Source: Ferrimicrobium sp. (GTDB lineage: Bacteria > Actinomycetota > Acidimicrobiia > Acidimicrobiales > Acidimicrobiaceae). From it: a DNA stretch of 53,095 bases. The stretch covers positions 1-53,095 of the forward strand of contig NZ_DAHVNP010000067.1 of assembly GCF_027319265.1 (NCBI RefSeq), written 5' to 3'. The position numbers and the translations under genes were made by a program. Below are positions 1 to 53,095 of this stretch, piece after piece. The notes below the pieces were generated by a model. It had not been told where the DNA came from, searched no databases, and was given only the letters and a program-made list of their open reading frames with translations. The first letter of the stretch is position 1; each line of letters begins with the position of its first letter.

Positions 1-159
1 GGCCCGTGGAAGACCTTAGTCTTGCGTCGCTCCCTGCCAGTAGCGGGATCTTGACCTAAGTAAACCTGCAATCGCCAGGTATCCGGTTGGCCCTTGTGGG
101 GAGTGATACTTCCGCGCATGTGATCACACTACCAGCAAGCAATCGCTCCACGGATACCT

Positions 160-181
160 ATCCGTATCACATCCGTATCAC
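160..181. repeat. 11-bp tandem duplication beside tRNA-Gln
   Basis: Two perfect adjacent copies of ATCCGTATCAC occupy 160-170 and 171-181. They lie just past the 3' end of the leftward tRNA-Gln gene. I see no gene or clear terminator in 1-237, so this may only be a slippage product. It is one of several short intergenic tandem repeats in the window. Confidence 0.8.
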
Positions 182-237
182 GCAACTTTTAGAGCGTATA
201 GTGCTCCACGCAATACTGCCTCTGAGCTGGGCGTTCC

Positions 238-313
238 TGGCTGGCGGGCCAGGGCTCGAACCTGGAACCTCCTGATCCAAAGTCAGGCGTTCTGCCGATT
301 GAACTACCCGCCA
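238..313 (-). tRNA. tRNA-Gln (anticodon UUG), CCA encoded
   Basis: On the minus strand a 76-nt cloverleaf can be folded. The acceptor arms TGGCGGG and CCCGCCA pair over 7 bp. The anticodon arm is CCTGA-loop-TCAGG with loop CTTTGGA, placing TTG at positions 34-36, and a GGTTCGAGCC-type T-loop is present. The discriminator base is G, as expected for glutamine tRNA, and the 3' CCA is encoded (238-240). It reads codon CAA. Confidence 0.95.
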
Positions 314-394
314 CTGCAACCTGATACCCTACCATACGCTCGAATCGATGCCGACCAATCCGCAGCAGGAGACAGAGGGCTACGCCAGAGCGAC

Positions 395-400
395 TAGCAT
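395..400 (+). promoter_or_regulatory. -10 hexamer of the bS22 gene (near-leaderless)
   Basis: TAGCAT sits exactly 9 nt before the ATG of the bS22 gene, within CGACTAGCAT, and no Shine-Dalgarno sequence precedes that ATG. The bL37 gene has CGACTAGCCT at the same distance. A start 6-7 nt after the hexamer would leave a leader of only 2-3 nt. No convincing -35 box was seen. The promoter call is an inference from the TANNNT pattern. Confidence 0.5.
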
Positions 401-409
401 CTCTGACTC

Positions 410-508
410 ATGGGATCATTGATTAAGAAGCGCCGTAAGCGCATGCGCAAAAAGAAGCATAAGAAGATGTTGAAGAAGACGCGCTGGCAGCGACGCGCTG
501 GTCGTTAA
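410..508 (+). CDS. Small ribosomal subunit protein bS22 (AURKAIP1/COX24 type)
   Basis: This 32-residue protein is too short for usual gene callers. It starts MGSLIKKRRKRMRKKKHKK and ends in TRWQRRAGR. It is very rich in Lys and Arg and closely follows the pattern of the actinobacterial bS22 protein (the KKRRKRM...KKKH...L.KTR.QRR layout), which was seen in mycobacterial ribosome structures and annotated as an AURKAIP1/COX24 domain. It would bind 16S rRNA in the small subunit. There is no Shine-Dalgarno sequence; a TAGCAT hexamer lies 9 nt upstream, so the mRNA is probably almost leaderless. It converges on ispE, with a strong shared hairpin between the stops. Identification rests on sequence pattern alone but is distinctive. 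Confidence 0.85.
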   Translation: MGSLIKKRRKRMRKKKHKKMLKKTRWQRRAGR

Positions 509-522
509 CTGATTCACGGTTT

Positions 523-555
523 AATAACCCCTCTGGCGTTGCCAGAGGGGTTATT
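523..555. terminator. Bidirectional terminator between bS22 and ispE
   Basis: A perfect 15-bp stem, AATAACCCCTCTGGC (523-537) with its complement at 541-555, encloses a 3-nt loop. The outer A/T pairs supply a short U-run when read from either side. It ends bS22 transcription rightward and the long ispE operon leftward. The ispE stop codon (551-553) lies inside the right arm, so the hairpin is part of the ispE coding end. Confidence 0.9.
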
Positions 556-1381
556 CTTTCGACGTCGTTGTAGCTCGGCGAAGACGTGGCTCTGCGTGAC
601 AGCCGACAGCCACCACCTCTCCCACAGCACTCGGCAACATCGCCGCATGTGCATTGGAGCCGCCTCGCTCCGCCACAAGGCCAAGCTCTGCAAAACTCCC
701 CTCGATGAACAGAGTGGAGCCTGATCCGGCGAGCAACACTGGACGAAGGAACCTTGCGTGCAACTCCTCACTCAATGCGCGCAGTCTCGGTTCGACCTCG
801 CAGGCTGCCAAGAAGAGATCGTTATCGCCTCCATCACTACCTATTCGATCAAAGGCCCGATAGACGGCGACCGTCGAGATTGAGAACTCAGGCAAAAAGA
901 GGATGTAGTGCCGTTCGATGTCTCCAAGAGCTTCGACTTGGTCGCCAATCCCACCGACGCGGACATGCCCACCGACCAAGGATGGCGGGACATCGGCCCC
1001 GAGACGTGCGACTTCACCAAGGTCCCCGTGATAACCAAAGTGACGCAATATGGCGGCTGCGTCGCTTGACCCGCCTCCCAAACCTGCACCCTGAGGGATT
1101 CGCTTTTTCACCTCAACATGAGCCGATATCCCCAGAAAATCAAGGGCTCTGATAACTGAATTAGCGCTGTCGACAGCAACCTGGTAACGGCTGGCTCCAC
1201 CCAAAAGAGGATCTGCGACCATTGTCACGACGCTTGGTTCATGCGTGGCGCGGATAGAGAGCACGTCGGCAAGAGAGAGCGAGACCATATCGGCTTCAAT
1301 TTCATGGTATCCATCGGCCCGACGGGAGACAATTTTGAAGCGAATTGTCAGCTTCGCAGGTGCCTCAAGCTGGAGCACCAA
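551..1381 (-). CDS. ispE: 4-diphosphocytidyl-2-C-methyl-D-erythritol kinase
   Basis: IspE phosphorylates CDP-methylerythritol in the MEP pathway of isoprenoid precursor synthesis, feeding among others the carotenoid genes 32 kb away. The 276-residue protein is a GHMP kinase of normal length. It has the N-terminal APAKLT lysine (K10), the ATP-binding glycine-rich stretch PQGAGLGGGSSDAA (96-109), and the catalytic aspartate in GADVPPSLVGG (D130), where the family usually has GADVPFFL. The start is TTG at 1381 and the gene overlaps the end of rsmA by 17 nt, implying coupled translation. It is the last gene of a leftward housekeeping operon and ends inside a bidirectional terminator. Confidence 0.95.
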   Translation of the reverse strand: MVLQLEAPAKLTIRFKIVSRRADGYHEIEADMVSLSLADVLSIRATHEPSVVTMVADPLLGGASRYQVAVDSANSVIRALDFLGISAHVEVKKRIPQGAGLGGGSSDAAAILRHFGYHGDLGEVARLGADVPPSLVGGHVRVGGIGDQVEALGDIERHYILFLPEFSISTVAVYRAFDRIGSDGGDNDLFLAACEVEPRLRALSEELHARFLRPVLLAGSGSTLFIEGSFAELGLVAERGGSNAHAAMLPSAVGEVVAVGCHAEPRLRRATTTSKE

Positions 1382-2222
1382 GGCCAGCCTCCTCTAGAGC
1401 TCGCCCAATAGCAATCCACTCGTCGAGGAGCAAGGACTCGGGACGACGCGTCACCGCAATGCCTAGCGATCCAACAATGGCACCTTGCTCAGGAGTCAGT
1501 GCTCGCCGTAACATCTGACGACGGTGTCCAAAGGTCAACCGAACAACCCAAACGATGGTGTCATACAACCGTGGATCAACTATGGACAGAGGGTCACGCA
1601 CGCGATCGAGACGTATCACCTTTGAACCCACCTTGGGCGGAGGCACAAAGACTGAAGCTGGTACGGTGAGGACTTGGCGCGTACTCGCCATGAGTGCAAC
1701 ATGAACTCCAAATGCCGAGGAATTACGGCTACCGACTGGTGCCAGCAGCCGGTCGGCCATCTCTGCTTGAACCATTACGATCACCGACTCAACATACCAT
1801 GCGCGTTCGAGAACACGAAGGATAATCTGGGAAGCGATATTATAAGGGAGATTACCGACGACGACAGTAGGAAGAAGATCGAACCCGGCATGAATAAAGT
1901 CGAAAGCCAGGATATCGTCGTTGACGACTTCAACGTTCGTGATTCCCCGCTCCATCAGTGTTGATTGCAATTCAGCCGTGAGCGCACGGTCTGCCTCGAC
2001 CGCTAGCACCTGCTCGAAATACTCAGCAAGGAAAACTGTAAGCGATCCCGCACCAGGACCTACCTCAATCGCCCGAGCCTTCTGCCCGATGGAGGCCTCA
2101 TACGCTATTTTCCGAGCGATGTTTGCGTCGACGAGAAAGTTCTGACCCAACGCACGGGACGGCTCAAAGCCTTGCGAGAACAACCGCCGATGCAGTTCAG
2201 ATTTCGAAACACCCGTGGTCAA
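1365..2222 (-). CDS. rsmA: 16S rRNA (adenine(1518)-N6/adenine(1519)-N6)-dimethyltransferase
   Basis: RsmA (KsgA) dimethylates two adjacent adenines in the 3' hairpin of 16S rRNA during late small-subunit assembly. The 285-residue protein has ALGQNFLVD (24-32), the SAM-binding IEVGPGAGSLT (52-62), an acidic NDD (101-103) and the catalytic NLPYNIASQ (124-132). The start is TTG, directly after the TAG stop of the upstream wall-protein gene, so re-initiation is likely; no other start gives the full N-terminus. Its 3' end overlaps ispE. The order metG-tatD-wall protein-rsmA-ispE is conserved in Actinobacteria and, with additions, in Bacillus. Confidence 0.96.
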   Translation of the reverse strand: MTTGVSKSELHRRLFSQGFEPSRALGQNFLVDANIARKIAYEASIGQKARAIEVGPGAGSLTVFLAEYFEQVLAVEADRALTAELQSTLMERGITNVEVVNDDILAFDFIHAGFDLLPTVVVGNLPYNIASQIILRVLERAWYVESVIVMVQAEMADRLLAPVGSRNSSAFGVHVALMASTRQVLTVPASVFVPPPKVGSKVIRLDRVRDPLSIVDPRLYDTIVWVVRLTFGHRRQMLRRALTPEQGAIVGSLGIAVTRRPESLLLDEWIAIGRALEEAGLGAPA

Positions 2223-2936
2223 CTATTGCCAGTGTAGCACTGCCTCCGTAAGCCCTTGGCCAAGAGGTGCGATGTTGGCAAAAGAGGCGGGAGAGAGGTC
2301 AAGAATGCGACCACCGACATACGGGCCACGATCGTTGACCACGCACTGTGTTGATGCACCGGTGTTGGCATTGGTCACCGTCACGACTGTCCCAAACGGC
2401 AAACCAGGCGACGCGCAGGTCCCAGCAGGTGAACCGTACCAAGAGACAACACCTGACTGGCTGTACTCTGGTGGAGGAGGAGGAGGTGGTGGTGGAGGTG
2501 ACGTCACAACCGGCAAGGGAATCGGTAATGGTCCCGGAGGCGGAGGCGGAGGTGCCGCCAGCTGCGTCATTCCTGCAGTAGCATCTGCGATTGACCCCAA
2601 GCCGGCAATAACCGCAAGGCCATTTTCATTCAAGAGTGTGACCTTGGATGTCGATGAATACAAAACTGGGAGCACTCCGCTGCCAACACTCGCTGAAGTG
2701 TGAGCAGTGGGTAGCTGACGCCCAGCGGTGAGATCACTCGTCAGAGAAAAACTCCCTAACGGCATCACAACCGCCCAACTGGTCGCGACAAGCGAAGCAA
2801 CACCGACACTGATCGGTACTGCCCTACTCATGCGAGCCAACTTCCTGCGAAGTCTCAGAGCGAAATCCTTCCACTCGGCAATAGGACGGCAGATTTGCCT
2901 AAGCGAATCTGCATGTAGCTCAAGAGCCTTGGCCAA
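2223..2936 (-). CDS. RlpA-like double-psi beta-barrel wall protein with polyproline linker
   Basis: This 237-residue protein has a cytosolic basic segment, one hydrophobic anchor or signal (about residues 40-60), a spacer, two polyproline runs (PPPPPP and a run of ten prolines) and a C-terminal double-psi beta-barrel starting GVVSWYG. The barrel keeps LPFGTVVTVTN, VVNDRGPYVGGRILDLS and a C-terminal V..W, as in RlpA septal proteins, but the stretch between SWYG and LPFGT, usually some 25 residues, is much shorter. Two cysteines (CASP and QCVV) may form a disulfide. The start is uncertain: TTG at 2936 as given, or ATG at 2831 (MSRAVPISVG) after AGGAAG. It occupies the position held by rpfB in mycobacteria and yabE in Bacillus, so I infer a peptidoglycan-directed role outside the membrane. 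Confidence 0.8.
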   Translation of the reverse strand: MAKALELHADSLRQICRPIAEWKDFALRLRRKLARMSRAVPISVGVASLVATSWAVVMPLGSFSLTSDLTAGRQLPTAHTSASVGSGVLPVLYSSTSKVTLLNENGLAVIAGLGSIADATAGMTQLAAPPPPPPGPLPIPLPVVTSPPPPPPPPPPEYSQSGVVSWYGSPAGTCASPGLPFGTVVTVTNANTGASTQCVVNDRGPYVGGRILDLSPASFANIAPLGQGLTEAVLHWQ

Positions 2937-2979
2937 CCTAGCCTGATGAAGTTACTCCTCCGTCACTTCTCAGCCGATT

Positions 2980-3771
2980 TTATAGATTTTTATGCTGTAA
3001 TTGGAACACTTCTATGGTATTCTGCCACGTCTGGCCCGCGAATTTCGTGGGGTCGACGCCTCGAAGTTCGGCAAGAAACGAACCGGTGATCGCCACGTTG
3101 CCGATGTGATTCGGCCGGCCCCGAAGGGGTACCGGTGCCAAGTAGGGTGCATCAGTCTCAACCAAAACCCGCTCCAAAGGAGCGACCAAAAAGGCCTGAC
3201 GGACCTCCTCGGCGTTCTTGAAGGTTGCAATCCCCGAGAACGACAGATAAGCACCATAGTCGAGCGATCTTCTCGCCTCAAGAGGGCCACCTACGAAGCA
3301 ATGCATAATCAGACGGTCCGGAACTCCCTCATCATCGAAGATCCGGAACGTATCCTCCCAGGCGTCGCGGGTGTGAATGACAAGTGTCCGATCAAAGCGT
3401 TTTGCGAGCGCGATCTGGGCCCGGAACGCCGCCTCCTGGTCTTTTGGATTCGAGTACTCATAGAACAGATCGAGTCCACACTCGCCAACCCCGCAGACGA
3501 TCTCGGGGTTCTCCTTGATCATCCCTTCGAGGGTCTCGAGGCTCTCCTTGCTCGCCGAGTCCGCATCGTGTGGGTGAATCCCCACCGCAACCCCGATGGT
3601 CAACTCGGGGTACTGTTGGCGCAGTTGGCGGGAGAGCCGTACCATCTCCGCGGACGATTCGACCGAGGTGCCGACCGCCACGAAGCCACCTACTTCCTGT
3701 TCTCTCATTGCATCGAGTTCGTCGCTCCAACCCTGGGCCGTCGGATGGGCATGCGAATCGAACCACATCAA
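2980..3771 (-). CDS. tatD: TatD family metal-dependent hydrolase
   Basis: This is a 263-residue TIM-barrel hydrolase of the TatD DNase family, normal in length. The metal ligands are visible as DSHAHP (residues 5-10), GVGECGLD, HTRDA, MHCFVGG and the C-terminal ETDAPYLAP. TatD proteins are 3'-5' nucleases implicated in DNA repair and RNA or DNA turnover; the exact substrate here cannot be read from sequence. The start codon overlaps the metG stop by 4 nt (ATGA), so the two are translated in tandem, as in most bacteria with this gene order. Confidence 0.93.
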   Translation of the reverse strand: MMWFDSHAHPTAQGWSDELDAMREQEVGGFVAVGTSVESSAEMVRLSRQLRQQYPELTIGVAVGIHPHDADSASKESLETLEGMIKENPEIVCGVGECGLDLFYEYSNPKDQEAAFRAQIALAKRFDRTLVIHTRDAWEDTFRIFDDEGVPDRLIMHCFVGGPLEARRSLDYGAYLSFSGIATFKNAEEVRQAFLVAPLERVLVETDAPYLAPVPLRGRPNHIGNVAITGSFLAELRGVDPTKFAGQTWQNTIEVFQLQHKNL

Positions 3772-5267
3772 CGCCCTCCCTTGACCAAGCGCGGGAACAA
3801 CGGTTCAGCACGCGCAAGTTCGCACACCTCTCCACCGGCGACCCATTCGAGAGGTCCTAGCTCATGCCACCCCAACCGCGCGAGCACTCCCGCACTCGCG
3901 TCTGGGACTGCAGGAATGAGAAGTGCTGTGGCGAGTCGAAGCGCCTCCCTGACCACACCGAGACACCATGCACTTGCAGGGTCATCCACAGGCTGGCGCC
4001 ACGGCTCGTATTGCTCAAGGAGCGAGTTCGAAAAGCGCACCATCTCCATGGCCGCGCCAAGGGCAGCATTTGGACGGAACTCATTCCAGGCAGCGACTCC
4101 TTCCAACCACATCGCTTGTAACGGCTCAATTCTCTCATCTAAGGCCGGAACAGGTGGAGTCCTGCCCCCCAATTTTTGCACAATCAGTGCGACCGTTCTT
4201 GAGACAAGATTACCAAGATCATTCGCAAGATCAGCGTTATAGGTCGCACGCAAACGCTCGAGTGAGACGTCGCCATCCGACCCGAAACTAGTAGCAGAAA
4301 GTAAGTAATAACGAAGTGCATCAGAGGATAACTCCCGGACGACACTCAGTGGATCGATCTGATTGTGGCTTGACTTCGACATTTTAGCGCCGTCCACCAA
4401 GAGCCATCCACTCACGAGCAGCTGTGATGGTGGATCGATGCCCGCCGCCAAACACATCGCTGGCCACCAGACAGCGTGAAAACGAATGATGTCCTTACCT
4501 AACAGGTGATGAACTGCCGGCCACCAGTCTGCGAACCGGGTGTCATCTTCCCCATAGCCAATGGCGGTAAGATAGTTAATCAGAGCATCGTACCAAACGT
4601 AGAAGACGTGCTGATCATCCCATGGAACCTGCACACCCCAGGTAATGGAGGTCCGGGTAATCGAGATATCTTTGAGCCCCTGTCGGAGGAAACCAAGAAC
4701 CTCATTGACTCTAAATTCGGGCGTCACCTGAATCTTGCCTGATTCGTAGAGTTCAATCAGCCGATCGGTAAATGCGGAGAGTTTAAAGAAGTAATTCTCC
4801 TCGCTCATCTCGGAGACTGGTCGCTCATGCACGGGACACCGGTTGCCGTCAAGGAGTTCGCTCTCCTCGTAGTAGGCCTCACAGGCGACACAGTAGAGAC
4901 CGACGTAGTAACCCTTCTCGATGAAACCATTCTCGTAGATAGCAGTCAAGAACTTCTTGACGGTCTGATGATGACGATCCTGTGTTGTCCGGATGAAATC
5001 ATCGAAAGAGATCGCAAGCTCTTTCCACGCACCCACGAACCGGGTAGCGGTCTGGTCGACCCAGGCCTGCGGCGATATCTGGTGCTCCTCGGCTGACTGC
5101 TGAATCTTCAACCCATGCTCATCGGTTCCCGTCAGGAAAAGGACCTCGTCCCCGAGCAACCGATGCCAACGAGCAAAGGCATCTGCATTGATCGCGGCAT
5201 AGGCGGTGCCCAGGTGCGGATCACCATTCACATAGAAGATGGGTGTCGTAATATAGAAGCGACTCAT
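3768..5267 (-). CDS. metG: Methionyl-tRNA synthetase
   Basis: MetG charges tRNA-Met in the cytosol. The 499-residue class I synthetase has the HIGH-like PHLGTAY (17-23), GTDEHG (47-52), a Cys-rich knuckle (CVACEA at 126-131, CPVHERP at 144-150) and KMSKS at 295-299, followed by an anticodon-binding helical domain. It is the short form lacking the C-terminal tRNA-binding dimerisation domain, as in mycobacteria. It overlaps tatD by 4 nt and lies 39 bp after rsmI in the same leftward operon. Confidence 0.97.
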   Translation of the reverse strand: MSRFYITTPIFYVNGDPHLGTAYAAINADAFARWHRLLGDEVLFLTGTDEHGLKIQQSAEEHQISPQAWVDQTATRFVGAWKELAISFDDFIRTTQDRHHQTVKKFLTAIYENGFIEKGYYVGLYCVACEAYYEESELLDGNRCPVHERPVSEMSEENYFFKLSAFTDRLIELYESGKIQVTPEFRVNEVLGFLRQGLKDISITRTSITWGVQVPWDDQHVFYVWYDALINYLTAIGYGEDDTRFADWWPAVHHLLGKDIIRFHAVWWPAMCLAAGIDPPSQLLVSGWLLVDGAKMSKSSHNQIDPLSVVRELSSDALRYYLLSATSFGSDGDVSLERLRATYNADLANDLGNLVSRTVALIVQKLGGRTPPVPALDERIEPLQAMWLEGVAAWNEFRPNAALGAAMEMVRFSNSLLEQYEPWRQPVDDPASAWCLGVVREALRLATALLIPAVPDASAGVLARLGWHELGPLEWVAGGEVCELARAEPLFPRLVKGGR

Positions 5268-5306
5268 TCTGGCAATTCCAATCCATCGTTGCTGTCGAAC
5301 GCTAGT

Positions 5307-6146
5307 TTAACTCGACCGCGTTCCATTGGATCGACTCGAGAGCATCAGTTGATAGGCATCCCGGTTGGGCACCGCTTGAACCTGCGCATAGATTGCGGCC
5401 GCCTCCTTGGTTCCCAGCGTCGATGCGGCGAGTGCGTGCAGCAATCGATCACCCTCGACTTCGGATGGCGCCACTGCTGGGGCCTCTTCGACTACAATCA
5501 CCCATTCCCCTTTGGGCTCCGTACCCGCGAGCCACTCCAGCGCTTCGGAGAGGGTCATCCAGTGCATGGATTCGTGCAGTTTGGTTAGCTCACCAAGCAG
5601 CAGCACCTGGCGAGAAGGATCGTGCGCAGCAAGCTCGGCACAAGTCTCATGCAACCGTCGAGGCGATTCCAGGATGACTCCGACAGAGGGAGCCCTCATC
5701 ACGTTCGCGACCATCTGCGACCGTTCCACCCCGCGACGAGGGAGAAACCCATAGAAGCAGGCGGTGCTCGCCATCCTCGGCCAAAGTGCCAATGCTGCGG
5801 TGAGTGCCGACGCTCCTGGAATCACGCGAACCGTCCCACCATGACGAAGGGCAAGTTCCACGAACCCAGCTCCGGGATCCGACACACCGGGCATGCCTGC
5901 ATCCGAGACGAGTGCCACATCACCGGTCTCCAGGGAGGCGAGAAACTCCACCTCAGTGATGTGCTGCCTACCTTGATAGCTGCGGACCTCGCGGGGGGTG
6001 ATCCCCACCAGATGACAGAGTCGACCAAGGACGCGAGAGTCCTCCGCTATCACAAGATCGACCGTGCTCAAGCACTCGCGAGCGCGCGGGCTAAAGTCTC
6101 CCAGATTGCCGATCGGAGTACCGACCACAAAGAGCGTGCCGCTCAT
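5307..6146 (-). CDS. rsmI: 16S rRNA (cytidine(1402)-2'-O)-methyltransferase
   Basis: RsmI 2'-O-methylates C1402 in the decoding centre of 16S rRNA. The 279-residue tetrapyrrole-methylase-fold protein begins GTLFVVGTPIGNLGD, carries VIAEDSR and the SAM-site segment ALVSDAGMPGVSDPG, then the PGASALTAAL stretch. The length is normal. The start overlaps the upstream DUF192-like gene by 4 nt (ATGA). Two rRNA methyltransferases, a tRNA synthetase and YchF in one operon suggest growth-linked control. Confidence 0.95.
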   Translation of the reverse strand: MSGTLFVVGTPIGNLGDFSPRARECLSTVDLVIAEDSRVLGRLCHLVGITPREVRSYQGRQHITEVEFLASLETGDVALVSDAGMPGVSDPGAGFVELALRHGGTVRVIPGASALTAALALWPRMASTACFYGFLPRRGVERSQMVANVMRAPSVGVILESPRRLHETCAELAAHDPSRQVLLLGELTKLHESMHWMTLSEALEWLAGTEPKGEWVIVVEEAPAVAPSEVEGDRLLHALAASTLGTKEAAAIYAQVQAVPNRDAYQLMLSSRSNGTRSS

Positions 6147-6466
6147 GACTTGATCATCAGCCGATCCCCGATTCCTGGCGTCGCAACCGCCACTACATGC
6201 CGAGGCAACACGATAACCCTAAGGGATGAAACCATTAACCAGGGGCGTAGGGCACGTAGTTCACGCACACGACGAACAACTAATTCCTTATCGAGGAAGA
6301 GTGCTACTCCATTGGTTGCCCTCCCGACTCCTGGCCACAGCACAACGCCTGCACCGAGATCAATGGCCATGTCAATTGCTGCGCGCATTGACCAGCTCAT
6401 CGATCGTGCCAACATGAGCGAGGCGAGAACCTGACCACGCGAATCAAGTAACCACGCCATGGTCAC
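6143..6466 (-). CDS. DUF192-like small protein
   Basis: This 107-residue protein resembles DUF192: a basic N-terminal stretch, then VVLWPGV, NGVALFLDKELVVRRVREL, and a C-terminal VATPGIGDRLMI that matches the usual glycine-Gly-Asp ending. The function of DUF192 proteins is unknown; some are secreted, but no signal peptide is evident here. The GTG start overlaps the ychF stop by one base (TAGTG); an ATG two codons later is an alternative. The 3' end overlaps rsmI by 4 nt, so it is clearly part of the operon. The family assignment is by pattern and is moderate. Confidence 0.6.
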   Translation of the reverse strand: MTMAWLLDSRGQVLASLMLARSMSWSMRAAIDMAIDLGAGVVLWPGVGRATNGVALFLDKELVVRRVRELRALRPWLMVSSLRVIVLPRHVVAVATPGIGDRLMIKS

Positions 6467-7542
6467 TACACGTTAAAACGAATCTCGAGGACATCACCAT
6501 CGGCGACAAGATAGTCCTTGCCCTCCAATCTCAGCTTGCCCGCCGCCTTTGCCTTCGACCACGATCCAATCGCCAGGAGATCCTCCCAGAAGATAACCTC
6601 GGCGCGGATAAATCCGCGGGCGAGGTCAGAATGAATCACCCCAGCACACGCCACCGCGTTGGAACCCGCACGGAAGGTCCAGGCGTGGGACTCCTTATCG
6701 CCGGTGGTGAAGAACGTACGCCGATCGAGGGCGCGATAGGCAGCCTCGGCGATACGATCAAGCGCCGGGCGCTCGATACCAAGTGCCTCTAACATCTCCT
6801 CTCGCTCCTCCTGGCTGAGACGAACCAGTTCGGATTCGAGTTTGAGACTTGCTGACAGCACCACCGGATCACCGCCGAGTTGCGCCGCCACCTTTGCTTC
6901 AAGCTCTGGATCACCTTGCGGAGTCTCCTCGTCGGTGTTGATGACCGCCAAGACTCGCTTGTTGGTCAGGAGAAAGGAGTTGTGCAAGATGGCGAGCACC
7001 TCACTACTCAAGCCAGCCCGGTAAATAGGTGTCCCCTCCTCCAGTGCAGCACGGGCGACCTCCAGGGCTTCGATCTCTCCACCAAGGGACTTATCAGCTC
7101 GCGCGGCACGCTTTCTTCGATCGAGGGTGCCCTCAATGCTCCCGAGATCGGCGAGCGTCAACTCCAACTCCAGCGTCTCGAGACTCGACAGCGGGTCACT
7201 CTCCCCTGGTATCTGATCATCTTCAAAAGCCCGTAGGACATAGACAATGCCGTCGACTTCACGAATCTGGCCAAGAAAGCGATTGCCTAATCCCGCACCG
7301 GTGGAACTCCCTGAAACAAGTCCCGCGATGTCGGCAACCTGGATATGGGCATAGACGAGTTTCTTGGACTCATGCAACACTGCGAGCTTGTGCAGACGTT
7401 CATCAGGTACAACCGCCTCTCCCACCACGCTCTCCGTAGTCGAGAAGGGATGAGGCGCCACCAAGGTCTCCGACCCCGTGAGCGCGTTATAGAGGGTCGA
7501 TTTGCCAGCGTTTGCGAGGCCAACCAGGCCGAGACGTTCCAT
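6466..7542 (-). CDS. ychF: YchF/OLA1 family ribosome-associated ATPase
   Basis: YchF is an Obg-family P-loop protein that prefers ATP and associates with ribosomes, with roles in translation and oxidative-stress response. The 358-residue form starts MERLGLVGLANAGKSTLYN, with the G1 loop at 8-15, then VADIAGLV (G3), a coiled coil and a TGS domain ending VLEIRFNV. The ATG at 7542 gives the standard N-terminus but its GGAG is only 1 nt away; a TTG at 7566 has GGAG at 8 nt, so the true start may be 8 codons further upstream. It is the first gene of the leftward operon that runs to ispE. Confidence 0.93.
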   Translation of the reverse strand: MERLGLVGLANAGKSTLYNALTGSETLVAPHPFSTTESVVGEAVVPDERLHKLAVLHESKKLVYAHIQVADIAGLVSGSSTGAGLGNRFLGQIREVDGIVYVLRAFEDDQIPGESDPLSSLETLELELTLADLGSIEGTLDRRKRAARADKSLGGEIEALEVARAALEEGTPIYRAGLSSEVLAILHNSFLLTNKRVLAVINTDEETPQGDPELEAKVAAQLGGDPVVLSASLKLESELVRLSQEEREEMLEALGIERPALDRIAEAAYRALDRRTFFTTGDKESHAWTFRAGSNAVACAGVIHSDLARGFIRAEVIFWEDLLAIGSWSKAKAAGKLRLEGKDYLVADGDVLEIRFNV

Positions 7543-7607
7543 ACTCCAAAGCCTACCGCTCAATACCACTTCTCCGAAGGGTGGCGAGACTAGCCCCTGT
7601 GGCCGAC

Positions 7608-7613
7608 TAGCCT
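7608..7613 (+). promoter_or_regulatory. -10 hexamer of the bL37 gene (near-leaderless)
   Basis: TAGCCT ends 9 nt before the bL37 ATG and lies in CGACTAGCCT, almost the same string and spacing as before bS22 (CGACTAGCAT, 9 nt). No Shine-Dalgarno sequence is present. The function is inferred from the shared motif and spacing. Confidence 0.5.
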
Positions 7614-7622
7614 GTCTCACCT

Positions 7623-7706
7623 ATGTCAAAGAGAACAGTCAAGAGAAAACTGCGGGCCAAGAAGAAGGCGAACCATGGGAAGAAGCCGAACTGCGGTCGA
7701 GGCTAG
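7623..7706 (+). CDS. Large ribosomal subunit protein bL37
   Basis: This 27-residue, strongly basic protein begins MSKRTVKRKLRAKKK and continues ANHGKKPNCGRG. The KANHGK(R/K)PN core is the signature of the mycobacterial bL37 protein found in large-subunit structures (family consensus MAKRGRKKRDRK..KANHGKRPN). It would bind 23S rRNA. It is divergent from ychF, uses ATG, and lacks a Shine-Dalgarno sequence. The protein is two to three residues longer than the mycobacterial form because of the CGRG tail. It is easily missed by gene callers. Identification is by pattern only. Confidence 0.8.
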   Translation: MSKRTVKRKLRAKKKANHGKKPNCGRG

Positions 7707-8293
7707 TAGCGTCCTCGAGATCGCGACGCTGTTCACGGGTCGATCGCATCACTCTGGGATGACCGGAGAATCTTGCTGGCCTGCACGATGAGTTGAAACC
7801 GTCGCAGAGACAGTTGCATCCTGCCAAAGGCAGGGGAATTTGGGCAGGTCAGGCAATGAGAGACGGGGCGAGCCTCGCTCGGTTGGGCTGTCCCAAAGTC
7901 GACACCAAATCGGTTCTCTCGCTGCCCAAAGCAGGTCGGCTAGGTCGAAGGAGCGTGGGCGTATCAAGGACCACGACCGACTCACAGCTGAGTTCACCCA
8001 TCAAACACACTCACCCGCAGGACGAATGCGATAGCCGGAACGGGCCGCCAGTCTTGACAGAAAGGCACCTCCCCCGACAGAATGGTTCCTCTCCGACGGC
8101 GTGGAACTTCGGGGTCGCATCGACCATGACCAACACAAGCGTCCACGATCCGGTCCTCTCATTAACCATGTGAAACGTGCTGAAGGGATCGTCTCGACCG
8201 GCCGGGGTTGTTGGCGTTTACTCTTCTACCTATTCGACACTTGATTGGATCGAGGTGACGAAGGGGCCGTAGGCACGCAGTAACGATAGGGAC
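7707..8293. other. 587-bp stretch without a convincing gene
   Basis: No frame has family-like sequence or a good ribosome site. On the minus strand near 8105-8150 a fragment reading SW(T)LVLV..D..TPK resembles a fragment near 12730-12795 (SWPLVLV..D...TPK), and the DNA shares CTTCGGGGT and ACCAACAC(A/C)AGCG. Both may be remains of the same mobile or duplicated gene, now heavily decayed. Confidence 0.4.
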
Positions 8294-8776
8294 TCAGGGC
8301 TTAAAGAGCATCAGGTAAAAGGCGACGAGATACAGTACCACTACAACCTGTTGGGTCCGCAGGACGATGAGGCCTTGCGAGTGGATCTCAGCGTCGCTAC
8401 CTGCTACAGCACCTACCTCCGGTACCGATGCCAAGAGCGCACCCAACGTACGCTGCGCCGGCCAGCCGCGCGCGGTCAAGAGACCAAGGGTGATCACCCA
8501 GATCGTGACTGCTGCCAAGAACCAAATCTGGCTGATGTCTGCGGCATCGCGGAGCACCAGCAGGCTAATCCCAAAGACTGGCACAAGGATGACACACCAT
8601 TGCGCCAGCGATATCCTGCCATCAAAAAACCGCCGTACCGACTCGCTCGGTCCCAAGTGCGCGGCGTCACGGGCAGTCCATCCCGCCATTGCGTTGGAGC
8701 CAAAACCGATCAGTCCTATTCCAACGTGAAAGATGAGGAGCACAACATAGAACGGGTTGTTAATCGCTAGATGCAC
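8294..8776 (-). CDS. Four-helix membrane protein of unknown function
   Basis: The 160-residue protein has four hydrophobic helices: about residues 8-28 (VVLLIFHVGIGLIGFGSNAM), 58-77 (WCVILVPVFGISLLVL), 85-105 and 138-158. A histidine lies in helix 1 (IFHVG) and a conserved-looking arginine-rich loop follows. The layout recalls DUF2269-type integral membrane proteins, but I would not assign a family firmly. It is 19 bp downstream of the NifS-like gene and probably co-transcribed with it and kynureninase. The ATG at 8776 is used for lack of better alternatives. Confidence 0.65.
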   Translation of the reverse strand: MHLAINNPFYVVLLIFHVGIGLIGFGSNAMAGWTARDAAHLGPSESVRRFFDGRISLAQWCVILVPVFGISLLVLRDAADISQIWFLAAVTIWVITLGLLTARGWPAQRTLGALLASVPEVGAVAGSDAEIHSQGLIVLRTQQVVVVLYLVAFYLMLFKP

Positions 8777-8795
8777 CAGAACACCCTTGAATACT

Positions 8796-9956
8796 TCACC
8801 TTCGCCATAGCTTCCCTGTCACTTCAGTGACTGCATCGAGTGCATAGTCGATATCGGCGGCGTCGAGCGATGCCGCGTAGGAGAAGCGCACTTGGCTCAA
8901 CGCCTCTTCACGAGCGTAACCAAGGGCGCGCAACACATGCGATGGCTGCATCGCTCCGGAAGCACACGCCGCTCCTGCGGAGGCATAGACGCCACGCTCG
9001 TCCAGGAGAAAGAGAATGTCCTCTGCGCGTAGGCCACGAAAGACTGCACTGGTCATTCCCACCCGGGACTCCTCGGAGCCTACGATGATAATTCGTTGAT
9101 CGAGAGCGACCAATCCCCGTTCCAGCCGCTCCTGCAGAGATCGACAGACCTGTCGATGCTGCTCGCTCTCCCTCTCGGCCGTGAGCAACGCATGAACGCC
9201 TGCCGCTGCAAGTGGGACCGACACCGTTCCAGCGCGCAGGTCATACTCCTGGGGGCCCCCAACCAAGAGCGGTGTGATCTCAACCCCACGTCGTCGAAGC
9301 ACCACCCCCACTCCAACTGGACCGCCTACTTTATGTGGGCTCAAAACGCCAAAATCAACCCACTCCATCGTCTCTGCGATCCCACCCCAAGGTGCAAGCG
9401 CGACAAGGTCGGAGGCCACGAACGCAGAAGGATTGAGCCGCTTCACCAGCGAGCTCAACGCACGAACTGGCTGAATGACCCCTGTCTCGTTATTCGCTCC
9501 CATGATGATTAGGGCGTTAATGGTCTTTGGCGAGGCCTTCAAAGCCTCCATAGCCGGTACCAGATCGACGATTCCTGATGGAGTCATCGGGAGCCAAACG
9601 ACCCGATCACCCAAGCGTTTCAGTGGTTCCATCGCGCAGCTATGTTCTATCGGTGTGGCAAAGATCATGCCAGGTCGCTCGGCAGCTACACGGACTGCCC
9701 AATTCATCGATTCTGTCGCACCGGAGGTGAAGAGAACTTCATCAGCCGCCACGCCAAAAGCGTGAGCGGCTCGCGTGCGGGAGAGTTCAAGCTGATGCTT
9801 CGCGGCAGCTCCAGCAGCGTGCCCGGAGGCTGGATTCCCAAGAGTCGCACGTACCGCGTCGACGTACGTCGCTACGACTTCCTTTGACATCGGGGAGGTC
9901 GCCGCATGATCGAGATAGACTTCCACGTCTCCTGAGTCTACGGATCCAACCAGCAC
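8796..9956 (-). CDS. NifS/IscS-like cysteine desulfurase family PLP enzyme
   Basis: This class V aminotransferase-fold protein (386 residues) has YLDHAATSP near the N-terminus, GATES, an Asn-rich GANNETGV, the PLP lysine in LSPHKVGGPVGVG and the mobile catalytic cysteine in ASAGAACASGAM followed by PSHVLRALG. Such enzymes remove sulfur from cysteine for Fe-S cluster or thiocofactor synthesis. Oddly, the motif usually DAVQA.G reads DLVALAPW, so the glutamine that contacts PLP is absent; specificity may differ. The GTG start at 9956 gives the full N-terminus; GTG at 9923 behind AGGAG is an alternative. It lies 26 bp after kynureninase, another alanine-releasing PLP enzyme. Confidence 0.85.
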   Translation of the reverse strand: MLVGSVDSGDVEVYLDHAATSPMSKEVVATYVDAVRATLGNPASGHAAGAAAKHQLELSRTRAAHAFGVAADEVLFTSGATESMNWAVRVAAERPGMIFATPIEHSCAMEPLKRLGDRVVWLPMTPSGIVDLVPAMEALKASPKTINALIIMGANNETGVIQPVRALSSLVKRLNPSAFVASDLVALAPWGGIAETMEWVDFGVLSPHKVGGPVGVGVVLRRRGVEITPLLVGGPQEYDLRAGTVSVPLAAAGVHALLTAERESEQHRQVCRSLQERLERGLVALDQRIIIVGSEESRVGMTSAVFRGLRAEDILFLLDERGVYASAGAACASGAMQPSHVLRALGYAREEALSQVRFSYAASLDAADIDYALDAVTEVTGKLWRR

Positions 9957-9982
9957 CGTTGCGCTGCAACCTCAGCCCCTCC

Positions 9983-11200
9983 TCATCGAGTCGCAACCTC
10001 GCGCAGCGCCATCACGCCTTCGTAGACCTGTGCAAAACTGGTATAGAGCGGAGACGGGGCAAACCGGATACGCTCGGGGACGCGGTAGTCCACCAACACT
10101 CGATGATCGACAAAGAGGGAGTGCGAGAAGGCAAGAGCATCGGGATGCTCGAAGGTGAGATGTCCGCCCCGTTGTGCGACCTCGCGCGGTGATGCGAGTC
10201 TGAAGCCTTCTGGCGCCAGATAGGCATCGAAGAGCTCAAGGGCCAGCTGCGTTTGAGCGATCGACTTACTCCGAAGTCGTTCGATGCCCGCATCACAGAC
10301 CACGCCGAGCGCACCCTTGAGCGCTTGGAGCTGCAGTACCGGGGGTGTGCCGACCAGAAAGCGTGCTATGCCAGGGGCAGGTTCGTATCGTGGCCCCATC
10401 TGGAACTGATCGGCCGCAGAGAACCACCCCCAGATGGGTTGCGTGAGCTCACTCTGGAGACGCGCTCGCGCATAGAGAAAGGCTGGCGAGCCTGGCCCCC
10501 CGTTGAGATACTTATAAGTACAGCCAACCGCGAAATCGACATCGCCATCGTCCAAGGCAATCGGTATCGCACCGACCGAATGGGAAAGATCGGCGACCAA
10601 CATGCCTCCAACGCTGTGGACCGTATAGGCGATGCGAGCAAGATCGTTCAGTGCACCAGAACGGTAGTTGACCTGCGACACAACGACAAGCGCCACGTCA
10701 TCATCGAGATAGGGTGCAAAATCGTCGACTGAGATCGGATCATTCATCGCGGTGGCCATCAGGCGAAGTTCTAGGCCATGGGCTGCGGCGATCCCCTCAA
10801 GGATATAACGATCCGTAGGGAAATCATTGGCATCGACCAGAAGCGCGCGACGATTTGGAACGAGCGAGAGGGCTGCGAGAATCGTCTTATATAGGTTCAC
10901 CGAGGTCGAATCAGAGACGACGACTTGCCCGGGTGCGGCACCGAGCAGCTCTGAGCCCAACACGTCACCCAGCTGGGAGCTGAGTTCCGTCCAGTGCTCC
11001 CAACCCCGAATCAACTCTTCGCCCCACTCGTCATCGATGGCAGCAAGGATGGCGGCGCGGGCATCGTGGCTCAGACGACCAAGCGAGTTCCCGTCAAGAT
11101 AATTGATACCAGACGCGTCGGAGACGAATCGACCCCGAAACTCTCCAAGCTCATCTGACTGGTCGAGCTGATCGATTCTCTGCCTTACCTCCGCCACCAT
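9983..11200 (-). CDS. kynU: Kynureninase
   Basis: Kynureninase cleaves kynurenine (or 3-hydroxykynurenine) to anthranilate (or 3-hydroxyanthranilate) and alanine. The 405-residue protein shows YLDGNSLGRLS, WGEELIRGW, DSTSVNLYK, VNYRSG, DLSHSVGAIP and the PLP lysine in GCTYKYLNGGPGSPAF, then GTPPVLQLQAL; all are hallmarks of KynU. The start at 11200 follows GAGGGG at 6 nt, and upstream in-frame codons are not family-like. No tryptophan dioxygenase or formamidase is present in the window, so its pathway partner is unseen. It is first of a leftward trio with the NifS-like gene and a membrane protein. Confidence 0.93.
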   Translation of the reverse strand: MVAEVRQRIDQLDQSDELGEFRGRFVSDASGINYLDGNSLGRLSHDARAAILAAIDDEWGEELIRGWEHWTELSSQLGDVLGSELLGAAPGQVVVSDSTSVNLYKTILAALSLVPNRRALLVDANDFPTDRYILEGIAAAHGLELRLMATAMNDPISVDDFAPYLDDDVALVVVSQVNYRSGALNDLARIAYTVHSVGGMLVADLSHSVGAIPIALDDGDVDFAVGCTYKYLNGGPGSPAFLYARARLQSELTQPIWGWFSAADQFQMGPRYEPAPGIARFLVGTPPVLQLQALKGALGVVCDAGIERLRSKSIAQTQLALELFDAYLAPEGFRLASPREVAQRGGHLTFEHPDALAFSHSLFVDHRVLVDYRVPERIRFAPSPLYTSFAQVYEGVMALREVATR

Positions 11201-11519
11201 AAGCCACCCCTCTCTTCCTAGGGTTACCCTAGCGAGACAGCAGCCCGCTCCCCACCTCGCTCGAATCGCTCCCTGCCTCTCGCAACACGCACCTACTCGA
11301 CACGACAACGCTTCCGCTCGGGCGATTGACACCACCATGATCGACACCTGCCTTCTCGGTCCTATGCACCGCGCGCGTTGCTGCCAACGGCATCGCAGCT
11401 TCCCCGCTCGTGTAGCAGACCGAAACGGAACATCTCGGTGAACTCTCGGTTATACCTAGCACAACAATTCACGAAACTAGGGTCACGAGCTGCTAGCTTG
11501 AGTGGATAAAGGAGCGCCT
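11201..11519. promoter_or_regulatory. Divergent intergenic region kynU / galT
   Basis: This 319-bp stretch between divergent genes has no convincing gene. A TAGCTT hexamer at 11494-11499 is a plausible -10 for galT, giving a leader of about 14 nt that contains AAAGGAG (11508-11514) 5 nt before the GTG start. The kynU-side promoter was not recognised. Confidence 0.4.
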
Positions 11520-12518
11520 GTGGATGCACATCAGTTGAGACTCGATCCCCTCACCGGTCGATGGGTAGTCGTCGCCGAGGGGCGACGATACCGACCAGCC
11601 GCAATCTCCCTCTCTTCGGAGGTATCACCAGAGGATCAGACCCGCCCCTGTCCGTTCTGTCCGGGGAATGAAGAGGCCACGCCTCCGGCACTCGAGACCT
11701 ATGGACCAACGGGTTCCTGGCAGGTCAGGGTGGTTCCAAATCTCTACCCAGCCTTTCAAGGGGATGCCCCGATGGTCAGTGTCAGTCACGGACCCGTCTT
11801 CACCCAAGCCCCGGCCGCCGGGATACACGAAGTACTGATTCTATCGCCAAATCACGATGCAAAGTGGAGTGACTTCGATCAAGAACAGTCACGTGTCGTG
11901 ATGTCAGCCATCCGGGATCGAACGGAGGCGCACGCGCACTCCAAAGCGATTCGCTACTCACAGGCCATCGTCAATCAAGGACGTGATGCTGGTGCATCCA
12001 TGGCGCATCCCCACGCACAGCTCCTCGGCATGTCTTTTGTTCCCCGAGAACTCGCGGATGAACAGGCGGGGTTTACCCGATTTGTTGGCGGTTGTCTCCT
12101 CTGTACGACCGTTGCGCTTGAGGAGTCCATCGACTCACGGATTCTCTTCGCTAATGACCATCTCGCCGTCATCGCACCGTACTGGTCGTCGATCCCTTTC
12201 GAGCTCCTGATCATCCCAAGAGAGCACGGCCCCTACCTGCACCTAGCGGGTCCAGACGCCCTCTTTGGCGTCGGAGAAGCAATCACCGCTTCGCTGGCGA
12301 CGATCCGCGAGAAAGTTGGACCCGTCGCCTACAATCTGGTTTTTCACTCCTCCCCCTATCGTGCTTTTGGCAACTTCCATTGGCACGCCCATGTCTATCC
12401 GAAGCTTTCTACGCTTGCTGGCTTTGAGATGGGTACCGGAGTGCCGATCAACATCGTCTCGCCGGAGCTCGCCATCGAAGTCCTAACGGACGGACCGCGT
12501 CACCTCGCCGTTGGGTAG
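11520..12518 (+). CDS. galT: Galactose-1-phosphate uridylyltransferase
   Basis: GalT exchanges UMP between UDP-glucose and galactose-1-phosphate in the Leloir pathway. The 332-residue protein has the zinc site CPFCPGNE, the nucleotide histidine motif MAHPHAQLLG (the uridylylated histidine lies in HPHAQ), a second CxxC (CLLC) and the C-terminal FHWHAHVYPK. The start chosen is GTG at 11520 because AAAGGAG stands 5 nt before it; a GTG six codons upstream lacks a ribosome site. No galK or galE lies next to it, though galU (44977) supplies UDP-glucose. Confidence 0.95.
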   Translation: MDAHQLRLDPLTGRWVVVAEGRRYRPAAISLSSEVSPEDQTRPCPFCPGNEEATPPALETYGPTGSWQVRVVPNLYPAFQGDAPMVSVSHGPVFTQAPAAGIHEVLILSPNHDAKWSDFDQEQSRVVMSAIRDRTEAHAHSKAIRYSQAIVNQGRDAGASMAHPHAQLLGMSFVPRELADEQAGFTRFVGGCLLCTTVALEESIDSRILFANDHLAVIAPYWSSIPFELLIIPREHGPYLHLAGPDALFGVGEAITASLATIREKVGPVAYNLVFHSSPYRAFGNFHWHAHVYPKLSTLAGFEMGTGVPINIVSPELAIEVLTDGPRHLAVG

Positions 12519-12850
12519 TGCGGTTTCGACACCGCCACTCGCCCGTCGGTTTCTCCATGACCGGGCGTACACTCTGTATTCCCACTGCGGCAAGCGGGTA
12601 GTGCCACGATCGGGCAATTGCGCTTGAGAGAACGACCTTGCGTCCTTCCTACGAACCGTACCGATCGCCCTCGCAAGCTATTACGTCCGAACCTGACCGG
12701 CAACAAATCACGCAGTCGGCCAACGACTGGGCTTTCTTCGGGGTGGTAGGTGCGTGGTCATGGCCCACCAACACCAGCGGCCACGACGAAATGGCCAATC
12801 CGCGAGGACGCATCGAACAGCCAAGTCCCCAGCGATCTCGCCCGAGACCG
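12519..12850. other. 332-bp decayed intergenic stretch
   Basis: No intact gene is seen between the convergent galT and glucokinase genes. Positions 12730-12795 share a run of similarity with 8105-8150 in DNA and in one translated frame, which suggests remains of a common element. A small GCGGT...ACCGC hairpin near 12520 might help end galT transcription but has no U-run. Confidence 0.4.
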
Positions 12851-13717
12851 CTATGTCGTAGCGAGTGCACTCTCGACGAAGGCCGCTCCTCGCAAACCCG
12901 CGTCATCACCAAGCTCGGCAGGACTCAGCCGCAGACCCGTCAGATACTTAGGAACACTCCGGTCAAAAACCTGCTGGGTGAGCTCAAGAACAAATGGATC
13001 CGAGAGGCCAAGTCCCCCACCAACGACGATCTTGTCCGGCGCTAACAACCAGGCAAGGTTCGAGAGGAGGATACCAAGCGCCTCAGTCACCCTGCTCAGC
13101 ACCTCGCGCTCCATCCCGGCGTTTGCTGCGGCTGACTTCACCAATCCAGGATTATCGACTACCAGACCAGCCTCTTTTGCCATCCGCGCTAGTGCAGTGC
13201 CCGAGGCGAGTGCCTCAGCCTCATCCATCGCCTCAAGTCCAAGACGGGTGTGACCGGCCTCCATTGTCGAGAAATGTCCCCGTAGGAGGCGTCCGGCATG
13301 CACAACTCCTGCGCCGACCCCGGTGGAACAGGTCAAAAAGACAACGGTCGACCCACCCTTGCCAGCACCAAGCTCTGACTCTCCGAGTGCCGCCATGTCT
13401 GCATCGTTGACGAGGATAACCTTCTTGTTCAGCACCTTCTCTAACGCCGAGACGCTCAGCTCGCTAAGAAACTCCTGATCAAGATTCGGCGCGTAGACAA
13501 CGTGGCCCTTGGAGTAGTCGACCACACCTGGTGCGCCAAAGACGAGGGTCGAAACCTCTTCGCCCTCAACGAGAGATACGAGCTGTCCAAGTCCCTCACC
13601 TACAGAGGTCGCCTCTTTGGTGCTCAATACCGCACGTTTGACGATGTCGCCATCGCTCGAGACACGCGCCATCCGGAAATTCGTTCCGCCTAGATCAACC
13701 GCTAAGACCTCGCCCAT
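12851..13717 (-). CDS. ROK family sugar kinase, probable glucokinase without the zinc motif
   Basis: This 288-residue ROK protein starts VLAVDLGGTNFRMARV (phosphate loop) and has VFGAPGVVD, VNDADMAALGE (the catalytic aspartate of the NDA motif) and the STGVGAGVV loop. In most ROK kinases a CxCGxxGCxE zinc motif follows the GH of EAGH; here it reads EAGHTRLGLEAMDEAEALASG with no cysteines, so zinc is not bound there. Glucose is the likely substrate because its ATG directly abuts the zwf stop (TAA ATG), linking glucose phosphorylation to glucose-6-phosphate oxidation. Substrate is an inference. Confidence 0.85.
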   Translation of the reverse strand: MGEVLAVDLGGTNFRMARVSSDGDIVKRAVLSTKEATSVGEGLGQLVSLVEGEEVSTLVFGAPGVVDYSKGHVVYAPNLDQEFLSELSVSALEKVLNKKVILVNDADMAALGESELGAGKGGSTVVFLTCSTGVGAGVVHAGRLLRGHFSTMEAGHTRLGLEAMDEAEALASGTALARMAKEAGLVVDNPGLVKSAAANAGMEREVLSRVTEALGILLSNLAWLLAPDKIVVGGGLGLSDPFVLELTQQVFDRSVPKYLTGLRLSPAELGDDAGLRGAAFVESALATT

Positions 13718-15085
13718 TTAACACCAACCTCCAAACTCGCTGACTAGACCGTCTGCCTCCCTTGGGCCACCGGTGCCTGCGCCGTAGAGGAGAGAAGCTG
13801 GCTGATCAAGTAGTGGTGATACTACCCGCCACGCCGCCTCAACCGACTCTTCCGATGCAAATCGCGACTGATCGTTGCGGGTCACATCGTCGATCAGCTG
13901 CGCGTAGGGCTCTTCTCCCTTCACCTGACCGCTAGCACGACCCACCTCCAAGGAGACCGGAGCGGAGCGAAGATTAGGACCGGGCACCTTGGCCTGCATC
14001 CGCAGATCGATTAGATCCTGGGGCTTAAATTCGAAGATCAAACGATTCGGTTCCGGCTGATGGTGGGTGTCATTTGAGTCAAAGATCAGTGTCGGCGGCG
14101 ACCGAAACTCGATGATCGCATTCGTCTTGGTCTCGTCGACCGCCTTCCCAGCCCGGATAAACACTGGCACGCCTGCCCACCGCCACGAGTTCAAACGGAC
14201 ACGAACGGCTACGAAGGTAGGAGTCGAGGAGCCAGGAGTCACGCCTGGCTCGTTCATGTAACCGCGATACTGCCCGAGCACCGACTCAGCCAAGGAGAAG
14301 GGCTCCATTGAGGAGAGTACCTTGACCCGCTCCGAGGCAACCGCATCAGAACTCATCGACAGCGGGGGCTCCATTAACAGCAGGCAGAGGAGTTGGAGGA
14401 GGTGGTTTTGCACCACGTCTCGCAGGACGCCAACGCTATCATAAAACGCCCCCCGACCCTCAACCCCGAAGTCCTCAAGCATGTTGAGTTCGATCCTCGA
14501 GACATAGTTGCGATTCCACAGCGGTTCAAGAATGGAGTTGGCGAACCGAAATACCAGCAGGTTCTGGACAGCCTCTTTGCCGAGAAAATGATCAATCCGA
14601 TAGATCTGAGTCTCACTAAATGCCTTCGTCAGGACGCTCGAGAGCTGGCGAGCATCTGCGAGGTCTCGACCAAAGGGCTTCTCGACCATCACCCGTCCTG
14701 TCTCGGCAAATCCGGCTGCCTCAAGACGATCGACCACGACCTCAAAGAAACGCGGAGGTATCGCAAGGTAGAAGATCGGCTCCGCATCCGACTCGATCAC
14801 CGTTGCTAACTCCTCGTAGAGATCCTCCGCGCCGTAGTCACCCCGGACATAGACCACGTCAGCAACAAACTCCTCGATCTGGGCCTTGTCGAAGTGGCCC
14901 GAGTCGATCAGGAGGGCCGCGACATACTCGCGGAAACTCTCGACACTATGCTCGGTATCGGCTACACCGACTACCTGGAGGCGATAACCTTGGTGATCAC
15001 GAAAGACCGTCATAAGGGCCGGCAATAGCATCTTTTTTGCTAAGTCGCCAGTCGCTCCGAACAGGACAAATGGTATTTTCCTCAT
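13718..15085 (-). CDS. zwf: Glucose-6-phosphate 1-dehydrogenase
   Basis: Zwf oxidises glucose-6-phosphate to 6-phosphogluconolactone, making NADPH for the oxidative pentose phosphate pathway. The 455-residue protein has the Rossmann motif FGATGDLAKKMLLPAL, EKPFG, the active-site RIDHFLGKE, WNRNYVSRIE and IRAGKAVDETKT. The ATG at 15085 follows GAGAGG at 7 nt; longer forms add non-homologous residues. It sits between a GH15 hydrolase upstream and the ROK kinase directly downstream, so the three probably form a unit that turns an oligo- or disaccharide into NADPH. Confidence 0.96.
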   Translation of the reverse strand: MRKIPFVLFGATGDLAKKMLLPALMTVFRDHQGYRLQVVGVADTEHSVESFREYVAALLIDSGHFDKAQIEEFVADVVYVRGDYGAEDLYEELATVIESDAEPIFYLAIPPRFFEVVVDRLEAAGFAETGRVMVEKPFGRDLADARQLSSVLTKAFSETQIYRIDHFLGKEAVQNLLVFRFANSILEPLWNRNYVSRIELNMLEDFGVEGRGAFYDSVGVLRDVVQNHLLQLLCLLLMEPPLSMSSDAVASERVKVLSSMEPFSLAESVLGQYRGYMNEPGVTPGSSTPTFVAVRVRLNSWRWAGVPVFIRAGKAVDETKTNAIIEFRSPPTLIFDSNDTHHQPEPNRLIFEFKPQDLIDLRMQAKVPGPNLRSAPVSLEVGRASGQVKGEEPYAQLIDDVTRNDQSRFASEESVEAAWRVVSPLLDQPASLLYGAGTGGPREADGLVSEFGGWC

Positions 15086-15136
15086 CGCATTTCCTCTCTC
15101 AATCACCGTCGACTGTCGTTGCCCATCATGACGCAA

Positions 15137-15191
15137 TACGCCTCAACGTCCCGCCAGCCTGGCAGCCGCCAAACGAACACGCTGAGGCGTA
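15137..15191 (-). repeat. Inverted repeat between GH15 and zwf
   Basis: TACGCCTCA (15137-15145) is exactly complementary to TGAGGCGTA (15183-15191), with a 37-nt loop. It lies in the 126-bp gap after the GH15 stop and before zwf. It could be a weak terminator or mRNA processing site; there is no U-run. Confidence 0.4.
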
Positions 15192-15211
15192 AAGCCAGAC
15201 CAAGCCATCGG

Positions 15212-17002
15212 TTATGGCTTGAGCTCGTGAGCATGTTGTCGCGCGTGCACTACACGCTGAACCGCATTGACCAGACCTACATGGGTAAAGGCCTGGGCGA
15301 AGTTGCCCAACATCTGCCGTTGGGTCGGATCGTACTCCTCGGAGTAGATCCCGAGCGGATTCGCGACACCGATCAGCTTCTCCAACATCTCCTCGGCCTC
15401 ATCCACCTTACCTTGCATGGCAAGATTCTCCACCAACCAGAACGAGCAGGGCAAGAAGACTCCCTCTGGCTCATCGATCCCATCGACACCAGCATCGGGT
15501 TGGTACCGGAGGATAAAACCATCAGCGGAGAGATCTTTTTGAATCCGATCGACCGTCGAGACCATGCGCGGGTCCTTCGCATCGATGAACCCCATGATCG
15601 GCGCAAGCAACACCGAGGCGTCAAGCCGTTCAGAGCCGAACGCCTGCACGAAGGAGCCAAGCTTCTCGCTGTAGCCCTCGCTGAGGATCCGCTCTGCTAG
15701 GCGGGTTCGCTCCCGATCCCAGAGCGTGCGGGGGCCATCGTAGCCGAGTAGATCGAGGGTTCGGATGCCCCGGTCGATCGCTACCCACGCCATGATCTTC
15801 GAGTAGGTGAAGTGTTGTCGGTCGCCACGAATCTCCCAGATGCCATCATCGGGCTGTTCCCAAACCGAGACCACGTGGTCGGTCAAGTACCGTTGGATCT
15901 CCCACGCGTTCTCATCAGGCTTGATGCCGTGGTTCAACATCTGATAGAGCACATCGGCGACCTCTCCATAGACGTCGAGCTGGAACTGCCCCGATGCCGC
16001 GTTACCGATACGTACCGGACGAGAATCACGGTAGCCCTTTAGCCAATCGAGCTCAAGTTCTGGGATTCTTCGTTCCCCAGCGACGCCGTACATGATCTGG
16101 AGCTGGTCGGCGCTACCCGCGATCGCCCGTAAGAGCCAGGAGCGCCAGGCACGTGCCTCGACTGGATGTCCGCGTTGTAGGAAGCCGTAGAGCGCAAAGG
16201 TGGCATCCCGCAACCAACAGTATCGATAGTCCCAGTTGCGACTACCTCCGATTTGTTCGGGCAGTGCCGTCGTCAACGCCGCAACCATCCCACCAGTAGG
16301 AGCATAGGTGAGCGCTTTGAGGGTGATCATCGAACGACGAACGGCGGCGTCGTAATGACCATAATCCTCCTTCGCCTCCGCGATCCAACCTCGCCAAAAC
16401 GCGCGGGTTCGCGTCAACTCCTCGCGTGGACGAACCTGCCTGGGAATCTTCTCGGTTGACCCGTAAAAGACGAGGACAAAATCCATCTCCTCGCCTTCAC
16501 GCACGCGGAATTGACCGACCGACATCATGTCCTTACCTTCGAGTTCGACGCCTGACTCCAACAGCACGGCGTTGGGACCGAGAACGAACGACAGGCCCCG
16601 CTCGATATGGCGAACCCATGGAATCGCAACCCCATAGTCAAAGCGCAACGAGAGAGTGGCCTTCATGTCGACGTAGCCGTCCAGACCCTGGACGATGCGC
16701 ACAATCCGTGCATGTTCCTCACGAATCGGCATGAAGTCGAGGAGCCGAACCGAACCCGTCTGGGTGGAAAACGTGGTGGAAAGAACAAGGGTGCCCTTCT
16801 CATACACCTGTTCCGAACGAAATGTTGGCGTATCCGGCGCTATCTGAAAAAAGCCGTTACCGTCATCGCCAAGCAGGCGCGCAAAGCATGCATCAGAGTC
16901 AAAGCGGGGCACGCAAAGCCACTCCACCGCCCCCTCATTCGAGACGACCGCCCCGGTGTGAAGATCCCCAATTAACCCACACTGTTCCAATCCGAGCGAC
17001 AT
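15212..17002 (-). CDS. Glycoside hydrolase family 15 protein (glucoamylase/trehalase type)
   Basis: This 596-residue protein has the N-terminal beta-sandwich typical of prokaryotic GH15 (IGDLHTGAVVSNEGAVEWLCVPRFDS) and the (alpha/alpha)6 barrel with NWDYRYCWLRDATF (256-269), QLDVYGEVADVLY, the catalytic acid in GIWEIRG (E390) and the catalytic base region EPEGVFLPCSFWLVE (about 511-525). Family members in Actinobacteria include trehalases and alpha-glucosidases, so it probably releases glucose from trehalose or short glucans in the cytosol; there is no signal peptide. Its genes downstream, zwf and a ROK kinase, fit glucose use. Confidence 0.9.
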   Translation of the reverse strand: MSLGLEQCGLIGDLHTGAVVSNEGAVEWLCVPRFDSDACFARLLGDDGNGFFQIAPDTPTFRSEQVYEKGTLVLSTTFSTQTGSVRLLDFMPIREEHARIVRIVQGLDGYVDMKATLSLRFDYGVAIPWVRHIERGLSFVLGPNAVLLESGVELEGKDMMSVGQFRVREGEEMDFVLVFYGSTEKIPRQVRPREELTRTRAFWRGWIAEAKEDYGHYDAAVRRSMITLKALTYAPTGGMVAALTTALPEQIGGSRNWDYRYCWLRDATFALYGFLQRGHPVEARAWRSWLLRAIAGSADQLQIMYGVAGERRIPELELDWLKGYRDSRPVRIGNAASGQFQLDVYGEVADVLYQMLNHGIKPDENAWEIQRYLTDHVVSVWEQPDDGIWEIRGDRQHFTYSKIMAWVAIDRGIRTLDLLGYDGPRTLWDRERTRLAERILSEGYSEKLGSFVQAFGSERLDASVLLAPIMGFIDAKDPRMVSTVDRIQKDLSADGFILRYQPDAGVDGIDEPEGVFLPCSFWLVENLAMQGKVDEAEEMLEKLIGVANPLGIYSEEYDPTQRQMLGNFAQAFTHVGLVNAVQRVVHARQHAHELKP

Positions 17003-17131
17003 CCACCACGTCCTTTAGGAACCGGTCGCCGCACAATCGCGGCGTAAACTTACAGGCGTTCCCGCAGGCACAGCAGAAACCCCTTACCAAACTAGCCCAG
17101 ACTTGATGAAAAAACGAAACGATCAGCCATC

Positions 17132-18298
17132 ATGAGCATCCCAAGTGATCGATCCACCTACCTCCGCTGGCTCCTGCCTGCGAGCAGCTTCCGCCTGCCC
17201 GTTGCACTGCTCCCTCTCGTCATCGAGTACGCCATCGGATCAGGAGCGAATTTTCGCTTCGCCTCACTCGTGGTTGGCGCGCTTGGGATGGGCGAGCTCT
17301 CCGTTGTCGGGATCGTCGCTACACCTCTTGGCGTGCACGTCGGTCGGCTTAGAACCCGCTCGACCCTCACACTCCTCGCGCTGGCCGATATCGCGTTGGT
17401 TCTCGCCAGTCTCATCCATCCACTGCTGTGGGTAAGCCTCCCTGGGGCGTTGTTGTCCGGCGTCCTCACGGCCCTCGGTAGTGGCCAACTCCGACAGCTG
17501 TTGACGCTTCGGCTGCAGTCCCAATCGCTCCAACGCTACCTCTCTTGGGATGCGGTTGCGCTCGAGTTCGCCTACCTCCTTGCCCCGCTACTGGTCTCGT
17601 TACAGGTGGTCCTCGTAGGCTCACATGGCCTGCTCATCACGCCCGCCATCCTCGCCATCACCACTCCATTGCTTCTTGGAGAGAGCCCTCGCGCAGCACC
17701 CACGCCGAAGGAAGCACCGCGTCTCAACCTTCGTTCATGGCTCTGGGTCCTCAGTGCCGCTGAGGGAATGGTCGAGGGAATGGTCGTCGTCTCGATCGTC
17801 CCCATCTGTACGGATCTCATCCATCAGCCACCCTTTGGGGCGATCTCCATGGCCTTGCTTTCGGTCGGATCCATCCTTGGAGGGACCCTCTATGCCCACC
17901 TTGGAACGCGTTCAATCGGCATCCGACCACTGCGAAGAATCGCCCTCCTCCTCATTGGATTATCGGGCTGTCTCATCGCGAGTGCCCTCGGCGACCACCG
18001 CGAACTTTTCCTTGGGGGGCTTCTCTTCGTCTTTGGCGGCTTTATCGCTCCAATCAACGGTCTCCGCAGCTACGCAGCTACGCATCAATTTGCGGCGCAT
18101 CTCCATGGTGCCGCTTTTTCGATGGTCTACGCCAGTTACTCCGTCGGAAGTGTCGGAGCCGCTTTCACCTTCGCCGTCCTCGACCAGACGATCCCGATCA
18201 CTGACCTACCCGTGATCGCCGCAATCGTCGTCATCGGCATCGCGCTCGCGTACCTCTCGCTGGATCAACGCCGAACGGCATCGAGCGCCCCTCACTAG
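17132..18298 (+). CDS. Major facilitator superfamily transporter
   Basis: The 388-residue protein is almost wholly hydrophobic, with about 12 predicted helices and the MFS-like loop HVGRLRTRSTL between helices 2 and 3. A longer polar loop (GESPRAAPTPKEAPRLN) divides the two halves. The substrate cannot be inferred. It is divergent from GH15 and convergent with the PfkB kinase 24 bp away. No Shine-Dalgarno sequence is evident before the ATG at 17132. Confidence 0.8.
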   Translation: MSIPSDRSTYLRWLLPASSFRLPVALLPLVIEYAIGSGANFRFASLVVGALGMGELSVVGIVATPLGVHVGRLRTRSTLTLLALADIALVLASLIHPLLWVSLPGALLSGVLTALGSGQLRQLLTLRLQSQSLQRYLSWDAVALEFAYLLAPLLVSLQVVLVGSHGLLITPAILAITTPLLLGESPRAAPTPKEAPRLNLRSWLWVLSAAEGMVEGMVVVSIVPICTDLIHQPPFGAISMALLSVGSILGGTLYAHLGTRSIGIRPLRRIALLLIGLSGCLIASALGDHRELFLGGLLFVFGGFIAPINGLRSYAATHQFAAHLHGAAFSMVYASYSVGSVGAAFTFAVLDQTIPITDLPVIAAIVVIGIALAYLSLDQRRTASSAPH

Positions 18299-18322
18299 TG
18301 CAACCGTACGAGGAGTTCCTAT

Positions 18323-19327
18323 TCAGGTGTTGGCCAGATCTGGCTCATGTTGGCTCAGCCAGTCACCAAGGTCCACGAGTGGGCGTGCCCCTGGATGGGC
18401 GATCACCTCGGCTGCCAACGATTGTCCAAGTCGCAAGACGTCGAGTGGACGCAACTCGTGAACAAGTCCCGCTATGAAACCTGCGGCGAACAGATCACCA
18501 GCTCCAGTCGTATCGACCGCCGAAGCATAGTCAGGTACCTCGAGGTACTCATAGGTATCTGCACCGAAGTAGACGGCCCCATGATCACCAAGGGTAATCG
18601 CACCAGAGAACCGCATACCGGATAGCACCTCCACAATCTGGTCAAGGTCACTCCGTTGACTGAAGGCACTCGCCTCCTCGCCATTGGCGAGCAGATAATC
18701 GATGCTCGCCGGAAGCGACCGCTGCAGACTCTTGCGATGTCGTTCGACCAAGCTGGCGTCTGAGAGACTGAAAATAACCTTCGTACCATAGCGACGGGCC
18801 GTTCGAGCCACATCAAACAGGCGATCTCCAAGGCCAGGAACGTCAAGGAGATAACCTTCGATGAAGAGGTACGGCGTCCCCGTTGCAATCTTGAAAGGAA
18901 AGAGCTCCGCCGTCAACTCCTGGGAGGCGCCTAGATAGGTCAGCATCGTGCGCTGCCCGTCCTCCGTGACGAGTACGACACAACGACCAGTTCCTTCAGC
19001 GTAGTGCTGCTCGGAGAGGACGACCTCTACGCCGAGCTCGCTGAGATCCTGCGCGAAGAGCGACCCTTCATCATCCTCGCCAACTGCGGTATAGAGCGCA
19101 CTCTGAACGCCGAGCAGTGAGAGGCCCACCAACGCGTTGGCGACGGACCCACCCCCATGTCGCTCCCACTCCCCCGGAAGGCCCGCAATGATACGCTGCT
19201 GCTCCTCACGTGTCGCCAGGCGCATCGACCCCTTGGTCAGCCCGAGCTGGCGGAGCTGTGACTCAACAACGACGGTCGAGACATCGACGATGGCAGATCC
19301 AAACCCCAAGACAGTAACTGGTTTCAC
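18323..19327 (-). CDS. PfkB family sugar/nucleoside kinase
   Basis: This 334-residue ribokinase-fold protein has GFGSAIVDV at the N-terminus, the substrate lid region GGSVANALVGLSLLG, GDDEGSLF and the anion-hole/catalytic motif DTTGAGDLFAAGF near residue 270. The N-terminus resembles adenosine-kinase-like members, annotated in many genomes as adenosine kinase or sugar kinase. The substrate is uncertain. It is convergent with the MFS gene and divergent from pepN. Confidence 0.88.
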   Translation of the reverse strand: MKPVTVLGFGSAIVDVSTVVVESQLRQLGLTKGSMRLATREEQQRIIAGLPGEWERHGGGSVANALVGLSLLGVQSALYTAVGEDDEGSLFAQDLSELGVEVVLSEQHYAEGTGRCVVLVTEDGQRTMLTYLGASQELTAELFPFKIATGTPYLFIEGYLLDVPGLGDRLFDVARTARRYGTKVIFSLSDASLVERHRKSLQRSLPASIDYLLANGEEASAFSQRSDLDQIVEVLSGMRFSGAITLGDHGAVYFGADTYEYLEVPDYASAVDTTGAGDLFAAGFIAGLVHELRPLDVLRLGQSLAAEVIAHPGARPLVDLGDWLSQHEPDLANT

Positions 19328-19514
19328 GGGGTCCTAGCCTAGGAGCACCCAGGGGCGAGCCACTCCCCGCAACGCGCAATGACTCCCCGCGGACTGCCGG
19401 CGGAGCGAAGAGCCCTCGTCGTGATCGCAACCTTTCACCATGATTGCGACATAAAAACCGTGCCGGTCGACGACGTTTCCTCGTGCTGGGCTCGACCCTC
19501 GCGAGGATCTCGGC

Positions 19515-19520
19515 TATCGT
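19515..19520 (+). promoter_or_regulatory. -10 hexamer for leaderless pepN
   Basis: TATCGT ends 7 nt before the GTG at 19528, the spacing expected when the transcript begins at the start codon. No Shine-Dalgarno sequence is present, and the residues encoded upstream are not family-like. The call is an inference. Confidence 0.4.
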
Positions 19521-19527
19521 AGTTGAG

Positions 19528-22071
19528 GTGAGAGATGATAACCCATACCGCTTAACCCGTTCCGTCGAACCGATCCACTACGACCTTTTTCTCCATATCA
19601 ACCCCGACGAAGAGAGTTTTTTTGGAGCGGAGACCATCACTGTGCGCGTCAACGACGAGACCACCACCGTCGAGTTGAACGCCCTCGACCTTGACGTCTC
19701 AGCCGCACGCCTCAACGGAGAGCCGGTGTCGGTGACGGTCGACCCCGCCCACGAGATCGTCCGGCTCCAATGCGCTGCTCCGCTACCGAGTGGGGTTGAT
19801 GCGCAGATCCAACTGGAGTTCTCTGGTAAGCTACGCGCCGACCTGTCGGGTCTCTACCGCTCCACCTACAACGATGAGCACGGGGTCACCCACAACATGG
19901 CGACTACACAGTTCGAGTCCACTGGCGCTCGAGAGGCCTTCCCGTGCTTCGATGAGCCCGACATGAAGGCGACCTTCACCATCACGCTTGAGACACCAAC
20001 CTCACTGCAGGCCATCTCGAACTATCCAGAGCACGAAACGAAGCCAAGTGAGGATGCGGGTTTCACGAGACACCTCTACGAAACCACGATGGTGATGTCG
20101 ACATACCTACTCGCCTTCGTCGTTGGCGATCTGCGCATGACGGCTCCGATTGTTGCAAACGGAGTGCCAATCCGCGTCATCCACACGCCGGGCAAGGAGG
20201 CGCTCACCGGTTTTGCCCTCCGTGTTGCCAACCACGCCATCGCGTACTTCGAGGATTGGTTCCAGATACCCTATCCTGCACCGAAGCTGGATCTTCTCGC
20301 GATCCCCGACTTCGCCTTCGGTGCCATGGAGAATCTCGGCGCCGTCACCTTTAGGGAGACTGCACTCCTCGTCGACGAGACGCGGGCAGGCCAGACAGAG
20401 CTAGAACGCATCTGTGATGTAGTCTGTCACGAGATCGCACACATGTGGTTTGGTGACTTAGTGACCATGAAGTGGTGGAACGGCATCTGGCTCAACGAGG
20501 CCTTCGCAACTTTTATGGAGACAAGTGCCTCCGATGCCTTCAACCCTGACTGGCACAAGTGGGACTCCTTTGGCATCGCTCGGCTTGGCGCCCTCAATAT
20601 CGACGGTCTTCCCTCAACACGACCGATCGAGTTTCCGGTGATCGCACCGTCAGACGCGGAAAACATGTTCGATCTGCTCACCTACGAGAAGGGATGCTCA
20701 GTCATCAAGATGATGGAGCAATACCTCGGTGAGGAGACCTTCAAGAATGGCGTGCGACGTTACCTGAACAGCCATCTTCATGCAAACGCCGAGACGGAGG
20801 ACCTTTGGAAATCGCTCGAAGAGGCAAGTGATGAGCCAGTCACCGAGATGATGAACACGTGGATTCTCCAGGGCGGGCACCCCCTCGTGAGCGTCGATGC
20901 ACTGCCTAGTGGCGTGCGACTCTCACAGACTCCCTTCCGTTTCCTCGGAGAGGAGACTGATCCCATTGGCGAAATCGGAACGAGTTGGCTGATCCCCGTG
21001 GTGAGCCGTGAGCTAGACGGCCACGAGCACCGAACTGTCCTCGGCCAACAGGACCACGTGATCAACGCAGACCGAGGCCCGATTATCGTCAACGCCGGCG
21101 GCATCGGCGTCTATCGAACGCGCTACTCCCCCCAGGTACTCCCTGGACTGTGCGAGCACTTCGGCGATCTTGAGATGCTCGAGCGCTTCAATCTCATCGC
21201 GGATACATGGGCGATGGTTCTCTCCAACCAGGCGAGCCTCGCTGATGCGATCCAACTCTTCACCTATTGCATCAGCGAAACCGACCCCAACGTCCTCCAG
21301 GTCGTCGCGTCCTCCCTTGGGCTTTTGCAGCGCATCGCCTTGGAGGAGGAACGAGCCTCCGTGGCACAACTAACCAGCTCGATCTTTACCCCGGTGATCG
21401 AAACTCTCGGAATGGAGCCCAACGATTCGGACACACCGCTGACAAAGGTCGCGCGTTCGGTCGCTTTTACTGCCCTTGGCACGATCGCCGATGATCCAGA
21501 GGTCCGTGCCCAAGCCCTCCAGTGGTTCCGCGAAGAGATGAGCGGCGTTGGGGGACCAAGTGGTGATCTCGCCTCTGCCGTACTCGCCACCGTCGCCAGA
21601 CACGGCGACGACTCAGAGTTTGCCTTCATGCTGGATCGCTATCGCAACCCACTTGACCCACTTGACGAGCGACGACACCTCCTCGCCCTGGCTGACTTCC
21701 GACAGCCGTCACTGATCAGTCGCCTCCTGCCAATGATTTTGACCTCGATTCGCTCACAAGATGGTGCCTTTGTGCTCAACCGAGTGATCGCCAACGAAGC
21801 GGTCGCCGAGTTAGGGCTTGACTTCGCCTTCTCACACTTCGACGATCTCCTTGCGCGACTGCCGGCAAACAGCTACGACCTCGCCTTTGGGTCGCTTCCA
21901 ACCTTGATCTCGCCGACCATCTATCAACGTTCTGCCCAGATCTTCTCGTTCTTCGAGACCCATAAACTACCAGCAGGGGAACGATTGCTCACGCAAACAC
22001 TGGAGCGTTACCGGGTCAATCTGCGCTTCCGCGACCGTTACGCGGGTCGATTGAACTCATTTCTGTCATAG
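19528..22071 (+). CDS. pepN: Aminopeptidase N (M1 family)
   Basis: PepN removes N-terminal residues from peptides in the cytosol. With the GTG start at 19528 the protein has 847 residues: beta-sandwich domain (PYRLTRSVEPIHYDLFL onward), FEPCFDEPD-type segment (FPCFDEPDMKATF), the substrate motif GAMEN (about 265-269), the zinc motif HEIAH (H301, H305) with the distant NEAFA glutamate (E324), and a long ERAP1-like alpha-helical C-terminal domain. A longer reading from 19444 adds 28 residues (MRHKNRAGRR...) that do not fit the family. Confidence 0.95.
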   Translation: MRDDNPYRLTRSVEPIHYDLFLHINPDEESFFGAETITVRVNDETTTVELNALDLDVSAARLNGEPVSVTVDPAHEIVRLQCAAPLPSGVDAQIQLEFSGKLRADLSGLYRSTYNDEHGVTHNMATTQFESTGAREAFPCFDEPDMKATFTITLETPTSLQAISNYPEHETKPSEDAGFTRHLYETTMVMSTYLLAFVVGDLRMTAPIVANGVPIRVIHTPGKEALTGFALRVANHAIAYFEDWFQIPYPAPKLDLLAIPDFAFGAMENLGAVTFRETALLVDETRAGQTELERICDVVCHEIAHMWFGDLVTMKWWNGIWLNEAFATFMETSASDAFNPDWHKWDSFGIARLGALNIDGLPSTRPIEFPVIAPSDAENMFDLLTYEKGCSVIKMMEQYLGEETFKNGVRRYLNSHLHANAETEDLWKSLEEASDEPVTEMMNTWILQGGHPLVSVDALPSGVRLSQTPFRFLGEETDPIGEIGTSWLIPVVSRELDGHEHRTVLGQQDHVINADRGPIIVNAGGIGVYRTRYSPQVLPGLCEHFGDLEMLERFNLIADTWAMVLSNQASLADAIQLFTYCISETDPNVLQVVASSLGLLQRIALEEERASVAQLTSSIFTPVIETLGMEPNDSDTPLTKVARSVAFTALGTIADDPEVRAQALQWFREEMSGVGGPSGDLASAVLATVARHGDDSEFAFMLDRYRNPLDPLDERRHLLALADFRQPSLISRLLPMILTSIRSQDGAFVLNRVIANEAVAELGLDFAFSHFDDLLARLPANSYDLAFGSLPTLISPTIYQRSAQIFSFFETHKLPAGERLLTQTLERYRVNLRFRDRYAGRLNSFLS

Positions 22072-22157
22072 GGAGTCCCCCACGACGACGCTACAGGTTA
22101 GACGATGGATCGGGCCAGGGTTGGGAACCGCCCAACTGAGGAACGATCCAGTCGCAT

Positions 22158-22871
22158 GTGTTCCCGATCGGGCCCGCGAGCCAGGATACCGCGTTGGATA
22201 AAGATACCGCGTTGGACCAGCACGATAGTGATCGACGCTTGGCGCTCACGTTTGCATCAACCGTGCCTGGCTACTTCTCCCCAGACCAGCTCGCAGTTCT
22301 GGCTGACTTCACCGAAGGCGCGATCACCAGATCCAGGGGACCGATCCTTGAGATCGGGAGCTACTGTGGCCGGTCGACGGTGATCATTGGGACGATGGCG
22401 CAACGCCACCATCGCCGCTTCATTACTGTTGATCGCCATCTAGGATCGATCGAGATGCAGCCCCCGTTCCCCTACTTCGATCCAGCAATCATCGACCGCG
22501 TCCATGGGCGTCTCGATTCGATCTCCGTCCTCATGGATACACTCGAACTCGCTGGGCTCCGCGAATGGGTAACGGTCATGGTAACCCCAAGCCAGGTGCT
22601 CACTCACTTGCTACGCCCCGGTTTCTCGATGATCATGATCGATGGCGGTCACGATGCACTCTCCACATGGACCGATTATCTCTGTGCCATTGCACTGCTC
22701 GCCGACGACGGAACCCTCGTGATCGACGATGTCTTCGAAGATCCAAGCCGTGGAGGTCGCCCACCCTTTGAGGTGATGACCGCTGCGCTCCACTCGGGCT
22801 TTACGCTCGTGGAACGCAGCGGCCCTCTCGTCGCGCTACGACGCACCACGGCGCCCTCATTCGCGCGCTAA
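22158..22871 (+). CDS. Class I SAM-dependent methyltransferase (Methyltransf_24-like)
   Basis: The 237-residue protein has a SAM-binding motif ILEIGSYCGRSTVIIG, an acidic TVDRHLGS after beta-2, MIMIDGGHDALSTWTDY and LVIDDVFEDPSRGG, as in the methyltransferase_24/cephalosporin-hydroxylase-like group that often acts on sugars or glycans. The N-terminus is doubtful: the GTG at 22158 includes a duplicated DTALDK/DTALDQ stretch that comes from an 18-bp tandem repeat, and TTG codons inside the repeat are alternatives. Its 3' end overlaps the convergent alpha/alpha-barrel gene by 15 bp; the neighbouring genes suggest a shared glycan-modifying role. Confidence 0.8.
   Translation: MFPIGPASQDTALDKDTALDQHDSDRRLALTFASTVPGYFSPDQLAVLADFTEGAITRSRGPILEIGSYCGRSTVIIGTMAQRHHRRFITVDRHLGSIEMQPPFPYFDPAIIDRVHGRLDSISVLMDTLELAGLREWVTVMVTPSQVLTHLLRPGFSMIMIDGGHDALSTWTDYLCAIALLADDGTLVIDDVFEDPSRGGRPPFEVMTAALHSGFTLVERSGPLVALRRTTAPSFAR
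22185..22216. repeat. 18-bp period tandem duplication at methyltransferase N-terminus
   Basis: GATACCGCGTTGGATAAA (22185-22202) is followed by a second copy of its first 14 bases (22203-22216). The repeat is in frame and doubles six residues, which suggests either a tolerant N-terminus or that coding begins after the repeat. Confidence 0.8.
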
Positions 22872-23843
22872 GATTCCTTCGACCAATCCCACCGGTCTCC
22901 CTAGCCCTAAGAGATACCGGGCGATAATGACCGCTGCCGCTGAATACGCACTCCTCTCATCGGCTGGGAAACTCACCCGATCGGGCCATACCCAACCGGT
23001 GAGATAACCGCCATCGCTACGTCGCAGAGCCTCGATATCATCGAGCATCTGCCGTGCTTGACGCAGTTCCCCCAGGCGAATCATGGCCATCGCCGCCTCT
23101 GCCGTCTCCGCTGTGGTGACCCAAGAGCTGTTTGCGATGGCCTGCACGCCAGCTCCCGGAACATAGTGTCGCTCCAAGAACTCCTGCATACGACGCCTCG
23201 CATCAGCGTCATCGAGGACGCCAGCGAGGACTGGATAATAGCCGTCCATCGCCCAAGCATCCTTCGCGAGAAAACGACTCGCAGGGTCGCAGATATAGGC
23301 GCCGAGTGCAGCGCTCGCCTCCTTGACGTGTGGGCGATTCCTGCCGAGTAGCGCATCAAGCGCCTCAATCGCCTCAAGCGAGAGCACCATTGCCGACGAA
23401 CCAGCCAACAAGGAGCCCTCAAGTGGAGTCCGATCCGGTGCGAGCGCCCAAGGGAACGAACCATCGCTGCGCTGTCGTCGCAGCACAAAATCGACCGTCA
23501 CATCAAAGGAGATCGCAAAGTCACGGACGCTAGCGACATCCCGGGAACTCACCAGATACGCGAGGGCTCCAACCGCTGGATAGAGACAGTTATTGAGATC
23601 GATACGTGGCTCAAGCACGGCCGATGTCGTAAAGAACTGGCAGTATGACCCGTCTCGATTGGCCACGCGAGTCAACCAACCGAGACCACGACGAGCGGCA
23701 TGGTATCGCGCACCAAGCGCCAATGCGATAACCGCCTCGGTGTGGTTCCATGGATCCGCGTGGTGACCAGCGGCCCATGGAATCATCCCGCGGTGGTCCT
23801 GCAGTGCACCGATGGCGTCCAATGTCGTCTCAAACTCGATCAT
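22857..23843 (-). CDS. Alpha/alpha-barrel protein often annotated as prenyltransferase
   Basis: This 328-residue all-helical protein has repeated helix-pair signatures (WLTRVANRDGSYCQF, FVLRRQRSDGSFPWAL, ALRRSDGGYLTGWVWPD), as in terpene-cyclase/protein prenyltransferase alpha-alpha toroids. The DxDD motif and QW repeats of squalene cyclases are absent, and WNHTEAVIALALGARY near the N-terminus looks more like the substrate pocket of (alpha/alpha)6 carbohydrate enzymes. A prenyltransferase role is therefore doubtful. It overlaps the upstream methyltransferase by 4 nt (ATGA) and is third in a leftward GT4-methyltransferase operon. Function unknown. Confidence 0.75.
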   Translation of the reverse strand: MIEFETTLDAIGALQDHRGMIPWAAGHHADPWNHTEAVIALALGARYHAARRGLGWLTRVANRDGSYCQFFTTSAVLEPRIDLNNCLYPAVGALAYLVSSRDVASVRDFAISFDVTVDFVLRRQRSDGSFPWALAPDRTPLEGSLLAGSSAMVLSLEAIEALDALLGRNRPHVKEASAALGAYICDPASRFLAKDAWAMDGYYPVLAGVLDDADARRRMQEFLERHYVPGAGVQAIANSSWVTTAETAEAAMAMIRLGELRQARQMLDDIEALRRSDGGYLTGWVWPDRVSFPADERSAYSAAAVIIARYLLGLGRPVGLVEGILARE

Positions 23844-24565
23844 CGGTCATCGACTCTCAGGTAGAGCACGATACTTTTGCCGAGCACTGGGTTGAGCGCA
23901 CGCTCCATCCGCGTCAAGACCGGGGATTGGCCCATGAGTTCACGTACCAGCGATCGCTCATAGCGTCGCACAAACCAGACCGTGCCAGAGTTCTCAACGC
24001 CCACATAGGACTTGAGCCACCAATACGGGCTGTGCAATCCATGACTATGGTGCATCCACTCCACCGTCATTCCTGCCCTGCGGCTAAGCTCTCGCAGTTC
24101 ATGCCGCGTAAAGATGTGGATGTGGCCACCAGGGACGCGGTGATACTCAAGTGAGATCAGCCAATTGATCACCTCGGGGCCACAGCGCGGTACCGAAACT
24201 ACGACGCGTCCACCTGGGCCGACGATTCGTGCACACTCGCGGAGAACGAGAAGAGGCGATGGAACGTGCTCAAGCACCTCCGATATCACCACAAGGTCAA
24301 AGCTAGCGTCACGGAACGGGAGGTGATGCGCGTCGAGTTGCACGACTCCGCCCGATGCCGCATGGACCTCTGGCCGGAGATCTCCCGCCACGACCCACGC
24401 CCCACGGGCGTCCAAGGCTCGCAGATGCCGACCAGTTCCAGCACCGAGGTCAAGAACCTTGGTGCCCTGGACATCGCCGAGCGCCTCCCAACGAAAACTA
24501 ATCAAGCTCCTAACCTCAAGAGATCCCGATAGTAACCAACCGTAGCCGAAGCCGTGCTCCGCCAC
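23840..24565 (-). CDS. Class I SAM-dependent methyltransferase (Methyltransf_11-like)
   Basis: The protein shows KVLDLGAGTGRHLRAL (motif I), AGDLRPEV, QLDAHHLPFRDASFDLVVISEVLEHV (motifs II-III) and GPGGRVVVSVPR, so it is a small-molecule or glycan methyltransferase. The C-terminal segment with WWLKSYVGV and aromatic residues might touch the membrane. The ATG at 24565 gives 241 residues and overlaps the glycosyltransferase gene by 64 nt; a TTG at 24505 would give 221 residues with a TTGA overlap and GAGG at 8 nt, and may be the true start. It lies between the GT4 and alpha/alpha-barrel genes. Confidence 0.85.
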   Translation of the reverse strand: MAEHGFGYGWLLSGSLEVRSLISFRWEALGDVQGTKVLDLGAGTGRHLRALDARGAWVVAGDLRPEVHAASGGVVQLDAHHLPFRDASFDLVVISEVLEHVPSPLLVLRECARIVGPGGRVVVSVPRCGPEVINWLISLEYHRVPGGHIHIFTRHELRELSRRAGMTVEWMHHSHGLHSPYWWLKSYVGVENSGTVWFVRRYERSLVRELMGQSPVLTRMERALNPVLGKSIVLYLRVDDR

Positions 24566-25731
24566 GAAAATCTCGCGATGGCTCGCTCTCTGGCGTACAA
24601 ACCGCGTTCCAACGCTACCGTGCCGGAGGCAAGCACCGACTCGATCGCCTCGGCAAGCGAACGTGCTGAACCCGGCGTTGTCATCGCTCCCGCATCCCCA
24701 ACAACCTCAGGCAGTGCGCCACCGCGCGAGGCGACTAACGGGACTGCACAGGACATCGCCTCGACCGCAGGCAACGAGAAACCCTCGTAGAGTGATGGGA
24801 CGACTGCGACACTTGCGCGGGCGTAAATCTGCACCATCTCCTCGCGCGAAAGGACTCCCGTCACCGTGACTCTGTCCTGGAGTCCGAACCGAGCGATCAG
24901 CAGGGGGAGTTCCGTCGAATTCTGATGTGGCCCCATGATGATCAACCTGGTATCTTGCAGGAGACTGATCGCCTCGATCAGATACCGCAGCCCCTTGAGA
25001 GGGACATCAGCACTTGCCGTGGTGCAGACCAGCCCCCTCTCCCTATGGACATCGGGTTGAGGGGCGTAGAGGTCGGTGTCAACCCCAATCGGGACAATCG
25101 CGATCCGACGCCGGTCGATTCCTAGTTCCCGCGCCAGATCACCGGCTGATGAGGTCGAAACCGTCAGAATACGCGGCAGCTCTCGTGCCACCGCTACCTG
25201 CATAGGGATAAAACTATAGAAACGACGGAGTCCCACCCGTGCCTTCATCGATGACGCCGCTGCGAGTGCAAGCCGACGGTCGACGCTGATAGGGTGATGA
25301 ATCGATGACAGCACTGGCGTGCCCGATCGAGCCAACTTCGCAAGTGTCCAGTTGAGCGATTGGTTATCGTGGATAACATCAAAATCACGACGTAGCTCAT
25401 CGAAGTGGTGCCGCAAGCGCCACCCAAAGCCCTTTGGATCGGGAAAGGCCCCGATGCTCATCAGCCCCACCTCTAGCAGGTCTTCGACGCTGCGATATTC
25501 AGAGGGTCTTGGAATACGGAAGGGGTCCGGTTCACGAAAGAGATCAAGACCAGGTACCTTGCGCAACACGACTCGCGCGTCGAGCTCAGGATACGGGGGA
25601 CCCGAAAAGACCTCGACGTGATGACCTAGAGCAGCGAGCTCCCTGGTGAGAAAGGCCGTATAGACGCCTTGCCCGCCAGAATGCGGATTCCCTCGATAGA
25701 GGGTGAAGGCGATTCGTAACTTGTTATCCAT
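24502..25731 (-). CDS. Glycosyltransferase family 4 protein
   Basis: This 409-residue GT-B protein has an N-terminal acceptor domain beginning LRIAFTLYRGNPHSGGQGVY and a C-terminal donor domain with TVSTSSAGDLARELG, VPIGVDTDLY, TTASADVPLKGLRYLIEA, YARASVAVVPSLYEGFSLPAVEAMSC and GGALPEVVGDAG, the standard GT4 EGFSLPxxEA nucleotide-sugar site. The residue HHPIS may bind acceptor. The ATG at 25731 is chosen because upstream in-frame sequence is low-complexity and unlike the family. It heads the leftward operon with a methyltransferase and an alpha/alpha-barrel protein, suggesting synthesis of a methylated glycan or glycolipid. Confidence 0.9.
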   Translation of the reverse strand: MDNKLRIAFTLYRGNPHSGGQGVYTAFLTRELAALGHHVEVFSGPPYPELDARVVLRKVPGLDLFREPDPFRIPRPSEYRSVEDLLEVGLMSIGAFPDPKGFGWRLRHHFDELRRDFDVIHDNQSLNWTLAKLARSGTPVLSSIHHPISVDRRLALAAASSMKARVGLRRFYSFIPMQVAVARELPRILTVSTSSAGDLARELGIDRRRIAIVPIGVDTDLYAPQPDVHRERGLVCTTASADVPLKGLRYLIEAISLLQDTRLIIMGPHQNSTELPLLIARFGLQDRVTVTGVLSREEMVQIYARASVAVVPSLYEGFSLPAVEAMSCAVPLVASRGGALPEVVGDAGAMTTPGSARSLAEAIESVLASGTVALERGLYARERAIARFSWRSTASATVGYYRDLLRLGA

Positions 25732-26648
25732 GCGCGACAAGCGCCATTCCATCAGTCCCACACACCCAGCCATTTTGCCCAACAGACCTCCACCGCTGGC
25801 ACAGAGCTGGTGCACTCCCGTCGATACGCTGTTGCGCCAGAGAGCACACCCCCAAGGGAGGTGGGGTTTCCTTGTTCGCGGTTCTTCTGCCGAAGTTTGC
25901 CCGCTTGCCTTGCGCGGTCGCGGTGGCCTGATCGGTAGGGAGCATGCCAGCTGCCGCCACACCACTGCCAACGGGTTGTGTCGATTGTATCGATCGCCCC
26001 TTGGGCACCTCTAGAGCCGACTCTCCACGTGCACCATCGCCACTGTAGCGACGCCTGGGATCCGTACGAACCACGCCCACCTGCTTGAGTATCGCAGTTG
26101 AGGCGACTTCGAGGGCACGCCTAGCGATACGCGCAACACCGTTCCCTTGGTGGTGATCCCACCGTCGATCCAGGCGGTCGCCACGAGCTGGTGGGGCAAC
26201 AAGAAGGCAGTGTTTGACGATCGAGGTGCCAACGCTAACGGTTCTCTCCTCAGCCAGCTGGTTCTTGCGAGCGACCTGGTTGACAAGGGACGTCGCACAC
26301 CAACCAGCTATCGCCCGATGTGTCCGCAAGCCAAAAGTTTGGCTTCTCGTCGTCGACCAGGTATCTGATACCCCAAGGTGGCGATGACCGCTCGGTACCT
26401 GCTTGTGGGGCCGCTCGTATTGCTTGATCCGCTGTTGGATGGTCAAACGTCCCTCACATCCCCTTGCCAGCTGATCGATGCCGCAGCAGTCGTCCACCAT
26501 CCTCACCCACAACAGACGAGAACGGCGAACCCAGCAGTCGTTGTGGGTCCCACCATCTCATGAACGACAGCTTACCGGACGGTAGCCTCGTGAGCCGGTC
26601 AAGGAATCTACCCTAACTGCGGTCCTAGGTGCTACACTTATCCATCTA
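25732..26648. other. 917-bp region with decayed DNA and possible transposase remnant
   Basis: No intact gene is convincing here, though several long open frames exist on both strands with arginine-rich, unfamily-like translations. On the plus strand about 26147-26560 a reading with KAVFDDRGANANGSLLSQLV, then GGDDRSVPACGAA in another frame, loosely resembles the N-terminal part of IS1380-type transposases (vvFDD...naGlll.....; aGGDsiDD.dvLr.Ga). Stops and frame changes interrupt it. The promoter of the PRC/MgtE-N gene lies at the right end (TACACT, 26633-26638). Confidence 0.3.
26633..26638 (+). promoter_or_regulatory. -10 hexamer before the PRC/MgtE-N/CBS gene
   Basis: TACACT stands 10 nt before the ATG at 26649, and no Shine-Dalgarno sequence is present. 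This suggests a very short leader. Inference from spacing only. Confidence 0.35.
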
Positions 26649-27896
26649 ATGGAACAACTCCTATGGTTTACCGAGGTTGTCCGCAATCCCGTCTTTGTGC
26701 AGGGATCAGAGATTGGCAAGGTCGAGGACGCAGTCCTACGACTTGAGGAATCAAGATACCCGGTCCTCACTGGATTCTTAGTCTCGGTCAACGACGTCTC
26801 CATCTTCATCTCCAGCGACAAACTTGAGCACCTCTCCGATGAGTCGATCTCGACCAATCAGGCCCTCGCCGAGTTCTCTCCGTTCGAGCGACGTCCACAG
26901 GAGATCCTGATCGAGCGCGATCTGCTCAACCATCACCTCATCTGGGCGAAATCCAAGCTCCGTCCGCGTTTAGTCACTGCAAAGGATGTCGGATTCGGCC
27001 TCCAGGGGACCTTGTGGCGCGCGATCTCTATCGATGTGGCAACGGCGCACCGGAGTCGGTGGCTCAAGGCAAAGCGATCCGCCAGAGATCACTCTCTTGT
27101 CGACTGGCTTGACCTCGTGCCTCTCGTTGGTCATGTCCCAAGTGCACGCAAACGTCTTGAACTGCGCAGCATCCGCAAGCTCCACCCCGCCCAGCTCGCA
27201 GACCTCCTTGAGGAGGCGTCCGAGGTTGAGGGTCAAGAGATTCTCGGTGCCCTGCAGGCAGATCCTGAGTTCGAGGCCGACGTGGTCGAGGAGCTCGCCC
27301 CTGCAAGGCAACGCGACGCCATTCGCCATCGGACAGATGCTGAGGTTGGCGAGTTGCTCAGCGAAATGGAGCCTGACGACGCAGTCGACCTCCTCTTAAG
27401 TCTCGACCAGGAACGGCGCGAAGGTGTGCTCGCCGCGGTGCCCGAACCCGCTCGCGAGTCGATCAATCGTCTACTGAACTACCATCCAGAGTCCGCCGGT
27501 GGCCTGATGACCACCGACGTTATCACGCTCAACCCTGGTGCCACCATCGCCCATGCCTGTGACGACCTCAGGAGTCGAGAATCACTCCCCCACAACTTGT
27601 GGTCAATCTTTCTCACTGACGACTCCGGTTGTCTCTTTGGCCAGATTCCGATCTCCGCCCTCATCAGTGCGGATCCAGAGGATACCCTCGCCCAACACGC
27701 CGAAGCTGATCCTCCGGTCGTACGACCCGACTCGGATCTCAGCGAAGTAGCCGTGCTGATGGCCGACTACAACCTCGCTGCGTTGGCGGTGGTGGATGAC
27801 AGCGGGCTGTTGCTCGGATCGGTGACCGTCGATGACGTCCTCCCACGAACCATCGCACCGGCCTGGCGACGCCGACAAGAGGCGCTGAGCGAGTAG
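26649..27896 (+). CDS. Cytosolic PRC-barrel / MgtE-N / CBS protein
   Basis: The 415-residue protein has no membrane segments. Its N-terminus (VRNPVFVQGSEIGKVEDAVLRLE) looks like a PRC-barrel; residues about 165-265 match the MgtE N-terminal superhelix (LRSIRKLHPAQLADLLEEAS, LLSEMEPDDAVDLLLSL, LLNYHPESAGGLMTTDV); and two CBS repeats follow to the C-terminus. In MgtE these domains sense Mg2+ and gate the channel, but here the channel is missing. The convergent neighbour is an NRAMP-like transporter, and such pairs are common in Actinobacteria, so I infer that it regulates or senses for that transporter. Confidence 0.88.
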   Translation: MEQLLWFTEVVRNPVFVQGSEIGKVEDAVLRLEESRYPVLTGFLVSVNDVSIFISSDKLEHLSDESISTNQALAEFSPFERRPQEILIERDLLNHHLIWAKSKLRPRLVTAKDVGFGLQGTLWRAISIDVATAHRSRWLKAKRSARDHSLVDWLDLVPLVGHVPSARKRLELRSIRKLHPAQLADLLEEASEVEGQEILGALQADPEFEADVVEELAPARQRDAIRHRTDAEVGELLSEMEPDDAVDLLLSLDQERREGVLAAVPEPARESINRLLNYHPESAGGLMTTDVITLNPGATIAHACDDLRSRESLPHNLWSIFLTDDSGCLFGQIPISALISADPEDTLAQHAEADPPVVRPDSDLSEVAVLMADYNLAALAVVDDSGLLLGSVTVDDVLPRTIAPAWRRRQEALSE

Positions 27897-28029
27897 CGAC
27901 TCCCGTCATCAACGGTGAGCGTAGTACCCGAATCGAGGGCCATGCCCGACCCCGGCTGCGTTATGCTCGTACCATCGTCTGGTAACCCACGAGTGCGAGC
28001 GCCTCTTGACCAGGAGCGCCCAGAGACAT

Positions 28030-29616
28030 TCAGGATCCGAGACGGAGGAAACTGATGACCATCAGCACGACGGCGATAATGAGATAGACCCGAACAAAGA
28101 GAAGAATGAGACTCCGGCCTCGTGACTGGACAGGACGGTGCAGTAACGCAGATGCAGGCATCGACCAACTCAGACGGGCCGCCTTGTCGATCTGTTCTCG
28201 TTCACGCACCTTGAACTGGTAGTAGGCTACACCAACCGTCACTACCACAACAGGGATAAACGTTCCCACGAGCAATCCCGTTACCGGTACGGTTGGGAAG
28301 ACGGTGACAAGGGTAAGAATCAGCGACAACTGCAAGAGTAGCGAGACGATAAAGGTTGCCACGACGTTCAACCACGGAGGATTGATCCAAGGACCCATGA
28401 TTCCCTTGTCATTGCAGAGCAGGAGGAGAAAGAGCAACGCGCTCGGCAACAGTACGCCTGCCAACACCTGCACGGCAAGGTTGACTAGGCTCAGCGGCAG
28501 CGAAGGAATCAGCACCACGCCAGCCGAGATGGCGACAAGTATCACGTAGGAGGCATAGAAGCCCTTGGCCTCTCGCACCGGAGTGTTGAGCGACTGGTCG
28601 ACCCCAAAGAGGTCTCCGAGTGCATACGAGGTCGAGAGTGTCACCGTTGCGGCCCCGATCAGCGAGGCCTCGAGCAAGATGATCGCAAAGATCACACCGG
28701 TGATGGAGCCAGCATGCTTGGCGAACCCCTCAGCAAGAACTCCGGCATTCTGGAAGGCTCCCACCTTGAAGCCGACGAATACCGCCGCCGCCGCCACCAT
28801 CACCAAGGCACCCGCTACGTTCGTCACGATAGAGCCAAGGAAGGTGTCCGCGCGTTCGTACTTGATCCAGCGGGGGGTGATCCTCTTGTCAACCACGTTC
28901 GACTGCTGGAAGAACAGCTGCCAAGGGGCGATCGTGGTTCCAACGATACCGATGATGAAGATCGTCGCGGTCGAGGTAATGCCGCCCTTGACTCCGGGAA
29001 TCAGCAGTCCGGTCGCGATACCTCCTGCGTGCCAAGGTGTGAGCAGCACTAACGGCACCACGAGGAGGCTCACAAGGACGAGGATGAGCATAAAACGCTC
29101 CCAGCGTTCAAATCGTCCACTTGCCACCGCCGCCACCAACACGATGCCCATCAGTGTCACGGCCACCGCAGGAGGGACTCCAAAATAGCCAAGCGCAAAG
29201 CGGACGCCAATGAACTCAGTAATGAGCGTTAACAGGTTCAGGACGAACAGGTCAACCACAGAAAACGCGGCCCAGAACCTACCAAAACGCTCCTTGAGGA
29301 GCTTTCCATGCCCAACACCGGTCACTGCCCCCAACCGAACCACCATCTCCTGGGAGACGGCAAGAACAATGACGAGCACCGGCATGAGCCATAACAGCGA
29401 GTAGCCATAAGCCTGACCCGCCTGTGCATAGGTGGTGATTCCCCCGGCATCGTTATCGCCCACCATCACGATGATGCCAGGGCCGATAACCGCTAGAAGG
29501 GCGAGTAGCTTACGTTTGAACGAGGGTGATGAGCGAAGTTCGGTGAAGGTAATCTTGCCAAGCCCGCCACGAATCGTTGACTCGTCGTTATCCACACTTG
29601 GATCGAGGTTTTGCAC
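28030..29616 (-). CDS. NRAMP-like divalent metal transporter with altered metal site
   Basis: The 528-residue protein has 11-12 helices and the NRAMP fold signature GPGIIVMVGDNDAGGITTYAQAGQAYGYSLLW. The TM1 motif, DPGN in Mn2+/Fe2+ NRAMPs, reads DNDAGG (54-59), and the TM6 MPH motif reads APW (230-232), so the soft-metal-selecting methionine is replaced by alanine. NRAMP-related Mg2+ transporters also lack that methionine, so Mg2+ or another hard cation is a reasonable guess. The GTG start follows GGAGGT at 7 nt. It faces the PRC/MgtE-N/CBS gene. Confidence 0.88.
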   Translation of the reverse strand: MQNLDPSVDNDESTIRGGLGKITFTELRSSPSFKRKLLALLAVIGPGIIVMVGDNDAGGITTYAQAGQAYGYSLLWLMPVLVIVLAVSQEMVVRLGAVTGVGHGKLLKERFGRFWAAFSVVDLFVLNLLTLITEFIGVRFALGYFGVPPAVAVTLMGIVLVAAVASGRFERWERFMLILVLVSLLVVPLVLLTPWHAGGIATGLLIPGVKGGITSTATIFIIGIVGTTIAPWQLFFQQSNVVDKRITPRWIKYERADTFLGSIVTNVAGALVMVAAAAVFVGFKVGAFQNAGVLAEGFAKHAGSITGVIFAIILLEASLIGAATVTLSTSYALGDLFGVDQSLNTPVREAKGFYASYVILVAISAGVVLIPSLPLSLVNLAVQVLAGVLLPSALLFLLLLCNDKGIMGPWINPPWLNVVATFIVSLLLQLSLILTLVTVFPTVPVTGLLVGTFIPVVVVTVGVAYYQFKVREREQIDKAARLSWSMPASALLHRPVQSRGRSLILLFVRVYLIIAVVLMVISFLRLGS

Positions 29617-29805
29617 AACAGAGACCTCCTTCGGTTACGGGAGATGCGACTTTGGAAGAGAAGAGAAACGGTCCGCTAACTGCGATCCGCAAACAGATGA
29701 GGAGTGGTACTTGGGGGTTCTGATCGCACCAATACCTCCTCTCCAAAGCTCCTGTGCCAGGAAGGCCTGTTGTTCGACTATTCTGCAAACATTACGGCCA
29801 TTACC

Positions 29806-30540
29806 CTAGTCGCGGTGCAGGTGGTCTCCTGCCACGCGGGGCTTATCACCAACAACCACACCTGCCTCACTGACGACGCTCTCGAGGTGGACATCGGTAA
29901 ATCCGGCAGCCTGCAAAAGCTGTATCCAGCGATCCTTAGCGATCGGCTTCTCCTGGACTCTTAGCAAGTAACGCAGGGCATTCTTCGCAATCCGCCAGTA
30001 GCCACCAACTCCCTTGGCAGCGAGAAGTTTCACCTTTTGAAGGATCACCTGCCGATCCTCTGTCGTCCCGCCTCGTCCAAACATCATATCGCCAACAACA
30101 AGGCGCCCTCCCGGTTTGAGCCAACCGTAACAGAGACCGACGACCCGTGCTTTGCCATCATCATTTAAGTGATGAAAGACATAGTTCGACACGATCAGAT
30201 CAAGAGAGCCAGCGGGAACCTCTAAACGCTCAAGCGCTGATACCCGCCCGTTGACATGGTGGTACCCCTCGGCCTGTGCACGTTCTAACAGACGTGCAAC
30301 CATCCGTTCCGAGATGTCGACTCCTGTGATCTCGGCCACCGAGGGAGCGAGTCGCAGCGTCACTTGCCCAGACCCACAACCAAGATCAAGCACACGCATC
30401 GAGGCCTGGGGAGCAGCTTGTTCAACGACTGCATCGATCACCTTGTCGAGGTTGGGTGACGCCTCATGCTCCCAGGACTCCACTCTCCGTTGCCAAACAT
30501 AGTGTTGGATGCGGACCGTCAGGTCTTCGAAGACACTCAT
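29806..30540 (-). CDS. Class I SAM-dependent methyltransferase
   Basis: The 244-residue protein has MRVLDLGCGSGQVTLRLA (motif I), ITGVDIS (motif II), LDLIVSNYVFHHL (motif III) and LKPGGRLVVGDMMF, typical of UbiE/arsenite-type Methyltransf_11 or _25 enzymes. The C-terminal helical segment KDRWIQLLQAAGFTDVHLE is common to the family. The substrate is unknown, and no linked pathway gene is obvious. It is separated from NRAMP by 189 bp and divergent from the SRAP gene. Confidence 0.85.
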   Translation of the reverse strand: MSVFEDLTVRIQHYVWQRRVESWEHEASPNLDKVIDAVVEQAAPQASMRVLDLGCGSGQVTLRLAPSVAEITGVDISERMVARLLERAQAEGYHHVNGRVSALERLEVPAGSLDLIVSNYVFHHLNDDGKARVVGLCYGWLKPGGRLVVGDMMFGRGGTTEDRQVILQKVKLLAAKGVGGYWRIAKNALRYLLRVQEKPIAKDRWIQLLQAAGFTDVHLESVVSEAGVVVGDKPRVAGDHLHRD

Positions 30541-30926
30541 AGTTGCCTCAGTCTAAGAGTTGGGACGACCCGATAGTCCGATCCCGCGAAAATCTGCACT
30601 CCACCCAACGCGCCGCCGTACGTCCGCAAGAGACGATGGGACAGAAGGGCACCGGCAACCAAATCGCTCCGCGTTTCTCCTTCATCAACCTCTCACGTCA
30701 GCGTCATACCATCCTTGGAGTCTGGGCGATCTTGATCGTACCCAGGCGATAGGACTGGACGGACCGTCATGCCGACCCGGACCGCGCCCACGATCCACCG
30801 CCAGATGAAACGACAACTCCCGGAGGACCAACACTCGCTTGTCTGTTTGGCAACCCACCAGCTCTATCACCCACGTACCTGAACATAGGCTAACCTTAAC
30901 CCAGATGCAACGACAGGGGCAGAGGT
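30541..30926. other. 386-bp divergent intergenic region, methyltransferase / SRAP
   Basis: No confident gene is present. A short plus-strand frame ending near 30752 encodes SRQRHTILGVWAILIVPRR, which recalls the first helix of an MMPL/RND transporter and may be a relic, but it is too short to call. A TAGGCT hexamer near 30886 could serve the SRAP gene, whose ATG follows GGGGCAGAGGT. Confidence 0.3.
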
Positions 30927-31532
30927 ATGTGTGCACGGTTTGAACAACAGATCGGTCCAGCGCAGAGCCAGGAACTCTTCCTTACACTCGGCGTCACCAT
31001 CACCCCATCAGAGACTGCGACCGCCCCGACGATTCGTCCAACGGACAGGGCTCTCGTCGTTGTGCAGACTGGGGTTCTTCGTGCTCACTTCGGTCTCCAC
31101 TGGACGGGACGACCAATGGTCCTTAACGCCCGTTCTGAGACGCTGCGAGAGCGCCCCACCTTCAGGCGACTGCTCGATAAGGGGCGAGCCATCGTGCCGC
31201 TTGCTGGCTTCTATGAGAAGTCAACCCTCTTTCGTGGTCGAGACACTGCGCAAGCAAGTCCATCGCTACTTCTTGGAGCTGCCCTTATCGACGAAGCACG
31301 CGATTCCTTTGTCCTCCTCACCCAACCAGCGGATGAGGTCGTGTCGCCGATCCATCCAAGAATGCCGGTGCTCATGGGACCTCTCGGAGCGACTCAGTGG
31401 CTCACCGAAGGGACACTTGTCCAAAACCGGATCGCCCTCGAAGTCGTCCCTGCGCCACAACCACCCGCTGGAACGACTAGCGCTCGACGCGTCGTGCAGA
31501 ATCCTCTGTTTGAGCAAGGAAGGCTCGACTAG
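30927..31532 (+). CDS. SOS response-associated peptidase (SRAP/HMCES-YedK) domain protein
   Basis: SRAP proteins crosslink their Cys2 to abasic sites in single-stranded DNA, shielding them. The 201-residue protein begins MCARFEQQ with the catalytic Cys2, has PTDRALVVV, NARSETLRERPTFRRLL (the Asn and Glu that bind the DNA end), VPLAGFYE with the catalytic Glu, and IHPRMPVLM with the active-site His. The second residue pair is CA rather than the common CG. Its 3' end overlaps the convergent dxs gene by 56 bp. The basal length suggests an intact minimal domain. Confidence 0.9.
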   Translation: MCARFEQQIGPAQSQELFLTLGVTITPSETATAPTIRPTDRALVVVQTGVLRAHFGLHWTGRPMVLNARSETLRERPTFRRLLDKGRAIVPLAGFYEKSTLFRGRDTAQASPSLLLGAALIDEARDSFVLLTQPADEVVSPIHPRMPVLMGPLGATQWLTEGTLVQNRIALEVVPAPQPPAGTTSARRVVQNPLFEQGRLD

Positions 31533-33378
31533 CGCCAGCGATCCCGAGGCCGTCAAGGCCCAGCTCCGTCAGGAGCGTGTCGACATTCCCATGGGGAAGG
31601 TACTCAGTCGGGATGCCAAGGTTACAGAACTCCACCTGTGGGTTGATCCGATGTACCGCTTGCGCAATGTACTCACCAGCGCCTCCGTGGATCAGACCAT
31701 CTTCGACGGTGATGACGCGACGAGCAGCGACAAGCCGCTCGATCAACTCAACAGGACAGGGCCTGATGACTCTGGGATCGATCACTGCCACGTCATACCC
31801 GTCCGCCTCGAGGAGATCGGCGGCCAACAAGGCTGGTACCAACATCTTGCCGATCCCAAGGATCACTTCAGCCTCAGACCCCTCACGCACCACCCTGGCA
31901 TGGAGACCCTCACCGACACCTCCGCGCACCACACGAGGGGCGAGCGACTTCGAGAATCGCAACGACGATGGGCCTTCGAGGGCAATGGCTGTACGCAACT
32001 GCACTCGAAGTTCCTCAACCGAGGAGGGCACAAAGACAGTAAGGTTGGCGACCGACAACATCTGAACCAGATCAAAAATACCGTGATGGCTCGGACCATC
32101 ATCGCCAGTCACTCCGGCACGATCCATCACAAACGTCACGCCAAGACCATGAAGGCCAACATCGAGGTTCACCTGATCAAAGGCTCTCGACATAAACGTG
32201 GAATAGATAGCGACGACTGGATGCAACCCTGCCATGGCCATGCCGGCTGCCGAGGTCACCGCGTGTTGCTCAGCAATACCGACGTCGAAAAACCGAGTTG
32301 GGAACGCCTCCTCAAACGGAAGTAGACCGGTCGGTCCTCCCATCGCAGCGGTGAGGACGACGACAGACGGGTTCTCCTTCCCAATCTGGACAAGTTCCTT
32401 GGAGAATGCCTCGGTATAGGAGGCTGGGGTATCACCCTCGATGTCAGCGAAAACCTGTGGCACCTTAAGGTCATGCAAACACTGCAGCTCGTCCTCTTCC
32501 GCAGGGGCGTAGCCCTTACCCTTTTGGGTGAGTACATGGACGACAATCGGCCCATTCCACTCCTTAGCTCCTGCAAGGGCATACTCAAGTTCAGAGATAT
32601 CGTGCCCGTCGATGGGGCCGGTGTAACGCACACCGAGCGCCTCGAAGAAGACCCTTGGCTCGATCGCCTCGCGCAGTGCTGAGGTCATATTCGCAAGCGA
32701 ACTCACCGCACGATTGCCCACCTTCGGAAGATCAGTGATGACTTGCTTGATCCGATTTCGGGCCTGAATGTAGGACGGATTCAGCCGTAGTTTGGTCAGC
32801 GACGATGAGAGCCGTGAAATGGTCGGCGCGTAGGAACGTCCATTGTCGTTCCAGATGATAATAATTGGGAGACGACGATGACCGATATTGTTCAGCGCCT
32901 CATAGGCCATCCCACCCGTCAATGCACCATCACCCACGACGGCCACCACTCTCCGGAGCGGCAACACCGAGGGATCATCGGCAGCCAATTGAAACGCAGC
33001 TGCCATCCCATAGGCATAGCTCAACGCAGTGGAGGCATGCGAATTTTCGATCCAATCATGTTCGGACTCTGACCTGTTCGGATAGCCAGAGAGACCTCCT
33101 CGCCGGCGCAGCGAATCGAAGTCGGCGTTACGGCCCGTCAGCAGCTTGTGGGGATAGGCTTGATGCCCAGTATCGAAGAGCAGAACGTCGCGTGGGGAGT
33201 CGAAACTGCGATGGAGGGCCAGAGTGATCTCAACCGATCCGAGGTTAGAGCCAAGATGCCCACCGTTTCTCGAGACCGTATCAATGATCCGCTGTCGAAT
33301 CTGCTGAGCGAGCTCCTCAAGCTCGACGTTACTCAACTCCGCAAGGTCACTCGGACCCTTAACGTTCTCTAATTCCAT
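31477..33378 (-). CDS. dxs: 1-deoxy-D-xylulose-5-phosphate synthase
   Basis: Dxs condenses pyruvate and glyceraldehyde-3-phosphate, the first and flux-controlling step of the MEP pathway. The 633-residue protein has GGHLGSNLGSVEIT, FDTGHQAYPHKLLTGR, the TPP motif GDGALTGGMAYEALNN, YTGPIDGHD, and the transketolase pyrimidine domain with GIAEQHAVTSAAGMA. The ATG at 33378 (MELENVKG) is chosen; a longer reading from 33459 adds 27 non-homologous residues. Its location beside the carotenoid genes suggests precursor supply, while ispE lies in the distant housekeeping operon. Confidence 0.95.
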   Translation of the reverse strand: MELENVKGPSDLAELSNVELEELAQQIRQRIIDTVSRNGGHLGSNLGSVEITLALHRSFDSPRDVLLFDTGHQAYPHKLLTGRNADFDSLRRRGGLSGYPNRSESEHDWIENSHASTALSYAYGMAAAFQLAADDPSVLPLRRVVAVVGDGALTGGMAYEALNNIGHRRLPIIIIWNDNGRSYAPTISRLSSSLTKLRLNPSYIQARNRIKQVITDLPKVGNRAVSSLANMTSALREAIEPRVFFEALGVRYTGPIDGHDISELEYALAGAKEWNGPIVVHVLTQKGKGYAPAEEDELQCLHDLKVPQVFADIEGDTPASYTEAFSKELVQIGKENPSVVVLTAAMGGPTGLLPFEEAFPTRFFDVGIAEQHAVTSAAGMAMAGLHPVVAIYSTFMSRAFDQVNLDVGLHGLGVTFVMDRAGVTGDDGPSHHGIFDLVQMLSVANLTVFVPSSVEELRVQLRTAIALEGPSSLRFSKSLAPRVVRGGVGEGLHARVVREGSEAEVILGIGKMLVPALLAADLLEADGYDVAVIDPRVIRPCPVELIERLVAARRVITVEDGLIHGGAGEYIAQAVHRINPQVEFCNLGIPTEYLPHGNVDTLLTELGLDGLGIAGASRAFLAQTEDSARRVER

Positions 33379-33594
33379 ATGCTCTACCGACTCCAACCGC
33401 TCTGCGACGCTGCAAAGAACTACCTCAATACTATCGCAACAGACGTCTCCCATAGGCAACCACCGACCAAGCTTCAGGATTCCGACCGCTTTGTGTTTGC
33501 TCCTCGTATCCTTCTGGTCTGGTCATCACCGTCTGACGTACCACAGGCACTCGCTGGACGGTCATACTGGTCACCATCATCCTCCGAGGCACGT

Positions 33595-33600
33595 TAGGCT
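33595..33600 (+). promoter_or_regulatory. -10 hexamer before crtYc
   Basis: TAGGCT ends exactly 9 nt before the crtYc ATG, the same spacing as in the bS22 and bL37 genes, and there is no Shine-Dalgarno sequence. A near-leaderless crtYc-crtYd transcript is inferred. Confidence 0.4.
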
Positions 33601-33609
33601 GAAATCCCG

Positions 33610-33945
33610 ATGGCACATCTCCAGTACCTGATCCTGATGGCACTCTGCCTAGTGGTTACCATACCGCTGGAGGTGCTTGGTGCTCGCGTTTGGCGTCAAC
33701 CTTTGAGACTCTTCGCCACCGTCGTACCGGTTGCAGTCGTGTTTTCGCTCTTTGATGCCCTCTCTATCAAGCAAGGATTATGGACCTACGCCCGTCGCTA
33801 TACCACGGGAATCAAAATCGCCGGCGTGCTGCCAATCGAGGAGATAGCCTTCTTTATCGTCATTCCGATCTGCGCCCTACTCACCTTTGAAACAGTCCAG
33901 CATCGCCGCCAGATTATCGCACGACTTCGGCGACGGGGAACCTGA
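33610..33945 (+). CDS. crtYc: Lycopene cyclase subunit CrtYc
   Basis: CrtYc and CrtYd together form the heterodimeric membrane cyclase that turns lycopene into beta-carotene (or epsilon rings in some Actinobacteria). The 111-residue protein has three hydrophobic helices, the PLEVLGARVWR segment after helix 1, FDALSIKQGLWTY and the family's PIEEIAFFIVIP motif. The gene's TGA overlaps the crtYd ATG by one base (TGATG), so the subunits are made together. It is divergent from dxs with a 231-bp promoter region between them. Confidence 0.92.
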   Translation: MAHLQYLILMALCLVVTIPLEVLGARVWRQPLRLFATVVPVAVVFSLFDALSIKQGLWTYARRYTTGIKIAGVLPIEEIAFFIVIPICALLTFETVQHRRQIIARLRRRGT

Positions 33946-34268
33946 TGGGTCTCTACACGATTGAGGCGCTCACAGCTGTCATCATCGTCGTGGTGATCGA
34001 CCTCGTGCTCACCAAGTCCAAAGCCGTCAAGACGCTGAACTTCTGGATTGCCTGGATCATCGTCGCGCTCTTCCAAATCCCCGTCGATGGCTGGCTCACC
34101 AAACTATCGAGCCCTATCGTGATCTATAACTCCCACGACTTCTCCGGGATTCGCTTTCCTCTGTCCATCCCGATCGAAGATTTTGCCTACGGTTTCGCCT
34201 TGACACTGCTGACCATCACTATCTGGCTGCGCCTGCAACCCGCCGGTGACCGTCACTCTGACCAGTGA
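33945..34268 (+). CDS. crtYd: Lycopene cyclase subunit CrtYd
   Basis: This is the second half of the split cyclase, 107 residues with three membrane helices. It carries DLVLTKSKAVKTLNFW and the C-terminal PLSIPIEDFAYGFALTLL, where PIED matches the acidic motif of CrtYd and of fused fungal CarRP cyclases. It overlaps crtYc by one base. Whether beta or epsilon rings are made cannot be told from sequence, but the adjacent CrtZ hydroxylase favours beta rings. Confidence 0.92.
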   Translation: MGLYTIEALTAVIIVVVIDLVLTKSKAVKTLNFWIAWIIVALFQIPVDGWLTKLSSPIVIYNSHDFSGIRFPLSIPIEDFAYGFALTLLTITIWLRLQPAGDRHSDQ

Positions 34269-34384
34269 CCGGTTATGCCCTCGCTGGAGACGACCACCGC
34301 CACCGAAAAGCTACCCATGCTGAGGATGGAGAATAATTAGCGCGAGCACAGTGTTAGAATTGATGGAATCACAAGGAGAGCCCT

Positions 34385-34852
34385 ATGACGTTTATTGCGA
34401 TTCTCATCGCTACCTTCATCGTGATGGAGCCAGTCGCCTATCTCGCCCACCGGGCGATCATGCACGGTGCGGCCTGGGTGCTTCATGCCTCACATCATCG
34501 CCCCCGCGAGACGACCTTCGAGGCGAATGACCTTTTCCCGATCGGATTTGCCTTACCTACGATCGTCCTCTTCTGGTTTGCGACCTCACACCCAGCCTTG
34601 CTGCCAATGGCTATCGGCATCACGTTGTACGGCGTCGCGTACAGTTTCGTACACGACTTCTACATCCACCAGAGGCTTGGGGCGATTCCCAAGGTACGCT
34701 ATCTTGAGTACCTCAAGCATGCTCATGCTCTCCATCATCTGTACAACGAGGAGCCTTACGGTATGCTCGCTCCAATTCTACCCGCTCGGCTGCGGCCGAT
34801 GATGGAGCTTGAAGTTGTACAAAACTGGAACCCGAGTTCGGTAAAGCCCTAG
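34385..34852 (+). CDS. crtZ: Beta-carotene 3-hydroxylase (CrtZ type)
   Basis: CrtZ is a membrane di-iron oxygenase that hydroxylates beta-carotene to zeaxanthin. The 155-residue protein has the four histidine clusters of the fatty acid hydroxylase superfamily: HRAIMH (22-27), HASHH (34-38), HDFYIHQR (about 95-102) and HALHH near residue 118. Four hydrophobic segments separate them. AAGGAGAG stands 5-6 nt before the ATG, and a TAGAAT hexamer about 30 nt upstream may be its own promoter. It completes a zeaxanthin route with crtE, crtI, crtB and crtYcYd. Confidence 0.92.
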   Translation: MTFIAILIATFIVMEPVAYLAHRAIMHGAAWVLHASHHRPRETTFEANDLFPIGFALPTIVLFWFATSHPALLPMAIGITLYGVAYSFVHDFYIHQRLGAIPKVRYLEYLKHAHALHHLYNEEPYGMLAPILPARLRPMMELEVVQNWNPSSVKP

Positions 34853-35109
34853 CACAGGTTCACCCATCACGACAGCAAGATCTCAGAGGTGTCGCCGAAA
34901 ATGCCTCCGGAAGAGACTCGCCGACCCACTGTGACTGTGGTGGGCTCGTTACCTCCATCATGGACGAGTGCGGACACTGCGTAATGAGTTGATGGTGTAC
35001 TGAGCGTGCATGACGGGTGGCACCGTGCCTGCTGAGTGAACCGAGTACGAGCTGCCAACACCCATATCGGCGGCTTTCGATGCGGTGCGGTGCTAACCAT
35101 GGTTCTCTG

Positions 35110-35776
35110 TCACACAACTCGACAATGATCGCCAGCTTGGGCAACGTTCCATGACCACGGTTTCGCACTCATGAGCAATTGTTTCTCGTTGGCTGCCCCG
35201 TGGTGAACACCTTCTTGGGACGCGTCGAGTTGCCTTCCAGTGCTTCTGTTGGAGGCCAACCTAGGTCCATACAGCCTCGCACACAGAGTAGTCAACGACT
35301 CCGTTGCATCGCGGACTAGATCATCATCTCCCTCAGCAGAGTCAACCGCGATCAATCTTCTCGATTGTGCACTGAGCGCAGCCTCCACATATTCGGCTTC
35401 AAACCGACTAAAGCGGTCTCGGTGCTCGACCAGCATGATCTTCTGGGGGTCACTCAACAGCGACAGAAACGCGCGTCTGTGTCCGTTGAGAACGGAACCC
35501 ACTTCGGTTGCTACGCGCTCTAGCGAATATCCATGTTCGGTAGCGAAGGCTCATACTCTCCCCATTTGTCTGTCTAGGTCTGATTTTTGGCCAGATGACG
35601 AAGCTCGCGCATCGATAAACCCACGATCCATGTTGAGGCTCTTCCGATTCCAAATCTCCGACCAGAATGAGCAGGCCAACCTTACACGCTAGAACAGGCA
35701 TCTTCCTCGTCCGATATCGCCGATATGGGGTTTGAGGATGTATGCCCTGGGATAGCGCCCAATCACGCAAGGTCAT
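35110..35776 (-). pseudogene. Broken IS607-type serine recombinase (TnpA)
   Basis: Reading leftward, MTLRDWALSQGIHPQTPYR at 35776 matches the MerR-like DNA-binding start of IS607 TnpA, followed by VLACKVGLLILVGDLE. The reading frame then shifts near 35605: the catalytic-domain segment SSGQKSDLDRQMGRV continues in another frame, hits a TGA at 35551-35553, and resumes as AFATEHGYSLERVATEVGS, then VLNGHRRAFLSLLSDPQ, VEHRDRFSRFEAEYVEAAL and ESLTTLCARLYGPR. So there is one frameshift and one nonsense codon. IS607 normally carries a tnpB gene downstream, but the 250 bp left of 35110 do not show a recognisable TnpB. It lies inside the gap between the two carotenoid gene halves. Ends are approximate. 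Confidence 0.8.
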
Positions 35777-36236
35777 TATTACTGATTATGGCAGCTCCCT
35801 CTGACAGCGGTTGCAACCCTTGGACCATGTACCACAGAATTCGGCGAGAGGCTCCGGCGGCCGCCGAGGGCGGGTGGGATCCGTCGTCGACCTCCCGCCC
35901 GTCCGAACAGCAGAACGCAGGCCGATGATCCTTGGGCGACTGTCCAAGACGGTAGGTCCTCCGAGTAGACCGCAAAGTTTCACTACCTTTGGTTCGTCAG
36001 GATCCTTCATTCAACAGCTTCGTAGCATCAAGGTGTGGGGCATCAGGGTGTGGGGCATCAGGGTGTGGGGCATCCAGGGTGTGGGGCATCAAACTGGTGT
36101 CGTCGTAGCCTCCACGGTCATCCAAGGTCCGAGGTACCTTTGAGCCGCGAAAATGCATGCTTATTTACCCACCAACGGTAGATACGCCTTGCCCCACGGT
36201 GTTATCATGGAGGCTCAAGGGGAACGGGGTTCTGAA
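35777..36236. other. Intergenic region right of the IS607 remnant
   Basis: No gene is seen in these 460 bp. The main content is the fourfold tandem repeat at 36032-36092 and, at the right end, a TATCAT hexamer (36203-36208) that may be the -10 of the secreted GH25-like gene, with AAGGGGAACGGGG as the ribosome site region. Confidence 0.4.
36032..36092. repeat. Fourfold 15-16-bp tandem repeat with TGGGGCAT core
   Basis: Four adjacent units begin at 36032, 36047, 36062 and 36078. The unit is GGTGTGGGGCATCAG; the third has an extra C. The array lies about 145 bp before the secreted GH25-like gene. Its TGGGGCAT core resembles the TGGGCCAT cores of the arrays at 38403 and 43629. Confidence 0.95.
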
Positions 36237-37172
36237 ATGGGTGATGTGTCTCGCATCGGTCGACGATCGGCAATTGGGCTCGCGGTCCAGCTCCTGGCGA
36301 TCACCGCGCTGGCAGTCATCACGTCGGTGCCAGCTTTTGGTGCCCCACCGACCAACAAAACCGGTGGGCACAAAACGACGCCCACCGGATACGATATCTC
36401 GTACCCTCAGTGTGGGGAGTCGTTCCCATCGAATGGTGCCTTTGGGATCGTAGGCATCAATGATGGATTGGCAAACAACCTCAACCCCTGCCTCGCCCCC
36501 GACCCCTCCTACTCGCAGAGCGAGCTGTATTGGGCGTACGCAACCACAAGTGGTGACACCTCACAACCAAAGGTATCACTATATGTGGATACGGCAGATC
36601 CTGGTAACCTCTACGATGGTGACCCGGTCGCTGACTGGCCAACCAGTGGGACAACCCCCTATGGAACGTGTACCACGATGGGTGGCGCCTCTACAATCGG
36701 TGAGGACTCCTCGGCTTGTGCCTATCAATACGGCTTCAACAAAGCTTCGCAGGACGCAAGCTGGCTCACGAAAGCTGCGTCAGCGATCGACAGTCAGTCT
36801 CCTTCAGATCCGATGTCTACCGTACCGGGATCCTATGTCTGGTGGTTAGATGTCGAGACGTCAAATACCTGGCAAAGCGGTTCCTCCGGCTTGACCATGA
36901 ACGTCGCCGATCTCCAGGGCATGATCGCTGCGCTGGAAGCTAACGGTGTGAGTGCAGGAGGCGTCGGCGTCTACTCGACATCCTCTCAATGGAGTACCGT
37001 GGTCGGCGTCACCACTGCGGCCTCAGGTTCGCTTTGGCAACTACCTGATTGGATCCCAGGAGCGCGAACGCTTACAGGAGCAATTGCGAACTGTGCGCTG
37101 CCCTCCTTCACCGGTGGTGTCGTCTCGGTAACGCAGTGGACCGCGCGCTCCGACGGGGACTACGCCTGCTAG
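36237..37172 (+). CDS. Secreted GH25-like (lysozyme-fold) protein
   Basis: The 311-residue protein has an N-terminal signal peptide (RRSAIGLAVQLLAITALAV, cleavage near VPAFG-AP). The mature part begins GYDISYPQCGESFP, then FGIVGINDGLANNLNPCLA, SELYWAY, SLYVDTADPGN, YVWWLDVETSNTW, GVGVYSTSSQW and a Trp-rich end. The DxS at the first strand and WLDVET fit the active-site strands of GH25-like TIM barrels, so a wall-lytic or glycan-binding role outside the cell is inferred. Six or more cysteines suggest disulfides. ATG at 36237 is chosen; ATG at 36207 is an alternative. It is a single gene between an IS607 remnant and a DUF6671 gene. Confidence 0.75.
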   Translation: MGDVSRIGRRSAIGLAVQLLAITALAVITSVPAFGAPPTNKTGGHKTTPTGYDISYPQCGESFPSNGAFGIVGINDGLANNLNPCLAPDPSYSQSELYWAYATTSGDTSQPKVSLYVDTADPGNLYDGDPVADWPTSGTTPYGTCTTMGGASTIGEDSSACAYQYGFNKASQDASWLTKAASAIDSQSPSDPMSTVPGSYVWWLDVETSNTWQSGSSGLTMNVADLQGMIAALEANGVSAGGVGVYSTSSQWSTVVGVTTAASGSLWQLPDWIPGARTLTGAIANCALPSFTGGVVSVTQWTARSDGDYAC

Positions 37173-37487
37173 CTGGTCAAGAGATGTCCCTTTGAAGACA
37201 ACCAGAGCACGTGCCCTTTGGAGACAACCAGAGCACGTGCCCTTTGCGATGCGATCGCAACGAACAACACAGTCGATCCGGTCCTGCTCCGACCGAGCCG
37301 CTGGCTCCATCGAAGTCGGCGGCAGCAGAACGCTAGCGACATCCTTCACCAGAGTGTTTGTCGCATGGATACGTGGACAACATCGTCACTCCGAACATGC
37401 ATACGGCCTGGCACGGTGGTGGACGTCCACCTGGGCAACCATGAAAAGCGCCGTCCTCGCCGATACGCACCCAAGCGGAGCCTCGCT
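37173..37487. other. Convergent intergenic region with tandem duplication
   Basis: This 315-bp stretch lies between the stops of the secreted GH25-like gene and the DUF6671 gene. It contains the 26-bp duplication at 37188-37246 and no convincing gene or terminator. Confidence 0.5.
37188..37246. repeat. 26-bp tandem duplication plus partial third copy
   Basis: Copies at 37188-37213 and 37214-37239 differ at one base (CCCTTTGAAGACAACC or CCCTTTGGAGACAACC, then AGAGCACGTG), and CCCTTTG at 37240-37246 starts a third. Each copy ends in GCACGTGC, a palindrome. Confidence 0.9.
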
Positions 37488-38321
37488 TCAGGGATTACAG
37501 TACGAGCACTGTGCCGGATTCGCACCTCCCACGAAGGGTACGCGGATCTGTTCTCCACAGGCAGAACAACCCTCAATGATCGCTTGATCGAGATCGGTTG
37601 GAGCCCCACAGTCGCGGCAGGGGAGTCCTGGCTCATGCGCAACCAAGCCAAACCCGGGGCGCAAGCAGCTCGGACAGGGTCGACTGAGCCTCGAGGCCAA
37701 CCGCTGCGCCGCCTCTTGAATCACCCTCCTGCGAGTCGGGCATAGATGGGCTCGTTGGTCGGTCTCGATGAACACCTGTCTATCTCGAGAGCTCCGCGCT
37801 ACCACAGCGACAGCGGACCTGAGCTGCTCAGGTGTGACCACTCCTTTGATGATCGGGTCACGGTCCCCATCTCCACGCCGCACGATGAGCCCTTGTGCCG
37901 GAAATCCCACGCGATGCAGAAATGGCCCCAAGTCATCATTGACCCAAGCCCGCACCGAGGCTACGGTGGTTTCAAAGCTCAACGCCTCCTCGATTACCGT
38001 TACACCCGACTCGATATCAACGAAGCCAACGAGTTCAAGATCGTACGTTAATGCAGGTAACTCAGGGTATGGCCCCAGTGTTCCCTCTGACGCAACACCG
38101 CGCACGAATCCGGACGCCTCAAGCCCAGCGCGTGCCTTGGCGATCACCACCTCTCGAGCCGGCCCTCGCCGAGCTATCTCTCCCGTAAAGGTGCCAAACT
38201 GATCAGTATCAACGGCCACCACCTCCGTAACGAGACCGACGGTCAGCAGAGCAGGGGCGATCTGACCCTCCTTGCCATGGCGGGTCGCTAACGCCACTCT
38301 GGGATCACCCCATAGAACCAT
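37488..38321 (-). CDS. DUF6671 family protein
   Basis: The 277-residue protein matches the pattern of DUF6671: ALATRHGKEGQIAPAL, DTDQFGTFTGEIAR, ASEGTLGPYPELPA, then IETDQRAHLCPTRRRVIQEAA and a C-terminal Cys-rich part with CPSCLRPGFG, CRDCGAPT, CSACGEQ and CSYC, which could hold two zinc ions. The function of the family is unknown; strictly placed acidic and histidine residues (RHGKE, DTD, ETDQRAH) suggest an enzyme. The usual ETDMRAH reads ETDQRAH here. It has a TGGGCCAT repeat array about 80-125 bp upstream. Confidence 0.75.
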   Translation of the reverse strand: MVLWGDPRVALATRHGKEGQIAPALLTVGLVTEVVAVDTDQFGTFTGEIARRGPAREVVIAKARAGLEASGFVRGVASEGTLGPYPELPALTYDLELVGFVDIESGVTVIEEALSFETTVASVRAWVNDDLGPFLHRVGFPAQGLIVRRGDGDRDPIIKGVVTPEQLRSAVAVVARSSRDRQVFIETDQRAHLCPTRRRVIQEAAQRLASRLSRPCPSCLRPGFGLVAHEPGLPCRDCGAPTDLDQAIIEGCSACGEQIRVPFVGGANPAQCSYCNP

Positions 38322-38402
38322 GGCATCTCCCGGTCATCGCCAACCACTCCACCGACATGGACCAGCCGCTCCCTTCCGTCACTCGAACTCAGCAACAACG
38401 CC

Positions 38403-38446
38403 GGGCCATACATTACTGGGCCATGCATACTGGGCCATACAACACT
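38403..38446. repeat. Threefold 14-15-bp tandem repeat with TGGGCCAT core
   Basis: Units GGGCCATACATTACT (38403-38417), GGGCCATGCATACT (38418-38431) and GGGCCATACAACACT (38432-38446) follow each other directly. The array lies upstream of the leftward DUF6671 gene and just past the end of the acyltransferase gene. The core matches the arrays at 36032 and 43629. Confidence 0.9.
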
Positions 38447-38491
38447 GGACAAATATCCGCACGACACGCAGGCACGAGAGGCCATCGACCA

Positions 38492-39742
38492 CTACGGCAG
38501 CGATTCGCGCTCTTTGGTTTCTCGATCCCAACAATGCCTATCGATTGCAACACTGAAAATCCAGACAGATACCAGCATCCACGCCTGCCAGAAACATCGC
38601 TGCAACCATCGTAAGGGGTGATGAGAACGAACCAGAGCACGCTCGATGGGAAGCTGCAGAAGATGGTGTAGCAAACTGGCTGCTAAGAGTGCCACACCAA
38701 GGAAACCAAGAAAGACGACTGCCCCCTCAAGTCCACCGCTATTCTTCCAGACACCGATGGGGCGCAGCAGAAAGAACAACGGTTTGTGGATCAGATAGAG
38801 TTCAAATGAAATGATCCCGAGATAGGTTAATTTCGGACTCGTCAGCAAAGAACCCTCGTGACGAAGATCTTTACTCACCGCAGCCCCCAGGAGACCAACG
38901 AAGGCAGGCAAGGCGGCCAGAAGAACCAAGGGGCGTGGCAGTCCGTGCGTGTGATCGAGGGAATAGAGGGCACCCACCCCTACCAGCACCGCGAGCCATG
39001 CCAGGGCTCCCGCAAAGACGAGTGAGGGCCTGGGCACTCTCAGCCCTCCGCCAATCGCTCGGGCCATCAGCATCCCAATCAAAAAGAATCCAAACTGGTA
39101 GGGCGGAAAGACAAAGAAGAGCCAGTAACGGGTCGGCGCCGCCACCCCCATCTCGACCGCTACCACCGGTGCAACCACCAAGATGAATAACGTCACCACG
39201 GCAAGGGTCCAAAATCCGCGCGCATGGAGCCGTTTGACACCGGCAAGCACAAATGGGAAGACAAGGTAGAAGAAGATCTCGCAGGAGAGAGACCAGCTCA
39301 CACCGTTGCCGCCAAAATATACCCGCTCCCTGGGCCACCACGCCTGCATCAGCGTCAGTTCAAGCACTTTCCCTCGGGTACCAGGTATCCGTTCGTATTG
39401 AGGGAGGGCTAGGTAGGCAAAGACCATCAATCCAAGCGTGATCGGATAGAGCTTGGCGACCCGACGCCACCAGAACTGCCGGACTCCTGGGCGTCGATGC
39501 AACCACACCCATGTCAGCACGAAGCCTGAGAGCAGAAAAAAGAACTCGACACCGCCATAGCCATAGACCTCAGCTTTACGTACTGCCCGCACACTGGTGA
39601 AATAGTATCCAACATGGCAAAGGACGACGGCGACGGCAGCAAAAATACGCAGCGCACTCAGCCTCGGAAGATGCTGGGGTCGTTCGGGGCGGGACGAACA
39701 CTCTCCTGGATTGGCTCCAGCTGGCGCGAGCACAGTCGTCAT
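38492..39742 (-). CDS. Membrane acyltransferase 3 family protein
   Basis: The protein (about 416 residues) has around ten helices and the Acyl_transf_3 signatures LSALRIFAAVAVVLCHVGYYF (with the catalytic-type histidine), GGVEFFFLLSGFVLTWVWL, RRVAKLYPI and SWSLSCEIFFYLVFPFVL. Such enzymes O-acylate sugars or other groups at the membrane. It lies between the two carotenoid gene halves and directly downstream of crtB (206 bp), so acylation of a carotenoid glycoside is a possible but untested role. The ATG at 39742 is chosen; a TTG at 39766 is an alternative. Confidence 0.88.
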   Translation of the reverse strand: MTTVLAPAGANPGECSSRPERPQHLPRLSALRIFAAVAVVLCHVGYYFTSVRAVRKAEVYGYGGVEFFFLLSGFVLTWVWLHRRPGVRQFWWRRVAKLYPITLGLMVFAYLALPQYERIPGTRGKVLELTLMQAWWPRERVYFGGNGVSWSLSCEIFFYLVFPFVLAGVKRLHARGFWTLAVVTLFILVVAPVVAVEMGVAAPTRYWLFFVFPPYQFGFFLIGMLMARAIGGGLRVPRPSLVFAGALAWLAVLVGVGALYSLDHTHGLPRPLVLLAALPAFVGLLGAAVSKDLRHEGSLLTSPKLTYLGIISFELYLIHKPLFFLLRPIGVWKNSGGLEGAVVFLGFLGVALLAASLLHHLLQLPIERALVRSHHPLRWLQRCFWQAWMLVSVWIFSVAIDRHCWDRETKERESLP

Positions 39743-39948
39743 AACCAGACCGAACTTACCAGGCAAATCTCACAGGGCACCTAGGGGTATCTGAGAAAGA
39801 GCGTAAGAGGCTACCTTGTGCAACATCATGCCATCCAGGCCAATTCCACACCGACGGCTACTGTATCCAGATGCGTGGGTCATCCGGCCCCCCGTCAGCA
39901 GGGGCTCGTCACTTCGTCCTCGTCAACGTGACTGATGGTCCCAGACGG

Positions 39949-40809
39949 TTAGCATGCCGCTATCGCAGCCCGGACCAACAACTTCAGCCGTCGCGTTCGA
40001 GCGACCGAGGCCCTAGCAGAGAAGACATCGTAATCGAGTTCCTCGATCTCGTCAAGTATCGCGCCATAGACCTGACGAGCAACACGAATGCATCGCAGTG
40101 CGCGGCCCCGAAGATAGTCATCGCCAGCGTAGGATTCAGCATACCAACGTCGCGTTCGAGCGATCTCAAAAGCCATCAGGTTGCGAAACTCGTCGGTGAC
40201 TCTACGCTGATCAAAGGCATCCCACGCCCCAAAGCGGTCGATATCCTCCTCTGGCACATAGATACGGCCACGATCCAGATCTTCGTTGATGTCGCGAAGA
40301 AAGTTAGTCATCTGAAAAGCATTCCCCAACGCCCGCGCCGGTGCCTGTGCCTCAGGGTTATCGACACCAAGAATCGGCAACATCATCTCTCCGATGACCG
40401 CAGCAGAACCATCCATATACGCGAGTAGATCATCGATATGAGGATACCGACGCACGAGAAAGTCTTGCCGCATCGCACCCAAGAAGCGCTCAAAATAGCT
40501 GATCGGCATGCTGAACCGATCAATAGTTGCAATCGTTGCCGCCAGAATCGGCTCTTCAGAACCACCTCGAGCAACCTCGGCAAAGAATCGTTCCCTAAAC
40601 GAGTCCACCTTCGCCAGGCGTCGAGCATCATCATCTCTCTCGACGTCAACGATATCGTCAACATAACGACAAAAACCATACAGTGCGAAAACATAGGGGC
40701 GCAAGTGCCGCGCCAGCAGCAACGTCGCCAAATAGTACGTCTTGCCATGCGCCTGGTTTAAGGCACGAGATGGCGCTACGATCTCCTTAGGAAGCCCTCG
40801 AGTCGTCAC
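39949..40809 (-). CDS. crtB: Phytoene synthase
   Basis: CrtB condenses two geranylgeranyl diphosphates to phytoene. The 286-residue protein has the first aspartate motif DDIVD (51-55) in FCRYVDDIVDVERD, the second in NFLRDINED (167-175), YFERFLGAMRQDF and DRGRIYVP, all usual for squalene/phytoene synthases. It overlaps crtI by 4 nt (ATGA), as crtI does with crtE, so the three form a tightly coupled leftward operon. Confidence 0.95.
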   Translation of the reverse strand: MTTRGLPKEIVAPSRALNQAHGKTYYLATLLLARHLRPYVFALYGFCRYVDDIVDVERDDDARRLAKVDSFRERFFAEVARGGSEEPILAATIATIDRFSMPISYFERFLGAMRQDFLVRRYPHIDDLLAYMDGSAAVIGEMMLPILGVDNPEAQAPARALGNAFQMTNFLRDINEDLDRGRIYVPEEDIDRFGAWDAFDQRRVTDEFRNLMAFEIARTRRWYAESYAGDDYLRGRALRCIRVARQVYGAILDEIEELDYDVFSARASVARTRRLKLLVRAAIAAC

Positions 40810-42296
40810 CGCAACCGACCCAAGGCCATCCCAGCCGACAACCTACCCGAAACCATCACCAGCGGCAGGCCAACCCCCGGAGTCGTTCCCGATCCGGTTC
40901 GCACGAGGTTAGGAATTTTTGGGTCCTGCATGGTTGGCCGGAACGGCCCACTCTGGAAGAAGGTATGAGCGAGCGAGAAGGGGGTACCCGCATCCATACC
41001 CATGCGTGCCCAATCTCTTGGATCGATGTCATAACGCACCGACGCGGGGAGATCTCTAGCAACTCCGAAACGCTCCAGTCTGCGATCAAATCGGTCAACA
41101 AATCCTGCTCCTAAACGATCCCAATCGAACCGTCCATTCAGACTTGGCGTTGGTTCCAACGCATAGACGATATGTGCGTTCACTGGTGCAAGCTCTGGAT
41201 CCGATCGAGTCGGTACGCTCACCAACGTAGACGGGTCACTCATCATGCGCCCATTATCGACAAGATCCTCAAAAGCTTGGGCCCACTGCGTACCAAAAAA
41301 GATATTGTGATGACCAAGGGTGGCCGGCAACTCTCCGTGCACACCGCGCAGTGACAGGAAACACGAGGGCGACATCTTCCAGCGCAAGCCACCGAACCTC
41401 CGGAACGGTCGCCCAAGCATCTCTGCCAGCTCGCCAGGGTCGGCGGAGGTGATGACCCCATCGCAAGCGATAGATCCGCCATCGGTGACGACGTGAGTAA
41501 TCCTTTGGTTATGCAGGACGAATGCCTCCACTTCGTGCGCATATCGAAATTCGACACCGAGATCGCGGGCAAGCTGCTCTAGCGCGTTCGCTGCTGCTCT
41601 CATCCCCCCTACTGGTTGGACCACCCCGAGAACAACGTCCATATAGCTGATGATAGCGAAAATCCCTAGAGCTCGTAGTGGCGACAGGCCCGCATAGAGC
41701 GCCTGAAAACTGAAGAGTTGTTGGAGTCTTTCGTCGTCAAAATAATGCCCGACCACCTTAGGAAGCCGTTGAAAACCCCGCAAGCGCACGAGCCGTACCA
41801 GCGCCTTTGGGTTACCAAGCAGAGCACTCACACTATCGAGTTGTGCGTCAATGAAGGAGGGGAACTCAACCGCAAACAGTTCCTCAAGATAGCGACGAAA
41901 CTGCAGGTAACCCTCGGCTTCCTTGCGAGACACTTGTTCCTCGATCTCTGCATACATCTGGTCTCGATCAGAAAACGTTGCGATCCGTCCTCGTCCATCG
42001 ACACTGTCACGGTCGGCAAATGCCGCGTGATAGCCCGGCTCCAAGCGTCGGAAGGTGACGTAGTCATCGGGATTACGTCCGGCGCGGCGGAAAATATCAC
42101 GGAACAGCTCGGGCATTGTAAACACGGTTGGCCCCGTGTCAATTTGAAAACCTTCCCGATCATATCGGCCCGACCGCCCACCTGGGTGCGAGAGTCGATC
42201 GACAACGGTGACGCGAACACCCTGGCGGGCAAGCTCAGTGGCTGCCGTCAATCCGGAGAAGCCAGCACCGACGACCACAACTGAGGCCGGCATCAA
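40806..42296 (-). CDS. crtI: Phytoene desaturase
   Basis: CrtI inserts four double bonds into phytoene, giving lycopene, with FAD. The 496-residue protein has the N-terminal dinucleotide motif VVVGAGFSGLTAATELARQG, then DRLSHPGGRSGRY, FQIDTGPTVFTMPELF and the C-terminal TGSGTTPGVGLPLVMVSGRLSAG. The length matches bacterial CrtI. Start and stop overlap crtE and crtB by 4 nt each. It supplies lycopene for the CrtYc/CrtYd cyclase encoded on the other strand. Confidence 0.96.
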   Translation of the reverse strand: MMPASVVVVGAGFSGLTAATELARQGVRVTVVDRLSHPGGRSGRYDREGFQIDTGPTVFTMPELFRDIFRRAGRNPDDYVTFRRLEPGYHAAFADRDSVDGRGRIATFSDRDQMYAEIEEQVSRKEAEGYLQFRRYLEELFAVEFPSFIDAQLDSVSALLGNPKALVRLVRLRGFQRLPKVVGHYFDDERLQQLFSFQALYAGLSPLRALGIFAIISYMDVVLGVVQPVGGMRAAANALEQLARDLGVEFRYAHEVEAFVLHNQRITHVVTDGGSIACDGVITSADPGELAEMLGRPFRRFGGLRWKMSPSCFLSLRGVHGELPATLGHHNIFFGTQWAQAFEDLVDNGRMMSDPSTLVSVPTRSDPELAPVNAHIVYALEPTPSLNGRFDWDRLGAGFVDRFDRRLERFGVARDLPASVRYDIDPRDWARMGMDAGTPFSLAHTFFQSGPFRPTMQDPKIPNLVRTGSGTTPGVGLPLVMVSGRLSAGMALGRLR

Positions 42297-43387
42297 TTCA
42301 ACCTATCGACCACAAACCCAGCCATCTCGCCGAGTGCCACACGCGCCTCCTGGGTGAGCGCAAGATCATCAAGCGCCTGCATGGAACGCAAGAAGAGCTG
42401 ATCGATGCGATCCTCCATCGCTCGGAGGGCGCCGGTATGTGCAATCATCTCCTGGAGTGCCTCAACCTCGGAGCCCGAGAGGTCATCCCGGCCAAAGAGT
42501 CCCTCAAACAGGGTACGTTCAGTCGAGGAGCACATCTGGCAGGCCAAACCGATGAGGAGCGTCTGTTTTCCTTCCCGCAGATCATCACCAACTGGCTTCT
42601 TGGTCCGTTCTGCCTGACCAAAGACGCCAAGAATGTCGTCGCGGAGTTGGAACGCCATCCCGAGTGGGACAGCAAAATGCGTGACCGCCTCTGTTGAGGC
42701 AAAGTACGCATCTGCGAGCGCTGCGCCGATGTGCATGGGTCGTTCAACGGTGTACTTGCCCGACTTATAGAGAGCGATGCGCTCAGCCTTTGCCAGTGTC
42801 GTACCGGTGGCGAAGCTCCCCGACACATCGAGCGACTGACCAAGGTTCACCTCGAGTTTCAACTCTGCATAGAGTTGACGAGCCCGTCGATTGGCGTCGA
42901 TCAACATCTGATCCGCATAAGCGAACGCAAGATCGCCAACAAGAATCGCCATCGAGTCGCCATACTGGACCGCAGAACCACGCAACGCCTCCTGCCGGTG
43001 TTGTGAAGCAAAGGCGGTATGCACCGAAGGCTCTCCCCGGCGCACATCAGAGCGATCCATGAGATCATCGTGGATCAGAGCGAAAGTATGGAGCAGCTCA
43101 AGCCCCATCAGCGTCCTCATGAGTACAGGATCACTGGGGTCTGCACCCATACCCACGGCCGTCCAGTAGCAGAAGGCCGGACGCAGACGCTTGCCTCCAG
43201 AGATCACAAACCGACGCAGTGCATCGATCGGGAGAGCGAAGTCAGGATCGATGAGGCTCCACCGAGTGTGCTCTGTCGTGAGGAACTGCAAGAGTTCAGA
43301 TTCGACCCTCTTTGAGATCTCGACAATTGAGCGAGGTGCTGCCACCTCCGTCATCATGTGAGCCAACGAATCGTTCTCCTCTAGCAC
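42293..43387 (-). CDS. crtE: Geranylgeranyl diphosphate synthase (polyprenyl synthetase)
   Basis: The 364-residue protein joins isopentenyl units, here most likely up to C20 for CrtB. It has GGKRLRPAFCYW (64-75), the first aspartate-rich motif LIHDDLMDRSDVRRG (DDLMD, 107-111), KYTVERPMHIGAAL and QLRDDILGVFG, where the second motif is DDILG rather than DDxxD, as in many bacterial type enzymes. The start is GTG at 43387, 5 nt after GGGAG. It is the first gene of the crtE-crtI-crtB operon. Confidence 0.93.
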   Translation of the reverse strand: MLEENDSLAHMMTEVAAPRSIVEISKRVESELLQFLTTEHTRWSLIDPDFALPIDALRRFVISGGKRLRPAFCYWTAVGMGADPSDPVLMRTLMGLELLHTFALIHDDLMDRSDVRRGEPSVHTAFASQHRQEALRGSAVQYGDSMAILVGDLAFAYADQMLIDANRRARQLYAELKLEVNLGQSLDVSGSFATGTTLAKAERIALYKSGKYTVERPMHIGAALADAYFASTEAVTHFAVPLGMAFQLRDDILGVFGQAERTKKPVGDDLREGKQTLLIGLACQMCSSTERTLFEGLFGRDDLSGSEVEALQEMIAHTGALRAMEDRIDQLFLRSMQALDDLALTQEARVALGEMAGFVVDRLN

Positions 43388-43698
43388 ACCAACTCCCTTT
43401 CGTCAGGATCGCTGACTACTACAACCACCCTTGACCGCTATCCTCTTCCCAGTTTCTGACCTTTGTCGTCAAACTTGAGGTTCAGGCCGACCCAGGTTGT
43501 CTACCGCTTCTAGCCTATCGACCTCGGGTGCACTAGCCGGAATTTGGGTTCATCAGTTCACCATTGCAAGTTCCCATTCGACTACACTCAGCGCAGTAGG
43601 GTCGTGCTGAGCACGGCGGAGGCACGGTATTGGGCCATTGCGATTGGGCCATTGAGAGAATGTCCACGAGACAATAGCGCCAGGTGAAAGGCACAAAC
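43388..43698. promoter_or_regulatory. Divergent promoter region crtE / PHP gene
   Basis: The 311-bp region drives crtE leftward and the PHP gene rightward and contains no gene. A TTGACG is present on the minus strand near 43470, and TACACT at about 43581 on the plus strand might be a -10, but neither has a well-placed partner. The ATTGGGCCATTG duplication lies 43-70 bp before the PHP start. Confidence 0.35.
43629..43656. repeat. Twofold 14-bp tandem repeat with TGGGCCAT core
   Basis: ATTGGGCCATTGCG (43629-43642) is followed by ATTGGGCCATTGAG (43643-43656). It stands shortly upstream of the PHP gene and shares its core with the arrays at 36032 and 38403. Confidence 0.9.
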
Positions 43699-44388
43699 GT
43701 GGATGAGGGTGAATCAGGCACGCACGGGAATGCGATGCCCGGCATACGGATCGATCTTCATACGCACACCTATCGCTCAGGCGACGCTAAGACGCCCCTA
43801 ACTGAGTTTGCTGCGTTCGCGTCTCAACTTGACCTCGTTGCCGTCACCGATCATCACGACCTCAGGGCAGCAGCCATACTTCAACAAGACTACGGTCTCA
43901 CCGTCATCCAAGGAGAGGAGGTGAACACCGGACAAGGGGAGGTCATCGGCCTCTACGTCACCCAACTAGTCCCGAGGCTTCTCGGTTTGGAGGAGACGTG
44001 TCGGAGAATCCGTAGCCAGCATGGATTGGTCTACATACCGCACCCAACCGATACCACACGAAAAGCGATCGGTTTAACGGGCCTCGTCACACTCTGCAGC
44101 ATGGGGCTCGTCGACATCGTGGAGGTCGGCAACTCCAAGTCTGCGCTGGTGGATCGAGATGCCGAGGGCATCGCCCATTCCTTTGGGATCCCAGTGACCG
44201 CCGCCTCGGACGCACACACCGCCACGGCGATAGGCTCAAGCTATACCACGATTGCGCGCTCGCCAGTCGACGCTCCCGATCTTGTCCAACTCCTCTTAGA
44301 GGGGTACTATCACCATCAACCCTATGATCCTGCACGCGAGACGCACACGACCTTTGTGGTACCAGGTACTGCAGTACCTAATGCATAG
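43699..44388 (+). CDS. PHP domain metal-dependent phosphoesterase
   Basis: The protein of about 229 residues has the PHP metal motifs in order: DLHTHTYRSGD, VAVTDHHDL, GEEVNTGQGEVIGL, IPHPTD, and the final ASDAHTATAIG. PHP proteins hydrolyse phosphate esters using three metals; candidates include nucleoside 3',5'-bisphosphates or sugar phosphates, but the substrate is not evident. The start chosen is GTG at 43699, 7 nt after AAAGG; a GTG five codons upstream has a weaker site. It ends 100 bp before the convergent FmdB gene. Confidence 0.87.
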   Translation: MDEGESGTHGNAMPGIRIDLHTHTYRSGDAKTPLTEFAAFASQLDLVAVTDHHDLRAAAILQQDYGLTVIQGEEVNTGQGEVIGLYVTQLVPRLLGLEETCRRIRSQHGLVYIPHPTDTTRKAIGLTGLVTLCSMGLVDIVEVGNSKSALVDRDAEGIAHSFGIPVTAASDAHTATAIGSSYTTIARSPVDAPDLVQLLLEGYYHHQPYDPARETHTTFVVPGTAVPNA

Positions 44389-44450
44389 AGTCAGGCAACA
44401 TTGCCTACACCGAAGGAGAACTCGTGCTCGCAGTCGTCGTGAAGCGCTGA

Positions 44451-44486
44451 CGTGACTCTCACGGTTGACGCGACTCTCACGGTTGA
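44451..44486. repeat. 18-bp tandem duplication between PHP and fmdB genes
   Basis: CGTGACTCTCACGGTTGA (44451-44468) is followed by the same unit with one change, CGCGACTCTCACGGTTGA (44469-44486). It fills most of the space between the two convergent stops and could serve as a weak structured end, but no standard terminator is seen. Confidence 0.9.
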
Positions 44487-44488
44487 AG

Positions 44489-44851
44489 CTACGCCGCGGA
44501 GTCTGAGTCCTTGGTGCTGGAGCCTTTCGCTTCGGAGCTTTGACTAGGCGCCGTTGGCTTCTTCTCCGCCGGAGTCGTGGGGGTCGATGCCTCACCCGAC
44601 GAGCCTTTCGCCGCATCAGTCTTCGAGGTCGCCTCCTGAGCGGCACCCGTCGCTGGTGTCACCGCTGAAGAGCTTCCTCGCGAGTCCGTCTTGTAGAAAC
44701 CCGAACCCTTAAACACGATACCAATGTTGCCAAAGACCTTACGAAGTTCACCTCCGCACGCATCGCAGACGGTCAAAGGGTCGTCGTAGAACGACTGCAC
44801 TACCTCGACATGCTTCCCGCACTGCTTGCAGACATACTCATACGTCGGCAT
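44489..44851 (-). CDS. FmdB family zinc-ribbon protein
   Basis: The 120-residue protein begins MPTYEYVCKQCGKHVEVVQ and has two CxxC pairs (CKQC, CDAC) forming a zinc ribbon, then GIVFKGSGFYKTDSR, the standard FmdB end. A low-complexity Ser/Thr/Ala/Lys tail of about 50 residues follows, common in actinobacterial members. The role is putative regulation or RNA/DNA binding. The ATG at 44851 follows GGAGGAG. It is divergent from galU, as in other Actinobacteria. Confidence 0.9.
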   Translation of the reverse strand: MPTYEYVCKQCGKHVEVVQSFYDDPLTVCDACGGELRKVFGNIGIVFKGSGFYKTDSRGSSSAVTPATGAAQEATSKTDAAKGSSGEASTPTTPAEKKPTAPSQSSEAKGSSTKDSDSAA

Positions 44852-44976
44852 CGCTCCTCCACTCACGATTCGAACTACTAGCACTCGAATGGCTAGACTG
44901 CTAAATCCATTGTAACCGGCATGCCACGCGAGAGACCCCACGCGTTAGAATGAGCTGAACAATCGAGGAGTACGGC

Positions 44977-45861
44977 ATGGCAACGGTAACAAAGGTAGTG
45001 ATCCCAGCGGCGGGTCTTGGAACACGATTCCTGCCTGCCACAAAGGCCCAGCCCAAAGAGATGCTGCCCGTTGTCGACAAGCCTGCGATCCAATACGTGA
45101 TCGAAGAGGCGATTCGCAACAATCTCAATAACATCCTCGTGGTCACTGGTCGTGGCAAGCGATCGATCGAAGACCACTTTGATCAGTCCTTCGAACTCGA
45201 AGAGCTCCTTATTGAGTCTGGTCGCAACGCCGATCTTGAGCTCGTCCGCGCTATCTCCAAACTCGGTACAATTCACTACATTCGACAAGGGCGACCACTC
45301 GGCCTTGGACACGCAGTACTCGCCGCGAAGGCCCATGTCGGCAACGAACCCTTCGTAACAATGCTTGCCGACGACATTATGGCTGAAGATTCAGATCTGT
45401 TATCGAGGATGCTCGACCTTCACCACAGCACTGGTTGCAGCGTATTGTCACTAATGGAGGTCCCGCGAGAACAGATCCGTCTCTATGGCTGTGCCGAGGT
45501 AATCGAGAATCGCGACGGCACCACACAGGTCGTCTCGGTGGTCGAAAAACCCGACCCGAGTGAGGCGCCGTCGACGCTCGCAATCACCGGCCGCTACCTC
45601 TTTACACCAGAGATTTTCAAAGCGATCGAAGAGACGCCCTCGGGCAAGAATGGAGAGTTTCAACTCACTGACGCCATTGCCCGCCTCGGGCAGAACCAAC
45701 CGGTGCTTGGTGTTGTCTTCAACCAGGGTCGCTACGACATCGGCGACAAACTTGAGTACTTGCGTGCCGTCGTCGAGATCGCCCTCGGTCGAGAAGACAT
45801 TGGGCCAGCGTTCGCTGCTGAACTAAGGGCGATTTTGGCCCGAGAATTCCAAGCATCATGA
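44977..45861 (+). CDS. galU: UTP-glucose-1-phosphate uridylyltransferase
   Basis: GalU makes UDP-glucose for cell-wall glycans, glycolipids and GalT. The 294-residue nucleotidyltransferase has VVIPAAGLGTRFLPATKAQPKEMLPVVDKPAIQY, TGRGKRSIEDHFD, QGRPLGLGHAV, VEKPDPSEAPS and GRYLFTPEIF. GAGGAG stands 6 nt before the ATG, and TAGAAT at 44946-44951 is a plausible -10. The 3' end overlaps moeA by 4 nt (ATGA). Confidence 0.95.
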   Translation: MATVTKVVIPAAGLGTRFLPATKAQPKEMLPVVDKPAIQYVIEEAIRNNLNNILVVTGRGKRSIEDHFDQSFELEELLIESGRNADLELVRAISKLGTIHYIRQGRPLGLGHAVLAAKAHVGNEPFVTMLADDIMAEDSDLLSRMLDLHHSTGCSVLSLMEVPREQIRLYGCAEVIENRDGTTQVVSVVEKPDPSEAPSTLAITGRYLFTPEIFKAIEETPSGKNGEFQLTDAIARLGQNQPVLGVVFNQGRYDIGDKLEYLRAVVEIALGREDIGPAFAAELRAILAREFQAS

Positions 45862-47111
45862 AACCACTCAGCGAGGTGATCGACCACACCCTGGCCAACG
45901 TTCAACGTTTGCCAGAGGTAGAGACTCCCCTTGCTGACGCAAGCGGTCTCTATCTTGCTGGTCCAACGCTCGTCAAGAGCCCAATACCTCCCTTCGACAA
46001 CACGGCCGTCGATGGTTTCGCTATCCGCCTGGATAGCACACTCGCCCACTCGGGCACCATCCTTCGGGTGACGGCGACGGTAGCCGCGGGGGATGATCCC
46101 TCGAAGCTCACTCTGAACCCAGGAGAGGCCATTCGCATCATGACAGGTGCGCCGATCCCTCCCCAAGCCGATGCCGTAGTCATGGTTGAGGACACCACAA
46201 CCATAGATGACGCCGTGACGGTTCACCGACTACCGCAGGTCGGTGACAATATCCGAAGAGCCGGCAGTGATATACAGGCTGGCCAGCGGGTCTTTGAAGC
46301 CGGGACCAAGATAACGCCGGCCGTTCGTGGAGTACTCGCCTCGCTTGGTGTTTCCCACATCGCAACCTTCGCTCGGCCAACGGTCGGCGTCATCTCAACA
46401 GGAGATGAACTCTCTGATGCCGAGCTCCTCGCACCTGGGAAAATCCATGACTCGAATCGTCCTGCCCTCCTGGACTCCGTCGCTGCGCTCGGAGCCACCG
46501 CGGTTGACCTCGGCAACGTCGGCGACGATCGTGAGGCCATTCGTCGTGCGTTTTGGCATGCGGTCACTACCTGTGACGCCCTCATCACCTCAGGTGGAGT
46601 CAGCGTCGGTGACTTCGACTACACCAAAGCAGTGCTCGATGAACTCTCTGACAACCAAATCACCTGGTTTCAGGTGGCGATCAAGCCAGCCAAGCCCTTT
46701 GCCTTTGGCCGAGTTGGTAACGTTCCCGTCTTTGGGCTGCCGGGCAATCCGGTCTCAGCCCTCGTCAGTTTTGAGCTCTTTGTACGGCCTGCACTTCTCT
46801 ATATGCTCGGAGCAAGACAGCTCTTTCGCCCCACGATTCGCGCAGTCACGACAGTCCCACTCGATCATCATCCTGACGGAAAACTCCATCTGGTCAGGGC
46901 CACCGTCGAACTCGACGGCGCCGGCGGACTACAGGTCACCCCACAAGGACATCAGGGTTCCCATGTGCTCACAGGGCTCGCGCAGGCGAATGCACTCATC
47001 CTGCTGCCCGATGGAGTGCACGTCCCAATCGGTGCGAGCGTTCAGGTGTTGCTCATTGGCAGCCTCGACACCGATACCTTCTCTCCGCCAAACCCAACGA
47101 ACGTACACTAA
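45858..47111 (+). CDS. moeA: Molybdopterin molybdotransferase (MoeA/Glp)
   Basis: MoeA inserts molybdate into adenylated molybdopterin. The 417-residue protein has the N-terminal PPFDNTAVDGFAIR, IRIMTGAPIPPQADAVVMVED, the MoCF-binding GVISTGDEL and SGGVSVGDFDYTKAVL, and GLPGNPVSALVSFELFVRP, then domain IV. In Actinobacteria a galU-moeA pair is usual; the paralogue may be a general Glp protein. No molybdoenzyme gene is in the window. The coupling to galU is by an ATGA overlap. Confidence 0.94.
   Translation: MKPLSEVIDHTLANVQRLPEVETPLADASGLYLAGPTLVKSPIPPFDNTAVDGFAIRLDSTLAHSGTILRVTATVAAGDDPSKLTLNPGEAIRIMTGAPIPPQADAVVMVEDTTTIDDAVTVHRLPQVGDNIRRAGSDIQAGQRVFEAGTKITPAVRGVLASLGVSHIATFARPTVGVISTGDELSDAELLAPGKIHDSNRPALLDSVAALGATAVDLGNVGDDREAIRRAFWHAVTTCDALITSGGVSVGDFDYTKAVLDELSDNQITWFQVAIKPAKPFAFGRVGNVPVFGLPGNPVSALVSFELFVRPALLYMLGARQLFRPTIRAVTTVPLDHHPDGKLHLVRATVELDGAGGLQVTPQGHQGSHVLTGLAQANALILLPDGVHVPIGASVQVLLIGSLDTDTFSPPNPTNVH
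47104..47109 (+). promoter_or_regulatory. -10 hexamer for leaderless ybaK-like gene
   Basis: TACACT overlaps the last codons of moeA and ends 7 nt before the GTG start of the YbaK-like gene, the spacing of a leaderless promoter. No Shine-Dalgarno sequence lies in that gap. Inference. Confidence 0.4.
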
Positions 47112-47116
47112 CCCTC

Positions 47117-47596
47117 GTGGACCCACTCCAGCGAGTCCGAGATGCGCTTTGCCTTTGGGGACTCGACGACACGATCCAAGCCTTCGGGGAAGGTACCCAT
47201 ACAGCGGTTGATGCCGCACGAGCCATTGGTTGCGAAGTTAATCAGATCGCCAAGAGTATCGTTTTTGCCACCGCCGACGGACCGATGATCGTCATGGCGG
47301 GAGGAACGAACCGCATCGACAAGCGCAAGGTCGGTAGGGCCACTGGCATGAAGCTCCACTCAGTTGGCGCGGACTATCTGCGTGAGCGACTCGAGCTTGA
47401 GCCAGGTGGGGTGACGCCACTCGCCACAGACGCCGAGCTTCCCGTCGTGATCGACTCCGACCTTTTTACTTTTGACCAGATCTGGCTCAGTGCTGGCACG
47501 CCATCACACATACTGAGCATCACTCCCGAAATGCTTCGTATGATTACCAGGGCTCAGATCATGGCAGTGACAGAAGTTCCCAGTTCATCCTCCTAG
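47117..47596 (+). CDS. YbaK/EbsC family aminoacyl-tRNA deacylase
   Basis: The 159-residue protein has the YbaK/ProX fold pattern: HTAVDAARAIGCEVNQIAKSIVF (with the conserved lysine), PMIVMAGGTNRIDKRKV, MKLHSVGADYLRE, PGGVTPLAT and an IDSDLFTFDQIWLSAGTPSHILSI end. Family members hydrolyse mischarged tRNA such as Cys-tRNA-Pro. It starts with GTG 5 bp after the moeA stop, probably from its own leaderless promoter. Confidence 0.9.
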   Translation: MDPLQRVRDALCLWGLDDTIQAFGEGTHTAVDAARAIGCEVNQIAKSIVFATADGPMIVMAGGTNRIDKRKVGRATGMKLHSVGADYLRERLELEPGGVTPLATDAELPVVIDSDLFTFDQIWLSAGTPSHILSITPEMLRMITRAQIMAVTEVPSSSS

Positions 47597-47618
47597 ACCA
47601 GGACAGATCGGTACCCGC

Positions 47619-47873
47619 CTAATCGGAGGAGGTGTTGTTACCCGCTGCGATCCGCCAGGTGAGTACCGCAAAACTGGTTGAGATCGCTCCAAGGCCAACA
47701 TGGACCAACCGAAAGCGCACCGAATGTTCGCGGTCCTTGACCATATTCTTGATCAACACCGACCACACATAGATACTCCATGCCGCACTCGCTCGGAGCA
47801 ACCACCTATCTTTTCTTTGCATGCCAACGAGTCTACTCAACCCCATCGCGATCTTCGGAGCACCCAACACCAT
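47619..47873 (-). CDS. Small membrane protein, SCO4848-like
   Basis: The 84-residue protein has two hydrophobic segments (ASAAWSIYVWSVLIKNM and LVHVGLGAISTSFAVLTW). The layout LSR...W.L.A..AWS.YVW...IKNM.KD...LVH resembles the SCO4848 family of small actinobacterial membrane proteins, whose function is unknown. It is convergent with the YbaK-like gene. The ATG at 47873 gives an N-terminal extension of about 20 residues beyond the family core; other starts are possible. Confidence 0.55.
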   Translation of the reverse strand: MVLGAPKIAMGLSRLVGMQRKDRWLLRASAAWSIYVWSVLIKNMVKDREHSVRFRLVHVGLGAISTSFAVLTWRIAAGNNTSSD

Positions 47874-48005
47874 AACGCATCGGCGAAAATACTTTGCGCG
47901 AACCTGTAACGGTGTCTATGGCACGTGCGCTTCCCCCTACAGACGCCGCGGTCGTCACCATCGAAAGCAAGAGACATCGCACGTGAGAAAGGATATCGAT
48001 CTGCT

Positions 48006-48533
48006 ATGCTAATCAACTTCATCTCCGGGAAAAGTCTGGTGCTCGCCACACTCCTCGCATCTGGCGGCCTCGGCACCATCGCCGTCGCGCACATGAACGA
48101 ACACGCCGCGAAGGCAACGCTTGCAGTAGCCTCCACAAGGAGCACAACGGGTCAGCACTCCTCAACTCCTAACAATCGGTCAGCCCAAACGCAAACAGCG
48201 ACGACGCCAGGGACTCCTGCGATCAACCAAGGCCTCTCGTCGGGGGCGAGTCTTCACGGGCTCTGCGTCGCCTATCGCGCCCATCTGATGATGAGTGGAG
48301 GAGCAACCGCGAATGCCGAGACCCACCTGGCACATGCCCACGCCTTCCTTGAGCTTGCCGAGTTTGCGACCGCAAAGGGAGAGACGATCCCTGTCCTCTG
48401 TGCCAACCAGGGTGGAGTGTCTATCAGCATCATGCCTGCCGGCCAGAGCCCTGCAATGGGGAGGAACGGTAAAACTTCGACCGTTAGCGCAGCGAGTGGT
48501 GCTTCCTCATTCGCCTTGGGCAACCGACCTTAA
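48006..48533 (+). CDS. Secreted or membrane-anchored Ala/Ser/Thr-rich protein
   Basis: The 175-residue protein starts MLINFISGKSLVLATLLAS, a hydrophobic signal or anchor, followed by a Thr/Ser/Gln/Asn-rich linker and a C-terminal helical part with GLCVAYRAHLMMSG, a THLAHAHAFLELAEFA segment and a second Cys (LCANQGG). I do not recognise a family. The two cysteines may pair outside the cell. ATG at 48006 fits the signal; a longer reading from 47925 adds basic residues without support. Confidence 0.6.
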   Translation: MLINFISGKSLVLATLLASGGLGTIAVAHMNEHAAKATLAVASTRSTTGQHSSTPNNRSAQTQTATTPGTPAINQGLSSGASLHGLCVAYRAHLMMSGGATANAETHLAHAHAFLELAEFATAKGETIPVLCANQGGVSISIMPAGQSPAMGRNGKTSTVSAASGASSFALGNRP

Positions 48534-48545
48534 CCCACCCATGCA

Positions 48546-48612
48546 GTCCAACGGATAGGCAGTTAGTTGATGGGATCGCTGATCTCAGATCCAAACTGTC
48601 TATCTGTTGGAC
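48546..48612. repeat. Large imperfect inverted repeat with inner hairpin
   Basis: GTCCAACGGATAGGCAGTT (48546-48564) pairs over all 19 positions, two of them G-U, with AACTGTCTATCTGTTGGAC (48594-48612). Within the 29-nt loop GGATC (48573-48577) pairs with GATCC (48588-48592). It lies between the convergent stops at 48533 and 48664 and may act as a bidirectional transcription end or be a small RNA or mobile-element remnant. It lacks a U-run. Confidence 0.85.
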
Positions 48613-48663
48613 AAACCAGGGTGCACTCGTACGACTCTTAGCGCATTCGCGCATCACAGAGGA

Positions 48664-50307
48664 CTACGGATGCAACCATGAGGGGCGCTCGATTCGGTAA
48701 CTGAAGTTTCTATCCTGTTGCTTACCCTCTGATTCCAGATGAGGGTTGAGGGTGAGCGCCGGTGCATTTGCGGCGAGCAAGCGGTGCCATGCGGCAATAC
48801 CTCCCGTGCTCAAGTCATCCGACCGCGGAGTGGCAACACCCTCGAAGTTCACCATGACCCCCGTTACCCAGATGGCTTCCTGATCGACGGTGATCTCGAG
48901 TGAGCGCGCCTCACACGGCCAATCCATCAGTGCAGAGGTAGTGACCTCAAGCAGTTGACGTCCGTTGCCATGATGTACACGGACCCGATTCTCGTGCGTA
49001 TGCCCGTTCACAAACGCGATCACATTAGGAAAGCGCAGCAACGTTGCGAGCAACCAGTCGCCCAGCTGGAAATCGGGTCGCATGGCAGCCCTCTCGTTCG
49101 TAAGCGTCGAAAGTGGATGATGTGCTGCGACGATGATCAATCGATCCTCGCCATCGCTCGCTATCAATTCACCATCCTCCCTCACGTGACTGGACGAGTA
49201 GCGTTCCAGTACCTTGACCAACCAGCGCGCCTGGCCCGTATCGATAGCACCCTCCGCCCCACCCCAGCTGAAGGCGGTGTCGAGCCCGATCAGCAGCACC
49301 TCATCATTGAGCTCGGCGCTGTAATAGAGGTGCTCATCGTCCACGAGTCCATGCCCCTCAGGAGTGCCGCCGGCGTTTCGGATAGCCTTAGCGAGCGTTC
49401 GGCGATCGATAAAGTGCCGATTCAAGTCTGGGGCGATCTCGTGTCCATGCCCCCCATCAAGAAGCGTCGCTGGCGATTCAACCCCGAGACGCAGTGCGTC
49501 GTTTGGGTCCAACTCATCGGGTGGCCCGAGCTGTTTTGTCTCTCCCACGACGATCGATCCCGCCGCAGCGTTGGTGACGCCGAGCCCTTGGACGAGCAGC
49601 TCGTGATTTCCGTTGGTGATATACCAATCGCAGCCAAGACCTGGAGAGACGATCGGACCAAAGGCAGCCGCAAGCAAGCCCTCAAGAGTGGGAAACCCCC
49701 AAAGCTTTTTATAGTCGTCCCCACCAGGCTCTGGATGCCAATAGGTACTATCCCCAAAGCCATGGGCCGCGACAAAGGACATGGCTTCGTCGCCCGATTG
49801 AAGATTAACGACTCCACCACCGATAGCCGCAACAAAATTGTCAAGTTCATTCTGTTGCGAGTTATCGATCGAGTCACCGGTCACGATACAGCAGACTCTT
49901 TCCTGTCCATCCGTCATCTCATTAAACTGACGCAACATGGCGACGAGCGCGTGAGCAACAAGGAACTCCTGCGCCCGATAACCCGGGATCAGCTCTTCGA
50001 AGCCAGGCACACCATAGAACGAGTTCACCCACTCATATCGAGCCGGTGATTTCACATCCGCCAGCTGAATATCTGAGAGGTGCAAAAGGTGCAGCAACCG
50101 CCTCCCAGGTGGCATCGGACAAGGCTCGCCCTCTGCTCGCAAATCGTGAAAACCACCCATCAATCCTGGTGTCAACTCGCGCTGAGCGACAAAGCGCAAC
50201 GACTCCACAACGCTCCCTTCTCTCGGTCCAACAACCAAGCTAGGCCTCCCAGTTATCCACACGGGAAAGCTACGGTAAACAACGTGCGACAAAGAAGGCG
50301 CGCCCAA
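48664..50307 (-). CDS. Calcineurin-like metallophosphoesterase (TIGR03767-like)
   Basis: The 547-residue protein has the metallophosphatase motifs HLSDIQLADVKSP, VTGDSIDNSQQNE, ITNGNHELLVQG, IVAAHHPLSTL and FVNGHTHENRV, with FYGVPGFEELIPGYRAQE as in the actinobacterial TIGR03767 group. Members often have a Tat signal, but none is clear here; the N-terminus begins GAPSLSHVVYRSFPVW. The substrate is unknown. The start at 50307 is the longest reading and is not backed by a strong ribosome site. Confidence 0.85.
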   Translation of the reverse strand: MGAPSLSHVVYRSFPVWITGRPSLVVGPREGSVVESLRFVAQRELTPGLMGGFHDLRAEGEPCPMPPGRRLLHLLHLSDIQLADVKSPARYEWVNSFYGVPGFEELIPGYRAQEFLVAHALVAMLRQFNEMTDGQERVCCIVTGDSIDNSQQNELDNFVAAIGGGVVNLQSGDEAMSFVAAHGFGDSTYWHPEPGGDDYKKLWGFPTLEGLLAAAFGPIVSPGLGCDWYITNGNHELLVQGLGVTNAAAGSIVVGETKQLGPPDELDPNDALRLGVESPATLLDGGHGHEIAPDLNRHFIDRRTLAKAIRNAGGTPEGHGLVDDEHLYYSAELNDEVLLIGLDTAFSWGGAEGAIDTGQARWLVKVLERYSSSHVREDGELIASDGEDRLIIVAAHHPLSTLTNERAAMRPDFQLGDWLLATLLRFPNVIAFVNGHTHENRVRVHHGNGRQLLEVTTSALMDWPCEARSLEITVDQEAIWVTGVMVNFEGVATPRSDDLSTGGIAAWHRLLAANAPALTLNPHLESEGKQQDRNFSYRIERPSWLHP

Positions 50308-50354
50308 GAGCGCCTAACCCACCGACGCGACCCGATAGGCTCTAGCTGATGTCA

Positions 50355-50430
50355 GCCGGTGTGGCGCAGCTGGTAGCGCAGGCGATTTGTAATCGTCAGG
50401 TCGTCGGTTCGAGCCCGACCACCGGCTCCA
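50355..50430 (+). tRNA. tRNA-Thr (anticodon UGU), CCA encoded
   Basis: The cloverleaf runs from GCCGGTG to CACCGGC, with discriminator T and encoded CCA (50428-50430). The anticodon arm GGCGA-TTTGTAA-TCGTC gives TGT at positions 34-36, reading ACA, and the T-arm has GGTTCGAGCC. Length is 76 nt. Confidence 0.95.
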
Positions 50431-50620
50431 CGATCGAGCCTTCCCATGCCATGAAGGTTGCCTATCGATGAAGACCTCCTAAGCCAGGCCCTAGGATAGG
50501 ACTGATGCACCCAGACCGGTTGACCCGACCCTTTTTTGTCCAACACCAAATGAACGAGACAAGTATCCTTGTCCAACGGCGATATCAGGACCACAGCCCG
50601 ACCCAAGGAGACAGCACCCT

Positions 50621-52294
50621 ATGACCGAATCCATCAACGAACTCGCCAACGAGTACCTCGCCAATCGGCTGCAACTCGATCCTATCCTCGCCACCGAACT
50701 CGGTACAGGGGATGATCCAGCGGGTCTTCCCGACTACTCCGTCACCGGCGTTGTGGCCAAAGCGGATCTCGACAGATCGATTTTGGCCAAAGCGCGCATC
50801 ATCGACGCAAGTGATGACGAGGTCATCGCCAAACACCTGATGATCGAGCGCCTCAGCACACAACTCGCCCTCCATGATGCGGGAGAATGGATGGCGGAGA
50901 TCAACGTGATTGCTTCACCCCAACACCAGATAAAACACGCCATCGACCTGATGCCTCGTGCTACCGTGGAGGACTGGGAGACCATCGCCGAGCGGTTGCG
51001 CAGGGTGCGCGCGTCGTTGGCGAGTTATCAACAAAGCCTACGTTTGGGCCTTGCGCAGGGGCTCGTTGCTTCGCAGCGTCAGGTTCTTGAAGCAGCCCGA
51101 CTGGCGCGACGGACGGCGACACCGGGAGGACCTTCGTACTTTGAAGAGCTCACCACCTCGTATCACCGGCAGGCGCCAGGGAACCCTATGGATTTTGGGG
51201 CCGCCTGTCAAGAGGCTGCATCAGCTTACTTAGACCTCGCCACCTTCTTCGAACAAGAGTATCTCCCACATAGCACCTCTATTGACGGAGTCGGTGGAGA
51301 TCGCTGGCAACTCTACTGCCAGCTCTTTAACGGAGCGACCTTTGATCCCCAGGAGTCCTACCAGTGGGGCTTTGAGGAACTACAGCGCATCCGTCGTGAG
51401 ATGGAGATAGAAGCGGACAAGATCCTTCCCGGCGCAGGTATTCATGCAGTGATCGCGCATCTTGAGCATGATCCATCGTTGGTGATCAACGGTGCTGACG
51501 CCTTCGCGCTCTGGAACCAACAGGTTCTCGATGGCGCCGTCGCGGTCCTCAACGGCGTACACTTCGACATTCCTGCCCCGATCCAACACATCGAAGCGAT
51601 GCTGGCCCCCGCCGGCGGCGCAGCTGCCATGTACTATACGCCGCCATCGATAGATCTCTCGCGACCTGGTCGAACCTGGTATCCGACCCAAGGACGGACG
51701 GAGTTCCCCCTCTGGCACGAACTCTCTACGGTCTATCACGAAGGCGTACCAGGTCACCATCTCCAGATCGGCTATGCGACATGGCTCGGCGAACGACTCA
51801 ACCCTTTCCAAAGGGTCCTTGGTGCTAGCTCTGGTCATGTTGAGGGTTGGGCGCTCTATGCCGAGCGACTGATGGATGAATTGGGCTTCTTCGAGGAGGC
51901 CAGCTACCGCCTCGGGATGTTATCGTCACAGGCGTTCCGAGCGGCCAGAGTCGTCATTGACATCGGATTACACCACGACTACCCAGTTCCACGCAATGTC
52001 TTCGCAGGGGCACCCGAACACTGGACGCGTGAATCCGCAATCGATTTCCTCCGCAACATGACTGGCATCGATGGCATCTTTGCCACCTCCGAGATCGACC
52101 GCTATCTCGGCTGGCCCGCCCAAGCCACCAGCTACAAGTTGGGGGAACGCGCCTGGCTCGCCATTCGCGAACAAGTTCGACTCCGTGAGGGACCACGCTT
52201 CAATCTCAAACGCTTCCACCACCAGGCTCTAGCGTTGGGTTTTGTTGGTCTCGATCAACTGGCGAGCGCCTTTTCGGTATTGACGACCACGTAG
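50621..52294 (+). CDS. DUF885 family zinc peptidase-like protein
   Basis: The 557-residue protein matches DUF885: a helical N-terminal part, YYTPPSIDLSRPGRTWY, the zinc motif YHEGVPGHHLQ, GHVEGWALYAERLMDELG, and LRNMTGIDGIFATSEIDRYLGWPAQATSYKLGE at the C-terminus. The HEGxPGHH and EGWALY elements correspond to an HExxH-like gluzincin active site. A peptidase role is likely but substrates are unknown. No signal peptide is seen. AAGGAG stands 10 nt before the ATG. Confidence 0.9.
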   Translation: MTESINELANEYLANRLQLDPILATELGTGDDPAGLPDYSVTGVVAKADLDRSILAKARIIDASDDEVIAKHLMIERLSTQLALHDAGEWMAEINVIASPQHQIKHAIDLMPRATVEDWETIAERLRRVRASLASYQQSLRLGLAQGLVASQRQVLEAARLARRTATPGGPSYFEELTTSYHRQAPGNPMDFGAACQEAASAYLDLATFFEQEYLPHSTSIDGVGGDRWQLYCQLFNGATFDPQESYQWGFEELQRIRREMEIEADKILPGAGIHAVIAHLEHDPSLVINGADAFALWNQQVLDGAVAVLNGVHFDIPAPIQHIEAMLAPAGGAAAMYYTPPSIDLSRPGRTWYPTQGRTEFPLWHELSTVYHEGVPGHHLQIGYATWLGERLNPFQRVLGASSGHVEGWALYAERLMDELGFFEEASYRLGMLSSQAFRAARVVIDIGLHHDYPVPRNVFAGAPEHWTRESAIDFLRNMTGIDGIFATSEIDRYLGWPAQATSYKLGERAWLAIREQVRLREGPRFNLKRFHHQALALGFVGLDQLASAFSVLTTT

Positions 52295-52512
52295 GCAAGA
52301 CCATATAGCGCGCCCAACAAGGAGCTCGCTCACTGACGAATCATCGAACCATCTCCCCATGAGCTTGGCAGGTGATCCGAGAGTCGCTGTTCTTTTGGCA
52401 TCGTTCTGGTGCCTGATTCAATAGATCCTCTTGGCAGTGGGTTGCGACGGCGATCAGCTGCGGAGCTATAAGGAAAGCACCAAAAACCGGGCCTCGCTGA
52501 ACCATGAGCGAA

Positions 52513-52541
52513 TTGACGTCTAGAACAATGGGCGTTATACT
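52513..52541 (+). promoter_or_regulatory. Strong sigma-70-type promoter
   Basis: TTGACG (52513-52518) and TATACT (52536-52541) are separated by exactly 17 bp, the best housekeeping promoter seen in the window. The expected start point is close to the ATG at 52548, only 6 nt after the -10, so the transcript probably begins with a leaderless short ORF. Confidence 0.75.
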
Positions 52542-52547
52542 GCCGAG

Positions 52548-52655
52548 ATGCGCATGCGATCACTACCGCCCAGGTGCAATGACGACCATGGCGCACAAGT
52601 GCGGCCATGGTTAACCATCTCGCCGTACGCCGACACCAAGTCGTCACAGGGATGA
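52548..52655 (+). CDS. Possible 35-residue leaderless leader peptide
   Basis: From the ATG 6 nt after the TATACT hexamer, a 35-codon frame reads MRMRSLPPRCNDDHG, then AQVRPWLTISPYADTKSSQG, and ends with TGA at 52653-52655. The stop overlaps the ATG at 52652 of the downstream secreted-protein gene by the coupling sequence ATGA. The peptide has no known family and could instead be a chance frame. The promoter spacing and the ATGA overlap are what favour it. Confidence 0.4.
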   Translation: MRMRSLPPRCNDDHGAQVRPWLTISPYADTKSSQG

Positions 52656-53095
52656 GCAAAGCGATCAGCATGGGGGCGCACTTGGTCCGAAACAGGCCTC
52701 GTAACCAAGATTTGGCATCGATCAAGTCACGTCTCTCGCGCTGTCGACACCCGTCGTTCCGGTTCTTAACAACACTGATCATCCTTGTCGCGACGAGCTT
52801 ATCGTTGGCGCTCGTACCGGCACCAGCTCTTGCCAAAGCGAGTTCGCCAATGCACCCAGCACGGCTCCCCGCTGGACTCGGGTTGACTGGGGATTCCAGT
52901 GACATTTCCGACATCACCTGCCCGTCGCAGAACCAGTGCCTGGCGGTGGGCAATGGTACCAAGGGTGCGGTTCTTCTTCGTACGACCAACGGAGGCGCGA
53001 GTTGGAGTCGGGTCACGCTCCCAAGTGGACAGGGCTTGGTCGATCATTCGATAGGTTTTATTAACACGATCACCTGCCCGTCGCAGAACCAGTGC
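52652..53095 (+). CDS. Secreted Cys-patterned beta-propeller repeat protein (partial)
   Basis: The gene runs off the window after 148 codons. An N-terminal basic stretch is followed by a signal segment (FRFLTTLIILVATSLSLAL, cleavage near PALAKA). The mature part contains ITCPSQNQCLAVGNGTKGA, VLLRTTNGGASWSRVTLPSG, and then ITCPSQNQC again after 52 codons. This fits the BNR/YCF48-like propeller repeats (isCps...C.AvG...ttdGGatW) abundant in secreted proteins of Acidimicrobiia. An in-frame ATG at 52607 would extend it by 15 residues, but the ATGA overlap with the short ORF favours 52652. Confidence 0.75.
   Translation, partial: MSKAISMGAHLVRNRPRNQDLASIKSRLSRCRHPSFRFLTTLIILVATSLSLALVPAPALAKASSPMHPARLPAGLGLTGDSSDISDITCPSQNQCLAVGNGTKGAVLLRTTNGGASWSRVTLPSGQGLVDHSIGFINTITCPSQNQC

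Follow-up and report, generated by a model that had tools for sequence, protein, structure and literature searches.

A putative NRMT-type Mg2+ carrier and an adjacent soluble MgtE-like protein in Ferrimicrobium

We analyzed a 53,095-nucleotide stretch of DNA from Ferrimicrobium sp. (NZ_DAHVNP010000067.1; "the window"), in which the gene for an NRAMP-related carrier converges on the gene for a soluble protein that resembles the cytosolic half of MgtE (the "sensor"). The explanation that we favor, with moderate confidence, is that the carrier is an NRMT for Mg2+ and is under feedback control by the MgtE-derived soluble sensor from the convergent gene. The acid-loving host probably takes up magnesium by means of this NRAMP-type carrier. 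If this is true, then a Mg2+ carrier is checked by a separate soluble subunit from an unrelated channel, which would be an unusual way to control transport.

The carrier and the sensor

The carrier gene (positions 28030 to 29616, minus strand) was identified from its open reading frame, Pfam, and a search of solved structures, and it encodes 528 amino acids. The protein matches PF01566 (E = 3.9e-72). Its nearest solved structure is EleNRMT (7qia; E = 4.6e-58, with the next PDB entry at 5.1e-18), which also ranks first in a Foldseek search; from these two comparisons, we judged that the carrier is closer to the NRMTs than to the classical NRAMPs. In TM1, D56-A57-G58-G59 (29440 to 29451, minus strand) lies at the position of DPGN in MntH. 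In TM6, T227-T228-I229-A230-P231 (28924 to 28938, minus strand), followed by W232, lies at the position of A-x-x-M-P-H, so that an alanine stands where NRAMPs have the methionine. Thus, the carrier has DAGG and APW rather than the DPGN and the methionine in MPH of canonical MntH and NRAMP proteins, and it has the motifs that define NRMTs in PMC8806188 (DxxG in TM1 and TxxA or TxxT in TM6). It also scores too low for MntH (NF001923, 103 bits when 430 are needed) or for Nramp_1 (NF037982, 41.5 bits when 50 are needed). Among 113 carriers of at least 400 amino acids that are beside sensors (genes common to our two sets of loci, described below, are counted twice), the methionine position is always alanine, serine, or threonine and never methionine, and D56, G58, G59, T227, and P231 are invariant.

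The preliminary description of this DNA had reported these two open reading frames, both motif substitutions, and a likeness to NRMTs, all of which we could confirm. Judging from its sequence, the carrier belongs to the NRMTs, a family of NRAMP-related Mg2+ transporters, and we infer that it transports Mg2+, and probably Mn2+ as well, without a methionine ligand. Absence of the methionine alone is not sufficient for Mg2+ transport: EcoDMT did not transport Mg2+ when its site was converted to NRMT residues (PMC8806188). In the alignment, W232 and Q237 stand where H+-coupled NRAMPs have their two TM6b histidines, and the carrier probably works without H+ coupling. Near the N terminus, residues 11 to 26 (DESTIRGGLGKITFTE; 29539 to 29586, minus strand) are the counterpart of AHxGDIxGALGTI, which is present in most long-type carriers, and form a candidate docking segment.

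The sensor gene (26649 to 27896, plus strand; open reading frame, Pfam, and fold model) encodes 415 amino acids: a beta-rich region (residues 1 to 160, approximately), a MgtE N domain (178 to 281; Pfam MgtE_N, E = 1.2e-19), a pair of CBS domains (about 283 to 401; two CBS stretches, E = 6e-16), and a C-terminal helix (404 to 414). Only MgtE_N and CBS match in Pfam at E values up to 1, and the channel domain (PF01769) is absent. The closest solved chain is the cytosolic domain of MgtE (2yvy, E = 7.9e-25). Hence the earlier account of the convergent neighbor, with the N domain and CBS pair of MgtE and no channel, was correct, and the carrier adjoins a separate gene with a MgtE N domain, as most nrmT genes do. 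We call the N-terminal region PRC-type: PF05239 does not match the window's sensor at E values up to 1, and it matches 24 of 54 aligned homologues at E = 0.01 (the best at 2.4e-9), with the sensor of locus L167 exceeding the PF05239 cut-off. The AlphaFold model (mean pLDDT of 90) is beta-rich over residues 1 to 160. The fold matches listed all cover the MgtE and CBS parts (residues 222 to 408) and include no PRC structure; because such matches fill the list, fold comparison barely probes the N-terminal region.

Conservation of the gene pair

The two genes converge with 133 bp between their stop codons (27897 to 28029). No riboswitch, including the M-box, was found by Rfam at E values up to 1, either in this intergenic region or across the 15 kb from 20000 to 35000. 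We found no promoter-like sites, and the six terminator-like sites (2.5 expected) include none within the 133 bp, so we claim nothing from them.

The adjacency of sensor and carrier is conserved far beyond chance. In a genome scan with 529 confirmed relatives, of which the best 80 were retained, 75 of the 80 loci have an NRMT next to the sensor, and 74 of these 75 pairs are at most 800 bp apart. An NRMT also neighbors the sensor in 43 of 51 loci from related genomes, where adjacency is maintained across convergent, divergent, and co-directional layouts. Since some pairs are convergent, a shared transcript cannot explain this. The conservation of neighborhood on which the preliminary description had staked its reading is therefore strong. 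Because only the best 80 of 529 were kept, the scan favors close relatives, and it overlaps the set from related genomes (six identical sensors are in both). The search of related genomes gave 56 places; the 51 stretches that we examined leave out the window itself, three weak matches to CBS alone (G037 has two and G052 has one), and a second match in genome G048, which lies within L084.

Five of the best 80 scan loci show no NRMT. In two of these, the sequence stops 181 bp (L121) or 108 bp (L151) past the sensor match; we take L155, L165, and L167 to be real exceptions, with just 406 bp shown upstream in L155 and 1.3 kb downstream in L167. As for the related genomes, eight loci show no NRMT: L071, L075, and L083 are near contig ends, L084 has a true MgtE, and L058, L076, L081, and L082 are of a DUF1003 type. 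Separately, the carrier of L133 is 2.5 kb away, and that of L147 is a 232-amino-acid piece.

The three exceptions and the DUF1003-type group imply that the sensor is not tied to NRMTs alone. We considered whether the two genes are linked through metal homeostasis while the soluble protein acts elsewhere and not on the carrier directly: it might serve as a chaperone, regulate a different membrane protein, or sense adenylates. Besides the exceptions, which have no NRMT in the stretch examined, and the DUF1003 neighbors (four of four loci tested), this would suit the C. acetobutylicum carriers, which worked when tested without the MgtE-like partner; a chaperone role was also named as an alternative for that partner (PMC4072509). 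However, adjacency that persists through three different layouts argues against it, as do the changes at the ATP site that are described below, and we think it improbable.

Other magnesium and manganese transporters

The genome has no CorA at the thresholds used, no match to the MgtE channel domain PF01769 at E = 0.001, and no MgtA over the cut-off. The best match to the MgtA model, on contig C73, was rejected as a proton ATPase: it passes the cut-off for the proton-efflux model TIGR01647. Four weaker P-type ATPase matches to the MgtA model lie on contigs C70 and C31. A CNNM protein is present and could move Mg2+. The absence of CorA, MgtE, and MgtA over the cut-offs fits a hard-cation role for the carrier, which is the best candidate for the genome's main Mg2+ importer. 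Of the two-part hard-cation uptake device that was first proposed, the absent transporters and the conserved pairing fit; control of the carrier by the sensor is only plausible, and it is the 2014 hypothesis of Shin et al. rather than a new inference.

More broadly, CorA and over-cut-off MgtE are each found in 0 of 36 genomes of the family. Because genomes within the same family do not provide independent evidence, a family-level comparison is preferable. With one genome taken from each of 24 other families of the order, we found CorA or MgtE in 1 of the 5 genomes that have the pair and in 17 of the 19 that lack it (P = 0.006, Fisher test). Here G047, whose sensor stops at a contig end, was counted as lacking the pair; if it is counted as having the pair, then the numbers are 2 of 6 and 16 of 18 (P = 0.018). 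In a sample of the phylum, which was scored for CorA and not for MgtE, CorA was absent from 7 of 10 genomes with long-type carriers and from 56 of the 236 others (P = 0.003). When three genomes that had already been counted were dropped, P rose to 0.065, and the phylum-wide link was not upheld.

Another reading is that the pair handles manganese: the carrier would chiefly import Mn2+, and its soluble neighbor would read Mn2+ or both ions. The genome's second NRAMP (contig C3, locus L002) keeps the methionine (AVIM) and adjoins a gene for what we take to be a DtxR-type regulator, which makes it a better candidate for Mn2+ or Fe2+ than the window's carrier. A manganese role would also leave the genome without a classical Mg2+ importer over the cut-off, unless CNNM imports Mg2+. 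On the other side, the A. capsulatum carrier that is encoded beside an MgtE-like gene gave full rescue of a defect in Mn2+ transport but restored growth on Mg2+ only at low millimolar Mg2+ (PMC4072509), and EleNRMT transports Mn2+ as well (PMC8806188). An NRMT from C. acetobutylicum did allow growth at limiting Mg2+ (as retold in PMC8806188). On balance, a mainly manganese role seems unlikely, and we continue to favor Mg2+ as the substrate.

Putative magnesium sites in the sensor

Aligned with TtMgtE, the sensor retains the acids of sites Mg4, Mg6, and Mg7 (site assignments from PMC5882242). D211 (codon at 27279 to 27281, plus strand) is equivalent to Glu59 of Mg7; D243 and D247 (codons of D243 to D247 at 27375 to 27389, plus strand) correspond to Asp91 of Mg4 and Asp95 of Mg6; and D396 (27834 to 27836, plus strand) corresponds to Asp247 of Mg4. 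These acids are kept in all 106 aligned sensors that are paired with carriers. Other sites have changed. At Mg5, D226 of MgtE is N375 in the window's sensor (and aspartate in just 2 of the 106), while D250 is P399 (aspartate or glutamate in 95 of the 106). The plug-helix acids of Mg2 and Mg3 fall at R407 and R408, if we count past the aligned range; an acid is present at the first of these positions in none of the 106 sensors and at the second in 2. Since each of Mg2 to Mg7 is reported to be necessary for closure of MgtE (PMC5882242), the loss of the Mg5 and plug acids means that the mechanism of MgtE cannot transfer whole to the sensor.

TtMgtE contacts ATP through four residues, all of which are replaced in the window's sensor (by S319, S336, A337, and L376). 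Of the 106 paired sensors, 2 retain Tyr170, 3 retain Arg187, 35 retain Asp188, and none retains Phe227. This speaks against an MgtE-like ATP site, and so against an adenylate sensor of that kind.

Proposed mechanism

We propose that the soluble protein derives from the cytosolic half of MgtE. When cytosolic Mg2+ is sufficient, the ion would bind via D211, D243, D247, and D396 and clamp the N and CBS domains together. The clamped sensor would then attach to the carrier on its cytosolic side, possibly at the cytosolic segments near the carrier's N and C termini, and slow Mg2+ uptake. In the published test of such control, co-expression of the A. capsulatum sensor did not improve the rescue and had no measurable effect (PMC4072509); our searches of the open-license literature turned up no other test of what was proposed in 2014.

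A quick tree whose root is not known suggests that sensors changed from one type of carrier to another during evolution (6 identical sensors and 4 with fewer than 380 amino acids were dropped; of those kept, 4 have an unreadable carrier and 12 have none). This raises a broader idea, which we offer tentatively: the PRC/MgtE-N/CBS protein may be an exchangeable subunit for Mg2+ feedback. It would have split from the MgtE channel, lost ATP sensing and Mg5, and kept the N/CBS clamp for Mg2+; it could then have re-partnered with two kinds of NRMT carriers and possibly, via DUF1003, with twin-domain MgtE channels. Long-type carriers would have gained conserved cytosolic segments that receive the subunit.

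Because the pairing was published in 2014 (PMC4072509), the arrangement is a known but still poorly tested system and not a new one. What we add is the data on absent transporters, the retention of Mg4, Mg6, and Mg7 set against the changes at Mg5 and the ATP site, and the apparent switching of carriers. This family would be well suited to testing the proposal, since the pair may be its main entry for Mg2+.

Comparison with known systems

The same two parts, NrmT and a gene for a soluble MgtE N-terminal domain, were described by Shin et al. (2014; PMC4072509), who reported that most nrmT genes adjoin such a gene and who proposed the same role, cytoplasmic feedback. The window differs from their system in that the genes converge rather than form one operon, there is no M-box, and the sensor has a PRC-type N-terminal region; the main text of PMC4072509 does not mention PRC or a barrel.

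The carrier resembles EleNRMT (7qia; Ramanadane et al. 2022, PMC8806188) in its fold, in its DxxG and TxxA motifs, in a conserved glutamate on helix 3 (E134 in our carrier), and in the loss of both TM6b histidines, whose positions are tryptophan and asparagine in EleNRMT; EleNRMT is not H+ coupled. Unlike EleNRMT, the window's carrier has an extra N-terminal segment and, past the aligned part, helices at residues 445 to 470 and 499 to 527. The main text of PMC8806188 does not mention operons or CBS domains.

The sensor resembles TtMgtE (2yvx and 2zy9) in its N domain, its CBS pair, and its Mg4, Mg6, and Mg7 acids (PMC5882242, PMC5529423), and the two superimpose with VIA Z values of 21 to 22 (rmsd of 1.9 to 2.4 over 230 to 248 residues). 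It differs from MgtE in having no channel and no plug-helix acids, in its altered Mg5 pair and ATP contacts, and in the PRC-type region in front.

Finally, the MgtE-N/CBS proteins with DUF1003 neighbors, which are from other families of the order, align with the sensor over its full length, including the N-terminal region. Their neighbor is a DUF1003 protein instead of an NRMT, and in L082, the DUF1003 gene is followed by a twin-domain MgtE channel. All five of these proteins that we aligned have aspartate at the positions of both D226 and D250, unlike the window's sensor.

Conservation of the gene pair

As the preliminary description had noted, the sensor gene (26649-27896, + strand), which encodes a soluble protein of 415 amino acids, lies beside the carrier gene (28030-29616, - strand), which encodes an NRAMP family protein of 528 amino acids. 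The genes are convergent, with their stop codons 133 bp apart. Their genome (2.88 Mb, 95.9% complete) is from an organism that we infer from its relatives to be an acidophile.

The sensor matched 46 of 60 related genomes (its own included) at 56 places. The 51 stretches that we fetched include neither the window nor three matches that were weak and confined to CBS. An NRAMP-related Mg2+ transporter (NRMT) adjoins the sensor in 43 of these 51 loci: 16 pairs are convergent, 24 are co-directional with the sensor first, 1 is carrier first, and 2 are divergent. When we scanned one genome per species (the best 80 of 529 relatives), 75 of 80 loci had an NRMT in the fetched flank, at most 800 bp from the sensor in 74 cases; 71 of these 75 pairs were co-directional with the sensor first, 2 were convergent, 1 was carrier first, and 1 was divergent. 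The scanned records, mostly metagenome assembled, were named as Actinomycetes, Chloroflexi, Dormiibacterota, Armatimonadetes, and Acidobacteriota. Thus, the co-occurrence that the preliminary description proposed to check is conserved in both sets. The convergent layout is found in two separate sensor groups (loci L034-L043; loci L062, L066-L068, L072, and L073), so the genes are kept as neighbors even without a shared transcript.

The carrier resembles a Mg2+ transporter

Nramp is the sole Pfam match in the carrier (E = 3.9e-72). The nearest solved structure is that of the Mg2+ transporter EleNRMT, both by sequence, by far (E = 4.6e-58, versus 5.1e-18 for the next), and by fold (Foldseek E = 1.1e-17, 30% identity). 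The metal site has DAGG in TM1 and TTIAPW in TM6, so both motifs are altered and the methionine is lost, as first described; this fits the pattern given for NRMTs, DxxG...TxxA/T (excerpt of PMC8806188). Two TM6b histidines are tied to H+ coupling in NRAMPs; the carrier has W232 and Q237 at these positions, and EleNRMT, which lacks H+ coupling, has W and N (same excerpt). Across 113 sensor-adjoining carriers of at least 400 amino acids (both sets together, the scan part being the best 80 of 529 relatives), D56, G58, G59, T227, T228, and P231 do not vary, and A, S, or T always stands in place of the methionine.

The predicted model of the carrier (mean pLDDT, 89) has a small beta pair at residues 14-23 and, past the part that aligns with EleNRMT, helices at 445-470 and 499-527. 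By model and alignment, these C-terminal helices (28033-28284, - strand) recur in homologous long-type NRMTs, and the loop consensus WRMPxLALL is conserved with them.

The genome encodes a second NRAMP (L002:1363-2634, on contig C3) that has DVGS in TM1 and AVIM in TM6, with the methionine kept. It is transcribed away from a gene for a 229-amino-acid protein (L002:35-724), which we take to be a DtxR/MntR-type regulator. These two genes are likely a Mn2+/Fe2+ system beside the Mg2+ one.

The sensor retains a putative Mg2+ clamp

Pfam finds MgtE_N (178-281) and a CBS pair in the sensor and no membrane domain, which bears out the claim that it keeps these parts of MgtE without the channel. Its predicted model (mean pLDDT, 90) matches the cytosolic domains of MgtE (VIA Z, 21-23). 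For the PRC-barrel proposed in front, the picture is mixed: the N-terminal region of the model is beta-rich and 24 of 54 homologues match Pfam PRC, but the window's sensor does not.

We transferred residue numbers from the channel TtMgtE by alignment, which placed 11 of 11 tested published residues on the right letter. The acids of Mg4 (D91 and D247), Mg6 (D95), and Mg7 (E59) correspond to D243 and D396, D247, and D211 of the sensor. In all 106 carrier-paired sensors (both sets, the scan part being the best 80 of 529 relatives), these positions are D, save for E at Mg6 in some partners of short-type carriers (18 of 27). The Mg5 site is broken. At the D226 position, 104 of 106 sensors have N or R. 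At the D250 position, 7 of 7 sensors of the window's genus have P (P399), although the residue is D or E in 95 of all 106. ATP contacts are rarely kept among the 106 (Tyr170 in 2, Arg187 in 3, Phe227 in 0, and Asp188 in 35). Because the Mg4, Mg6, and Mg7 acids are retained and the ATP contacts are changed, the sensor appears to keep the Mg2+ clamp and to have lost most of the ATP site, along with the channel-facing acids. D211, D243, D247, and D396 would then be Mg2+ ligands. Closure of TtMgtE reportedly requires every one of the sites Mg2-Mg7 (excerpt of PMC5882242).

No other classical Mg2+ importer over the cutoffs

The genome has no match to CorA or to the MgtE channel domain at E = 0.001, and none to MgtA over its cutoff; it has one CNNM protein. 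The strongest match to the MgtA model is instead a proton ATPase (L085:1480-3807, contig C73), which is above the cutoff of the plasma-membrane proton-efflux model TIGR01647, fitting for an acidophile. Across 36 genomes of the family (71-99% complete), none has CorA and none has MgtE over the cutoff (one, G021, has a subthreshold match). Because of these absences, Mg2+ is the likely substrate of the carrier, judging from gene content. We then took one genome from each of 24 other families in the order. Of the 5 genomes with the pair, 1 has CorA or MgtE, versus 17 of the 19 that lack the pair (P = 0.006). With good genomes only, this is 1 of 4 versus 15 of 16 (P = 0.013); if G047, whose sensor is at a contig end, is counted as having the pair, P = 0.018. 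A phylum sample goes weakly in the same direction.

Partner types

Long-type carriers (517-618 amino acids) have APW; short-type carriers (423-446 amino acids) mostly have SPY or TPY. An N-terminal segment, AHxGDIxGALGTI, and a WRMPxLALL loop preceding the last helix recur in most long-type carriers, the former being degenerate in the window's carrier; both are absent from the short-type carriers among the rows listed. Partner type is strongly clustered on a tree of 122 sensors (12 changes, versus a shuffled mean of 39.6; 0 of 200 shuffles were as low). A group of 10 sensors (support, 100), 9 with long-type carriers and one at a contig end, is nested in a larger one of 35; every other carrier that could be read there (24) is short-type. 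Because of this nesting, we read the group as a probable partner switch, whose direction depends on where the tree is rooted. Three other pairs with short-type carriers fall outside these groups.

In a further sensor group, the next gene downstream encodes DUF1003 in 4 of 4 loci tested (L058, L076, L081, and L082), a context that suggests a link with Mg2+. At L082:5164-8194 (- strand), the sensor and DUF1003 protein are followed by a protein that carries the MgtE channel domain twice and in which neither the N nor the CBS domain was found. Possibly, the same soluble regulator serves an unrelated channel there.

Comparison with known systems

According to the excerpt of Shin et al. 2014 (PMC4072509), most NrmT genes adjoin a gene for a homolog of the N-terminal cytoplasmic domain of MgtE, so the window's pair is a further case of a published kind. 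For this neighbor, they suggested a function either in feedback from the cytoplasm or as a chaperone. Against this, Clostridium acetobutylicum carriers worked without the MgtE-like partner, and that of A. capsulatum acted as a transporter of Mn2+ and gained nothing from its partner (same excerpt). Our searches, which covered open-licence papers, found no later test of the proposal. The reading of the pair as a two-part device was already proposed in 2014 and is partly supported: the pairing and the NRMT motif favor it, but the A. capsulatum result does not, and control of the carrier by the sensor is plausible. Beyond that excerpt, the present data add a PRC-type region in the sensor, a convergent gene order, a loss that affects Mg5 and the ATP contacts selectively, a putative switch of partner, and a family in whose genomes neither CorA nor MgtE over the cutoff is found.
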